Origin: a virus
Reading direction: 5' to 3' (one strand)
DNA length: 31,146 bases
Virus record (IMG/VR): IMGVR_UViG_3300020221_000073
Location: 1-31,146 of that record
How positions within the stretch are numbered: position 1 is the first letter of the stretch; each line of letters opens with the position of its first letter. This document shows positions 1 through 31,146 of this stretch, piece after piece. Made by a program: the position numbers and the translations under genes. Below the pieces are notes generated by a model. That model was not told where the DNA came from, did not search any database, and was given only the letters and a program-made list of their open reading frames with translations.

Positions 1-2
1 TT

Positions 3-473
3 TTCGTGAAAGCGGGAGTGATAGATATTGCCCGTCAAGCTGGCACAGTAACCAATCCTGTGGGCAGTTTTTCCATCGGCGCTCTGGCCGTGGCAGGTCT
101 TGCCGCGGCCCCATCATTGGCACGATCAAAGAGTTTAGGTGATCAAAGCAATCCTAACAACCAAGTAATCCCAACTAGGGTATTAGACACTAGGCTTTAC
201 CTCTCGCCAACAGAATCTTTTAATCTCGTTCAAACCAATTTGGTGGCACAAGATAAAGTGGCAGCAGGGATTTATTACAAACAGGTCGGGTCAAGAAAAG
301 GTCTTACTATCAGCCAAAGCGAGATAGAATATACAGCAGCATCCAATGACGTCAAAAAAATATATAGAAGCAGAACGTTGACCGACACAACAAAATTGGT
401 CAATGATGGCTTTGTGAGGATCAGTAGAGCGGGCAACGAAGTGGCCATCGTCGCTGAAAGAGCAGGATTATAA
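3..473 (+). CDS. Probable virion structural protein, 5' end cut by window
   Basis: The reading frame is open from the first complete codon in the window. A GTG at position 6 could be read as a start, but it has no ribosome binding site and the residues before it continue the frame, so I treat the gene as partial. About 155 residues are visible: an Ala/Gly-rich stretch near residues 24-40, then a mixed segment ending in a basic region with YYKQVGSRKG and a strand-rich C-terminus. No catalytic motif or membrane helix stands out. Its stop codon overlaps the ATG of the next gene by one base (TAATG), which implies translational coupling. It lies directly upstream of another probable structural gene and gp4, so a neck, tail or head role is likely by position only. 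I do not recognise the family with confidence. Confidence 0.6.
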   Translation, partial: FVKAGVIDIARQAGTVTNPVGSFSIGALAVAGLAAAPSLARSKSLGDQSNPNNQVIPTRVLDTRLYLSPTESFNLVQTNLVAQDKVAAGIYYKQVGSRKGLTISQSEIEYTAASNDVKKIYRSRTLTDTTKLVNDGFVRISRAGNEVAIVAERAGL

Positions 474-850
474 TGGCAGAATTCTACACCAACCTACCAC
501 AAAAAGAAAAAGATAGATTGCAAAAAACCATCGACGATCTTACTAAGGCACAGTATGTTGAGCCATTTGAATTCAGCACCAATGATTATGATATCGCTGT
601 AGGTTTTTTTGTCAAAAGAGGATTTGACCGACAACCAGCGGAAGAGACTGCTTACGTAATCTTACAACAGGCCAAGATAGATTCTATTCCAGTGGCACAA
701 ATGCTAGATATCTTAACAAGGGCCGACTCAGCCCAATTGAATGAACTGCTCACAGTGGTTTTGAATGCCAATAGATACAAGAGCAGTCGATTGGGAGTAA
801 GGAATAGCAGAACTAGCAGAGATATCGTATCCAGAAACATCAAAGCATAG
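473..850 (+). CDS. Conserved phage protein, probably virion-associated
   Basis: This encodes 125 residues and starts at the ATG overlapping the previous stop. The N-terminal half is helical and charged, and the central part (residues about 40-85) looks like a small helical bundle. The C-terminus is basic, with a SSRLGVRN motif around residues 104-111. I associate a similar short basic tail with structural proteins of marine T4-like phages, but this is from memory and not verified. There is no enzyme motif. The gene sits one base after its neighbour and abuts the gp4 start, so all three are probably co-transcribed. Function is unknown; a minor head or neck component is the most economical guess from context. 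Confidence 0.6.
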   Translation: MAEFYTNLPQKEKDRLQKTIDDLTKAQYVEPFEFSTNDYDIAVGFFVKRGFDRQPAEETAYVILQQAKIDSIPVAQMLDILTRADSAQLNELLTVVLNANRYKSSRLGVRNSRTSRDIVSRNIKA

Positions 851-1285
851 ATGAAATTCGCCAAAGGAAAATTCTTGATGAAGAATCCTGCCAAGTACGT
901 GGGAACAAAAGCTCCAACGTATAGGAGTGGTTGGGAACACTCTTTCATGCGACTGTGTGATGAGCACCCAAATGTCTACCAGTGGGCAAGCGAATCCATA
1001 AAGATACCTTATCGCCATCCTTTGACTGGCAAATACACCATCTATGTGCCAGACTTCTTTCTAGTATATGTTGATAAAAACGGCAACAAGCACGCAGAGT
1101 TGGTAGAAGTCAAACCAATGAATCAAGCCACCATGGAACGGGCTGGTAAGAGCACTGGAAGACAGACACAAGTTGTGATTAATCGAGCCAAATGGGAGGC
1201 TGCCTCTGCGTATGCGAAGCAAAATAGGATAACCTTTCGGGTTCTGAGCGAGGAACAATTATTCCATCAAGGGAAACGCAAGTAA
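851..1285 (+). CDS. gp4: Head completion nuclease gp4
   Basis: The 144-residue length fits T4 gp4 (about 150). The protein has a PD-(D/E)xK nuclease core: PD at residues 67-68 followed by E86-V87-K88 in the strand ELVEVKP. The conserved opening KFLMKNPAKYVG and the segment APTYRSGWEHSFMRLCD are typical of the family. In T4, gp4 is a head-completion protein with nuclease activity that acts on packaged DNA before tail joining. The ATG follows the upstream stop directly. Its own TAA stop (1283-1285) forms the first half of a TAAATA element that precedes the small terminase gene. The start is fixed by the conserved N-terminus. The assignment is confident; the precise biochemical activity here is inferred from the family. 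Confidence 0.9.
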   Translation: MKFAKGKFLMKNPAKYVGTKAPTYRSGWEHSFMRLCDEHPNVYQWASESIKIPYRHPLTGKYTIYVPDFFLVYVDKNGNKHAELVEVKPMNQATMERAGKSTGRQTQVVINRAKWEAASAYAKQNRITFRVLSEEQLFHQGKRK

Positions 1286-1288
1286 ATA
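1283..1288 (+). promoter_or_regulatory. T4-type late promoter core (TAAATA) before gp16
   Basis: TAAATA in the context AGTAAATATC begins 12 nt before the gp16 ATG. In T4 the late sigma gp55 recognises TATAAATA and transcription starts about six bases downstream, which here would be at or next to the A of the ATG. The TAA is also the gp4 stop codon. Support comes from the repeated spacing seen at other genes in this window. Confidence 0.6.
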
Positions 1289-1294
1289 TCTTAA

Positions 1295-1816
1295 ATGACA
1301 CGCAAGCTGGAAGATATACTCAATTTACCAAATGTAAAAGAAGCATTCGCAAAGGTGGATGCCAAGGAAAAATCACGCGAAGACAAGGAAAGACACACTA
1401 TTCCTAAAAATGTTGATCCCCAGACAGCAAAGGCCTTGGAAAAAACCTATCAAGAATTCGATAAAATTGCGGCAGCATTACCGCAGGTCAAGGGTTTGGG
1501 CGAATTAAGCGATCTCGAGCTGGATAAGCTGGCCATGGAGGCCGAAGAGAGCTATAAAAATCTCATGGATCTGGGCATGAACGTGGACAGCAGATATTCA
1601 GGACGTATTTTTGAAGTGGCAAGTTCAATGTTGCGCAATGCTATAGATGCAAAATCACAAAAAATCGATAAAAAATTACACATGGTGGAATTACAGCTGA
1701 AAAAACTCAAAATTGACAAAAGCGGCTCGGACGACATCAGCGAACCGATTGAAAGTGAGGGCATGATAATAAGCGACCGCAATGAGTTGATGAAGAAACT
1801 GCTGAAGAAAGACTAA
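1295..1816 (+). CDS. gp16: Terminase small subunit gp16
   Basis: The 173-residue protein matches the marine T4-like small terminase pattern. It has a charged N-terminus (LEDILNLPNVKEAF), a flexible middle, and a helical core with NLMDLGMNVDSRYSGRIFEV leading into a coiled coil at about residues 100-140 (AKSQKIDKKLHMVELQLKKL). T4 gp16 (164 residues) has a similar central coiled coil that drives ring formation; it binds concatemeric DNA and regulates the gp17 motor. Two features of this locus agree: gp17 lies about 2 kb downstream, and gp4 is immediately upstream. In T4, genes 16 and 17 are adjacent, whereas here three other genes intervene. The ATG is not preceded by a Shine-Dalgarno sequence but sits just after a TAAATA element, so its mRNA may be leaderless. 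Confidence 0.82.
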   Translation: MTRKLEDILNLPNVKEAFAKVDAKEKSREDKERHTIPKNVDPQTAKALEKTYQEFDKIAAALPQVKGLGELSDLELDKLAMEAEESYKNLMDLGMNVDSRYSGRIFEVASSMLRNAIDAKSQKIDKKLHMVELQLKKLKIDKSGSDDISEPIESEGMIISDRNELMKKLLKKD

Positions 1817-1819
1817 ATA
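1814..1819 (+). promoter_or_regulatory. Late promoter core (CTAAATACAG)
   Basis: TAAATA starts 13 nt before the ATG at 1827 and is followed by CAG, as at 5446 and 29626. Its TAA is the gp16 stop codon, so the promoter and stop codon are merged. No ribosome binding site lies between it and the ATG. Confidence 0.62.
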
Positions 1820-1826
1820 CAGCATT

Positions 1827-2453
1827 ATGACAAACTTTAAACAATATCTAGCAGAATCGACGAAGGAATATCACTACAAAATTAAAATAGCTGGTGATAT
1901 AAGCGAAGATTTTGGCTCTAAATTGGAAACAGCACTGCGAAAATATGAAGTAAAGTCTCTGTCAAAAGGTAAAAAAACCCCAATACAGGAAGTGCCATTG
2001 GATTTTTCCCATATCAAAAATCAAGCAGTAACAATTTTTGAATTGACCACCCTGTACCCGGCATCAGTATTTGAAATGAGAGCATTGATAGCTGACAGCA
2101 TGCGTTTACATGACAACCAAATCGTAATTAGAAAACCGGGAGAGCCAACAGAGGAATACCAGGAAGAAATAAAGGCCAGGGCGGAAAAAAAATCTGAATA
2201 TAAGTCTATGTTACATGATATAGAATACAAAGATGCTCCAAAAGTCAAAGCGGATGAGGTGTATGGGGATCGGGCCAATCAAAGTTTATTAAAAGAATTA
2301 CTCAAAGCCAGAAAACAAACGGAATTTGCTGAAAAACCTAAAGTGGAACAGGAAGTGATGAAAAATGAAGTGGATAAAAAAAATTCTGGATCTCCGATCA
2401 AAGCAGCTCATAAAGGGCCAGTAAAAGGCAACCCAGATCCAGCAGGAAAATAA
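1827..2453 (+). CDS. Putative internal head protein with capsid-targeting-like N-terminus
   Basis: The 208-residue protein opens with MTNFKQYLAES. This closely parallels the ten-residue capsid targeting sequence of T4 internal proteins (pattern M-K-T-Y-Q-E-F-I-A-E), which is removed by the gp21 prohead protease after a hydrophobic-x-Glu site; here LAE at residues 8-10 fits. The following domain (about 15-110) alternates strands and helices and includes EVPLDFSHIKNQAVTIFELT and a TEEYQEE segment. The C-terminal half is highly charged and looks unstructured, ending in a basic Gly/Pro/Lys-rich tail. Similar proteins are, to my recollection, conserved near the terminase genes of marine T4-like phages without known function. 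Delivery into the head is inferred from the N-terminus and from the late-type promoter directly upstream. Confidence 0.6.
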   Translation: MTNFKQYLAESTKEYHYKIKIAGDISEDFGSKLETALRKYEVKSLSKGKKTPIQEVPLDFSHIKNQAVTIFELTTLYPASVFEMRALIADSMRLHDNQIVIRKPGEPTEEYQEEIKARAEKKSEYKSMLHDIEYKDAPKVKADEVYGDRANQSLLKELLKARKQTEFAEKPKVEQEVMKNEVDKKNSGSPIKAAHKGPVKGNPDPAGK

Positions 2454-2457
2454 TTTT

Positions 2458-3525
2458 ATGGACATGATCGATATCTTATCTAGACTTAGACAGATTCAGG
2501 AAAGCAATCCATCAATTGATGTCAAGGACGCCATAAGCAATGTGGAGAAAGCAAACGGACCAGTAGCAGAGAAAACACAGAGCCCGTATGCGATCGGAAT
2601 GGCGCAGGCCATGAAATCCACAGGAGACACTCCACCACTAAAAAAATCCACCATTGAGAAAGCGCATGACATCGCGAAGTCGATAGAGAAAAATGAAGGC
2701 GAGATCGACGAGACCATGACGCGACAGCACTTTCAGCTGTTCGCCGACACAATTAAACAGATCGAGGACCCAATCAAGCGCAAAGAGACAGCAGAGATGA
2801 TAGCGGGCGTGATGGCCAAGAGCAATCCGAGGTTCGACATGCAAAGATTCATGTCAGCGGCAGGAGTGGCGATGGCCGAGGCGGACGCTGCTAATGTTGA
2901 CCTAAAGAAAAAATTGAGCGACTTGAAAGACAAATACAATGCACAAATGGCCAACGCCTATGCAGGTGATCCTTCAGAAACGGAAGAAGAGATCGAAAAG
3001 ATAGAAAAGCAGTTGGGCATAACACATGAGGAGAAGAAAATGAAGAAAGATAAGATGAACGAGTCAATCATGATAGCCACTGATTCACCAGAAGAAGCCA
3101 GCATGATGATGCAGTTGCTGAAATTGGCAGGAGTAAGACCAGTTGGACAAGACATGATCAATCAGCCTGAAGCTCCGAAAGAAGTGCCAACAGATGCGCA
3201 GGCCGACGAGGCGTTCGCAAACACGCCAAAAGAAAAATACAGCGATGTGAAAGCAGTGGTGCCAAGCGGCACTGATCTGCACAGAGCAAAAGGCGCCTAC
3301 ATCAAGGCGGCCGGTGGAGACAATCCCATGTCCATCAAGATGGGAGAATCTGAGATCTCAGAAGAGGAACTGTCAAACAGCCTTAGAGCGCAGTACGAGA
3401 GTTTCAAGAAGACCTATCAGGAAGCGGCCAACTCGAAACCAGATTTCTTGGACGTGGACAAGGATGGCAACAAGTCCGAGCCCATGACAAAAGCGCTGAA
3501 GGACAAAGAGCAGGCGAAGAAGTAG
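2458..3525 (+). CDS. Conserved virion-type protein with EF-hand-like C-terminal loop
   Basis: This is a 355-residue, mostly helical, highly charged protein. Four parts can be seen: an N-terminal helix (MIDILSRLRQIQES); a compact domain at about residues 86-140 (MTRQHFQLFADTIKQIED to FDMQRFMSAAGV), recognisable in marine T4-like phages; a short hydrophobic motif MMMQLLKLAGVRPVG at 216-230; and a C-terminal loop DVDKDGNKSEP at 332-342 that resembles a dockerin or EF-hand calcium loop (D-x-D-x-D-G). The LLKLAGV motif recurs as LTELAGI in the 847-residue protein downstream. The ATG at 2458 is preceded by AAAATA, a one-mismatch version of the late element at the usual spacing. An alternative ATG lies six bases later. 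Function is unknown; a head-interior or scaffold-associated role is plausible from context. Confidence 0.62.
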   Translation: MDMIDILSRLRQIQESNPSIDVKDAISNVEKANGPVAEKTQSPYAIGMAQAMKSTGDTPPLKKSTIEKAHDIAKSIEKNEGEIDETMTRQHFQLFADTIKQIEDPIKRKETAEMIAGVMAKSNPRFDMQRFMSAAGVAMAEADAANVDLKKKLSDLKDKYNAQMANAYAGDPSETEEEIEKIEKQLGITHEEKKMKKDKMNESIMIATDSPEEASMMMQLLKLAGVRPVGQDMINQPEAPKEVPTDAQADEAFANTPKEKYSDVKAVVPSGTDLHRAKGAYIKAAGGDNPMSIKMGESEISEEELSNSLRAQYESFKKTYQEAANSKPDFLDVDKDGNKSEPMTKALKDKEQAKK

Positions 3526-3569
3526 CCCGGGGCCAATAACACCAGGTTTAATTCCATTATAGACCCCAC

Positions 3570-3575
3570 TAAATA
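3570..3575 (+). promoter_or_regulatory. Late promoter core (ACTAAATA)
   Basis: TAAATA begins 11 nt before the ATG at 3581 in the short gap after the 355-residue gene. Only a T-rich run separates it from the start codon, and there is no Shine-Dalgarno sequence. A start about six bases downstream of the element would fall on the ATG. Confidence 0.62.
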
Positions 3576-3580
3576 TTTTT

Positions 3581-3844
3581 ATGGAATTCTTTGGACGATA
3601 TTCTGACGGGCTGAGATACACCTCCATCAAGGTGGTTTATAAGATGCCGGACTATCAAAACATACTGCAGGAGTTCTGGTGGCAGACCCTGGACGTGCCG
3701 CCCAGATACCCTAGGATGAAGCAGTTCGTGGACTACTGGAACGACTACATCGAAGCAGTGATACACAGCCTGGAAGTGGGTCATATGGACCGCTTTGGTG
3801 CCACTTCATATACCAACGCCACAGATTGGTTCAAACTTAAATAA
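3581..3844 (+). CDS. Usg-like protein
   Basis: This 87-residue protein resembles the Usg family, a small alphaproteobacterial protein first noted upstream of a tryptophan biosynthesis gene. The family pattern as I recall it runs YRMPDHP..LQ.F.WQ..D..P.FP.L..F..FW...L.G.LHSV.V. Here I see VVYKMPDYQNILQEFWWQTL, then DVPPRYPRMKQFVDYW, then IHSLEVGHMDRFG. The match runs over most of the length with residues in the same order. The family's biochemical role is not established. The gene lies between a virion-type gene and gp17 and has its own late-type promoter, so the phage probably uses it in assembly or packaging. The match to Usg is by recalled pattern and should be tested by profile search. Confidence 0.68.
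   Translation: MEFFGRYSDGLRYTSIKVVYKMPDYQNILQEFWWQTLDVPPRYPRMKQFVDYWNDYIEAVIHSLEVGHMDRFGATSYTNATDWFKLK
3838..3843 (+). promoter_or_regulatory. Late promoter core before gp17
   Basis: TAAATA in TTAAATAATAG starts 12 nt before the gp17 ATG and overlaps the stop codon of the Usg-like gene (TAA at 3842-3844). Spacing matches the other late elements, and no ribosome binding site is visible. Confidence 0.58.
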
Positions 3845-3849
3845 TAGCC

Positions 3850-5445
3850 ATGGCATACATATCGTTAGATAGTGACCAAATAAAAAAGGCACACAAAAAA
3901 CACAAGTACACAGCTGATCAAGTGATAAGACTGGAAAAGTGCATGGATCTCAGAAGTGGACCGCTTTTCTTCATGCGGGAATTCATGCGAATACAGCACC
4001 CCACAAGAGGAGAATTGAAATTTGATCCCTATCCGTTCCAGGAGAGATTGGTAGAAGCTTATAACAACCACAGGTTCAGCATAGCCATGCTGCCAAGACA
4101 GACCGGAAAGACCACCTGCGCTTCGGGCTATCTGTTATGGTATGCTATGTTCAAACCTGATTCACAAATACTAATAGCCGCTCACAAGTATCAAGGTGCA
4201 TCGGACATCATGAGCAGGGTACGCTATGCCTACGAGCTATTGCCATCATGGATAAAGGCGGGAGTAACACAATACAATAGAAACTCCATAGAGTTTGACA
4301 ACGGCTCCAAGATAATGGCCACCACCACAACAGAAAACACCGGCAGAGGTATGTCCTTGTCTCTTATCTATTGCGACGAGTTCGCTTTCGTGCAACCGCC
4401 AGAAAAGGCCAAGGAGTTTTGGACATCATTATCTCCTACATTGTCCACAGGTGGTAAGTGCCTTATAACTTCAACCCCAAACTCCGATGAAGATCAATTT
4501 GCATTGATCTGGAAAGAGGCCTGCAAGAGATTTGATGACTACGGCGTTGACAAGGTCGTGGGCACCAATGGTTTTTACGCAATGAAGGCCCACTGGAGCG
4601 AGCATCCTGACAGAGACGAGAAATGGGCTGAGACGGAAAGAAGCAGAATCGGAGAGGAGAGATTCAGAAGAGAACACGAGTGCGAGTTCTTGATCTTTGA
4701 CGAAACATTAATCTCCAGTATTAGATTAGCAGAGCTGGAAGGACGAGATCCCCTGATCAATATGGGTCAGGTGCGTTGGTGGAAGACGCCAACGCCGGGC
4801 AACACCTACATGGTGGCGTTGGATCCCAGCCTGGGCACCGGTGGAGATTTCGCTGCGATTCAGGTATTCGAGCTGCCCACGTTCGAGCAGGTGGCGGAAT
4901 GGCATCATAACACCACGCCGGCCAATCAACAGGTAAGAATATTACAGGCAATCACCAAGCACATCTATGACACCATCATTGAAAAAAGCCCCACCACGAC
5001 ACCCAGCATTTTCTACAGCATGGAAAATAACACGTTGGGAGAAGCAGCACTCTTAAGAGTGATGGACATTGGTGAGGAGAACATACATGGACAGTTCATC
5101 AGCGAACCTATCAGAAAAGGGCATCGAAGAAAGTTCAGAAGAGGTTTTAACACTACCGCTAAACACAAGATAGCGGCCTGCGCCAAGTTCAAGGAATTGG
5201 TAGAATTAAATAAGATGAAACTCAACAGCAAGCCACTGATATCCGAATTAAAAGACTTCGTGGCCACGGGCGTGTCCTACAAAGGCAAGCCAGGCCAGCA
5301 TGATGACTTGGTAAGTGCATGCTTGCTGATGACCCGCATGATGCAGGTATTGGCCACATTCGACCCTAAAATATTTGAAAGATGGACCGACAGAACCACA
5401 GAATGGACTGCGCCGATGCCCATATTTGCCAACCTAGGTTCATAA
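3850..5445 (+). CDS. gp17: Terminase large subunit gp17
   Basis: The 531-residue protein has all the parts of the T4 packaging motor. The N-terminal ATPase has an adenine-binding Q at about 64 (YPFQERL), a Walker A LPRQTGKTT at 81-89 (K87, T88), a Walker B SLIYCDEF at 171-178 (D176 and catalytic E177), and a coupling motif TSTPN at 207-211. The C-terminal RNase H-like nuclease has D325 (VALDPSLGTGGDFA), E392 (YSMENNTLGE) and the HDD of QHDDLVSA at 484-486. It pumps DNA into the prohead and cuts the concatemer at headful. It is shorter than T4 gp17 (610 residues) but complete in motifs. Its stop codon directly precedes the late promoter of the next gene. Confidence 0.96.
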   Translation: MAYISLDSDQIKKAHKKHKYTADQVIRLEKCMDLRSGPLFFMREFMRIQHPTRGELKFDPYPFQERLVEAYNNHRFSIAMLPRQTGKTTCASGYLLWYAMFKPDSQILIAAHKYQGASDIMSRVRYAYELLPSWIKAGVTQYNRNSIEFDNGSKIMATTTTENTGRGMSLSLIYCDEFAFVQPPEKAKEFWTSLSPTLSTGGKCLITSTPNSDEDQFALIWKEACKRFDDYGVDKVVGTNGFYAMKAHWSEHPDRDEKWAETERSRIGEERFRREHECEFLIFDETLISSIRLAELEGRDPLINMGQVRWWKTPTPGNTYMVALDPSLGTGGDFAAIQVFELPTFEQVAEWHHNTTPANQQVRILQAITKHIYDTIIEKSPTTTPSIFYSMENNTLGEAALLRVMDIGEENIHGQFISEPIRKGHRRKFRRGFNTTAKHKIAACAKFKELVELNKMKLNSKPLISELKDFVATGVSYKGKPGQHDDLVSACLLMTRMMQVLATFDPKIFERWTDRTTEWTAPMPIFANLGS

Positions 5446-5451
5446 TAAATA
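5446..5451 (+). promoter_or_regulatory. Late promoter core (AATAAATACAG)
   Basis: TAAATA begins 10 nt before the ATG at 5456 and immediately after the gp17 stop codon. It is followed by CAG, as at 1814 and 29626. The leader would be essentially absent. Confidence 0.62.
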
Positions 5452-5455
5452 CAGT

Positions 5456-7999
5456 ATGATCAAGCCCAAAACATCACAGGACTTATTCAACAAAATCCGC
5501 AGCAAGTTCTCTAATATAAAACTAGGGGACAGCGAGGGCAACGTCACAGCTGATCCTAAATCAGCTGTATTTTTCGACTTTGAATTCAGTGAAAATTCTG
5601 ATAATTTTGGTAGAGTGAGCATCAGTTTGGCCGATGGTGAAAATATGAAAGTTTTTTACAATCGAGGATTGGTTGAAAAGATAGACGACGAAGCCAAAGC
5701 GAATTGGTACAGTTTTTTAAAAGAACTCAAAGATTTCGCAGTTCAACACCAGGTGACTTTTGACGTGCGAGATATCACAAAAAGCGGCCTTACACAACAA
5801 GATTTTAAGAATCTCGCAGATGTGAATCAAACGGTAAATATAAGTGATAATATGTCAGAAGAACTAAGCAGATTAACAGAACTAGCTGGAATTCCGGTTG
5901 CAGAAGGTCTCACAGGAACCAAAAAGTCTTCATACGAAAATACAGATAAAACTAGATTGATCATAAGACACTCACAAGCAGTTGACGAAAATGTTCCAGG
6001 CTCAAGAAGCAGACAGATTAACAGCCTATATGTAGAAAATGAGCAGGGAGAAAGATTCAAGTATCCAATGAAACATCTGGCAGGTGCAAGGGCAATGGCC
6101 AGACATGTAGCTAATGGAGGTGTACCTCACGATGATTTTGGCAAACATATAATAAAGATGAGCGAACAGATAGCACAACTTAATAGCTTTGCCCGATATG
6201 CCTCTCACAAAGATCAGTTGAATAATTCAGTGGGTGACATCATAGAAAACTGTAAACTTAAATTAGAAAACATGAGAAGTTATGTAAAAAATTTAAGCAA
6301 ACAAAGTCACTACATGAAAGCCAAAGAAAGTTTCCAACCCACCACAATAGCTGAGTTAGATGATGCTACCAGAAACAGTCTAAGAGAAAAATTTACGTTG
6401 AGGCATCTTGATAATAAAATAGAATCAGCTCTACCATTGATCCATTCAATCATGAAAGAGTATGATGACCGAGATGCTGAGATGTCCACTCCAGTGGATC
6501 AATCTGCGATGGTGCAGTCATTCCTTGCCAATCCAGAAAAAAAATTAGTGCTAAGGGCGGATCCCGCAGCCGATAAGATGCTGTCATTGACTAAATTTAC
6601 AAATAAGAACAGCATGTTGAGCTCCATACTGTCTGACATAGCTTCGAGAATGTTGACCAGGAACGATGAAGAAGACAGGATAGCCAACTTCGCCAGCCAG
6701 GTGGCCGACGACATGGGCAACGAGGGCTCGCTGTTCTTCAAGCCCGATGCCAACTACACGAAAAATAAAAAAATCGCCATACAACTGGCCAAGAGATATA
6801 TCGATGACTACAAGAAGATGCAGCAAGATCCAATCTACAGGGACGAAGTGAGACAGGACCCCAGCAAGTTCATGCCAAAAAAAGACAGGCAGGGCAAGGC
6901 CAAGGAAGATTTGGCACAGCCTTTCGAGAACTGGACCAACAGAATAGAGGCAAAGGTCAATGAGGGCATCAGCTCACTGCCGGACGAGGACCATGCAGGC
7001 AAGGACTTCATAAAAGTGAAGGATCTAATGAGCAAACATTTCCCAGTGGGCACCGAAGCCGTAAATGCAGTATCAACACTGCAGGGTTTGGGTTTTGATG
7101 ATGATGATCTATTTGATCAGCTGGGTGACCTAGCAGACAAGGAAGGTCCAGACGCCTGCGCCAGGGAGACAGTGAGAGATTATGTGTTGAAAATGCTGGC
7201 AATGCCGGCGGCAAAAAATTACTACAGCCCGGCGGAGCACAGCGCGCTGACCAATGCGGTCACGGCCAACGAGAAAGATTTCATGAAGGCAAAAGAACCG
7301 GCCATGGCGGAAGTATCCGACACAGTGAAAGAGAGAGATGAGCCAGCAGACGTGGGCATGAGCCCGCAGTTTCGAGACTACGCGGAAGAACCTGACGAAA
7401 TAGAAGATGTGCAGCAGATATTGAATAAACATCAAAATGCTTATAAGCAATTTAAATCAGGAGACGATCTATACAAGCACAAAGAATTGTATTCAGATTT
7501 GTTGGATTATTATGTAAATTCTGGAGACATGCCCTATGGCACTTCAAACGCCAAAGATGGAGATCCTATAAATTGGATAACAACCAGATTGGCCGATTTG
7601 GGATTGATAGAATCGGTGAAGAATGAATACAAGGGCCAGATTGATGCTGAATATAAATTTCGTGATTGGTTGAAAAAGACACACAACAAAGAAGTAACTG
7701 ACTTAAAACCACAAGAATACGCAACTATTTCAAAACAGTATAGTGACGAAAAAGCCAAGCAAGGTGCCAAGACCGAGGGCAATGAGTTCGCCCTGGCAGT
7801 GCAGAAGGCCAAGGCAGCAGGCATGAAACCCGGCGACAAGTTCAAGGTTGGCGACAAGGAATACTCATTGAAGGACGCCATAGAATTGGCCGGCATGCAA
7901 TTGGAAGATTTTGATTTTGCCGCAGAAAACGTTGCCAGCGCCAACGAGTCGGTAAAAGAAGACGAATTGGCAATCATTAAAAAGTTATCCGGTATATAA
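5456..7999 (+). CDS. Large conserved phage protein, probably virion-associated
   Basis: This is an 847-residue protein without a recognised enzymatic motif. Residues 1-130 look like an alpha/beta domain. A short motif MSEELSRLTELAGIPVAEG lies at 133-151; its LTELAGI echoes LLKLAGV in the 355-residue upstream gene. Residues 160-350 include helical segments such as KLENMRSYVKNLSKQSHYMK. The middle (about 350-620) is helical and charged. The C-terminal part repeats DE-rich linkers and ends in ELAIIKKLSGI. In my recollection comparable large proteins accompany the head genes of marine T4-like phages, annotated as hypothetical or structural. The late-type promoter immediately upstream agrees with expression at assembly. 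Base composition rises in GC between about 6.6 and 7.4 kb relative to its flanks, suggesting a modular history. Confidence 0.6.
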   Translation: MIKPKTSQDLFNKIRSKFSNIKLGDSEGNVTADPKSAVFFDFEFSENSDNFGRVSISLADGENMKVFYNRGLVEKIDDEAKANWYSFLKELKDFAVQHQVTFDVRDITKSGLTQQDFKNLADVNQTVNISDNMSEELSRLTELAGIPVAEGLTGTKKSSYENTDKTRLIIRHSQAVDENVPGSRSRQINSLYVENEQGERFKYPMKHLAGARAMARHVANGGVPHDDFGKHIIKMSEQIAQLNSFARYASHKDQLNNSVGDIIENCKLKLENMRSYVKNLSKQSHYMKAKESFQPTTIAELDDATRNSLREKFTLRHLDNKIESALPLIHSIMKEYDDRDAEMSTPVDQSAMVQSFLANPEKKLVLRADPAADKMLSLTKFTNKNSMLSSILSDIASRMLTRNDEEDRIANFASQVADDMGNEGSLFFKPDANYTKNKKIAIQLAKRYIDDYKKMQQDPIYRDEVRQDPSKFMPKKDRQGKAKEDLAQPFENWTNRIEAKVNEGISSLPDEDHAGKDFIKVKDLMSKHFPVGTEAVNAVSTLQGLGFDDDDLFDQLGDLADKEGPDACARETVRDYVLKMLAMPAAKNYYSPAEHSALTNAVTANEKDFMKAKEPAMAEVSDTVKERDEPADVGMSPQFRDYAEEPDEIEDVQQILNKHQNAYKQFKSGDDLYKHKELYSDLLDYYVNSGDMPYGTSNAKDGDPINWITTRLADLGLIESVKNEYKGQIDAEYKFRDWLKKTHNKEVTDLKPQEYATISKQYSDEKAKQGAKTEGNEFALAVQKAKAAGMKPGDKFKVGDKEYSLKDAIELAGMQLEDFDFAAENVASANESVKEDELAIIKKLSGI

Positions 8000-8014
8000 T
8001 ACCAAATTTCACCA

Positions 8015-8043
8015 TAGACAACAGATAAATAACTGTGTATATT
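8015..8043 (+). promoter_or_regulatory. Candidate sigma70-type promoter for gp32, with embedded TAAATA
   Basis: The 110-base gap before gp32 contains TAGACA (8015-8020), a 17-base spacer and TATATT (8038-8043), giving an expected start near 8050 and a leader of about 60 bases. A TAAATA element (8026-8031) lies inside the spacer, so early and late recognition could overlap. This is one of the few genes here with a real untranslated leader. Confidence 0.45.
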
Positions 8044-8094
8044 ATTCTTTATGTCTAATGTACATTTAGGCAAACAAAACAAACATAGGCACAC

Positions 8095-8101
8095 AAGGAG
8101 G
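8095..8101 (+). promoter_or_regulatory. Strong Shine-Dalgarno of gp32
   Basis: AAGGAGG lies eight bases before the gp32 ATG. It fixes the start and contrasts with the absence of such a site at most other genes in the window, consistent with the very high output usual for gp32. Confidence 0.85.
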
Positions 8102-8109
8102 CTTACATT

Positions 8110-9081
8110 ATGGCTACACTAGCTGAAATAAGAGCGAGGTTAAAATCTCAAGAAGTGAATCGCTCCACTTCATCAACCGGCGGCGACAACGCCATCTACC
8201 CACACTGGAACATACAGGAAAATCAAGAAGCAGTAGTTCGTTTCTTGCCTGACAAGGATACCGGTAACACTTTCTTCTGGACAGAAAGAGCAATGATCAA
8301 ATTGCCTTTCGCTGGGATCAAGGGACAGTCGGATTCGAGACCAGTGCAGGTACAGGTACCATGCATGGAGATGTATGGAGAAACTTGCCCGGTCCTTACG
8401 GAAGTTCGACCCTGGTTCAAGGACAAGTCAATGGAAGACATGGGCAGAAAATATTGGAAAAAGAAAAGTTACATATTCCAAGGTTTTGTTCTACAAAATC
8501 CCTTAACCGATGATAAGGCCTCTGAGAATCCTATCAGAAGATTCATCATTGGTCCACAAATTTTCAACATAATCAGATCTGCATTGCTAGATCCAGAGAT
8601 GGAAGAATTGCCAACTGATTACGTGAGAGGTGTGGATTTTAGGATAACCAAGACATCCAAAGGCGGATACGCTGACTATTCCACTTCAAAATGGAGCAGA
8701 AGAGAAAGAGCCCTGGATGAGGCGGAACGAGCAGCGATTGATAAGTTTGGATTGTTCAATCTCTCAGACTTCAGACCCAAGAAGCCTACCGATGCGGAGA
8801 TAAAAATAATCAAAGAATTATTTGAGAGATCTGTGGAAGGCGAGGCATATGATCTGGAAAAATATGGTCAGTATTTCAGGCCAGCCGGAGTATCAGCTAC
8901 GGCAAATGGTTCTGCAAACGGATCAGCATCAGTAACAGCCACGGTCGATGAAGAAGTGTTGGCAACCAAAGCGGAACCGGTAAAAGCGGCTCCTGTTGCG
9001 GCAGCACCTCAACCATCCACTGACAGCGCCAAGAGAGCTGAAGATATCTTGAAACTGATCAGATCAAGACAAAGCAAATAA
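8110..9081 (+). CDS. gp32: Single-stranded DNA binding protein gp32
   Basis: The 323-residue protein matches marine T4-like gp32. The basic N-terminal arm is MATLAEIRARLKSQE, used in T4 for cooperative binding. The OB-fold core carries NQEAVVRFLPD (about 39-48), VPCMEMYGETCPVL (83-96) and KKKSYIFQGFVLQNP (117-131), then YADYSTSKWSRRERAL. The C-terminus has an Ala/Ser/Val-rich linker at about 255-300 followed by a conserved short helix AEDILKLIRSRQ. It coats ssDNA in replication and recombination and works with UvsX next door. Only two cysteines (85, 93) occur in the region of the T4 zinc site, so the His-Cys3 zinc subdomain is not intact; I recall the same in marine relatives. The acidic T4-style tail is replaced by a basic end. 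Confidence 0.93.
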   Translation: MATLAEIRARLKSQEVNRSTSSTGGDNAIYPHWNIQENQEAVVRFLPDKDTGNTFFWTERAMIKLPFAGIKGQSDSRPVQVQVPCMEMYGETCPVLTEVRPWFKDKSMEDMGRKYWKKKSYIFQGFVLQNPLTDDKASENPIRRFIIGPQIFNIIRSALLDPEMEELPTDYVRGVDFRITKTSKGGYADYSTSKWSRRERALDEAERAAIDKFGLFNLSDFRPKKPTDAEIKIIKELFERSVEGEAYDLEKYGQYFRPAGVSATANGSANGSASVTATVDEEVLATKAEPVKAAPVAAAPQPSTDSAKRAEDILKLIRSRQSK

Positions 9082-9131
9082 CACTAATTTCCCTTTTGGC
9101 TCCAGCATTGACACTGGAGCCAATTAGTGTT
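9080..9131 (+). terminator. Two-tier hairpin between gp32 and uvsX
   Basis: GGCTCCAG (9098-9105) pairs with CTGGAGCC (9114-9121) across an eight-base loop. An outer arm AACACTAATT (9080-9089) is fully complementary to AATTAGTGTT (9122-9131), leaving an eight-base bulge on one side. The inner stem could instead extend by TT/AA, so two conformers compete. It begins on the gp32 stop codon. No T-run follows, so it may be an mRNA 3' stabiliser or processing site as easily as a terminator. Confidence 0.6.
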
Positions 9132-9154
9132 AAAATAAGAACATAGGAATAAAA

Positions 9155-10234
9155 ATGACAAAAGTATTCGACGTTACAAAATTCAGAAAAAGCATTACCA
9201 AATCAATACAAGGGTTGGGGTTAGGATTCAATGATCCCACAGATTGGATTTCCACAGGCAACTACGCATTGAACTATTTGATGTCAGGAGATTTTAAAAA
9301 AGGAATACCTCTAGGCAAAGTCACTGTGTTTGCGGGCGAACCTGGGTCAGGCAAATCATACATAGCGTCTGGCAACATAGTCAAAAATGCACAGGCACAA
9401 GGTATATACGTCATTCTGATTGATACAGAGAACGCATTGGACGAATCTTGGTTGCAGGCACTGGACGTGGACACAGATGAAAAGAAATTATTGAAGTTGA
9501 GTCTTTCCATGGTGGATGATGTGGCAAAAACAATATCTGAGTTCATGAAAGGTTATAAAGAAGAGAACCTGGATAACAAACAGACCGCACCCAAGATACT
9601 ATTTGTGATAGATTCTTTGGGAATGTTATTGACCCCCACAGATGTAAATCAATTTGAGGCAGGAGAGATGAAAGGTGACTTGGGCAGAAAGCCCAAGGCC
9701 CTTACAGCACTGGTCAGAAACTGTGTGAACATGTTTGGCTCTTACAATGTGGGATTGGTCGCAACCAATCACACGTACGCTTCTCAAGATATGTTTGATC
9801 CCGATGACAAGATATCTGGAGGGCAGGGATTTATCTATGCTTCTTCAATCGTGATAGCAATGAAAAAATTAAAATTAAAAGAAGACGAAGCCGGTAATAA
9901 AATCTCAGAAGTGAGGGGTATAAGAGCAGCATGCAAGGTCATGAAAACCAGATACGCCAAGCCTTTCGAGAGCGTACAGGTTAAGATTCCATATGACACG
10001 GGCATGGATCCATATTCTGGATTGGTTGATCTTTATGAGAAACAAGGAGTGTTGGTGCAGTCAGGCAACAGATTGAAATACGTGGATAGCAAAGGCAAAG
10101 AACATCTAGAATATAGGAAAGACTGGGACGGAGATAAATTAACAATGATAATGAACGATTATCAAAACGTTAAAAAAACAGAAATAAAACAAGCAGATGA
10201 AGCACAGAGCAAGAAGGAAAAAAAGAGCATTTAA
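9155..10234 (+). CDS. uvsX: UvsX RecA-like recombinase
   Basis: The 359-residue protein has the RecA/UvsX core: Walker A GEPGSGKSY at 61-69, the LIDTENALD strand with catalytic E92, and Walker B ILFVIDSLGML at 148-158 (D153). A loop and C-terminal ATPase elements follow (NHTYASQ about 205-211, KISGGQGFIYASS about 219-231). T4 UvsX is about 390 residues. It forms filaments on gp32-coated ssDNA and catalyses strand exchange for recombination-dependent replication. A modest AGGA sits upstream of the ATG. The gene follows gp32 across a hairpin and begins a tight run of genes. The lysine-rich tail KKEKKSI is unremarkable. Confidence 0.95.
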   Translation: MTKVFDVTKFRKSITKSIQGLGLGFNDPTDWISTGNYALNYLMSGDFKKGIPLGKVTVFAGEPGSGKSYIASGNIVKNAQAQGIYVILIDTENALDESWLQALDVDTDEKKLLKLSLSMVDDVAKTISEFMKGYKEENLDNKQTAPKILFVIDSLGMLLTPTDVNQFEAGEMKGDLGRKPKALTALVRNCVNMFGSYNVGLVATNHTYASQDMFDPDDKISGGQGFIYASSIVIAMKKLKLKEDEAGNKISEVRGIRAACKVMKTRYAKPFESVQVKIPYDTGMDPYSGLVDLYEKQGVLVQSGNRLKYVDSKGKEHLEYRKDWDGDKLTMIMNDYQNVKKTEIKQADEAQSKKEKKSI

Positions 10235-10258
10235 AATCCTCTGGCAGAAAAAAGATTG

Positions 10259-10483
10259 ATGCAAGAACTCACGCATGAAGACATAGAACAGATATGGGGT
10301 TCCATCAGCCATTACGTTCCCGACAGGCAGAAAGTGGACTGCGCTGTTGACTTTATAAAGACGTTGGTTGATGTGGGCATATCCACTAAGACGATAAAGG
10401 CAGCGGGAGAATACGACGACAAGTTAGAAGAAGCGATAGAAACTGTTTTCGAAGAAGAAGATGAGGAAGACTACGAGGAATAA
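10259..10483 (+). CDS. Small acidic protein downstream of uvsX
   Basis: The gene encodes 74 residues from ATG 10259; a TTG three bases earlier is a less likely start. A folded part with EDIEQIWGSISHYVPD and a predicted helix AVDFIKTLVDVGIS leads to a strongly acidic C-terminus of Glu and Asp. Acidic tails of this kind in phage replication proteins can mimic DNA or dock onto basic surfaces, but no such function is shown here. It is coupled to the next gene by a one-base TAATG overlap and lies 24 bases after uvsX, so a recombination-associated role is likely by context. I do not recognise a named family. Confidence 0.65.
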   Translation: MQELTHEDIEQIWGSISHYVPDRQKVDCAVDFIKTLVDVGISTKTIKAAGEYDDKLEEAIETVFEEEDEEDYEE

Positions 10484-10941
10484 TGAGTTGGTATACAAAA
10501 GTCAGCCAAGATATTAGTTTAATACCAGACTGCATCAAGTTCTTTGAGCAAGAATTGGAAACAGCACGTAAAGAGATATATATTTTTGGCAGTCTGGAAA
10601 AATCTGCAGCATCATTGCCAGGAGTAGTGGAGCAAAGATTCAATCAATTGCAAGAAATCGAAGCCATATTAGAGTATCTACACATTGAAAATAGAAGATT
10701 GAGGTCAAAGACATTTAAAAAGTTCCTAGAAAACTACAACAGGGCACTGACTTCTCGAGATGCCGACAAGTACGTGGATGGTGAATCAGATGTCGTGGAT
10801 ATGGAAAAAATAATCAATGAGTTCGCTCTGCTGAGAAACAAGTGGTTGGGTATAACGAAGGGACTGGACCAAAAACAATGGCAATTGACCAACATAGTCA
10901 AACTACGAGTGGCGGGTATGGAAGATGCCACTATCAGATAA
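10483..10941 (+). CDS. Helical protein of the uvsX cluster, possible recombination accessory factor
   Basis: The 152-residue protein is nearly all helical, with a central stretch ASLPGVVEQRFNQLQEIEAI and LEYLHIENRRLRSKTFKKFL that looks like a coiled coil (about 45-85). It ends with LRNKWLGITKGLDQKQWQLT. The pattern is one I recall as conserved in marine T4-like phages near uvsX, annotated hypothetical. T4 UvsY, the mediator that loads UvsX onto gp32-coated DNA, is 137 residues and helical. This protein has similar size and position, but I see no convincing sequence match. GAGGA just upstream of the ATG serves as ribosome binding site. Its end overlaps the methyltransferase start by 17 bases, marking the border to the glycan island. 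Confidence 0.7.
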   Translation: MSWYTKVSQDISLIPDCIKFFEQELETARKEIYIFGSLEKSAASLPGVVEQRFNQLQEIEAILEYLHIENRRLRSKTFKKFLENYNRALTSRDADKYVDGESDVVDMEKIINEFALLRNKWLGITKGLDQKQWQLTNIVKLRVAGMEDATIR

Positions 10942-11506
10942 CATAAAAATTTTACCATTTGACAGGCAGGGCCTATTAGAGTTTTTGCCAAAAGATTCTA
11001 TCGGAGCCGAACTTGGAGTTGAGCACGGGCGTTTTTCAGAACTTATATTATCGGCAGTGAGACCAAAAAAACTTTACCTTATTGACAGCTGGATTGATGT
11101 CATGACAGGAAAATTTCGTAATCAAGAAGAAACACTAAGGCAGGAAAAAAATTATAATGATGTAAGAAAAAAATTCCAAAAATATTTAGAGGTGGAAATT
11201 ATCAGAGAATCTAGCGTAGATGCCAGCAAATTATTTGAGAATAACAGTCTCGACTGGATTTACATAGATGCGGATCACAGTTATGAAGGAGTATCAAAGG
11301 ATTTGATCGAATGGGGAGAAAAAATTAAACTAGGTGGATTTATATGCGGACATGATTGGACGACTAAACCGAAAAAAAAACATGGAGTGATATTTGGAGT
11401 CAATCGCGCAGTAGAAGAATATGTTTGTAAAAATAAATTTGAATTCATAGGCATCACAAATGAAGATAATTTCAAATCATTTATGTTGAAAAAAATACAT
11501 GCTTAA
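10925..11506 (+). CDS. Class I SAM-dependent methyltransferase
   Basis: The 193-residue protein shows a Rossmann methyltransferase layout. Motif I is SIGAELGVEHGRFSE (about 26-40). A strand KLYLIDSW (about 50-57) ends in Asp in place of the usual ribose-binding acid. LDWIYIDADHSYEGV (about 104-118) is the motif IV region with IDADH, and LGGFICGHDW (about 134-143) follows. This order fits the Methyltransf_24-type family, common in glycan and natural product clusters, where O-methylation of sugars is frequent. The substrate cannot be inferred. It is the first gene of the accessory island, overlaps the upstream gene by 17 bases, and its end overlaps the HAD gene by eight. It is visibly more A-rich than the recombination genes. 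Confidence 0.82.
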   Translation: MPLSDNIKILPFDRQGLLEFLPKDSIGAELGVEHGRFSELILSAVRPKKLYLIDSWIDVMTGKFRNQEETLRQEKNYNDVRKKFQKYLEVEIIRESSVDASKLFENNSLDWIYIDADHSYEGVSKDLIEWGEKIKLGGFICGHDWTTKPKKKHGVIFGVNRAVEEYVCKNKFEFIGITNEDNFKSFMLKKIHA

Positions 11507-12086
11507 TAAAATAATATTGACAGATGTGGACGGCGTGCTATTAGAATGGGAGGATCATTTTAAAAAATGGATGCATTCTAAAGGATATAAAGAATTAAAA
11601 AATACAAATACAGAATACGACATGAGCGTTAGATATGGCATACACAAAGACAACGGCAGCGAATTGATCAGAGAATTTAACAAGAGTGCATGGATGGCCA
11701 CGCAATCTCCCATGCCGGACTCTCAAACTTGGGTGAAATTGCTGCATGCGGAGGGTTGGACATTTATTCCCATCACATCACAAACATCTGATGTACCGGC
11801 TCAAAGATTAAGGAAAAAAAGATTGGAAGAATTATTTGGTGATACCGTGTTTGCAAACTATTTCATATTGGAGACAGGAGATCATAAGGATTCCGCATTG
11901 GCAGAGTTCCACAATACTGGATTATGGTGGATAGAAGACAAATGGAGCAATGCTATCAAGGGATTGGAATATGGATTGAAACCTTTATTGTATAATCACA
12001 TTTACAACCAAGGATTAACACATGAACATATCGTAAGAGTAAATAATTGGCAACAAATATATAAGATTATTACCAAAAGGATATAG
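11499..12086 (+). CDS. HAD-superfamily phosphatase
   Basis: The protein has 195 residues. HAD motif I is ILTDVDGVLLEW with nucleophile D9 and general acid D11. A Thr/Ser motif lies in FIPITSQTSD (about 84-93), and a late acidic motif in LWWIEDKWSNA (about 143-153), with a lysine-rich segment before it. An insert at residues 20-75 acts as a cap. The layout resembles small nucleotidase or sugar-phosphate phosphatases. In this setting it could dephosphorylate a sugar-phosphate intermediate, but that is inference from neighbours. The start ATG overlaps the previous gene; the stop abuts the next ATG (TAG-ATG) with an AGGA site in its last codons. Confidence 0.78.
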   Translation: MLNKIILTDVDGVLLEWEDHFKKWMHSKGYKELKNTNTEYDMSVRYGIHKDNGSELIREFNKSAWMATQSPMPDSQTWVKLLHAEGWTFIPITSQTSDVPAQRLRKKRLEELFGDTVFANYFILETGDHKDSALAEFHNTGLWWIEDKWSNAIKGLEYGLKPLLYNHIYNQGLTHEHIVRVNNWQQIYKIITKRI

Positions 12087-12761
12087 ATGAAAATATTCGT
12101 AGGATATGATACTCGAGAAGACATATCATATCAGGTGTGTGAGCACTCGATCAAACGGAGAAATAAGGACGTTAATGTGGTTCCATTAAAAATGAAACTG
12201 CTCAGGGAGTCTGGAATCTACACCAGAGATATCGACAAATTGGCCAGCACAGAATTCACTTTCACAAGATTTTTTATTCCATATCTGCAGAATTATCAAG
12301 GATGGGCAGTATTCTGTGACTGTGATTTTGTCTGGCGAATAGATGCCATGGAGCTAGAACAATTTTACGATGACAGTAAAGCGGTAGTGTGTGTACAACA
12401 TGATTACAATCCAGAAGAAGGTGTGAAAATGGATGGGCAATTACAACTTGCTTATCCCCGAAAGAACTGGAGTTCAATGGTGTTATGGAATTGTGCCCAT
12501 CCAAAAAATCAAATATTAACTCCAGAATTATTAAACAAAGAGACAGGAAAATTTTTGCACAGATTCAGTTGGTTAGAAGATTCTGAAATTGGCTCTATGC
12601 CTTGCGAATACAATTGGCTTGTGGGCTGGTACAAGGAACCCAGAGACGGGCATCCAAAGATCCTACATTACACCGAAGGTGGTCCGTGGTTTGAAAATTA
12701 TAGGAACTGCGAATATGGTGATGTCTGGAAGAAAGAACTTATAAATCTTTTTTCGTCGTGA
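12087..12761 (+). CDS. GT-A fold glycosyltransferase
   Basis: The 224-residue protein begins MKIFVGYDTREDISYQVCEH, an opening seen in short glycosyltransferases related to family 8. The metal-binding DxD equivalent is D78-C79-D80 in WAVFCDCDFVWR. An acceptor-side region follows, with MVLWNCAHP, WLEDSEIGSMP and HYTEGGPWF near the C-terminus, where a His coordinates metal in GT8-like enzymes. No signal or membrane helix is present, so it acts in the cytoplasm. It would transfer a sugar from a nucleotide donor; donor and acceptor are unknown. The next gene starts within its stop codon (GTGA overlap). Confidence 0.78.
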   Translation: MKIFVGYDTREDISYQVCEHSIKRRNKDVNVVPLKMKLLRESGIYTRDIDKLASTEFTFTRFFIPYLQNYQGWAVFCDCDFVWRIDAMELEQFYDDSKAVVCVQHDYNPEEGVKMDGQLQLAYPRKNWSSMVLWNCAHPKNQILTPELLNKETGKFLHRFSWLEDSEIGSMPCEYNWLVGWYKEPRDGHPKILHYTEGGPWFENYRNCEYGDVWKKELINLFSS

Positions 12762-13210
12762 GCTGGTCCATAGCCAATATCAATTGTCATAGAAAACCCA
12801 TATGCCATGTTTACTCCGGTGCTCTAGTATCAAGAAACATCTACGACAAGTTGTATGAGCAATGGAATAACATAGGGCATGAACATTGGAGAAAATTCAC
12901 CGATGAGATGAAAGTCGAAGTATACTTTCACGATGATTTCACCAGCATGTTGACTCCAAAAAAGATCAACGGATATATCGGCTATTGGTTTTTCCAACAA
13001 CGCACAGATAGGAGCAAGGGGGGAGAAATAGAGCTTGCAAATGGAACTGATAAAAAAATATTAAACTACTGCAGCAACACAATTTTAATAATAGAAACTG
13101 ACAAAACTTTCAACGTGCTTGCTAGAAAGCACCAGTTGCCGCAAAGGCCCTTTTGCGAAATTTATTTTGACGATATCACCAACAAAAAGATAAAAAAGTT
13201 TTTCTATTAA
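12758..13210 (+). CDS. Unknown protein, possible double-stranded beta-helix fold
   Basis: The 150-residue protein starts at GTG 12758, whose bases overlap the previous stop; no better start is visible and no ribosome binding site is seen. The central part is strand-rich, with YIGYWFFQQRTDRSKGGEIEL, then NTILIIETDKTFNVLARKHQ, then QRPFCEIYFDD. This spacing of strands, a Gly-Gly turn and a late Arg-Pro-Phe recalls 2-oxoglutarate/Fe(II) oxygenases or cupins. The expected His-x-Asp pair is not clear, so an inactive or divergent version is possible. Its 3' end overlaps the converging minus-strand gene by four bases. I would not assign a function. Confidence 0.55.
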   Translation: MSWSIANINCHRKPICHVYSGALVSRNIYDKLYEQWNNIGHEHWRKFTDEMKVEVYFHDDFTSMLTPKKINGYIGYWFFQQRTDRSKGGEIELANGTDKKILNYCSNTILIIETDKTFNVLARKHQLPQRPFCEIYFDDITNKKIKKFFY

Positions 13211-13902
13211 TCTTTGAATATTTTATTGGACTCTACTAATATTTTATTACCTGGCAGGTATTTTTTTTGCCCATAACCGTGCCCAAACCAACACTTTGGA
13301 CCACCATTTTTTTTATTAAACCTATAATCCATTTTTTCAACAACAACTTGACTTTTTAAGGTTGCGTACACTAAAATCTTGTTATCGTCGTCTGGATATT
13401 CTTTAAATTTTAAGAAAGGCGCAATGGTTTTGGCAGAATACTCATTTAACATGAACACCCCTGCATTAAATCTTTCATTCCTAAGTACTTTTGGCTCAAA
13501 AACTTTTAGTATGCTATTTTTTTCGCTTTCCTCATGCCAATCGATTGATCTCTTTAAAGCTCTTTTATCTACACAAGGCTTGAAAGTATTATTTCTAGGA
13601 TACATTTCAAAAATATTGGGTGCAGTTGGCCAACAAATCACATCGGTGTCTAAATATAAAATTTGATCGTATTCTTCCCACCAATCATTATTTAAAAATA
13701 AATCAAATCGTTCGAATGTTGGATGTACGTGATTTATTCTTGGCGTTGAAATTAAAATATAATCAACTTTACATTTGTCTGCATAAATTTTGGCAGACTT
13801 TTTTGAATATTGTAAAAGTTCTTGATTTACTTTTATATTTACAAAATCAGGATTGGAGAACGTCTTAGTCTCCATAAAGAATTGTACCACACAATTTTTC
13901 AT
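13207..13902 (-). CDS. GT8-like glycosyltransferase
   Basis: The 231-residue protein has GT8 hallmarks: DxD as D85-T86-D87 in ILYLDTDVICW, the acceptor loop ERFNAGVFMLNEYS (about 142-155), and a C-terminal HGYGQKK segment near residues 210-216, equivalent to the metal-binding His of the family. It is cytoplasmic and has no membrane helix. It is the last gene of a three-gene minus-strand block. Its ATG overlaps the stop of the preceding minus-strand gene by one base, so the two are coupled. The coding region is visibly more AT-rich than the flanking plus-strand genes, suggesting separate acquisition. Donor and acceptor sugars are not predictable. Confidence 0.8.
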   Translation of the reverse strand: MKNCVVQFFMETKTFSNPDFVNIKVNQELLQYSKKSAKIYADKCKVDYILISTPRINHVHPTFERFDLFLNNDWWEEYDQILYLDTDVICWPTAPNIFEMYPRNNTFKPCVDKRALKRSIDWHEESEKNSILKVFEPKVLRNERFNAGVFMLNEYSAKTIAPFLKFKEYPDDDNKILVYATLKSQVVVEKMDYRFNKKNGGPKCWFGHGYGQKKYLPGNKILVESNKIFKD

Positions 13903-14714
13903 TATAAAATATTTAAGTTTTTTAATATGCTGACTGCCATACCATTTTCAAATTCCTCGGGCGTAAACTGTTGATAAGCCAAGGAATACAGCCATTTAGA
14001 TGGATCAGTGTAAAAAGGATCTTCTATTTCCGACAGTCCCGGCGATGACATGATCCAAGCAAAACTCTTTGTATCACTGAATATCGGAACCCCTTCCAAC
14101 GCTGCCTCAACTGCGCTGATACTGCAACTGGTCACGCAAGCCCAAGCATTGCGCAGATCATGCTCCAAAGATACTGCAGCCACACTAGGACCAGACGTTC
14201 CGGCCTTCCGGGGTTTTTCTCTTATCTTAATGGGTCGATCGGTATATTTTTTTATCTCATTGACAGTGTTGTTGGTCCAATTGGTTTTTTTAAGATATTT
14301 GTGTATACCTAGACTGCTGGGGCAGATAAGAATATATTCTCCTTGATTTTTATTTCTTGTTTTTATTGGTAAGTTAAATTTATCAAACCTATCCGAAGGA
14401 CAATCTCTTATAAATTTAGCATGTATCTGATTCTTACAAATTCTCCAGTAGTGATTATCATTCTTTAAGTTTGAATTGTTAAATCTCCCAAAATAAGGTG
14501 TGTCTGTGTACCAATACTCAGATCGCTGTTGCTCTAATTGATGCACAAGATTAATATTGTTATTAATAAATCCCCAAAACATAGCAGGAGATTTAGCATC
14601 TGTGTCCAGATTATTTTTTATTTCTGTTTTCTCGGGCCAGGTTCTTTGTATTCCTTTAAACACTTCCCAGCATTTACTCTTGGGACTATCAGATGGTGCG
14701 TAAATTGTTAGCAT
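13902..14714 (-). CDS. GT-B-like transferase of the four-member paralogue family (copy A)
   Basis: The 270-residue protein belongs to a family with three other members in this window. Shared landmarks in order are: YWYTDTPYFGRF (67-78), a nucleotide-side strand YILICPSSLGIHKY (127-140), RPIKIREKP (160-168), CSISAVEAALEGVPIFSD (197-214) and the closing AYQQFTPEEFENG (246-258). The Ser/Glu plus Gly-Val-Pro segment is the donor-binding region in capsule-type GT-B and CDP-glycerol transferase-like proteins. Its start lies within the 3' end of the SGNH gene (26-base overlap). The role is probably transfer to a growing glycan; the donor is unknown. RxxP replaces the RPHP motif present in copies C and D. 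Confidence 0.68.
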   Translation of the reverse strand: MLTIYAPSDSPKSKCWEVFKGIQRTWPEKTEIKNNLDTDAKSPAMFWGFINNNINLVHQLEQQRSEYWYTDTPYFGRFNNSNLKNDNHYWRICKNQIHAKFIRDCPSDRFDKFNLPIKTRNKNQGEYILICPSSLGIHKYLKKTNWTNNTVNEIKKYTDRPIKIREKPRKAGTSGPSVAAVSLEHDLRNAWACVTSCSISAVEAALEGVPIFSDTKSFAWIMSSPGLSEIEDPFYTDPSKWLYSLAYQQFTPEEFENGMAVSILKNLNIL

Positions 14715-15354
14715 CTATAAATTCTTGTAAAAGTTTTGCCCATTGTCGGTGTCCCTCTGTGCTGGGGTGGGGATCTTGTGGACTTACAAACAAATTTTTT
14801 TCAACCACATATTCAAAGTGTGATATCTGCGGAGAGAAAAATCTTCGCATATTGATGGAATCTCGTATGATTTTGAAATCAGATACATCGGTGTCAAAGC
14901 TATTTGGCATTGCATTGTACATCACATAGGGTATATTTTTTCTTTCAAAATAATTTTGGATGTCGAACACATTGTCTAAAAAGTTCATGATTGCATTGTT
15001 ATCTATATCCCAGCCAGTATTCTTTATCAGGAAGCTGACATTATCCAGCGTTTTCCAGGTGCGCCACGTCAGCTCCGATCCTTTGACTCTTCCTGCCTTC
15101 CAACCATCATTGGTTACGTAGTCATTCCTATGCATACTGCTCCATCCTATAATGGCAAATACATCCTTGGTGCCATTCTGCTCAAACCAAACCTTGGTGG
15201 TAAAACTGATACGATCATTGCCCCGCCCACCCATGGCCAGATTCGTTAATTGCAAATTGTAATGTTGGGCTAATTCTTCTGCAACAAACGTATCAACATT
15301 GTCTTTGGGCCTCCTGCATAAGAAACTACAACCATTGGAAAACAATTTGGACAT
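14689..15354 (-). CDS. SGNH/GDSL-like hydrolase
   Basis: The 221-residue protein has SGNH-type blocks. Block I is LFSNGCSFLC with candidate nucleophile S10. Block II/III is NLAMGGRGNDRIS with G42-G43 and N46 as oxyanion-hole candidates. The C-terminal block is QDPHPSTEGHRQW with D194 and H196 as the catalytic pair. There is no signal peptide, so it would act inside the cell. SGNH proteins in glycan loci often add or remove O-acetyl groups, and that is the likely but unproven role. It is the first gene of the minus-strand block and diverges from the GT61-like gene across a 34-base AT-rich promoter region. Confidence 0.72.
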   Translation of the reverse strand: MSKLFSNGCSFLCRRPKDNVDTFVAEELAQHYNLQLTNLAMGGRGNDRISFTTKVWFEQNGTKDVFAIIGWSSMHRNDYVTNDGWKAGRVKGSELTWRTWKTLDNVSFLIKNTGWDIDNNAIMNFLDNVFDIQNYFERKNIPYVMYNAMPNSFDTDVSDFKIIRDSINMRRFFSPQISHFEYVVEKNLFVSPQDPHPSTEGHRQWAKLLQEFIDANNLRTI

Positions 15355-15375
15355 TCATGTATAATATAGTATAAT
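15347..15375 (+). promoter_or_regulatory. Sigma70-type promoter in a divergent AT-rich gap
   Basis: TTGGAC (15347-15352), a 17-base spacer and a perfect TATAAT (15370-15375) precede the GT61-like ATG at 15389, giving a leader of about seven bases. The -35 lies inside the start of the divergent SGNH gene. On the minus strand TATAAT (15379-15374) and TATACT (15373-15368) are candidate -10 boxes for that gene. Confidence 0.6.
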
Positions 15376-15388
15376 TATAGAAAAAACA

Positions 15389-16471
15389 ATGATTGTAAAA
15401 AATATATCAGCTATACAATACTTCATAGAACGGTTTGATATACTAGATGCACCATATCAATACACCGTTGATTATCATATTGATGCTCCTCGAAAAACTT
15501 TTATCACCAATCCCACGTTTATGGCTGAGTTCCATGACTGTACAACACACAGTTTACCCTTGTTGATAACAAATGAAAATCATCTCATTACCTCACACAT
15601 ATGGCCCCTATTGCATAATACAAAATACAAACCAAAGAAGACACATGGGCTATGGAGTGCATGGGGAGAGAACATAGATATATCTCTATCTGCTCCCGCC
15701 AAAAAATTTGAGGAAGAGTACAAATACGTGTGGTTGCCCATCGATGAGCTCAGCGCCAACAACGCCTGGCACATCTGGATCGACGTGATATCAAAGTTTA
15801 GATTGATGGAAAAAAAATTCAGCCACAAATATACGGATTTTATCTATGTGTTGAGCAACTCCAGTGAATATTTCGATCGTGTGGCCGGAGAATTATTTCC
15901 TGAACTTAGATATTACGTGATGCCCAAAAACACAACATGGAAATTTGCGCATCTTTTGGTGCCATCCATGAGCAATCATGAGGATGGCGTGACTGTGCCA
16001 GAAATGCCAAAGTGGCTCCGCCATAAATTTGGCCAGAAAATAGAGCCTACAAGAAAAATTTTTATCAGCAGGGAGGATGCCCCCGCGAGGAAATTGATTA
16101 ATGCCGAGGAAGTGTTCATGGCTCTGCAAGGTTGGGAAACCGTTACTCTATCTGGAATGATAACCCAAAAACAGATAGAACTTTTTTCAGGAGCTAGTCA
16201 TGTAATATCTACACACGGAGCTGGATTAGCCAATCTATTATGGTGCCAGGCAGGAACAAAAATCATAGAAATAAGTCAAAAGGAATTATTAGATAAAAAA
16301 GTCTATCCTGTTTTAAGCCATCATTTGGGATTATCCCACCATGTATTATTGGGTGAAAAAGTGACAATAGCAGGAGATAAACCCAAAGGAGTAAAAAGAA
16401 AAAAAGATTTCAATGACATCACCGTAAACACGTCCGCTCTATTTGAATTGATTAATCAGGTGCAAAAATAG
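15389..16471 (+). CDS. GT61-like glycosyltransferase (DUF563 type)
   Basis: The 360-residue protein resembles family 61 transferases. The N-terminal half carries the acceptor region with ELSANNAWHIWIDV (about 116-129). The C-terminal half has RKIFISREDAPARKL (about 222-236), a regulatory-like Asn/Glu segment INAEEVFMAL, and the signature ASHVISTHGAGLANLLWC (about 269-286), followed by AGTKIIEIS. The HGAG(L/M) motif with its catalytic-region His is diagnostic. Known members act in capsule, LPS and plant glycan synthesis. There is no signal peptide, so the reaction is cytoplasmic. A strong promoter with almost no leader lies just upstream, and it begins the plus-strand run of four genes to asnB. 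Confidence 0.82.
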   Translation: MIVKNISAIQYFIERFDILDAPYQYTVDYHIDAPRKTFITNPTFMAEFHDCTTHSLPLLITNENHLITSHIWPLLHNTKYKPKKTHGLWSAWGENIDISLSAPAKKFEEEYKYVWLPIDELSANNAWHIWIDVISKFRLMEKKFSHKYTDFIYVLSNSSEYFDRVAGELFPELRYYVMPKNTTWKFAHLLVPSMSNHEDGVTVPEMPKWLRHKFGQKIEPTRKIFISREDAPARKLINAEEVFMALQGWETVTLSGMITQKQIELFSGASHVISTHGAGLANLLWCQAGTKIIEISQKELLDKKVYPVLSHHLGLSHHVLLGEKVTIAGDKPKGVKRKKDFNDITVNTSALFELINQVQK

Positions 16472-16486
16472 AATAATTAATAACAA

Positions 16487-17302
16487 ATGATATATCTGAG
16501 CAAGACTGATAGACCCACTACAGAGAAATACATAAGTTGGGCCCAACAGGGTTTACCAGGATCAAAAATTTTACCATATGATCAAGTACTTCGGCAGAGA
16601 GATGCCGACAAGGTCATATTGATGGGTATATTAAGGGGTACCAACATGGTATATCATTGGGCTATCAAAAACAAGATAGATTTCTATTTCATTGACCGAC
16701 CTTATTGGGGGATGAGCCGAAGCGAACCTTACCTCATGAGGATAACCAAGAACCATCACGCAAAAAATTATTTAGAATCTAGGCCTGATGATCGTTTTCA
16801 AAAATATTTCCCATTTAAGATCGAACCATGGAAGAAGAATGGAAAAAAAATTGTAGTATGCCCTCCCACGCACAGCATAGCGGTCATGTTCGAACAGGAA
16901 GGTTGGCTATCTAAAACTTTAGAAATTTTAAGAGCTAATACAGATCGAGACATAGTTGTGAGAAATAAAGGATATAATCCCGATAGCAAAATAGATGAGT
17001 TCGGTCGACTGATGCCTGGCCCAAACGACAATGAGGACACTGCCACACCAATCGATTGGAATGACACTTATGCCATTGTGGCATTTAACAGTAACATAAC
17101 CATAGAAGCCACAGCGAGAGGCGTGCCCGTGTTTACGGACATAATGAACTCATGTGCTCCTATAGCAGAATTAGATTTCTCAAAGATAGAAACGCCCAGG
17201 TATGCGGATAGAGAGCCCTGCTATCATTCTTTGGCATACGGACAATTTACAAAAGAAGAAATTCAAAATGGGTACGCATGGAGCATATTAGATGAAAGTT
17301 GA
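16487..17302 (+). CDS. GT-B-like transferase of the paralogue family (copy B)
   Basis: The protein has 271 residues with the same landmarks as copy A: FYFIDRPYWGMSR (66-78), KIVVCPPTHSIAVMF (121-135), RDIVVRNKG (154-162), NSNITIEATARGVPVFTD (201-218) and YGQFTKEEIQNGYAW (251-265). It aligns end to end with copy A, including a matching ESRPDDRFQKY block (copy A: RDCPSDRFDKF), so A and B are the closest pair. The 16-base gap from the GT61-like gene and 11-base overlap with copy C argue for one transcript. Function is inferred as sugar or polyol-phosphate transfer in glycan assembly. Confidence 0.7.
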   Translation: MIYLSKTDRPTTEKYISWAQQGLPGSKILPYDQVLRQRDADKVILMGILRGTNMVYHWAIKNKIDFYFIDRPYWGMSRSEPYLMRITKNHHAKNYLESRPDDRFQKYFPFKIEPWKKNGKKIVVCPPTHSIAVMFEQEGWLSKTLEILRANTDRDIVVRNKGYNPDSKIDEFGRLMPGPNDNEDTATPIDWNDTYAIVAFNSNITIEATARGVPVFTDIMNSCAPIAELDFSKIETPRYADREPCYHSLAYGQFTKEEIQNGYAWSILDES

Positions 17303-18275
17303 AATATTTAGAAGAACAGTGAAAGATAGACGTCGAGGAGCCAGCTGGGAATTATTGCAACACATGGCCGAGGGTATAAAAAAATCCGGCGACGAACCCG
17401 TGATTGTGAACGAAAATCTCACAGGAAATTGGCGCCAAGACGAGATGGAACCCACTGCTCCAATTGGTTGCATGTTTGGGTATGGTGGTGACAAACAGAT
17501 ACATCACACCAAGGGCAGAAGGAGGGACCTTGTGGAACGTGCCAAAAAGAAAGGCATCTATATTATTACATTTGATGGTGGTTTGCTGAGCAGTTTTGGA
17601 AACACAGTGGATCATCCTCATCACCATTGGAGAGTGGCTCTATATTCTCCCATGAACAATGGCGACTTCCTATCAGACAACTCTCCACCAGATCGTTGGG
17701 AAATGATGAAAAGTTTATGGAATATTAAAAATGATCCCTGGAGGAAGTCCAATCCCGAAGATCCGATACTGTTTGTTCTACAACCCAAAGATAACTGGAG
17801 CATGAACGAGCTAGATCCGATCGATTGGTTCAATGGAGTCTATGACACACTGAGGAAATTGACTCACAGGAAATTTTTAGTGAGGCCTCATCCTAATCAT
17901 ATGGCAGCGATAGCAGACAGGGCAAAAGAATTTCCCGGGGACGTGGAATTAGTTATAGGCCCTAAGTTTTTTACGGGAGATAATAAAAAATTCTATAGAT
18001 TTAATTTTCAAGAAGCGATTGCCAATTGTCATGCTGTGGTCACCCACAACTCCACCGCTAGCACAGACAGTTGTGTGAGAGGCATACCTACTTTCTGCAC
18101 GTCAGATTTGGCAATATGCTGGCCTGTGGCAAACCAAGACTTGACCAAAATAGAATCACCAGTATTGCCTGATAGGTCACAATGGTTAAATGACATAGGA
18201 TATAAAATGTGGACCACGGAAGAGATATCTAATGGCACAGTGTTTCGTAGATTTAAACATAGATTAGGATTATAG
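17292..18275 (+). CDS. GT-B-like transferase of the paralogue family (copy C)
   Basis: The 327-residue protein starts inside the end of copy B. An extended N-terminal half contains MFGYGGDKQIHHTKGRR and YIITFDGGLLSSF. The conserved C-terminal half has FLVRPHPNHMAAI (about 195-207), HNSTASTDSCVRGIPTFC (about 252-269) and the closing WTTEEISNG (about 307-315). RPHP followed by a Ser-rich donor loop is typical of CDP-glycerol or capsule-type (Kps-like) GT-B enzymes. Compared with copies A and B it is longer by about 55 residues and carries Cys in place of the acidic residue of the donor loop (STASTDSC). It is directly upstream of asnB with a one-base gap. Substrate unknown. Confidence 0.7.
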   Translation: MKVEIFRRTVKDRRRGASWELLQHMAEGIKKSGDEPVIVNENLTGNWRQDEMEPTAPIGCMFGYGGDKQIHHTKGRRRDLVERAKKKGIYIITFDGGLLSSFGNTVDHPHHHWRVALYSPMNNGDFLSDNSPPDRWEMMKSLWNIKNDPWRKSNPEDPILFVLQPKDNWSMNELDPIDWFNGVYDTLRKLTHRKFLVRPHPNHMAAIADRAKEFPGDVELVIGPKFFTGDNKKFYRFNFQEAIANCHAVVTHNSTASTDSCVRGIPTFCTSDLAICWPVANQDLTKIESPVLPDRSQWLNDIGYKMWTTEEISNGTVFRRFKHRLGL

Positions 18276-18276
18276 C

Positions 18277-19992
18277 ATGTGTGGCATATATGGCATAACC
18301 AAACGAGATAGAGACTTTATAGAAAAGTATATAAAAATCTGCGAACATCGAGGACCAGATGGACAGGATATTTGGAATGATGATTCTGTCACTCTAGGAC
18401 ATAATCTTTTAAGCATAACCGATCAGCCACAAGTGTCGCATCAGCCATGGCACACTGAGAGAGGCAACATATTAATATATAATGGAGAGATTTTTAATTA
18501 TTTTGATTTGATAAAAAAATACACAGCTTTTAAACCCCGTACCACATGTGATACAGAATTGTTAGCATGGGGATTGGATCACCATGGTGAAAAATTTGTT
18601 GAAGAGATTGACAGCATGCATGCCTTTGCCTATTACAACACCCAGTCAAAGCAACTGATATTGAGTAGAGATCATGCTGGCATCAAACCTCTATACTATG
18701 CTGAAACCGCGGAGGGATTAATATTTGGTTCAGAAATAAAAGGCATGCTGGATCAGGTGCCCAACTCCAGGAAGATAGATCAGTTGGCGATCAGCTGCAT
18801 GAGCCTCACCGGCATCAATGCCACCAGGAACACATTCTTCTCCAACATAAAACAACTGATGCCGGGAGAAACAATCACATATGACTGTGCAAGAAAAAGA
18901 ATAAAATCATCAGAAAGAATTTACATCACTCCAAGATCTAATCGATCCTTTGATCCCGCGGAGTTCAGAGATCGTGTGAGAAAGACTGTGCAGATGTCAA
19001 GCATAGGACGAAGACAGATGGGGGTATTCCTCAGCGGTGGGTTGGATAGCAGCGTGGTAGCATATGAGATGATGAAGATACATGGAGCTGTGAACACATT
19101 CACTAATAAAATGCAGCCCAATGTCGTGACCGATGAAGATTACAACAGTGATGCCGCCTGTGCAAAAATTTTAGCTGTGCAAGAAAAATTCAATCACACC
19201 GAAGTTATTATCACACCCAACGATGTCATCGCGGCATGGAAAGACAGCATCTACTACATGGAACAACCTGTCTACAACCCCAGCATGAGCATGTATTATC
19301 ATACCAATCGCAAATTGTCGGAGGCCGGCACCGTCATAACCATGGCGGGAGACATGGGCGATGAGATACTGGGAGGATATCCCAAGTATTGGAAAATGAA
19401 AGATGAAAAGTTCCGTTCATGGGGAGACATAATAGACAAATGGTTACAAAGAATAAAAAGACCACTAGTGGTGGGAGTGCCGACTCTGCCGGCCGCGGTG
19501 TTGAGAGAAGAGTTAATAAAGTTGTATCCTGACACCTTATGGAATCCTGTGGATCCCGTAGCATCTTATATGGCCCTTGATTGTGTGGCACAAGCACCAA
19601 ATGAATTCTTCTCTAGGAACGACAAATACGGCATGGCGTTTGGCATGGAGGGGAGATTTCCTTTGACCACAAAAATGTTCATGCAATATTGCCTGGACAT
19701 ACCAACCAGTCACAAGATAGGAAAAAATAAACACGAGACAAAGTTATTGACCAAAATTGCCTACAAAGGATTACTGCCAGATGCAATAATTACGAAACAA
19801 AAGACAGGTTGGACTGTGCCAATCGGACAGTGGCTGGCCATGGGCATTGATAACAATTTAAAAAAGTTTTATACTAGCTGTGTCGGAGAGAAATCAAGAC
19901 TGGATAGGATAACGGTAAGCCAAAAGGCAAGCAAAGCTCTGGTTCCAGCCTGGGTCATGCAAGATTGGATCAAAAAGTATGAGATGTTGTGA
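18277..19992 (+). CDS. asnB: AsnB-type glutamine-dependent amidotransferase (asparagine synthase family)
   Basis: The 571-residue two-domain enzyme begins MCGIYGI, so Cys2 becomes the N-terminal nucleophile of the class II glutaminase domain. HRGPDG (24-29) and YNGEIFNY (68-75) are glutaminase motifs. The synthetase domain has the pyrophosphate loop FLSGGLDSSVV (251-261) and the later MAGDMGDEILGGYPKYW. Both halves appear intact. The canonical reaction makes asparagine from aspartate, glutamine and ATP. In polysaccharide loci, relatives instead amidate sugar carboxylates or add amino groups to sugars. Its place between glycosyltransferase and methyltransferase genes favours the second role, but ordinary asparagine supply to an infected cell cannot be excluded. 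It ends one base before a convergent gene. Confidence 0.88.
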   Translation: MCGIYGITKRDRDFIEKYIKICEHRGPDGQDIWNDDSVTLGHNLLSITDQPQVSHQPWHTERGNILIYNGEIFNYFDLIKKYTAFKPRTTCDTELLAWGLDHHGEKFVEEIDSMHAFAYYNTQSKQLILSRDHAGIKPLYYAETAEGLIFGSEIKGMLDQVPNSRKIDQLAISCMSLTGINATRNTFFSNIKQLMPGETITYDCARKRIKSSERIYITPRSNRSFDPAEFRDRVRKTVQMSSIGRRQMGVFLSGGLDSSVVAYEMMKIHGAVNTFTNKMQPNVVTDEDYNSDAACAKILAVQEKFNHTEVIITPNDVIAAWKDSIYYMEQPVYNPSMSMYYHTNRKLSEAGTVITMAGDMGDEILGGYPKYWKMKDEKFRSWGDIIDKWLQRIKRPLVVGVPTLPAAVLREELIKLYPDTLWNPVDPVASYMALDCVAQAPNEFFSRNDKYGMAFGMEGRFPLTTKMFMQYCLDIPTSHKIGKNKHETKLLTKIAYKGLLPDAIITKQKTGWTVPIGQWLAMGIDNNLKKFYTSCVGEKSRLDRITVSQKASKALVPAWVMQDWIKKYEML

Positions 19993-20592
19993 TCAATGTA
20001 CTTGATAATGGCATAGATCAATTTCTCTCGTTTTAAATTTATAGTAATTGGCTTTGTACCTCGTATCAAAGTATGTTCGCTTTTGAACGAATTTAAGATT
20101 TTTAAATTTTTCTATGCCGGGTTTGATATGGGGATGGTTTCCATCATCGAATACGAAATTCTTTATGCCGAGATGCAGGGACAGCTCTATATCCCTCTGC
20201 ACTATCTCTGGCCAATGTCCCCCGTCGATGAATGCCAAGTCATACCCTGATATCGGCAACGACCTGCTGCCTAGCATGACCTCCATAGCCACTTTCTGAC
20301 TGTCACCCCACACTATTTCATGCCTGCCGGGAAATTTTTCTTTGAGGATTTCCGCACCCTTCCTGGAGCTGTCTATTTCTATTATCTCGATGCTGGTGAT
20401 CTTTACTGATGGAAACATAGTCATCAACAAGGCACTGCTCCAACCGGTATTGAATCCAAATTCCAATACGTTGGTAAATGGAAATGAATTGTAAAAATGT
20501 TTCCATGCATTGACCACATGCTCGGTTGGGCATAGATGTCCTGTGTGTCCAGGAGGCATATAGGTTAAATTGTAAATAATTTTTTGTGACAT
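19993..20592 (-). CDS. SAM-dependent methyltransferase-like protein
   Basis: I take the start at 20592 (MSQKIIYNLTYMPPGHTG), 16 codons inside the longest frame, because the longer version would run into the divergent promoter region and adds a hydrophobic, unconserved-looking extension. That gives 199 residues. Motif I is NVLEFGFNTGWSSALLM, with the usual G-x-G-x-G modified to GFNTG. ITSIEIIE holds the acidic end of strand 2, and YDLAFIDGGHWPEIV is the IDGGH motif typical of Methyltransf_24-like proteins. A second methyltransferase of the same broad type begins the island at 10925. It converges with asnB and diverges from the GT-A gene at 20621. Substrate unknown. Confidence 0.72.
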   Translation of the reverse strand: MSQKIIYNLTYMPPGHTGHLCPTEHVVNAWKHFYNSFPFTNVLEFGFNTGWSSALLMTMFPSVKITSIEIIEIDSSRKGAEILKEKFPGRHEIVWGDSQKVAMEVMLGSRSLPISGYDLAFIDGGHWPEIVQRDIELSLHLGIKNFVFDDGNHPHIKPGIEKFKNLKFVQKRTYFDTRYKANYYKFKTREIDLCHYQVH

Positions 20593-20618
20593 GGTATCAA
20601 TTAAATATAATATATTTA
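20584..20618 (+). promoter_or_regulatory. Divergent promoter with palindromic AT core
   Basis: TTGTGA (20584-20589), a 16-base spacer and TATAAT (20606-20611) precede the ATG at 20621, leaving a leader of only a few bases. The core TTAAATAT-AAT-ATATTTAA (20601-20619) is a perfect inverted repeat that also places TAAATA on both strands (20602-20607 forward, 20618-20613 reverse), so it may serve both the methyltransferase and the transferase genes. Confidence 0.5.
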
Positions 20619-20620
20619 AC

Positions 20621-21529
20621 ATGAAAATCAAAGTAATCACTTCTTACAAACCAGGCACATGGGATCTCTATTCCGGCAGAGGTATCAAGAGCATTGCCGA
20701 ACAATGGCCTGCAGAAGTTGACCTTGTGGTCTATCTCGAAGAGCCCAAACCCAAGTACGACCATCCCAGGATCACATGGATTGATCTCAACGCTGCCGAA
20801 CCGGAGTTGTTGAAATTTAAAAATCGACACAGGAACGATCCAGTGGCTTGTGGTGAGCTACAGGAGATACCGGGAGGAGTCAGGAGGCCCGCTTGTCTGC
20901 AACAAAAGGGGGGATTGGACAAAAATAAGGGTTCCTTTCTTTGGGACGCTGTGAGATTCAGTAATAAAGTTTTCTGCGTGATCAATGCCATACGTAATTC
21001 CAGACAATATGATTATGTAATATGGATCGATGCTGACACATTTACTTTTAGATCCATGCCATTAGAGTTTCTAATGAAACTTTTACCCAGCAATACTATG
21101 GTTACATATCTCGGCAGAGAAAGATTTTCTCTAAATGATGGGGGCAAATATCCAGAGTGCGGTTTCGTTGGCTACAATCTAAGGCACGCCCATGTACAAG
21201 AATTTGCCAAAGAATGGGAAAATTTGTTTATCACAGATGAAGTTTTCAAATTATTAGAATGGCATGATAGTTTTTTATTTTGGCATCTTGTAAAATATTT
21301 CCAAAAAAAATATAATATAGAAGTAAATGACATAGGCTATGATAAAAATGTCAAGGGACATCACGTGTTCGTGAACAGCGAATTGGGATTATACATGGAT
21401 CACATGAAAGGCAAGAGAAAAAAATTAGGCAGCAGCTCTAAAAATGATTTAAGACCACCAATGAAGAATGCTCCTGCAAATGTGTGGGAAATAGATTATT
21501 GGAAGAAAGTACCAACGTCATTAAAATGA
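20621..21529 (+). CDS. GT-A fold glycosyltransferase
   Basis: I start at ATG 20621 (MKIKVITSYKPG, 302 residues); an upstream ATG at 20591 would read through the promoter palindrome and overlap the divergent gene. The protein has a conventional GT-A start and the metal-binding D137-A138-D139 in DYVIWIDADTFTF, followed by TYLGRERF and a Cys-containing acceptor loop PECGFVGYNLRH. The C-terminal region has WHDSFLFWHLVKYF and a His-rich part (YDKNVKGHHVFVNSELG). There are no membrane segments. It differs from the other two GT-A proteins in length and acceptor loop, so it is not a recent duplicate. Its stop overlaps the next ATG (ATGA). Confidence 0.76.
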   Translation: MKIKVITSYKPGTWDLYSGRGIKSIAEQWPAEVDLVVYLEEPKPKYDHPRITWIDLNAAEPELLKFKNRHRNDPVACGELQEIPGGVRRPACLQQKGGLDKNKGSFLWDAVRFSNKVFCVINAIRNSRQYDYVIWIDADTFTFRSMPLEFLMKLLPSNTMVTYLGRERFSLNDGGKYPECGFVGYNLRHAHVQEFAKEWENLFITDEVFKLLEWHDSFLFWHLVKYFQKKYNIEVNDIGYDKNVKGHHVFVNSELGLYMDHMKGKRKKLGSSSKNDLRPPMKNAPANVWEIDYWKKVPTSLK

Positions 21530-22398
21530 AAATAGCATTATTTCCAGACAATGGCAGTCTCAACAGTAAACCCGTGTTCGCCGCGCTAATAGAACACCTC
21601 AGAGCAAAAGGAGAAAACATATACATCAATGAAGATAGAGATTGTGACGTTGCTGTGATTTGGTCTGTGTTATGGTTAGGAAGGATGGCCAGCAATAGAC
21701 AAATATGGGAAAAATACAAAGCAAAAAATAAACCAGTGGTAGTAATGGAGGTGGGCGGCCTAAAGAGAAACACGACTTGGAAGATGGGCATCAATGGTAT
21801 CAACAGAGATGCTGATTTTGCGAATCAGATATTTGATAACAAAAGATGGCCACTATTCAATATAGAAATGAAACCGTGGAAGCAAACAGGAAATGTAATA
21901 GTAATATGCGGACAACACGACACTAGTCAGCAATGGCAAAAAAATCCACGTATGTCTCACTGGATAGAACAGCAGATAAAAGAAATCAGAAAATACAGTC
22001 AAAAACCCATACTGGTTAGACCACATCCTAGAAACAGCTTTGATTTTGACGGGAAAAAATATATTAACGTGAAAATTAAAAAACCTGAAAGGGATTGGAC
22101 CACATATGATGATACTGATTTTAAAAAAACACTCAAATCGACTTGGGCGGTTGTGAATCATTCCAGCAATCCAGCCATAGAATCTGTAATTAATGGTATA
22201 CCAGTTTTTGTGAGTGAATCAAGTTTGTGTTATGAAGTGGGCAATGCAAATCTTTTTGATTTAGAAAAACCGGCAATGCCTAATAGACTAGGTTGGGCGC
22301 ACAAACTTTCTTATACGGAATGGACAGTACAGGAAATCAGAGATGGATTGCCATGGTCTAGAATACGGCAGAGACTTGCAGAAAGATACATAAAATAG
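21526..22398 (+). CDS. GT-B-like transferase of the paralogue family (copy D)
   Basis: The start is ATG 21526, which overlaps the previous stop by four bases (ATGA); the longer frame beginning at 21484 adds residues read from the upstream gene's 3' end. The 290-residue protein opens MKIALFPDNGSLNSK and has KPILVRPHPRNSFDF (about 160-174), NHSSNPAIESVINGIPVF (about 210-227) and the family tail YTEWTVQEIRDGLPWSRI (about 265-282). It shares RPHP with copy C and the ending pattern with all three others. It lies downstream of a strand switch, separated from copies B and C by asnB and a minus-strand gene, so the family is dispersed rather than in tandem. Substrate unknown. Confidence 0.7.
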   Translation: MKIALFPDNGSLNSKPVFAALIEHLRAKGENIYINEDRDCDVAVIWSVLWLGRMASNRQIWEKYKAKNKPVVVMEVGGLKRNTTWKMGINGINRDADFANQIFDNKRWPLFNIEMKPWKQTGNVIVICGQHDTSQQWQKNPRMSHWIEQQIKEIRKYSQKPILVRPHPRNSFDFDGKKYINVKIKKPERDWTTYDDTDFKKTLKSTWAVVNHSSNPAIESVINGIPVFVSESSLCYEVGNANLFDLEKPAMPNRLGWAHKLSYTEWTVQEIRDGLPWSRIRQRLAERYIK

Positions 22399-23151
22399 AT
22401 GCCTGTTCAATCAATCATACGACACAAAGACTTACACACCGTGACTGCTATCGAGTGGACCCCTTACAAAGGCGAAACTATCATAACCAAAGTGTCAATC
22501 AAAGGGGGCAAGAAAACCCACGAAACGGAATATGTTGAGGATGTAGTTAAGGCACGGCCTCGAGGCAATGCCTACATTATCGGCAACGGCCCCTCCAGAA
22601 AAGGATTCGATCTCAATCTTCTCAGAGATTCTGGCCAAATATATGGATGTAATGCTCTCTACAGAGATTTTATTCCCGATTATCTATTCATGGTGGATAG
22701 ATTTATTTCCCAAACCATAGTAGATGAAAAAATTTATGAAAAATGCGTGTGTTATGCTCCGGCTTTAGAATACACTAAAAGTAAAAAGAAACTAAACTTG
22801 ATTCCAAATAATCCTCATTGGGTATCTGGTTCCGCCGCCATCTGGACAGCCTGTGTGCATGGACATAAAAATATATATTTGATAGGATTTGATTTCAAAG
22901 AATATGGCAAGGGGCAATTGAACAACATCTATCAAAACACGGAACACTATGGTCCTCGCGACAGCGACACTTTGCATGAGGGATGGCTGACTCAATTTAG
23001 AATTTGTATTAAACAGAGACCATATTGTCAATTTACTGTGGTACACGATAATCCAACAGAACCATTGCATCATTTACAAACAGGTATCGACTTAAAGAAT
23101 ACAAAACTTATGACCTACGCTGAATTTACAGAGAAAGTCCTAAGCCGATAA
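22399..23151 (+). CDS. DUF115/sialyltransferase-like (GNGPS motif) protein
   Basis: The 250-residue protein has the motif AYIIGNGPSRKGFDLN (about 58-73), followed by QIYGCNALYRDFIPDYLFMVD (split across about 81-101) and, later, VSGSAAIWTACVHGHKNIYL (about 142-161) with IGFDF. The order of a GNGPS loop, a Cys-Asn-x-x-Tyr strand and a Ser-Gly helix is found in DUF115/MptE-like proteins and in GT42 sialyltransferases, which bind CMP-sugars or other nucleotides at GNGPS. In this island a transferase role is most likely, but the family also includes non-transferases. It abuts copy D (TAG-ATG). Its last 26 bases overlap the convergent SprT-like gene. Confidence 0.66.
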   Translation: MPVQSIIRHKDLHTVTAIEWTPYKGETIITKVSIKGGKKTHETEYVEDVVKARPRGNAYIIGNGPSRKGFDLNLLRDSGQIYGCNALYRDFIPDYLFMVDRFISQTIVDEKIYEKCVCYAPALEYTKSKKKLNLIPNNPHWVSGSAAIWTACVHGHKNIYLIGFDFKEYGKGQLNNIYQNTEHYGPRDSDTLHEGWLTQFRICIKQRPYCQFTVVHDNPTEPLHHLQTGIDLKNTKLMTYAEFTEKVLSR

Positions 23152-23530
23152 ATTTAAATCTAGGACGGAAGCTGTAGAAAATGCTGTTGTGATTTCCGGT
23201 GTCCTTCTTCAATGCAAATTGGTATAGATGTATCATCTCGTGTGCAAGTGTTTCTATAAAATCTTTCTTTGTCTGATACTTGCGTACCATCTCTAATTCA
23301 AATCTTGTAGGATTTTTATCTGGATAGGCGCACACCTGCCCCATGGCCTGTTTCAACCATTTCTTGATTATGATCTTGTCGAAATTGGGTAACTGGTTGT
23401 TAAAGACTGCTCGATTGATGTAACGAAACCAGCGATGTATGGCACGTCTATTCGTAAGATACGGTCCTTTGTGATCAAGGGTCTCTTTCACTATCTTGTG
23501 CCTCAATTTCAATGCTTTTTTTCTTCTCAT
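23126..23530 (-). CDS. SprT-like zinc metalloprotease
   Basis: The 134-residue protein has the zincin motif AHEMIHLYQ with H97-E98-x-x-H101 and a probable third ligand H114 in GNHNSIFYSF, the arrangement of SprT and Spartan-type proteases. The N-terminal part is basic with a short helical segment (RRAIHRWFRYINRAVFNNQL). Spartan relatives cleave DNA-protein crosslinks; SprT in bacteria is less well defined. A phage copy beside uvsW would fit removal of protein blocks in replicating or recombining DNA, but this is inferred. The gene is alone on the minus strand, with its 3' end overlapping the convergent glycan gene. The start at 23530 is the only one that keeps the basic N-terminus. Confidence 0.78.
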   Translation of the reverse strand: MRRKKALKLRHKIVKETLDHKGPYLTNRRAIHRWFRYINRAVFNNQLPNFDKIIIKKWLKQAMGQVCAYPDKNPTRFELEMVRKYQTKKDFIETLAHEMIHLYQFALKKDTGNHNSIFYSFRPRFKFIGLGLSL

Positions 23531-23544
23531 AATTGGCAGATCAA

Positions 23545-23572
23545 TTGACTTTATTACCTTATATGTTATACT
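23545..23572 (+). promoter_or_regulatory. Extended -10 sigma70 promoter before the uvsW operon
   Basis: TTGACT (23545-23550), a 16-base spacer and TATACT (23567-23572) with TGT directly before it (an extended -10) give the best host-type promoter in the window. The expected start near 23579 leaves about seven bases before the ATG at 23586 and no Shine-Dalgarno sequence. It would drive a run of nine closely spaced or overlapping plus-strand genes to 29215. Confidence 0.68.
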
Positions 23573-23585
23573 TAATTATCCAAAA

Positions 23586-24920
23586 ATGTCAAACACAAAC
23601 ACAACACGACGCCAGCTGGAATCCATGGAAGCCGCTATAAGAATACTGGCTTACAATACAGGAGGAGCATGGCAAAGTTCTGGTGTGCATGACAAAGATT
23701 TCAAAACCATTCAAAGTCTGGCTGACGCTCCATACGCCTGGACAGAGAAGCAGGGTACACTGGCCATGCTGTTCTTAAAGAGATATAAAACTCTGTTAGA
23801 AAAATTTGATTTCGATGTTGACGAGCTTATTAAAAATCCAAGATACGACCAGCCCTTCAGGATAATAAATTTTGAAAAAAGTATAGACATATTGCATGCG
23901 GAAGACGGCAGAGAAGTTATAGAAATAAGATTTCCTTACAACGAGAAATTAATTGCATTGATAAGATGTCTGAAAAAGAAGACACAAGAATTAGTTCCTA
24001 TGTTGTATGATGGGGAGACAAAAAAATGGACAATGAATTACACCGACACTGTGGCCTACTATGTCACGCTGATAGCGGTGAGATATGATTTCAAGATATT
24101 GAACCTTAAAATTTTAACTGACTATGAAGAAATAAAACAAGAAAAGAAAAAGTATCTACCTATCATTGTTGACATCGAGTATGACTCGATAAAACTGATC
24201 AATGCTCCCAACTCACTTGCAGATTATTGGCAACAAAACTGCCAATCGCTGTCGTATCTTCAACAGCGAGATCAATTGAAACATATCCGTGTTTCTTGCA
24301 CAAGAAATAATTCTGCACCTGCAAAAAGCCTAGCAGAAAAAATAGCCTATGCATCTGATACTAATTTGTTTGTGGACAGAAAAGTTTATGATAAAAAAAC
24401 CTTACTACAAGCCATCATCGAGTTAGGAGATCTTCCAGCAATCTGTCCGTTCAGCGGAGAACTTGATGTGAAGAATGAAATAACGCCAGTGTACCAGTGG
24501 CTGCAGGAATTTGAGTCAGCGGGTATTGCCAAGGACGAGATAACGTTTGGTTTCGAGCTCAATCAACCCATGTCTCTGGATCCAGATCCAGAGGTCGACC
24601 AGTTTCCTAACGCGGATTTTATCTATGGAGCAGAAACATCCATGGAAGAGCGTAAGCTAATATATGATCAATGGAAAACCTTGCATGCATTGAGCGTCAG
24701 CAATAAAAGGATCTCCCCGCGGACCAAAATCATATTTGTTAGAAATAAAATACCAAGAGCACTATTGAGATCTGGAATCAAACCCAAGATAGCATTCATG
24801 CTGCAGGACACTCCCATGTGGGCCATGAGCACCAACACTCTGGACAAGCTGGTTGAAAATTTGCCGAAAAGATTGTATTATATGAGTCAGAAACCATCTG
24901 ACAAAATACAATCTGTATGA
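23586..24920 (+). CDS. HARP-like domain protein paired with UvsW
   Basis: I start at ATG 23586 (MSNTNTTRRQ, 444 residues). The longer frame from 23496 reads through the promoter and gives an implausible hydrophobic leader. Residues 112-165 resemble the HARP domain of annealing helicases (IRFPYNEKLIALIRCL, then YDGETKKWTM). Flanking blocks include YAWTEKQGTLAMLFLKRY (50-67) and the C-terminal KIIFVRNKIPRALLRSGIKP. No Walker A or DExH motif is visible, so it is not itself a complete helicase. Its stop overlaps the uvsW ATG by four bases, which implies coupled production. A DNA-binding partner or specificity subunit for UvsW is a reasonable but untested idea. Confidence 0.62.
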   Translation: MSNTNTTRRQLESMEAAIRILAYNTGGAWQSSGVHDKDFKTIQSLADAPYAWTEKQGTLAMLFLKRYKTLLEKFDFDVDELIKNPRYDQPFRIINFEKSIDILHAEDGREVIEIRFPYNEKLIALIRCLKKKTQELVPMLYDGETKKWTMNYTDTVAYYVTLIAVRYDFKILNLKILTDYEEIKQEKKKYLPIIVDIEYDSIKLINAPNSLADYWQQNCQSLSYLQQRDQLKHIRVSCTRNNSAPAKSLAEKIAYASDTNLFVDRKVYDKKTLLQAIIELGDLPAICPFSGELDVKNEITPVYQWLQEFESAGIAKDEITFGFELNQPMSLDPDPEVDQFPNADFIYGAETSMEERKLIYDQWKTLHALSVSNKRISPRTKIIFVRNKIPRALLRSGIKPKIAFMLQDTPMWAMSTNTLDKLVENLPKRLYYMSQKPSDKIQSV

Positions 24921-26386
24921 GCTCATGCAAACTGATAATTCGAGACGAGGTAAATGTCAAATTTGAAAATCTTTCTCTAGAACATAGAAAGCATCTCAGC
25001 AACAAATTCAAATTTGAGATACCATATGCTCGACATCTACCTGCAGTGAAACTGGGCAGATGGGATGGCAAGGTAAGTTTCTTTGGATTGGGCGGCAATA
25101 CCTATCTAGCATTGGTGGGAGAGATATTGCCAGTATTGGAAGGTGCCGGTGTGTATGTGGAATTGGAAGATCAAAGAACCCCACACAACTTTGAATTTAA
25201 ATTGATAGATCAAAACTATCTATCCGATATCAAATGGCCAAAGAATCATCCCTGTGCGGGGCAATCAATAGTGTTGAGGGACTATCAGGTGGAAACCATA
25301 AACAAGTTCCTTAAGAATCCTCAATGTATACAGGAGATCGCCACCGGAGCGGGTAAGACCATCATCACGGCAGCTCTGTGCAAACTGGTTGAGAACTATG
25401 GGAGAACTCTCACAATCGTTCCCAACAAAAGTCTAGTCACACAGACTGAGGATGATTTTTTAGCGTGCAATCTAGATGTTGGGGTGTATTACGGCGACAG
25501 GAAAGAATTAGGAAGGCAGAATACGATCGCAACTTGGCAATCACTGAACGTTTTAGAGAAGAAAAGCCGCGATGATGAAACCACCGCATTCCTAGAAGCA
25601 ATAGATAATATCAACACCGTAATAGTGGACGAAGTTCACATGGCCAAGGCAGATGTGTTGAAAAGAATGCTGACAGGACCTTTTGCTAAGTGTGGTATAC
25701 GTTGGGGACTCACGGGCACAGTGCCCAAGGCGGACTATGAATTTTATGGATTGAGATGCAGCATAGGTGATGTAGCCCATAAGATAGCAGCCAAAGAATT
25801 ACAAGACAAAGGCGTGCTGGCGCTATGCCACGTCAATGTGTTGCAGACTCAGGATCATCCAGAATTCAAAAATTATCAAGAAGAATTGAAATGGCTAACC
25901 ACTGATGAAACTCGGATGTCGTGGATTGCAAAAACTATAGAAAATATTTCAACTACAGGCAACACGATGATCCTTGTGGACAGGATATCTGCTGGTGAGT
26001 TGTTAGAAAGCAAGATACCAGACAGCGTGTTTATATCTGGTTCCACAAAGAATATGGAGCGAAAGGAACACTACGACGAAGTCTCAATCTCGCAACGCAA
26101 GGTCATTATCGCTACCTATGGCGTGGCCTCCGTGGGCATAAACATACCCAGGATCTTTAATTTGGTATTAATAGAGCCTGGTAAAAGTTTCGTGCGTGTA
26201 ATACAAAGCATTGGTAGGGGTATAAGAAAAGCAGAGGATAAGGATCATGTGAACATATGGGATATCACTTCCAGTTGCAAATTTGCAAAAAGACATCTTG
26301 GGCAAAGGAAAAAGTTTTACAAAGAGGCCAATTACCCGTATAATATAGAAAAGATAGATTATGAAAATCCTTACACTGGAAAATAA
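24917..26386 (+). CDS. uvsW: UvsW-type SF2 helicase
   Basis: The 489-residue protein is close to T4 UvsW (about 500). The N-terminal DNA-binding domain has KLGRWDGKVSFFGLGG (45-60). Then come a Q-motif-like LRDYQVETINKFL (120-132), Walker A ATGAGKT (142-148), motif II VDEVH (237-241), motif III GLTGT (264-268) and the C-terminal RecA fold with IQSIGRGIRKAEDKDHV as motif VI. UvsW remodels branched DNA and R-loops and shuts off origin replication in favour of recombination-dependent replication. It follows a HARP-like gene with an ATGA overlap, and its 3' end overlaps the next gene by 26 bases. The motifs are complete, so an active ATPase is expected. Confidence 0.94.
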   Translation: MSSCKLIIRDEVNVKFENLSLEHRKHLSNKFKFEIPYARHLPAVKLGRWDGKVSFFGLGGNTYLALVGEILPVLEGAGVYVELEDQRTPHNFEFKLIDQNYLSDIKWPKNHPCAGQSIVLRDYQVETINKFLKNPQCIQEIATGAGKTIITAALCKLVENYGRTLTIVPNKSLVTQTEDDFLACNLDVGVYYGDRKELGRQNTIATWQSLNVLEKKSRDDETTAFLEAIDNINTVIVDEVHMAKADVLKRMLTGPFAKCGIRWGLTGTVPKADYEFYGLRCSIGDVAHKIAAKELQDKGVLALCHVNVLQTQDHPEFKNYQEELKWLTTDETRMSWIAKTIENISTTGNTMILVDRISAGELLESKIPDSVFISGSTKNMERKEHYDEVSISQRKVIIATYGVASVGINIPRIFNLVLIEPGKSFVRVIQSIGRGIRKAEDKDHVNIWDITSSCKFAKRHLGQRKKFYKEANYPYNIEKIDYENPYTGK

Positions 26387-26864
26387 AACATACGTATTAG
26401 AAAAGATACCCGAGTATGTGGATGACAAATTGAGATTTGCGGTTCTGGACAATTCCAATCCTGCTGATCCAGATTACTTCTTCATACCTCTGATATTCTT
26501 GGAATCATTCAATGCTCCCGCGGCGGTGTTACAGGTAGGAAAATATAAAATACAAATGCCTTTAGATTGGAAGATGATCATAGGAGACGCAGAACAGGGA
26601 GAATTACATGTCTTACCGATAACCAGTCTCAATGATCGAGGATTTTCCGCATTTATATACAATCCAATTACTGGATCGAGGCCAGAATTTGCAGAAATTG
26701 ATATTGTGGACATTTATCAAGAAGTTAAATGGTATTTCCCCAAGATCAAATCAGGACAGATACTTGCGGTTCCTTTAACAGATGCGGATAATCCACCCTG
26801 TGCTTATTTTGTTAAGGATATATCCAGACAATCAGAATTTTTAGAATACGCATCGGTATGGTAA
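26361..26864 (+). CDS. Conserved marine T4-like hypothetical protein
   Basis: The 167-residue protein is strand-rich, with PLIFLESFNAPAAVLQVGKY (43-62), KIQMPLDWKMIIGD (63-76) and LHVLPITSLNDRGFSAFIYN (82-101), and ends in the acidic-basic tail ISRQSEFLEYASVW. It has no catalytic motif or membrane helix. I recall similar proteins near uvsW and the clamp-loader genes in cyanophages, always without a function. The ATG lies inside the 3' end of uvsW (26-base overlap), and the next gene overlaps its stop by seven bases, so it belongs to the replication and recombination operon. A replication accessory function is inferred only from position. Confidence 0.62.
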   Translation: MKILTLENKTYVLEKIPEYVDDKLRFAVLDNSNPADPDYFFIPLIFLESFNAPAAVLQVGKYKIQMPLDWKMIIGDAEQGELHVLPITSLNDRGFSAFIYNPITGSRPEFAEIDIVDIYQEVKWYFPKIKSGQILAVPLTDADNPPCAYFVKDISRQSEFLEYASVW

Positions 26865-27100
26865 AAAAAAGAGACAACGTGGTTAGCATGGAGGCTCCGG
26901 TGATGATGATTCCGGATGACCAAGACAGAGAAACACCCGTGCTGATGAACAGGCACTACATCGATTGGATAATAGATCATGCTCGAAAGAAAAAATTAAG
27001 CATACAGGGTTATCAGTTGCGAGGTAAGAACATTGAGATCACTTTTAAAAATCCTAAACATGCATCAATATTTGCACTAACATGGAGCGAAGATGAGTGA
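26858..27100 (+). CDS. Small conserved phage protein
   Basis: This 80-residue protein begins MVKKRDNVVSMEAPVMMIPD and contains RHYIDWIIDHARKKKLSIQG, followed by the strand pair NIEITFKNPKHASIFALTW. The second half looks like a small alpha/beta domain able to bind a nucleic acid or partner, but nothing specific is visible. Its first bases overlap the upstream stop and its last eight bases overlap the next start, the same style of coupling as its neighbours. I do not recognise the family. The reality of the gene is supported by its tight packing and lack of any competing frame. Confidence 0.55.
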   Translation: MVKKRDNVVSMEAPVMMIPDDQDRETPVLMNRHYIDWIIDHARKKKLSIQGYQLRGKNIEITFKNPKHASIFALTWSEDE

Positions 27101-27539
27101 AAAGAAAAAATTTTTTGAATTAAGAAACAGCATGAAAGCCATAGACTTTCGTAACAAGGATTACTATGATCGTATCGATGAACATGAGAGATCATTATAC
27201 AGTCCTTACATGACTATGAGGTATGCCTCCGCAGTGTCCGGGGATAGATTTTATCAAGAGCACTACGTGGAAATGATCAACGAATGTGTTAATAAAAATC
27301 TTTTTGAATTGAGCGGCAAACATAAAAAATTATGTTGGCTTTTGACTGCCATGTGCGGGGGGCTGAAACAACAGTTCCATCCATGGATCAAACCCATGAA
27401 GAAGAATGTAAATAAATCACTACAAACTCTGATGGACATCTATCCTAACACCAAAATGCTAGACCTCGAAGCGCTGGATAAGATCATCACCGACGGCGAA
27501 CTAGAACAACTGCTAGAAGATCATGGAAAGCAATCTTAA
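27093..27539 (+). CDS. gp62: Probable clamp-loader small subunit gp62
   Basis: The 148-residue helical protein follows the layout of the phage clamp-loader A family (T4 gp62, 187 residues; shorter in marine phages). It has a lysine-rich N-terminal helix, an ERSLYSPYMTMRYASA segment (about 32-47) matching the family's Pro-containing helix before the conserved Arg and Ser, and then IKPMKKNVNKSLQTLM (about 97-112) before a C-terminal helical end. gp62 joins four gp44 subunits to load the sliding clamp gp45. No gp44 or gp45 is in this window, so the complex cannot be confirmed here. It overlaps its neighbours by eight and 17 bases. The assignment rests on recalled family shape. Confidence 0.55.
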   Translation: MSEKKKFFELRNSMKAIDFRNKDYYDRIDEHERSLYSPYMTMRYASAVSGDRFYQEHYVEMINECVNKNLFELSGKHKKLCWLLTAMCGGLKQQFHPWIKPMKKNVNKSLQTLMDIYPNTKMLDLEALDKIITDGELEQLLEDHGKQS

Positions 27540-28209
27540 CACCTGTACATTTTGCGGCAAGAGTTTCACGAAAGAGAGAACTCTGCAGGTGCATGTGTGT
27601 GAACCCAAACGTCGACATCTGCAAAAAAATGAGAAGTGGGTGCAGAACGCTCTGATGGTGTTCCAGAGATTCTATGAGATACATCAGAACAATGGCAAAC
27701 CAAAATCCTATGAAGATTTTTGCAAGAGCGCCTACTACAATGCTTTTGTGAAATTTGGCAGATACATCATGCATGTGAGTCCCCTGTATCCTGAAAAGTA
27801 TATCGATTACATAATCAAATCAAGAATAAAATTAGATCATTGGGCAAGAGACGATCTCTATGAAGCATATCTCATAGACATGTTAAAGTCAGAACCAGTG
27901 GAAGCAGCCCTTACTAGATCAATACAAACCATGATGGATTGGGCAGAGGAACAACATGTACAATGGGCAGATTATTTCCGTTTGGTCAACACTCCGCGGG
28001 CTGTGCAACATATACAAAACGGCAAGTTGTCTCCGTGGTTGATACTTGGTTGCAGCGCTGGGAAAAAAATGCTACAAACTCTCTCGGATGAACAATTACA
28101 AATGATACAAAGGTTTATCAACCCTGAGTATTGGTCAAACAAATTTAAATCATCTCCTGCGGATGCGATCTTTGTGCAGGAAACAGCTCGGGAGGCCAAA
28201 ATTGAGTGA
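27523..28209 (+). CDS. Zinc-finger-containing conserved phage protein
   Basis: The 228-residue protein has an N-terminal C2H2-like finger CTFCGKSFTKERTLQVHVC (8-26, ligands C8, C11, H24 and C26 or H32), followed by a basic stretch CEPKRRHLQKNEKW. The rest is helical: YNAFVKFGRYIMHVSPLYPE (about 68-87), then LDHWARDDLYEAYLIDM and LSPWLILGCSAGKKMLQTL. The combination of a finger and a helical body appears in marine T4-like phages and has no assigned function to my knowledge. It could bind nucleic acid or regulate transcription, by analogy with other short phage fingers. Its 3' end overlaps the next gene by eight bases if the TTG start there is used. Confidence 0.62.
   Translation: MESNLNTCTFCGKSFTKERTLQVHVCEPKRRHLQKNEKWVQNALMVFQRFYEIHQNNGKPKSYEDFCKSAYYNAFVKFGRYIMHVSPLYPEKYIDYIIKSRIKLDHWARDDLYEAYLIDMLKSEPVEAALTRSIQTMMDWAEEQHVQWADYFRLVNTPRAVQHIQNGKLSPWLILGCSAGKKMLQTLSDEQLQMIQRFINPEYWSNKFKSSPADAIFVQETAREAKIE
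28191..28195 (+). promoter_or_regulatory. Shine-Dalgarno selecting a TTG start
   Basis: GGAGG sits six bases before TTG 28202, inside the end of the upstream gene. It makes TTG 28202 the likely start of the following gene rather than the ATG at 28163, which has no such site and would overlap the upstream gene by 47 bases. Confidence 0.7.
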
Positions 28210-28426
28210 TAAAATTGTCATCGATGAAAGCATAGATGTGGCAGTGGGAGATTGCATCATAGTAATAAAAGAAGATGGTTCAATAGGACAGGTGATACTG
28301 CCCGAAGTAAGCAACCCCGCCCAGGAGAGCAAGGGTTATAAATTGACTTTGGATGTGTTAGAATTTATCGATAAGGAAAAGGGTAGTTTGATAAGAAAAG
28401 AAAACAACAGGAGGAAATATAACTGA
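28202..28426 (+). CDS. Small hypothetical protein with TTG start
   Basis: This encodes 74 residues from TTG 28202 (MSDKIVIDESIDVAVGDCII). Strands dominate the first half (VAVGDCIIVIKEDGSIGQVI), then a short linker and a helix LDVLEFIDKEKGSLIRKENN, ending in a basic tail. The first half resembles a small beta-barrel in spacing of hydrophobic residues, but I cannot name a family. The stop overlaps the ATG of the DnaE-like gene by one base (TGATG), and a purine-rich AGGAGG lies 11 bases before that ATG, so the two genes are probably made together. Confidence 0.6.
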   Translation: MSDKIVIDESIDVAVGDCIIVIKEDGSIGQVILPEVSNPAQESKGYKLTLDVLEFIDKEKGSLIRKENNRRKYN

Positions 28427-28989
28427 TGCCAGACGTAGACATAGATTTTGCCAATAGAGAACACGCACTCAAATTGTTTAAACATGTGCCAGCATCCATA
28501 ATCAAAGACGAGGAGATAGAAAAACACAAGACAGGCGTGTACTTTCATGAAGTGCCTGTGGACCCAATGTTGGGCTCGTGCAGTTTTGATTTTAAAAGAG
28601 CAGAAGATCGTGGTTATTTTAAAATAGATCTGCTAAACGTTAATCTCTATGAAGGCGTGAAAACAGAACAGGAATTAGTTGAGTTGATGCTGGAAGAACC
28701 AGACTGGGACATGTTAAAAGATAAAACAATTGTGGATCAATTGTTCCATATCAATGGCCATTTCGATATAGTATATAAATTGGAACCAAAAAATATTGAA
28801 CAGCTGGCGGCGGTGTTGGCAATAATCAGACCTGCCAAGCGGCATCTCATGCACAAATACTGGACGGAAATATTAAAAGAAGTGTGGGTGAAACCTTCAG
28901 ACGAAAGCTACTATTTTAAAAAGTCTCATGCTGTTGCCTATGCTCAGGCCATTGTAGTTCAGATGAATTTGATAAGGAAAAATAAATAG
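28426..28989 (+). CDS. Miniature DNA polymerase III alpha (DnaE)-like protein
   Basis: The 187-residue protein keeps short blocks of bacterial DnaE in order. MPDVDIDFAN (residues 1-10, D3, D5, D7) matches the PD(F/I)DxDF block that carries two catalytic aspartates. GYFKIDLLNVNLYEGV (63-78) matches the KxDxLG block with the third (D68). DQLFHINGHFDIVYKLEP (104-121) and AAVLAIIRPAKRHLMH (128-143) match the ...Q.E......L.P and AL.RPGP regions, and FKKSHAVAYAQA (164-175) matches the KSHA.AY block. Full DnaE has over 1,000 residues, so most of the fingers, the PHP domain and clamp-binding parts are absent. I recall similar proteins in cyanophages. Polymerase activity is not established. Confidence 0.72.
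   Translation: MPDVDIDFANREHALKLFKHVPASIIKDEEIEKHKTGVYFHEVPVDPMLGSCSFDFKRAEDRGYFKIDLLNVNLYEGVKTEQELVELMLEEPDWDMLKDKTIVDQLFHINGHFDIVYKLEPKNIEQLAAVLAIIRPAKRHLMHKYWTEILKEVWVKPSDESYYFKKSHAVAYAQAIVVQMNLIRKNK
28983..28988 (+). promoter_or_regulatory. Late promoter core before the two-helix membrane gene
   Basis: TAAATA in AATAAATAGATGA begins 11 nt before the ATG at 28994 and overlaps the TAG stop of the previous gene. The spacing equals that seen at the terminase genes. A second ATG at 28990 is in another frame. Confidence 0.55.
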
Positions 28990-28993
28990 ATGA

Positions 28994-29215
28994 ATGAAAA
29001 GTATACAAAAATTTTTAAAGACACTGCCAGAATGGGCAATATTCATTTACCTATTCTTATCATTGAGCGTGGGACCTCTAGTTATATTCAATCTCAAATG
29101 GCACCAGCTTGGAACGCTTAAATTGGCGGCGGCGGCCTGTGGGCCATTCTTCTTTGTTTTGGGAGCCATGGGAGCCATAGTGGCTTTCCTATTTTATTAT
29201 GAAGATTTAGATTAA
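28994..29215 (+). CDS. Small membrane protein with two helices, holin candidate
   Basis: This is a 73-residue protein. A short basic N-terminus (MKSIQKFLKTLPEW) leads to a first hydrophobic helix (about 15-34, AIFIYLFLSLSVGPLVIF). A polar loop (NLKWHQLG) and a second helix (about 43-67, with a Gly/Ala-rich segment FFFVLGAMGAIVAFLF) follow, then the acidic end YEDLD. Two helices, short length and charged ends fit small class II holins, but no homology is claimed, and T4's own holin is a different, larger protein. A late-type element lies just upstream, consistent with late expression for lysis or as a membrane-bound assembly factor. Confidence 0.6.
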   Translation: MKSIQKFLKTLPEWAIFIYLFLSLSVGPLVIFNLKWHQLGTLKLAAAACGPFFFVLGAMGAIVAFLFYYEDLD

Positions 29216-29237
29216 ATTTAAAAAAAATTAAATTAAA
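29212..29237. terminator. Weak AT hairpin between converging genes
   Basis: AATTTAA (29215-29221) and TTAAATT (29228-29234) are inverted around a run of A, in the 24-base gap between a plus-strand and a minus-strand gene. The stem is AT-only, so any terminator role is doubtful; on the minus strand the A run becomes a T run. Confidence 0.25.
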
Positions 29238-29239
29238 GA

Positions 29240-29614
29240 TTAAATCGGCCTGCGCATCAGCTGTATAGTTCGGCGTTTGACTCTTTTCTTGGAAATATCC
29301 TCTAATCTCACCACAGGTCCATGCATTATTTTAATGTCTTTGCTGGATAAAGTTACCAACGTTGGTTTGAAATACAAAAAATCTTTCTTCAAAAATATGT
29401 TGATAGGAATTTTTCTATTGGATTCCCACCACCACATTTCACCCAGTTTTAAGAATTTCATTTTATCTGCTGGCAACATTATACGCCCATAGTCATAGAA
29501 GCTTGTGACTTGATTATCTTGATTTTGTATGATTCCAACAAATTCTAAATCTCCTTTGCGTATAAGGGATAAAAACGGGAATTTATTTTTTAATGTTTCA
29601 AAAATTTCATTCAT
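29240..29614 (-). CDS. Conserved T4-like hypothetical protein
   Basis: I start at ATG 29614 (MNEIFETLKNKFPFLSLIRK, 124 residues), because the longer frame from 29653 reads across the promoter region and overlaps the divergent gene. The protein is compact, with GDLEFVGIIQNQDNQVTSFY, then KFLKLGEMWWWESNRKIPIN and SSKDIKIMHGPVV, ending in a basic KKRVKRRTIQLMRRP tail. Short proteins with WWWESNR and PINIFL segments are, as I recall, widely conserved in marine T4-like phages; none has a defined role. The basic tail could bind nucleic acid. It is the only minus-strand gene in the last six kilobases and sits between a membrane protein and a virion protein. Confidence 0.65.
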   Translation of the reverse strand: MNEIFETLKNKFPFLSLIRKGDLEFVGIIQNQDNQVTSFYDYGRIMLPADKMKFLKLGEMWWWESNRKIPINIFLKKDFLYFKPTLVTLSSKDIKIMHGPVVRLEDISKKRVKRRTIQLMRRPI

Positions 29615-29625
29615 GTTATATTCAA

Positions 29626-29631
29626 TAAATA
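29626..29631 (+). promoter_or_regulatory. Late promoter core (AATAAATACAG)
   Basis: The element matches the 5446 site over eleven bases. The ATG at 29648 lies 22 nt downstream of its first base, longer than at the other sites, so the predicted leader is about 11 bases. A nearer ATG at 29641 opens only a short frame. Confidence 0.55.
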
Positions 29632-29647
29632 CAGTGAGCAATGTATT

Positions 29648-30448
29648 ATGCAAACTGTAGCAAGGTATTTACTAAACAATGTGGTAATTGTATGCACATC
29701 TGGTTATCATGGAAGGAATTCTACTGTGTACAATAGACGCATAAAACTGTATAAAGGAGTGTCAAATCCGCTTACTTTTATATTCAAGAACGAAGATCAA
29801 AAGGCACAAGATGTCACAGCTAAAACTTATGAGTTTGTACTGATAGATTCTGAGACTAAAAGGTCTGTTTTAACCAGAAACTTAAATATTTTAGATGATG
29901 GCTCCACGCTCTCATCTAAAGGAACTGCCAGCATAAATGTCACCGAGGGCGATCTTTTGGGGCTGGATGCCAAGTTTTATAATTATGCTATCAGAGAAGT
30001 AGCCGCAGATAATTCTCGGACAGTGACCTTTGCTGACAGTTCTTACAATGCTGCTGGCACTGTTGAAGTATTGGACGGTGCTTATCCTGACATGATAAAC
30101 AGTGCAGAAATTGCAAGTTTCACTGACACAGGCGGACCACTCAGCAGAACAAGTTCAGCGATAGACGCCAATCCCGGAATCAATAATAACACGGCACTGC
30201 ACACCATTGCGGTATACACAAAATCATTCTCTGGTTCTTTAAGAATTCAAGGAACCATGGCGGCGATACCTGATCACAATGATTATTTTGATATCACTGC
30301 AGCAGACCATTCCAACACAATCAACTTTGATAATTCGTCCAGTGTGACCTATTACAATTTTACAGGTGTTTACCAAAATGTTAGATTTAGTTGGGCTAAT
30401 CACACAGGTAATACCGGACGAATTGACAAAATACTTTATAGGCATTAA
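29648..30448 (+). CDS. Virion structural protein
   Basis: This is a 266-residue beta-rich protein. The N-terminal region (IKLYKGVSNPLTFIFKNEDQ, about 32-51) leads into an immunoglobulin-like or BppU-like strand pattern with KTYEFVLIDSETKRSVLTRN and a TASINVTEGDLLGLD turn. A second domain from about residue 190 (TKSFSGSLRIQGTMAAIPD) ends with the galactose-binding-like FTGVYQNVRFSWANHTGNTG. Both patterns are familiar from baseplate, fibre and other structural proteins of marine T4-like phages. No enzymatic site is seen. The late-type promoter upstream fits virion expression. Its exact place in the particle is unknown; adhesion or baseplate decoration is possible. Confidence 0.7.
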   Translation: MQTVARYLLNNVVIVCTSGYHGRNSTVYNRRIKLYKGVSNPLTFIFKNEDQKAQDVTAKTYEFVLIDSETKRSVLTRNLNILDDGSTLSSKGTASINVTEGDLLGLDAKFYNYAIREVAADNSRTVTFADSSYNAAGTVEVLDGAYPDMINSAEIASFTDTGGPLSRTSSAIDANPGINNNTALHTIAVYTKSFSGSLRIQGTMAAIPDHNDYFDITAADHSNTINFDNSSSVTYYNFTGVYQNVRFSWANHTGNTGRIDKILYRH

Positions 30449-30457
30449 AATAGTAGG

Positions 30458-31146
30458 ATGAACCTGATCCAATCTACTATTCTGACATCCTTGCCGGCCG
30501 GAAGGAAAAAAACACCATCGGGTTGGTTAAGTTTTAACGCACCTTGTTGTGTATACAATGGGGAGTCCACCGATAAGAGAAAACGTGGTGGAGTAATGAC
30601 ATCTGCAGACGGTACTCTCAGTTATCACTGTTTCAATTGTGGATATACAGCATCTTATGTCATTGGTCGTAAGCTGTCCATCAAGATGAAAACCCTTATG
30701 GGATGGCTAGGTATCGCTGAAGATACCATTAAAAAATTAGCCATAGAGGCTATGCGTCATGAAGAAGCTGATATAAAGTATGAAAAGAAAAAATTTATAA
30801 CTTTTCAAAAAAAATCACTGCCTAAAAATTCCCACAAGTTAGAAATTTGGTTAGAAAAATATCTTGCACAGGATCTCACAACTGCTCAGTACGAAAAAAT
30901 AGATCAATTACTAAATTATTTGAAGAGACGAGGCATTGAGCCCGATTGGTATGATTTTTATTATTCTCCAGATCAGACTGCTGATTTCCATCGCAGGGTG
31001 ATTGTGCCTTTCTATTGGCATGGTGAAATAATTGGACATACTGGTAGATTGTTTGACACTGGTAACAAAGAAATGAAATATTGGACAGAGACACAACCAG
31101 GATATGTGTTCAATATGGATGCCCAAGACTGGCAGAGAAAATTTGT
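30458..31146 (+). CDS. gp61: DNA primase gp61, 3' end cut by window
   Basis: The frame is open from ATG 30458 to the end of the window (229 residues), and a TAGGATG context gives a weak ribosome binding site. The N-terminal zinc-binding region shows SGWLSFNAPCCVYNG (21-35) and YHCFNCGYTASYVIG (56-70), with Cys 30/31, 58 and 61 as probable ligands. The later block FHRRVIVPFYWHGEIIGHTG matches the strand before the TOPRIM fold in T4 gp61 (RLVIPIYNANGKAESFQGRA). gp61 lays down RNA primers with the gp41 helicase, which is not seen here. The TOPRIM catalytic acids would lie beyond the window, so activity cannot be judged. It follows the virion gene by nine bases. Confidence 0.8.
   Translation, partial: MNLIQSTILTSLPAGRKKTPSGWLSFNAPCCVYNGESTDKRKRGGVMTSADGTLSYHCFNCGYTASYVIGRKLSIKMKTLMGWLGIAEDTIKKLAIEAMRHEEADIKYEKKKFITFQKKSLPKNSHKLEIWLEKYLAQDLTTAQYEKIDQLLNYLKRRGIEPDWYDFYYSPDQTADFHRRVIVPFYWHGEIIGHTGRLFDTGNKEMKYWTETQPGYVFNMDAQDWQRKF

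Follow-up and report, generated by a model that had tools for sequence, protein, structure and literature searches.

TAAATA boxes next to start codons and putative leaderless late mRNAs in a large uncultured virus clade

In a 31,146-nt stretch of viral DNA (hereafter the window), copies of the hexamer TAAATA stand 10-13 nt before start codons, and this arrangement recurs at the late genes of the large uncultured clade from which the window derives. We consider it very likely that a gp55-type late promoter has here merged with the start codon, giving mRNAs with leaders of only 0-2 nt; this is an inference, as the 5' ends of the transcripts are unmapped. The demonstrated parts of this reading are the box, its spacing, the exclusive use of ATG as start, the lack of Shine-Dalgarno (SD) sites, terminators in some families, and a sigma gene in the same virus.

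TAAATA in the window is marked by position, not abundance

The window is contained in a 75-kb IMG/VR contig (G003; 99.997% identity), itself a member of a clade represented in IMG/VR by 591 or more terminase loci. The best 80 of the 591 confirmed relatives were used for clade counts. Pieces of the window itself (L001-L004) were excluded from all counts, and L007, L037, L053 and L068 were swapped for full contigs in per-gene orthologue counts. ORFs were called de novo: the longest ORF was taken, and its start was set to the first ATG in its first quarter. Whole-record counts of the pattern TAAATAN(4-7)ATG proved too noisy in AT-rich genomes and were dropped in favor of ORF-anchored counts.

TAAATA was not over-represented in the window (24 copies found, 27.2 expected). 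The signal lies in its position: 7 of these 24 boxes were located 10-13 nt before one of the 41 ORF starts, where 0.077 were expected (Poisson p 3e-12; Table 1). Six of the seven had been listed in an initial annotation made from sequence alone, and their positions and spacings (12, 13, 11, 12, 10, and 11 nt) held exactly; that list was incomplete, having missed the minus-strand box. Its proposal that AAAATA before ATG 2458 is a further promoter failed, as TAAATA occurred at 10-13 nt in 0/69 orthologues of that gene and an SD-like core in 36/69. It had also claimed that the TAA of the box is itself a stop codon at genes it called gp4 and gp16. This was confirmed for the gp4-like ORF and at 1814-1816; at 3838, 5446 and 28983 box and stop stand in other arrangements. 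The gp16 label did not hold, since no ORF matched gp16.

Table 1. Boxes and associated genes in the window (coordinates are those of the window)
Feature	Position	Strand	Description
ORF	851..1285	+	Head closure, gp4-like
TAAATA box	1283..1288	+	12 nt before ATG 1295; box TAA is the stop (1283-1285) of ORF 851-1285
Gene, predicted leaderless	1295..1816	+	PHROG 16202, function unknown
TAAATA box	1814..1819	+	13 nt before ATG 1827; box TAA is the stop (1814-1816) of ORF 1295-1816
Gene, predicted leaderless	1827..2453	+	Virion structural protein (phrog_14802)
AAAATA	2447..2452	+	Before ATG 2458; probably no promoter
TAAATA box	3570..3575	+	11 nt before ATG 3581
Gene, predicted leaderless	3581..3844	+	Usg-like protein (PF06233), 75.9 bits vs cut-off 27
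TAAATA box	3838..3843	+	12 nt before ATG 3850; last two bases overlap stop 3842-3844
Gene, predicted leaderless	3850..5445	+	Terminase large subunit (TerL, gp17-like)
TAAATA box (ATAAATA)	5446..5451	+	10 nt before ATG 5456; TerL stop ends one base 5' of box
Gene, predicted leaderless	5456..7999	+	Virion structural protein (phrog_13484)
ATAAATA box	8026..8031	+	Contrast case, 84 nt before gp32-like ORF 8110
Gene, predicted leaderless	13207..13902	-	Weak glycosyltransferase family 8 match, 25.8 bits vs cut-off 24.3
TAAATA box	13910..13915	-	13 nt before ATG at 13902; seventh box
TAAATA box (ATAAATA)	28983..28988	+	11 nt before ATG 28994; overlaps TAG stop 28987-28989
73-aa ORF, predicted leaderless	28994..29215	+	Matches no family; the weakest case among the seven

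The same positional signal was found beyond the window. On the 75-kb contig 13/86 ORFs carried the box at 10-13 nt, as did 261 of the 766 distinct upstream regions in the clade. A genome-wide scan of spacing, which the initial annotation had put forward as a check, was run on the relatives and came out strongly in favor: TAAATA was the top hexamer at 10-13 nt, where 40 of the 302 protein families had it against an expectation of 1.9 (p 3e-38). Counted by family, it occurred 41 times at 10-13 nt, compared with 26 times at 15-60 nt. One could object that such counts arise by chance or from ORF calling, because ORFs are defined by an in-frame upstream stop and TAAATA includes TAA, so that TAA words accumulate before starts. 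This explanation is all but excluded. Spacing 12 is the only in-frame one, and the out-of-frame spacings 10, 11 and 13 together held 161 of the 261 cases; the same pipeline yielded 0/248 ORFs in T4 and 0/210 in KVP40; and the remaining A/T-rich words among the ten top hexamers were merely shifts overlapping TAAATA.

Gene classes, start codons, and terminators

The close box is typical of late (virion and packaging) genes and not of replication genes. Orthologues of TerL carried it in 70/80 cases (at 11-13 nt, with SD in 0), those of the two virion structural proteins in 61/69 (ORF 1827-2453; SD in 0) and 60/61 (ORF 5456-7999), and those of a tube-like protein in 48/56. It was likewise present in 62/64 orthologues of ORF 1295-1816 (SD in 0) and, at exactly 11 nt, in 16/19 of the Usg-like ORF. 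Orthologues of replication genes had no box at 10-13 nt (gp32 0/43, uvsX 0/32, uvsY 0/27). The gp32-like ORF 8110 of the window has AAGGAGG and is leadered and SD-led, with SD in 43/43 orthologues.

A few other genes, among them an HNH endonuclease and a glycosyltransferase, also carried the box. Among late genes, tail sheath and tail tube are exceptions that retain leaders or SD sites; in the tail sheath orthologues of the clade, TAAATA was found 36-47 nt upstream, a leader distance, together with an SD.

All 289 boxed candidate starts were ATG, while the full set of candidates comprised 2307 ATG, 768 GTG and 915 TTG. SD cores were detected in 3/287 boxed upstream regions versus 216/804 others, and the earlier claim that the six listed genes lack such a site held (none has GGAG, GAGG or AGGA where an SD core would normally lie). 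In 7 of 8 boxed families tested, third-codon-position changes dominated from codon 2 onward (family 21 lacked this signature), and in ORF 1295-1816 the signature begins directly after ATG 1295. SD-led alternative starts downstream of boxed ATGs were rare (2/349). The codon-2 onset and the rarity of such alternatives together indicate that the boxed starts are real.

Terminator-like sites were found upstream of 30/270 boxed genes, versus 2/207 SD genes and 9/565 others, with 22 of the 30 cases coming from one family. Of the 30, 26 have a T-run that stops 14-18 nt short of the ATG; in five families, intrinsic terminators at this distance leave a longer leader no space. We also considered whether the pyrimidine expected at -1 could prove which base is the start. 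Per sequence it was suggestive (81% vs 45-52%), but per family the difference was not significant (29/47 vs 131/272, p 0.11), and it was rejected for this purpose.

A rival explanation is that the boxes are promoters whose transcripts start further upstream, or that stop-start coupling on long late transcripts dominates, with leaderless messages being minor. In support of coupling, most boxed genes closely follow another gene, the TAA of the box doubles as the upstream stop in 89 of 289 boxed starts, and short stop-to-start gaps favor re-initiation. We nevertheless regard it as unlikely: for 52/289 boxed starts, the 60 nt upstream contain no stop of a gene on the same strand, several families have terminators directly upstream, and coupling explains neither why precisely the T4 late hexamer recurs at a set distance nor why it is missing there in T4 itself and other compact relatives.

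The late sigma factor, the proposed mechanism, and the host

A gp55-type sigma profile (phrog_234) was matched in two of the eight clade contigs searched (G005 and G001), and the sigma proteins of both match phrog_12791 (2.5e-83 on G005). Since G005 and the window's contig G003 share 99.9% identity over 25 kb, we count the gp55-type sigma as encoded by the same virus. Profiles for gp33/gp45 gave no match in the clade contigs, which are fragments (phrog_254 and PF09116 in 0/12, phrog_223 in 0/8), and were also negative in PA5oct and Phosso. The two bases before TAAATA were not conserved (over 40 families, T stood at -2 in 28% and A at -1 in 35%). Because the outer TA of TATAAATA is thus not conserved, we describe the box as a variant that works like a T4-type late promoter and not as a strict member. 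The mean best match to TTGACA was 3.15 at the -35 place versus 2.83 and 2.67 in shifted windows, a slight excess without a clear element.

In the mechanism that we propose, the gp55-like phage sigma and host RNA polymerase would bind TAAATA as a -10 element without a -35. The T of TAAATA would correspond to -11 in T4 numbering (for the position of the T4 late box relative to the transcription start, see PMC2988020), so that RNA would start 11 nt downstream, plus or minus 2, on the A of the start codon or no more than two bases away. Such a late mRNA would have a leader of 0-2 nt and be translated by recognition of its 5'-terminal AUG, without an SD. Many late genes would have their own such promoter, often overlapping the preceding stop codon, and replication genes (gp32, uvsX) would stay outside this arrangement. 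That the sigma factor reads the box, the exact 5' end and translation from a 5' AUG are all inferred. The placement of the mRNA 5' end at the AUG derives from the T4 start position and the terminators, and with transcript 5' ends unmapped, the leaderless late-promoter interpretation of the initial annotation is supported as a strong inference only. Some observations speak against it: a 10-nt spacing puts a T4-like start one base inside the ATG, the outer TA is not conserved, and the gp33/gp45 profiles match nothing in the (incomplete) clade contigs.

A second rival holds that TAAATA is no promoter but a translation element, an A/U-rich ribosome-binding signal. The box does sit in the SD place and excludes an SD. 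This possibility is very unlikely, however, given that the same hexamer precedes the SD-led tail sheath genes of the clade at leader distance, that the hexamer 30-34 nt upstream in T4 is a known promoter, that the spacing is spread over four positions, that a gp55-type sigma is encoded, and that terminators just upstream require an intervening promoter.

A third explanation, which is compatible with the merged promoter, attributes the trait to the host: any T4-like phage of alphaproteobacteria would show it, as these hosts translate leaderless mRNA readily. The Usg gene suggests an alphaproteobacterial host, and among 14 control genomes the Usg family (PF06233) was found in Caulobacter only. 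Both Caulobacter (375) and S. meliloti (171, all AUG) commonly have leaderless mRNAs, and the trait is shared by the SAR11 phages HTVC008M and Mosig. Against this, Cr30 of Caulobacter (0/244 ORFs) and phiM12 of Sinorhizobium (0/314) had no box at 10-14 nt and are SD-led, and none was found at close spacing in the 50 kb sampled from each of Atu_ph07 and Phosso. These negatives make the host permissive at best, and on balance we lean slightly against a host-driven origin; as sole cause, the host is not supported by Cr30 and phiM12. No relatives of the Usg-like protein were found in the genome contigs scanned, so only the Pfam match and the control-genome comparison underlie the host call.

Returning to the merged promoter, a bolder version is possible but not likely, in which the phage genome is divided between two translation channels. 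SD-led mRNA would serve the early genes and a few tail proteins made in large amounts, and most late genes would use gp55-driven leaderless mRNA, favored when initiation or the ribosomes are altered late in infection; this division would have arisen at least twice, in the clade and in pelagimyophages. In the merged-promoter reading itself, promoter and start codon are apparently fused for a whole gene class in a large clade. If this is true, virion production requires leaderless translation, tying host range and timing to initiation by the host ribosome, and start-site and regulatory annotation would need correction. It might also help account for the unsuccessful late-promoter searches in pelagimyophages (PMC7029224), and cultured phages such as HTVC008M and Mosig make the idea testable.

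Comparison with T4 and other known systems

T4 late transcription is a textbook switch, with a promoter placed well upstream and followed by a leader that carries a ribosome-binding site. The T4-type late promoter (TATAAATA, gp55/gp33/gp45) shares with the clade the TAAATA core, a gp55-family sigma, and its use at virion and packaging genes; it has no clear -35, and the clade shows only the slight excess given above at that place. It differs in that T4 boxes lie mostly 30-34 nt before the start, combined with an SD site, in the conserved outer TA, and in gp33/gp45, which were undetected in the incomplete clade contigs. As no T4 box lies at 10-13 nt, the initial remark that T4 late leaders are usually longer held. 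In outgroups run through the same pipeline, the box either lay at T4-like distances or was missing, and S-PM2, Cr30 and phiM12 had none at 10-13 nt. Several comparators were sampled in part (S-PM2 and P-SSM4, 100 kb each; KVP40, 140 kb; Syn9, 70 kb; PA5oct, Atu_ph07 and Phosso, 50 kb each).

A similar spacing was seen in the pelagimyophages HTVC008M and Mosig and the methylophage Melnitz, which have TAAATA 11 nt before the ATG and nearly no SD (cores in 1/13, 0/6 and 0/3 genes with a box at 10-13 nt, respectively). HTVC008M had 11 boxes at exactly 11 nt; the 3 at 11 nt in Melnitz were not significant after correction. These phages belong to a distant family and differ from the clade in having fewer boxed genes and a near-rigid 11-nt spacing. 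Unlike in the clade contigs, gp33 and gp45 were detected in HTVC008M.

Leaderless phage mRNA as such is already known, but a gp55-type system with leaderless late mRNAs was not reported in the open-access literature as far as we searched it. Thermus phage phiYS40 expresses its middle and late genes via leaderless mRNAs (PMC3594737) and thus shares a temporal class of such genes; it is a different phage with a host from another phylum, and the relevant passage makes no link to a gp55-type sigma or TAAATA. In Deinococcus-Thermus, leaderless mRNA results from a -10 element that stands 6-7 bp in front of the ORF, and a second gene class has a ribosome-binding site (PMC12340547). Those are cellular promoters (TANNNT) and not a phage late class, and their 6-7 bp compares with the 4-7 nt between the end of the clade boxes and the ATG.

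Position of the TAAATA box

The 31-kb window is a piece of an uncultured T4-related phage; it encodes gp4-like, gp32-like, UvsX-, UvsY-, helicase-, primase- and DNA-polymerase-like proteins, and its terminase shares 55% identity with the enzyme of the jumbo phage PA5oct. Since the window matches part of the IMG/VR contig G003 (IMGVR_UViG_3300020220_004906) with 99.997% identity over 31,141 bp, G003 is a longer sequence of the same virus, of which more can thus be read (75,462 bp). The six exact TAAATA boxes that the initial annotation had placed 10-13 nt ahead of start codons (counted from the first base of the box) were all confirmed, spacings included, and a seventh had been missed (minus strand, 13 nt ahead of gene 13207-13902). 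TAAATA is not over-represented in the whole window (24 found versus 27.2 expected), and 7 boxes lie 10-13 nt ahead of an ORF start versus 0.077 expected. The unusual feature is therefore position, not abundance. Two other boxes could belong to late promoters with very short leaders, of ∼7 nt for ORF 20591 and ∼11 nt for ORF 29648.

A terminase search of IMG/VR gave 591 confirmed relatives, the best 80 of which (82-100% identity) were combined with the window into a sample of 81 loci. TAAATA was found at 10-13 nt in 261 of 766 distinct upstreams (23, 74, 100 and 64 at 10, 11, 12 and 13 nt, respectively), whereas 7-9 nt had no box and no other listed position had more than 13. When the proteins of 81 records were clustered into 308 families, 47 had at least one member with a box at 10-13 nt, and in 39 of those at least half of the members did. 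Taking one member per family, TAAATA was the top hexamer at this spacing (40/302 families versus 1.9 expected), followed by the Shine-Dalgarno (SD) word AGGAGA. SD cores were present in 3/287 boxed upstreams versus 216/804 others, and the clade therefore has two mutually exclusive start types. All 289 boxed starts are ATG (all candidate starts: 2307 ATG, 768 GTG and 915 TTG), as in known leaderless genes; in S. meliloti, AUG was found at all 171 leaderless starts (PMC3616915). Third-codon-position changes accumulate from codon 2 onward in 7 of 8 families tested (family 21 being the exception), so coding starts at the boxed ATG, and an alternative SD-led start downstream of it was seen in 2/349 members.

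Predicted RNA start and candidate sigma factor

T4 late promoters consist of an 8-bp box that lies roughly one helical turn ahead of the transcription start and begins at -13, and they lack a -35 element (PMC2988020). The first base of TAAATA then falls at -11. By analogy with T4, at a spacing of 11 nt the +1 would be the A of the ATG, and spacings of 10-13 nt would give leaders of ∼0 to 2 nt, provided that the polymerase moves its start by 1-2 bases. The boxed genes would then be translated as leaderless mRNA, a route that we infer from their ATG-only starts and lack of SD sites, no 5' end having been mapped. A terminator-like hairpin and T-run precede the box in nine families, and in five of these a mere 14-18 nt separate the end of the T-run from the ATG, too little for a longer leader. 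One family accounts for 22 of the 30 terminator hits, that of the tail tube-like gene running off the window's left end. This gene is the best example, with the order hairpin, T-run, TATAAATA, ATG in G003. A pyrimidine preference at -1 was not significant when counted by family.

A gp55-type late sigma gene is present on two other contigs of the clade, G005 and G001. Over 25 kb, G005 and G003 share 99.9% identity, so these two represent the same virus or nearly so. That this sigma reads the TAAATA box is inferred from its family. With the profiles used, gp33 and gp45 had no match in the clade contigs, which are fragments; the same profiles also miss PA5oct and Phosso.

Boxed genes and outgroup phages

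The box lies at 10-13 nt in 70/80 TerL orthologues, two families of virion proteins (61/69 and 60/61), the ORF 1295 family of unknown function (62/64), a tube-like protein (48/56) and the Usg-like protein (16/19). Genes for gp32 (0/43), UvsX (0/32), UvsY (0/27) and gp4 (0/64) are not boxed. For the tail sheath, TAAATA lies 36-47 nt upstream in 26/43 and an SD is present in 26/43; the tail tube has an SD in 52/52 and the box at 15-22 nt in 42/52. This pairing of TAAATA with a leader where an SD exists argues for a promoter role in both settings.

Outgroups were run through the same pipeline as the clade. Late promoters of pelagimyophages could not be predicted in an earlier study (PMC7029224), possibly because they are placed on the start codon. 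The Melnitz study looked for TATAAAT late promoters and, as far as consulted, does not discuss leaders (PMC9004378). The Caulobacter phage Cr30 (NC_025422) shows an enrichment of TAAGTA, which may be its late-promoter word, at 25-39 nt upstream of ORFs (9 ORFs, p 2e-8).

ORFs with TAAATA at 10-13 nt (sampled length in brackets where partial)
Phage	Count	Remark
Clade contigs	17/145, 20/102, 13/86, 9/68	
HTVC008M (pelagimyophage)	13/179	11 at exactly 11 nt, p 1e-13
Mosig	6/183	all at 11 nt, p 1.5e-5
Melnitz	3/198	each at 11 nt; p 0.01 before correction, not significant thereafter
T4	0/248	mode 30-34 nt
KVP40 (140 kb)	0/210	
S-PM2 (100 kb)	0/104	
Syn9 (70 kb)	0/46	
P-SSM4 (100 kb)	1/92	
PA5oct (50 kb)	1/56	
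Atu_ph07 (50 kb)	0/67	
Phosso (50 kb)	0/62	
Cr30	0/244	10-14 nt
phiM12	0/314	10-14 nt

Coordinates of individual features
Feature	Sequence	Position	Observation
Usg-like gene	window	3581-3844	among virion genes, directly upstream of TerL
Possible glycan/surface cassette	window	13207-13902, 15389-16471, 18277-19992	matches: weak glycosyltransferase 8, glycosyltransferase 61, glutamine-dependent asparagine synthase
TAAATA	window	20573-20578	18 nt before ORF 20591, no SD
TAAATA	window	29626-29631	22 nt before ORF 29648, no SD
Tail sheath and tail tube genes	G003	59398-63135, minus strand	SD sites retained; sheath box (TAAATA) 37 nt upstream, a late promoter with a leader as in T4, in contrast to the putatively leaderless neighbours
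gp55-type sigma	clade loci L168, L169	1024-1953, 1024-2004	309-326 aa, far longer than T4 gp55 (185 aa); ∼120-residue N-terminal extension before gp55-like part
Two divergent boxes	HTVC008M (NC_020484)	18916-18943	26-bp gap between gp2-like and gp4-like genes; each 11 nt ahead of its own ATG

Host and precedents

The protein of ORF 3581-3844 is Usg-like (PF06233; 75.9 bits versus a cut-off of 27), and the occurrence of this family in Caulobacter only, among 14 control genomes, suggests an alphaproteobacterial host. In Alphaproteobacteria, leaderless mRNAs are common; Caulobacter has 375 of them, translated as well as others (PMC4117421). Cr30 and phiM12 are T4-like and infect alphaproteobacteria, yet they are SD-led; the host therefore permits the leaderless arrangement and does not dictate it.

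Leaderless phage mRNA is already known: phiYS40 of Thermus is a precedent across a gene class (PMC3594737), and a paper on AR9 describes the transcripts of phages as 'often leaderless' (PMC5312081). In Deinococcus-Thermus, -10 boxes adjoining ORFs are known as well (PMC12340547). We found no report of leaderless mRNA in gp55-type late transcription in the open-access literature searched. We therefore regard the proposed arrangement, a gp55-type late promoter merged with the start codon, as a variant of something known, but a new one.

Follow-up and report, generated by a model that had tools for sequence, protein, structure and literature searches.

Phage glycosyltransferases (GTs) usually occur as one or two genes, and virion glycosylation in mycobacteriophages involves one or a few of them, with the capsid and tail-tube proteins reportedly modified by phage-encoded enzymes (Freeman 2023, cited in PMC12619734). 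Mimiviruses and Cafeteria roenbergensis virus (CroV) carry clade-specific glycogene clusters whose product decorates the particle (PMC9614988). Moraphages, which are uncultivated large aquatic phages, have a core genome that includes four GT orthogroups (PMC12619734). Here we analysed a cluster of glycan-related genes in the virus record IMGVR_UViG_3300020221_000073, the whole 31,146-nucleotide stretch of which is referred to as the window.

A multi-gene island at a recombination-gene junction

Positions 10925–23151 of the window were originally predicted to hold fifteen consecutive genes for sugar transfer and modification. All 15 ORFs were found in place (Table 1), the segment was 99.6% coding and its GC content was 39% vs 42% in the flanks. 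At least nine of the 15 proteins were assigned as GTs using profiles, hhalign, AlphaFold/Foldseek and motifs, namely four homologous GT-B proteins of KpsC/WbbB Kdo-transferase fold, a GT61, a GT8, two further GT-A proteins (one of them GT6-like) and a GT42/sialyltransferase-like protein. Their companions were an AsnB amidotransferase, two methyltransferases and an SGNH protein, and the catalytic motifs of the island enzymes were invariant across aligned homologues. Such clustering of GTs with sugar-modifying enzymes in a viral genome is one feature of virus-encoded virion-glycosylation gene clusters. ORFs, families, folds and location therefore confirm a real multi-gene island, predicted to assemble glycans, and its size exceeds one- or two-gene phage GT additions, as anticipated. 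The left neighbours had been described as a uvsX cluster; the adjoining gene is specifically UvsY-like, sharing 50% identity with a Vibrio phage 2.275.O protein annotated as a PF11056 recombination protein and 54% with Phosso 416. The window gave no match to PF00534, and in a megablast comparison a 20-kb part of it matched none of the cultured phages.

Table 1 Predicted features of the island and its flanks.
Feature	Position	Strand	Assignment	Basis
UvsY-like gene	10483..10941	+	Left island boundary (flank)	Similarity to annotated phage proteins
G1	10925..11506	+	SAM methyltransferase (Methyltransf_24), accessory	Pfam 7.4e-15
G2	11499..12086	+	HAD/NT5C-like phosphatase, left-edge gene	NT5C 0.002; phrog_420 4e-28
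G3	12087..12761	+	GT-A glycosyltransferase, core	Invariant DxD (D78-C-D80) in alignment
G4	12758..13210	+	Small, distantly 2OG-Fe(II) oxygenase-like, accessory, fast-evolving	
G5	13207..13902	-	GT8 glycosyltransferase (GT-A), accessory	PF01501 9.2e-6
G6	13902..14714	-	GT-B glycosyltransferase, core paralogue family	hhalign
G7	14689..15354	-	SGNH-type hydrolase/acyltransferase-like, accessory	Conserved blocks
G8	15389..16471	+	GT61 glycosyltransferase, near-core	PF04577 2.5e-20
G9	16487..17302	+	GT-B glycosyltransferase, core	hhalign
G10	17292..18275	+	GT-B glycosyltransferase, core; KpsC/KrkA/WbbB-like Kdo-transferase fold	
G11	18277..19992	+	AsnB-type glutamine amidotransferase, accessory	TIGR01536 1.8e-90; Asn_synthase 6e-47
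G12	19993..20640	-	SAM methyltransferase (Methyltransf_24), accessory	Pfam 4e-9
G13	20591..21529	+	GT-A glycosyltransferase, GT6/WbbM-like, core	Invariant DAD (D147-A-D149)
G14	21484..22398	+	GT-B glycosyltransferase, core	Weak GT52 match 0.0034; hhalign
G15	22399..23151	+	GT42/sialyltransferase-like, core	GNGPS...GCN...SGxxA...GFDF
SprT-like gene	23126..23530	-	Right island boundary (flank)	PF10263 2.8e-10
UvsW helicase	24917..26386	+	Flank	

Predicted enzymes of the island

The GT-B proteins G6, G9, G10 and G14 formed a mutually homologous set (hhalign 98.9–100%; G6 vs G9, 100%; G6 vs G14, 99.8%), and homologues of G9 occurred in Pelagibacter phage Mosig and Caulobacter phages. Profile searches against the PDB with G10 and G13 returned no useful match, so structure comparison was used. 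The AlphaFold model of G10 (pLDDT 79, pTM 0.79) had 6mgb as its top Foldseek match (E 7e-8, TM 0.50) and resembled the Kdo transferases KpsC, KrkA and WbbB, whilst that of G13 (pLDDT 72) matched WbbM (E 8e-8) and GT6 enzymes. Based on alignments, the true starts of G13 and G14 are likely at ~20621 and ~21526, ~30–42 nt downstream of the ORF starts. G3 matched GT8 weakly and phrog_28018 at 1e-53, and was 48% identical to a ‘putative glycosyltransferase’ of Pelagibacter phage Mosig. Its chromosomal homologues (52–61%) were mostly from Alphaproteobacteria, which suggested a host; their neighbouring genes vary and this assignment was therefore withheld. G5 also matched an LPS 3-alpha-galactosyltransferase model (6.5e-5). 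The expected GT-A, GT61 and four related GT-B assignments were thus upheld by profiles, hhalign, AlphaFold/Foldseek and DxD motifs. The protein first noticed for its GNGPS motif, G15, is predicted to be GT42/sialyltransferase-like; its profile found CstII-type GT42 sialyltransferases in the PDB (E 1e-4) and its alignment contained the GNGPS and SGxxA...GxDF blocks of that family.

The presumed amidotransferase, two methyltransferases and SGNH protein also agreed with profiles or conserved blocks. G11, predicted to be AsnB-type, carried the Cys2 glutaminase residue, a GATase domain and the SGGLDS ATP motif, with C2 and S253-G-G conserved. G7 had no match in Pfam; its GCSF, G43 and D194xH196P blocks were conserved in 16 homologues. 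G4, previously listed as the one protein of no recognisable family, appears distantly 2OG-Fe(II) oxygenase-like through cassette family c20 (hhalign 96.5%), which itself matches PF13640 at 2.5e-4. The HAD assignment of G2 was supported, but the gene probably falls outside the glycan pathway, being NT5C-like and having its orthologue ~260 kb away from the island in a 335-kb relative.

A fixed site with exchanged contents

Related contigs were found through the UvsW flank, and each of the 23 that were examined carried an island in this position, between uvsY and sprT/uvsW. Every contig spanning the site had one there, including deeper relatives (UvsX 73–78%; G056, G057, G058 and the 335-kb contig) in which the contents differed. 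In the cultured jumbo relatives Phosso and Vibrio phage 2.275.O the site was empty, and we found no cultured phage with the full island. UvsX and TerL of the window’s phage matched those of Phosso, PA5oct and other T4-like jumbo phages, and the carriers form a group of uncultivated T4-like phages that is widespread in aquatic habitats, both freshwater and marine. A moraphage identity was dropped because of these matches, moraphages being placed outside the T4 group by their published description.

Comparison of these sequences indicates a conserved, clade-wide locus with hypervariable contents, not a private insertion. Of the original prediction of an inserted island, the site at recombination genes stands and the isolated insertion does not. 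That related phages might carry the same genes as ordinary core genes had been named as evidence against it; relatives do share the locus, which in part counts against it, although what they share are glycan genes and not ordinary phage core. Profile, structure and motif comparisons placed most of the proteins in GT or sugar-modifying families.

Across the lineage, the island measured roughly 8–14 kb and roughly 10–20 genes. The GT core was conserved, with G6 found in all 24 islands and G8 in 21/23 covering its position, whilst epimerase, FkbM, sulfotransferase, oxygenase, AsnB and SGNH cassettes were swapped. G11 was present in 15/23 islands and G12 in 4/23; G1 was confined to the window’s species and missing in the other 23. 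Modules swapped in were NAD epimerase, FkbM methyltransferases, sulfotransferase, oxygenase and an additional GT (family c17), and one distant island held a nucleotidyltransferase-mannose-P-isomerase and GSCFA. In close relatives fully covering the island, 2–4 of the 15 genes were replaced (six in G009) despite flanking genes being ~80–88% identical. The predicted lack of a nucleotide-sugar gene was true of the window’s copy, but 12/24 islands carried a NAD-dependent sugar epimerase/dehydratase. NTP_transferase (PF00483) matched only two related contigs, both outside the island. The island lacked T4-type late promoters, a single TATAAATA occurring in 328 kb of islands. We found no literature linking FkbM or sulfotransferase with phage-encoded GTs.

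A paralogue of G15 in the head operon

Contig G037, which was 99–100% identical to the window across eight shared genes and belongs to the same phage species, carried a G15 paralogue between the portal and prohead-core (capsid-protease) genes of the late head operon, with a T4-type late promoter sequence upstream. The same portal-adjacent paralogue was present in C57, C44, C40 and G032, and 33/40 relatives’ loci having portal and protease contained one; island and head-operon paralogues were compared in a tree. In G057 and G058 the head-operon paralogue was present while the islands were without G15. Some relatives also had decoration-type genes after the capsid gene, encoding an FkbM methyltransferase, a sulfotransferase-like protein and SGNH. 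The island itself lies outside the structural operon, among recombination genes; in G056, ~33 kb separate it from the capsid gene. Fibre-like repeat ORFs were located away from it (at 17–32 kb in G037), so that its position at uvsY-sprT/uvsW differs from that of Pelagimyophage-type host-recognition clusters, whose GTs lie mainly in the tail-fibre region.

Candidate acceptors of the glycan

No transmembrane segments were predicted in any of the 15 island proteins. Together with the absence of the GtrA family (PF04138), this does not resemble a Gtr serotype-conversion module. The Wzx flippase (PF01943) was absent in 12 records with positive controls, in keeping with the predicted lack of a flippase, and none of the island proteins was polytopic, hence there was no match to a Wzx/Wzy-type locus. 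With neither transmembrane segment, GtrA nor Wzx, the acceptor would therefore be reached from the cytosol. Virion, host glycan and DNA had all been proposed as targets. The head-operon paralogue of G15 favours the virion amongst these, although it could serve a different pathway. The decoration-type genes after the capsid gene and a mini-cluster beside a tail protein in Caulobacter phage CcrSC point the same way. Against the virion stand the island’s place among recombination genes, its lack of T4-type late promoters and its distance from the capsid gene, the resemblance of its GT8-, Kdo- and GT52-type proteins to LPS-core enzymes of hosts, and the similar mini-set of Pelagibacter phage Mosig, which is located apart from structural genes.

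The best explanation, to which we assign about an even chance, is that a variable oligosaccharide is assembled in the cytosol and carried by a virion protein. Soluble GTs (three GT-A, four GT-B, one GT61 and one GT42-like) would add sugars sequentially, drawing on nucleotide-sugars of the host, with CMP-activated acids probably among them, to yield a single short oligosaccharide or a few. AsnB would amidate a uronic-type acid, and the methyltransferases and SGNH protein would cap or acylate sugars. With a head or tail protein as the most likely acceptor, particles would bear a variable sugar coat, its structure differing among close relatives and altered via cassette exchange at the fixed site. 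The reaction order, donors, glycan size, virion acceptor and benefit, be it shielding or receptor/particle interactions, are those we infer from the genes. More tentatively, the locus may be a phage counterpart of an O-antigen locus, whereby phages of the clade cover their heads or tails with an oligosaccharide that they assemble themselves, of perhaps 5–9 residues, its structure being a strain-level ‘serotype’ that changes as decorating cassettes are exchanged at a fixed site, and the late-operon GT42-like enzyme acts on the capsid.

Alternatively, the GTs may add to or cap the LPS core or O-chain of the host, blocking superinfection or reabsorption, with export through host MsbA/Wzx. GT8, GT52-like, KpsC/WbbB-like and GT61/GT6 folds are typical of LPS and capsule enzymes, close chromosomal G3 homologues exist in Alphaproteobacteria, a location among non-late genes permits early action, and no flippase would be necessary if the product were lipid A-core; the authors of the Pelagimyophage study favour this role for their GT genes (PMC7029224). 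We regard it as a serious rival but somewhat unlikely, as no membrane-anchored or GtrA-type protein or flippase was found, at least seven GTs is far above known conversion modules, outer-membrane remodelling would presumably be slow within one lytic cycle and the head-operon paralogue would be left unexplained. The genes might instead make something free or secreted, such as exopolysaccharide or a glycosylated small molecule or host protein. This has a parallel in the free polysaccharide of large viruses of eukaryotes (PMC9614988) but, with flippase family and transmembrane segments absent, is improbable.

DNA is cytosolic, like the island machinery, and the T4 DNA beta-glucosyltransferase gene is close to uvsX, so the GTs might build sugar chains on a modified phage base that resists nucleases; phages with multi-sugar DNA have reportedly been described (Pyle 2024, cited in PMC12619734). 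However, the thymidylate-synthase family containing dCMP/dUMP hydroxymethylases (PF00303) was not detected in the 335-, 210-, 197- and 186-kb relatives or in the 75- and 51-kb contigs of the window’s species, records that are possibly incomplete, whilst Phosso and Vibrio phage 2.275.O scored positive. The T4 beta-GT family (PF09198) was likewise absent in the long relatives, with T4 positive, neither the T4 alpha-GT nor beta-GT family was matched by the 15 island proteins in Pfam, and a Tet_JBP search, run without a positive control, gave no match. To our knowledge, amidotransferase, sulfotransferase and FkbM cassettes do not include DNA-sugar enzymes. Since T4-type DNA glucosylation failed these tests, DNA modification is disfavoured and has little chance of being correct. 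High turnover, with contents changing between close relatives, could also reflect a recombination-prone parking site for host-derived genes without a common product. This is very improbable, given that even deeply diverged relatives keep one GT core at one location, that catalytic motifs are invariant and that the swapped genes are likewise nearly all for sugar-modifying enzymes.

Comparison with known glycosylation systems

Here a glycan locus of ~8–14 kb, fixed yet hypervariable, is part of a phage lineage common in both freshwater and marine settings. If its product is on virions, aquatic phages would vary their surface sugar much like bacterial O-antigens, which would matter for adsorption, particle survival, grazing and defence. 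Should host LPS or DNA be the target instead, the locus still offers uncharacterised GT families with conserved partners, namely the four paralogous GT-B proteins and the GT6-like and GT42-like enzymes, and a clear, testable capsid link.

Mycobacteriophage glycans are demonstrated, whereas that of the island is predicted from genes. Moraphages, compared by description only, are reported outside the T4 group, and the available part of that account describes no GT cluster, site or cassette structure (PMC12619734). Pelagimyophages resemble the island carriers in being aquatic and T4-like and in having GT genes, GT8-type among them, but theirs mostly occupy the hypervariable tail-fibre region or form groups of 2–3 (PMC7029224), in contrast to ~10–20 genes at uvsY-uvsW. 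In Pelagibacter phage Mosig, a single run of genes, not adjoining structural genes, contains FkbM genes and homologues of G3, G6, G9 and G13. Caulobacter phage CcrSC (NC_048048, gp511–516) similarly has a GT42-like, two GT-B, a G3-like GT-A and a methyltransferase gene in a row; this mini-cluster of ~6 genes sits between a tail protein and the endolysin and is without AsnB, GT61 or the GT6-like gene. Mimiviruses and CroV infect eukaryotes, have fuller nucleotide-sugar pathways and carry their product on the particle, whereas the island belongs to T4-like phages, its copies would mostly use host donors and its virion acceptor is putative. Common to both are a large virus, one locus combining several GTs with methyltransferases and sugar-modifying enzymes, and contents that vary between clades.

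Composition of the island

The window, a 31-kb fragment in an uncultivated phage record, carries an island tiled by 15 ORFs (G1–G15) at a coding density of 99.6%, flanked on both sides by recombination genes (Table). This confirmed the original prediction that a real glycan-gene island lies between recombination genes. Profile searches and structural models likewise upheld its claim that most island proteins belong to sugar-transfer or sugar-modification families (GT8, GT61, GT-A, GT-B, GT42-like, AsnB and methyltransferases). Pfam assigned G1 and G12 to Methyltransf_24, G5 to GT8, G8 to GT61 and G11 to Asn_synthase with a glutaminase domain; G11 also scored above the TIGR01536 cut-off and retained Cys2 and the SGGLDS motif. 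No clear family match was obtained for G6, G9, G10 and G14, which profile–profile comparison showed to be mutual homologues (98.9–100%). The AlphaFold model of G10 (pLDDT 79) matched the GT-B Kdo transferases KpsC, KrkA and WbbB (E 7e-8, TM ~0.5), and that of G13 (pLDDT 72) matched WbbM and GT6 GT-A enzymes (E ~1e-7). The DxD motif was invariant in the G13 alignment and in G3, a member of a large phage family. G15 resembled Cst GT42 sialyltransferases (profile search, E 1e-4), G7 had conserved SGNH-protein blocks and no Pfam match, and G4 was a distant relative of a 2OG-Fe(II) oxygenase-like cassette family. Transmembrane segments were found in none of the 15 proteins. The gene between sprT and uvsW was strongly variable (28–82% identity; adjoining uvsW, 79–96%), and its true start probably lies downstream of the listed TTG.

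Coordinates of features in the window and in related contigs
Sequence	Feature	Position	Location
Window	UvsY-like gene	10483-10941	left of island
Window	Island, G1–G15	10925-23151	
Window	SprT-like gene, then UvsW		right of island
Window	Variable gene	23496-24920	between sprT and uvsW
G037 (L425)	Late promoter sequence	7131	upstream of GT42-like gene
G037 (L425)	GT42/sialyltransferase-like gene	11408-12034	between portal and prohead core
G056 (L332)	PF03480 gene	9950-10885	just downstream of capsid gene

Conservation and history of the locus

Relatives from freshwater and marine habitats were retrieved by IMG/VR searches with UvsW and TerL, and 24 islands, including the window's own, were compared. 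G2, G3, G6, G9, G10, G13, G14 and G15 occurred in every island whose contig spans that position, and GT61 in 21/23. Swapped genes encoded AsnB (15 islands), an NAD-dependent epimerase/dehydratase (12), FkbM methyltransferases, a kinase/cytidylyltransferase-like protein, a 2OG-oxygenase-like protein, a sulfotransferase, another methyltransferase and a further glycosyltransferase (family c17). Close relatives with whole islands lacked or had substituted 2–4 of the window's 15 genes (6 in contig G009); their flanking genes were ~80–88% identical, and shared island genes averaged 67–82%. The island is thus not the isolated insertion first proposed, as synteny revealed one site with a conserved core and swapped content. 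The predicted lack of nucleotide-sugar genes held for the window's island but not for all of its sisters, given the epimerase/dehydratase. The HAD phosphatase gene G2, previously counted among the island's glycan genes, has an orthologue ~260 kb from the island in a 335-kb relative, and is therefore treated as a neighbouring phage gene and not as one for a sugar phosphatase.

Same-site islands also occurred in contigs of 186–335 kb (UvsX 73–86% identical), and in more distant relatives the common core was reduced to the G3, G9, G13 and G14 types. The island of the 335-kb contig adds a nucleotidyltransferase–mannose-P-isomerase fusion and a GSCFA protein. Cultured jumbo phages of the same gene order lacked the island: in Sinorhizobium phage Phosso, uvsX and uvsY are followed by three genes and then the helicase, and in Vibrio phage 2.275.O a single gene separates uvsY from the helicase. 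The simplest history is therefore an early gain at this site in one lineage, followed by diversification. The phage pairing has an echo in Rhizobiales chromosomes (L237, L241, L247, L263, L264), where the G3 homologue has as its neighbour a GNGP-motif protein that recalls sialyltransferase-like families. GTDB bacterial assemblies also contain large contigs from phages of this lineage, including 335-kb and 153-kb contigs (L238/L240) in the Neomarinimicrobiota MAG RS350, and L213–L216 in other MAGs. Such binning is contamination and would mislead claims about host or gene content.

A GT42-like gene in the head operon

Four long relatives (contigs C57, C44, C40 and G032) encode a second family of G15-like proteins in the late head operon, ordered portal, G15 paralogue, prohead core, protease, scaffold and capsid protein, where portal, protease and major head protein were confirmed by PHROGs and 'prohead core' and 'scaffold' were assigned from T4-like gene order. 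The paralogue was present at 33/40 capsid loci having portal and protease, across a large aquatic T4-like phage group, and formed a tree group distinct from the island copies (support 99/97). Contig G037, 99–100% identical to the window across eight shared genes and of the window's own species, carries this gene with the T4 late promoter sequence TATAAATA upstream of it. A sulfotransferase-like gene follows the capsid gene in C40 and G056, joined in C40 by FkbM methyltransferase and SGNH genes, and two SGNH genes follow it in L398. Caulobacter phage CcrSC has GT42-like, two GT-B, G3-like and methyltransferase genes between a tail protein and the endolysin. These neighbourhoods argue for, rather than prove, a link to the virion. 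The PF03480 gene of G056 encodes a DctP-type TRAP-transporter solute-binding domain (4e-29).

Proposed function and alternative targets

A soluble set of several glycosyltransferases with decorating enzymes, at a fixed site with conserved core and swapped modules, would transfer sugars sequentially in the cytosol from host nucleotide-sugars. G10 resembles Kdo transferases, G14 resembles GT52 and G15 resembles GT42, a faint hint that donors might include acidic CMP-activated sugars, and AsnB may amidate a uronic-type acid, as in related polysaccharide loci. We consider a virion protein the likeliest acceptor, at about even confidence. TATAAATA was under-represented relative to expectation in several contigs (G037, G056, C44, G032, C57); in G056 and C44 the majority of the copies left lay 10–120 nt upstream of ORFs, so the motif is probably functional. 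It occurred once in 328 kb of islands and is scarce throughout several of these genomes, so transcription of the island alongside early or middle recombination genes is probable. Such timing would have the machinery ready ahead of head assembly, and also fits the other targets.

DNA as the target deserved testing because T4's own beta-glucosyltransferase gene also lies near uvsX. The viral contigs of relatives that were searched, among them those of 186–335 kb, all lacked PF00303 proteins (outgroups Phosso and Vibrio phage 2.275.O positive), the long relatives lacked the T4 beta-glucosyltransferase family (T4 control positive), and T4 gp42 and beta-glucosyltransferase gave no match as direct queries; as records may be incomplete, these absences disfavour DNA modification. 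Modification of the host surface is the strongest rival: searches for GtrA and Wzx flippase found neither, but LPS-core-type transfer requires no flippase.

Comparison with known systems

In the open-licence papers searched, we found no earlier description of this fixed, cassette-swapped locus or of the head-operon GT42-like gene. The island is a real, informative feature and represents a variant form among virus-encoded glycosylation clusters. In organisation, the clade-specific glycogene clusters of mimiviruses (PMC9614988) come nearest to it; nearest among phages are the pelagimyophage glycosyltransferase genes (PMC7029224), the moraphage core glycosyltransferases (PMC12619734) and the mini-clusters of Pelagibacter phage Mosig and CcrSC.
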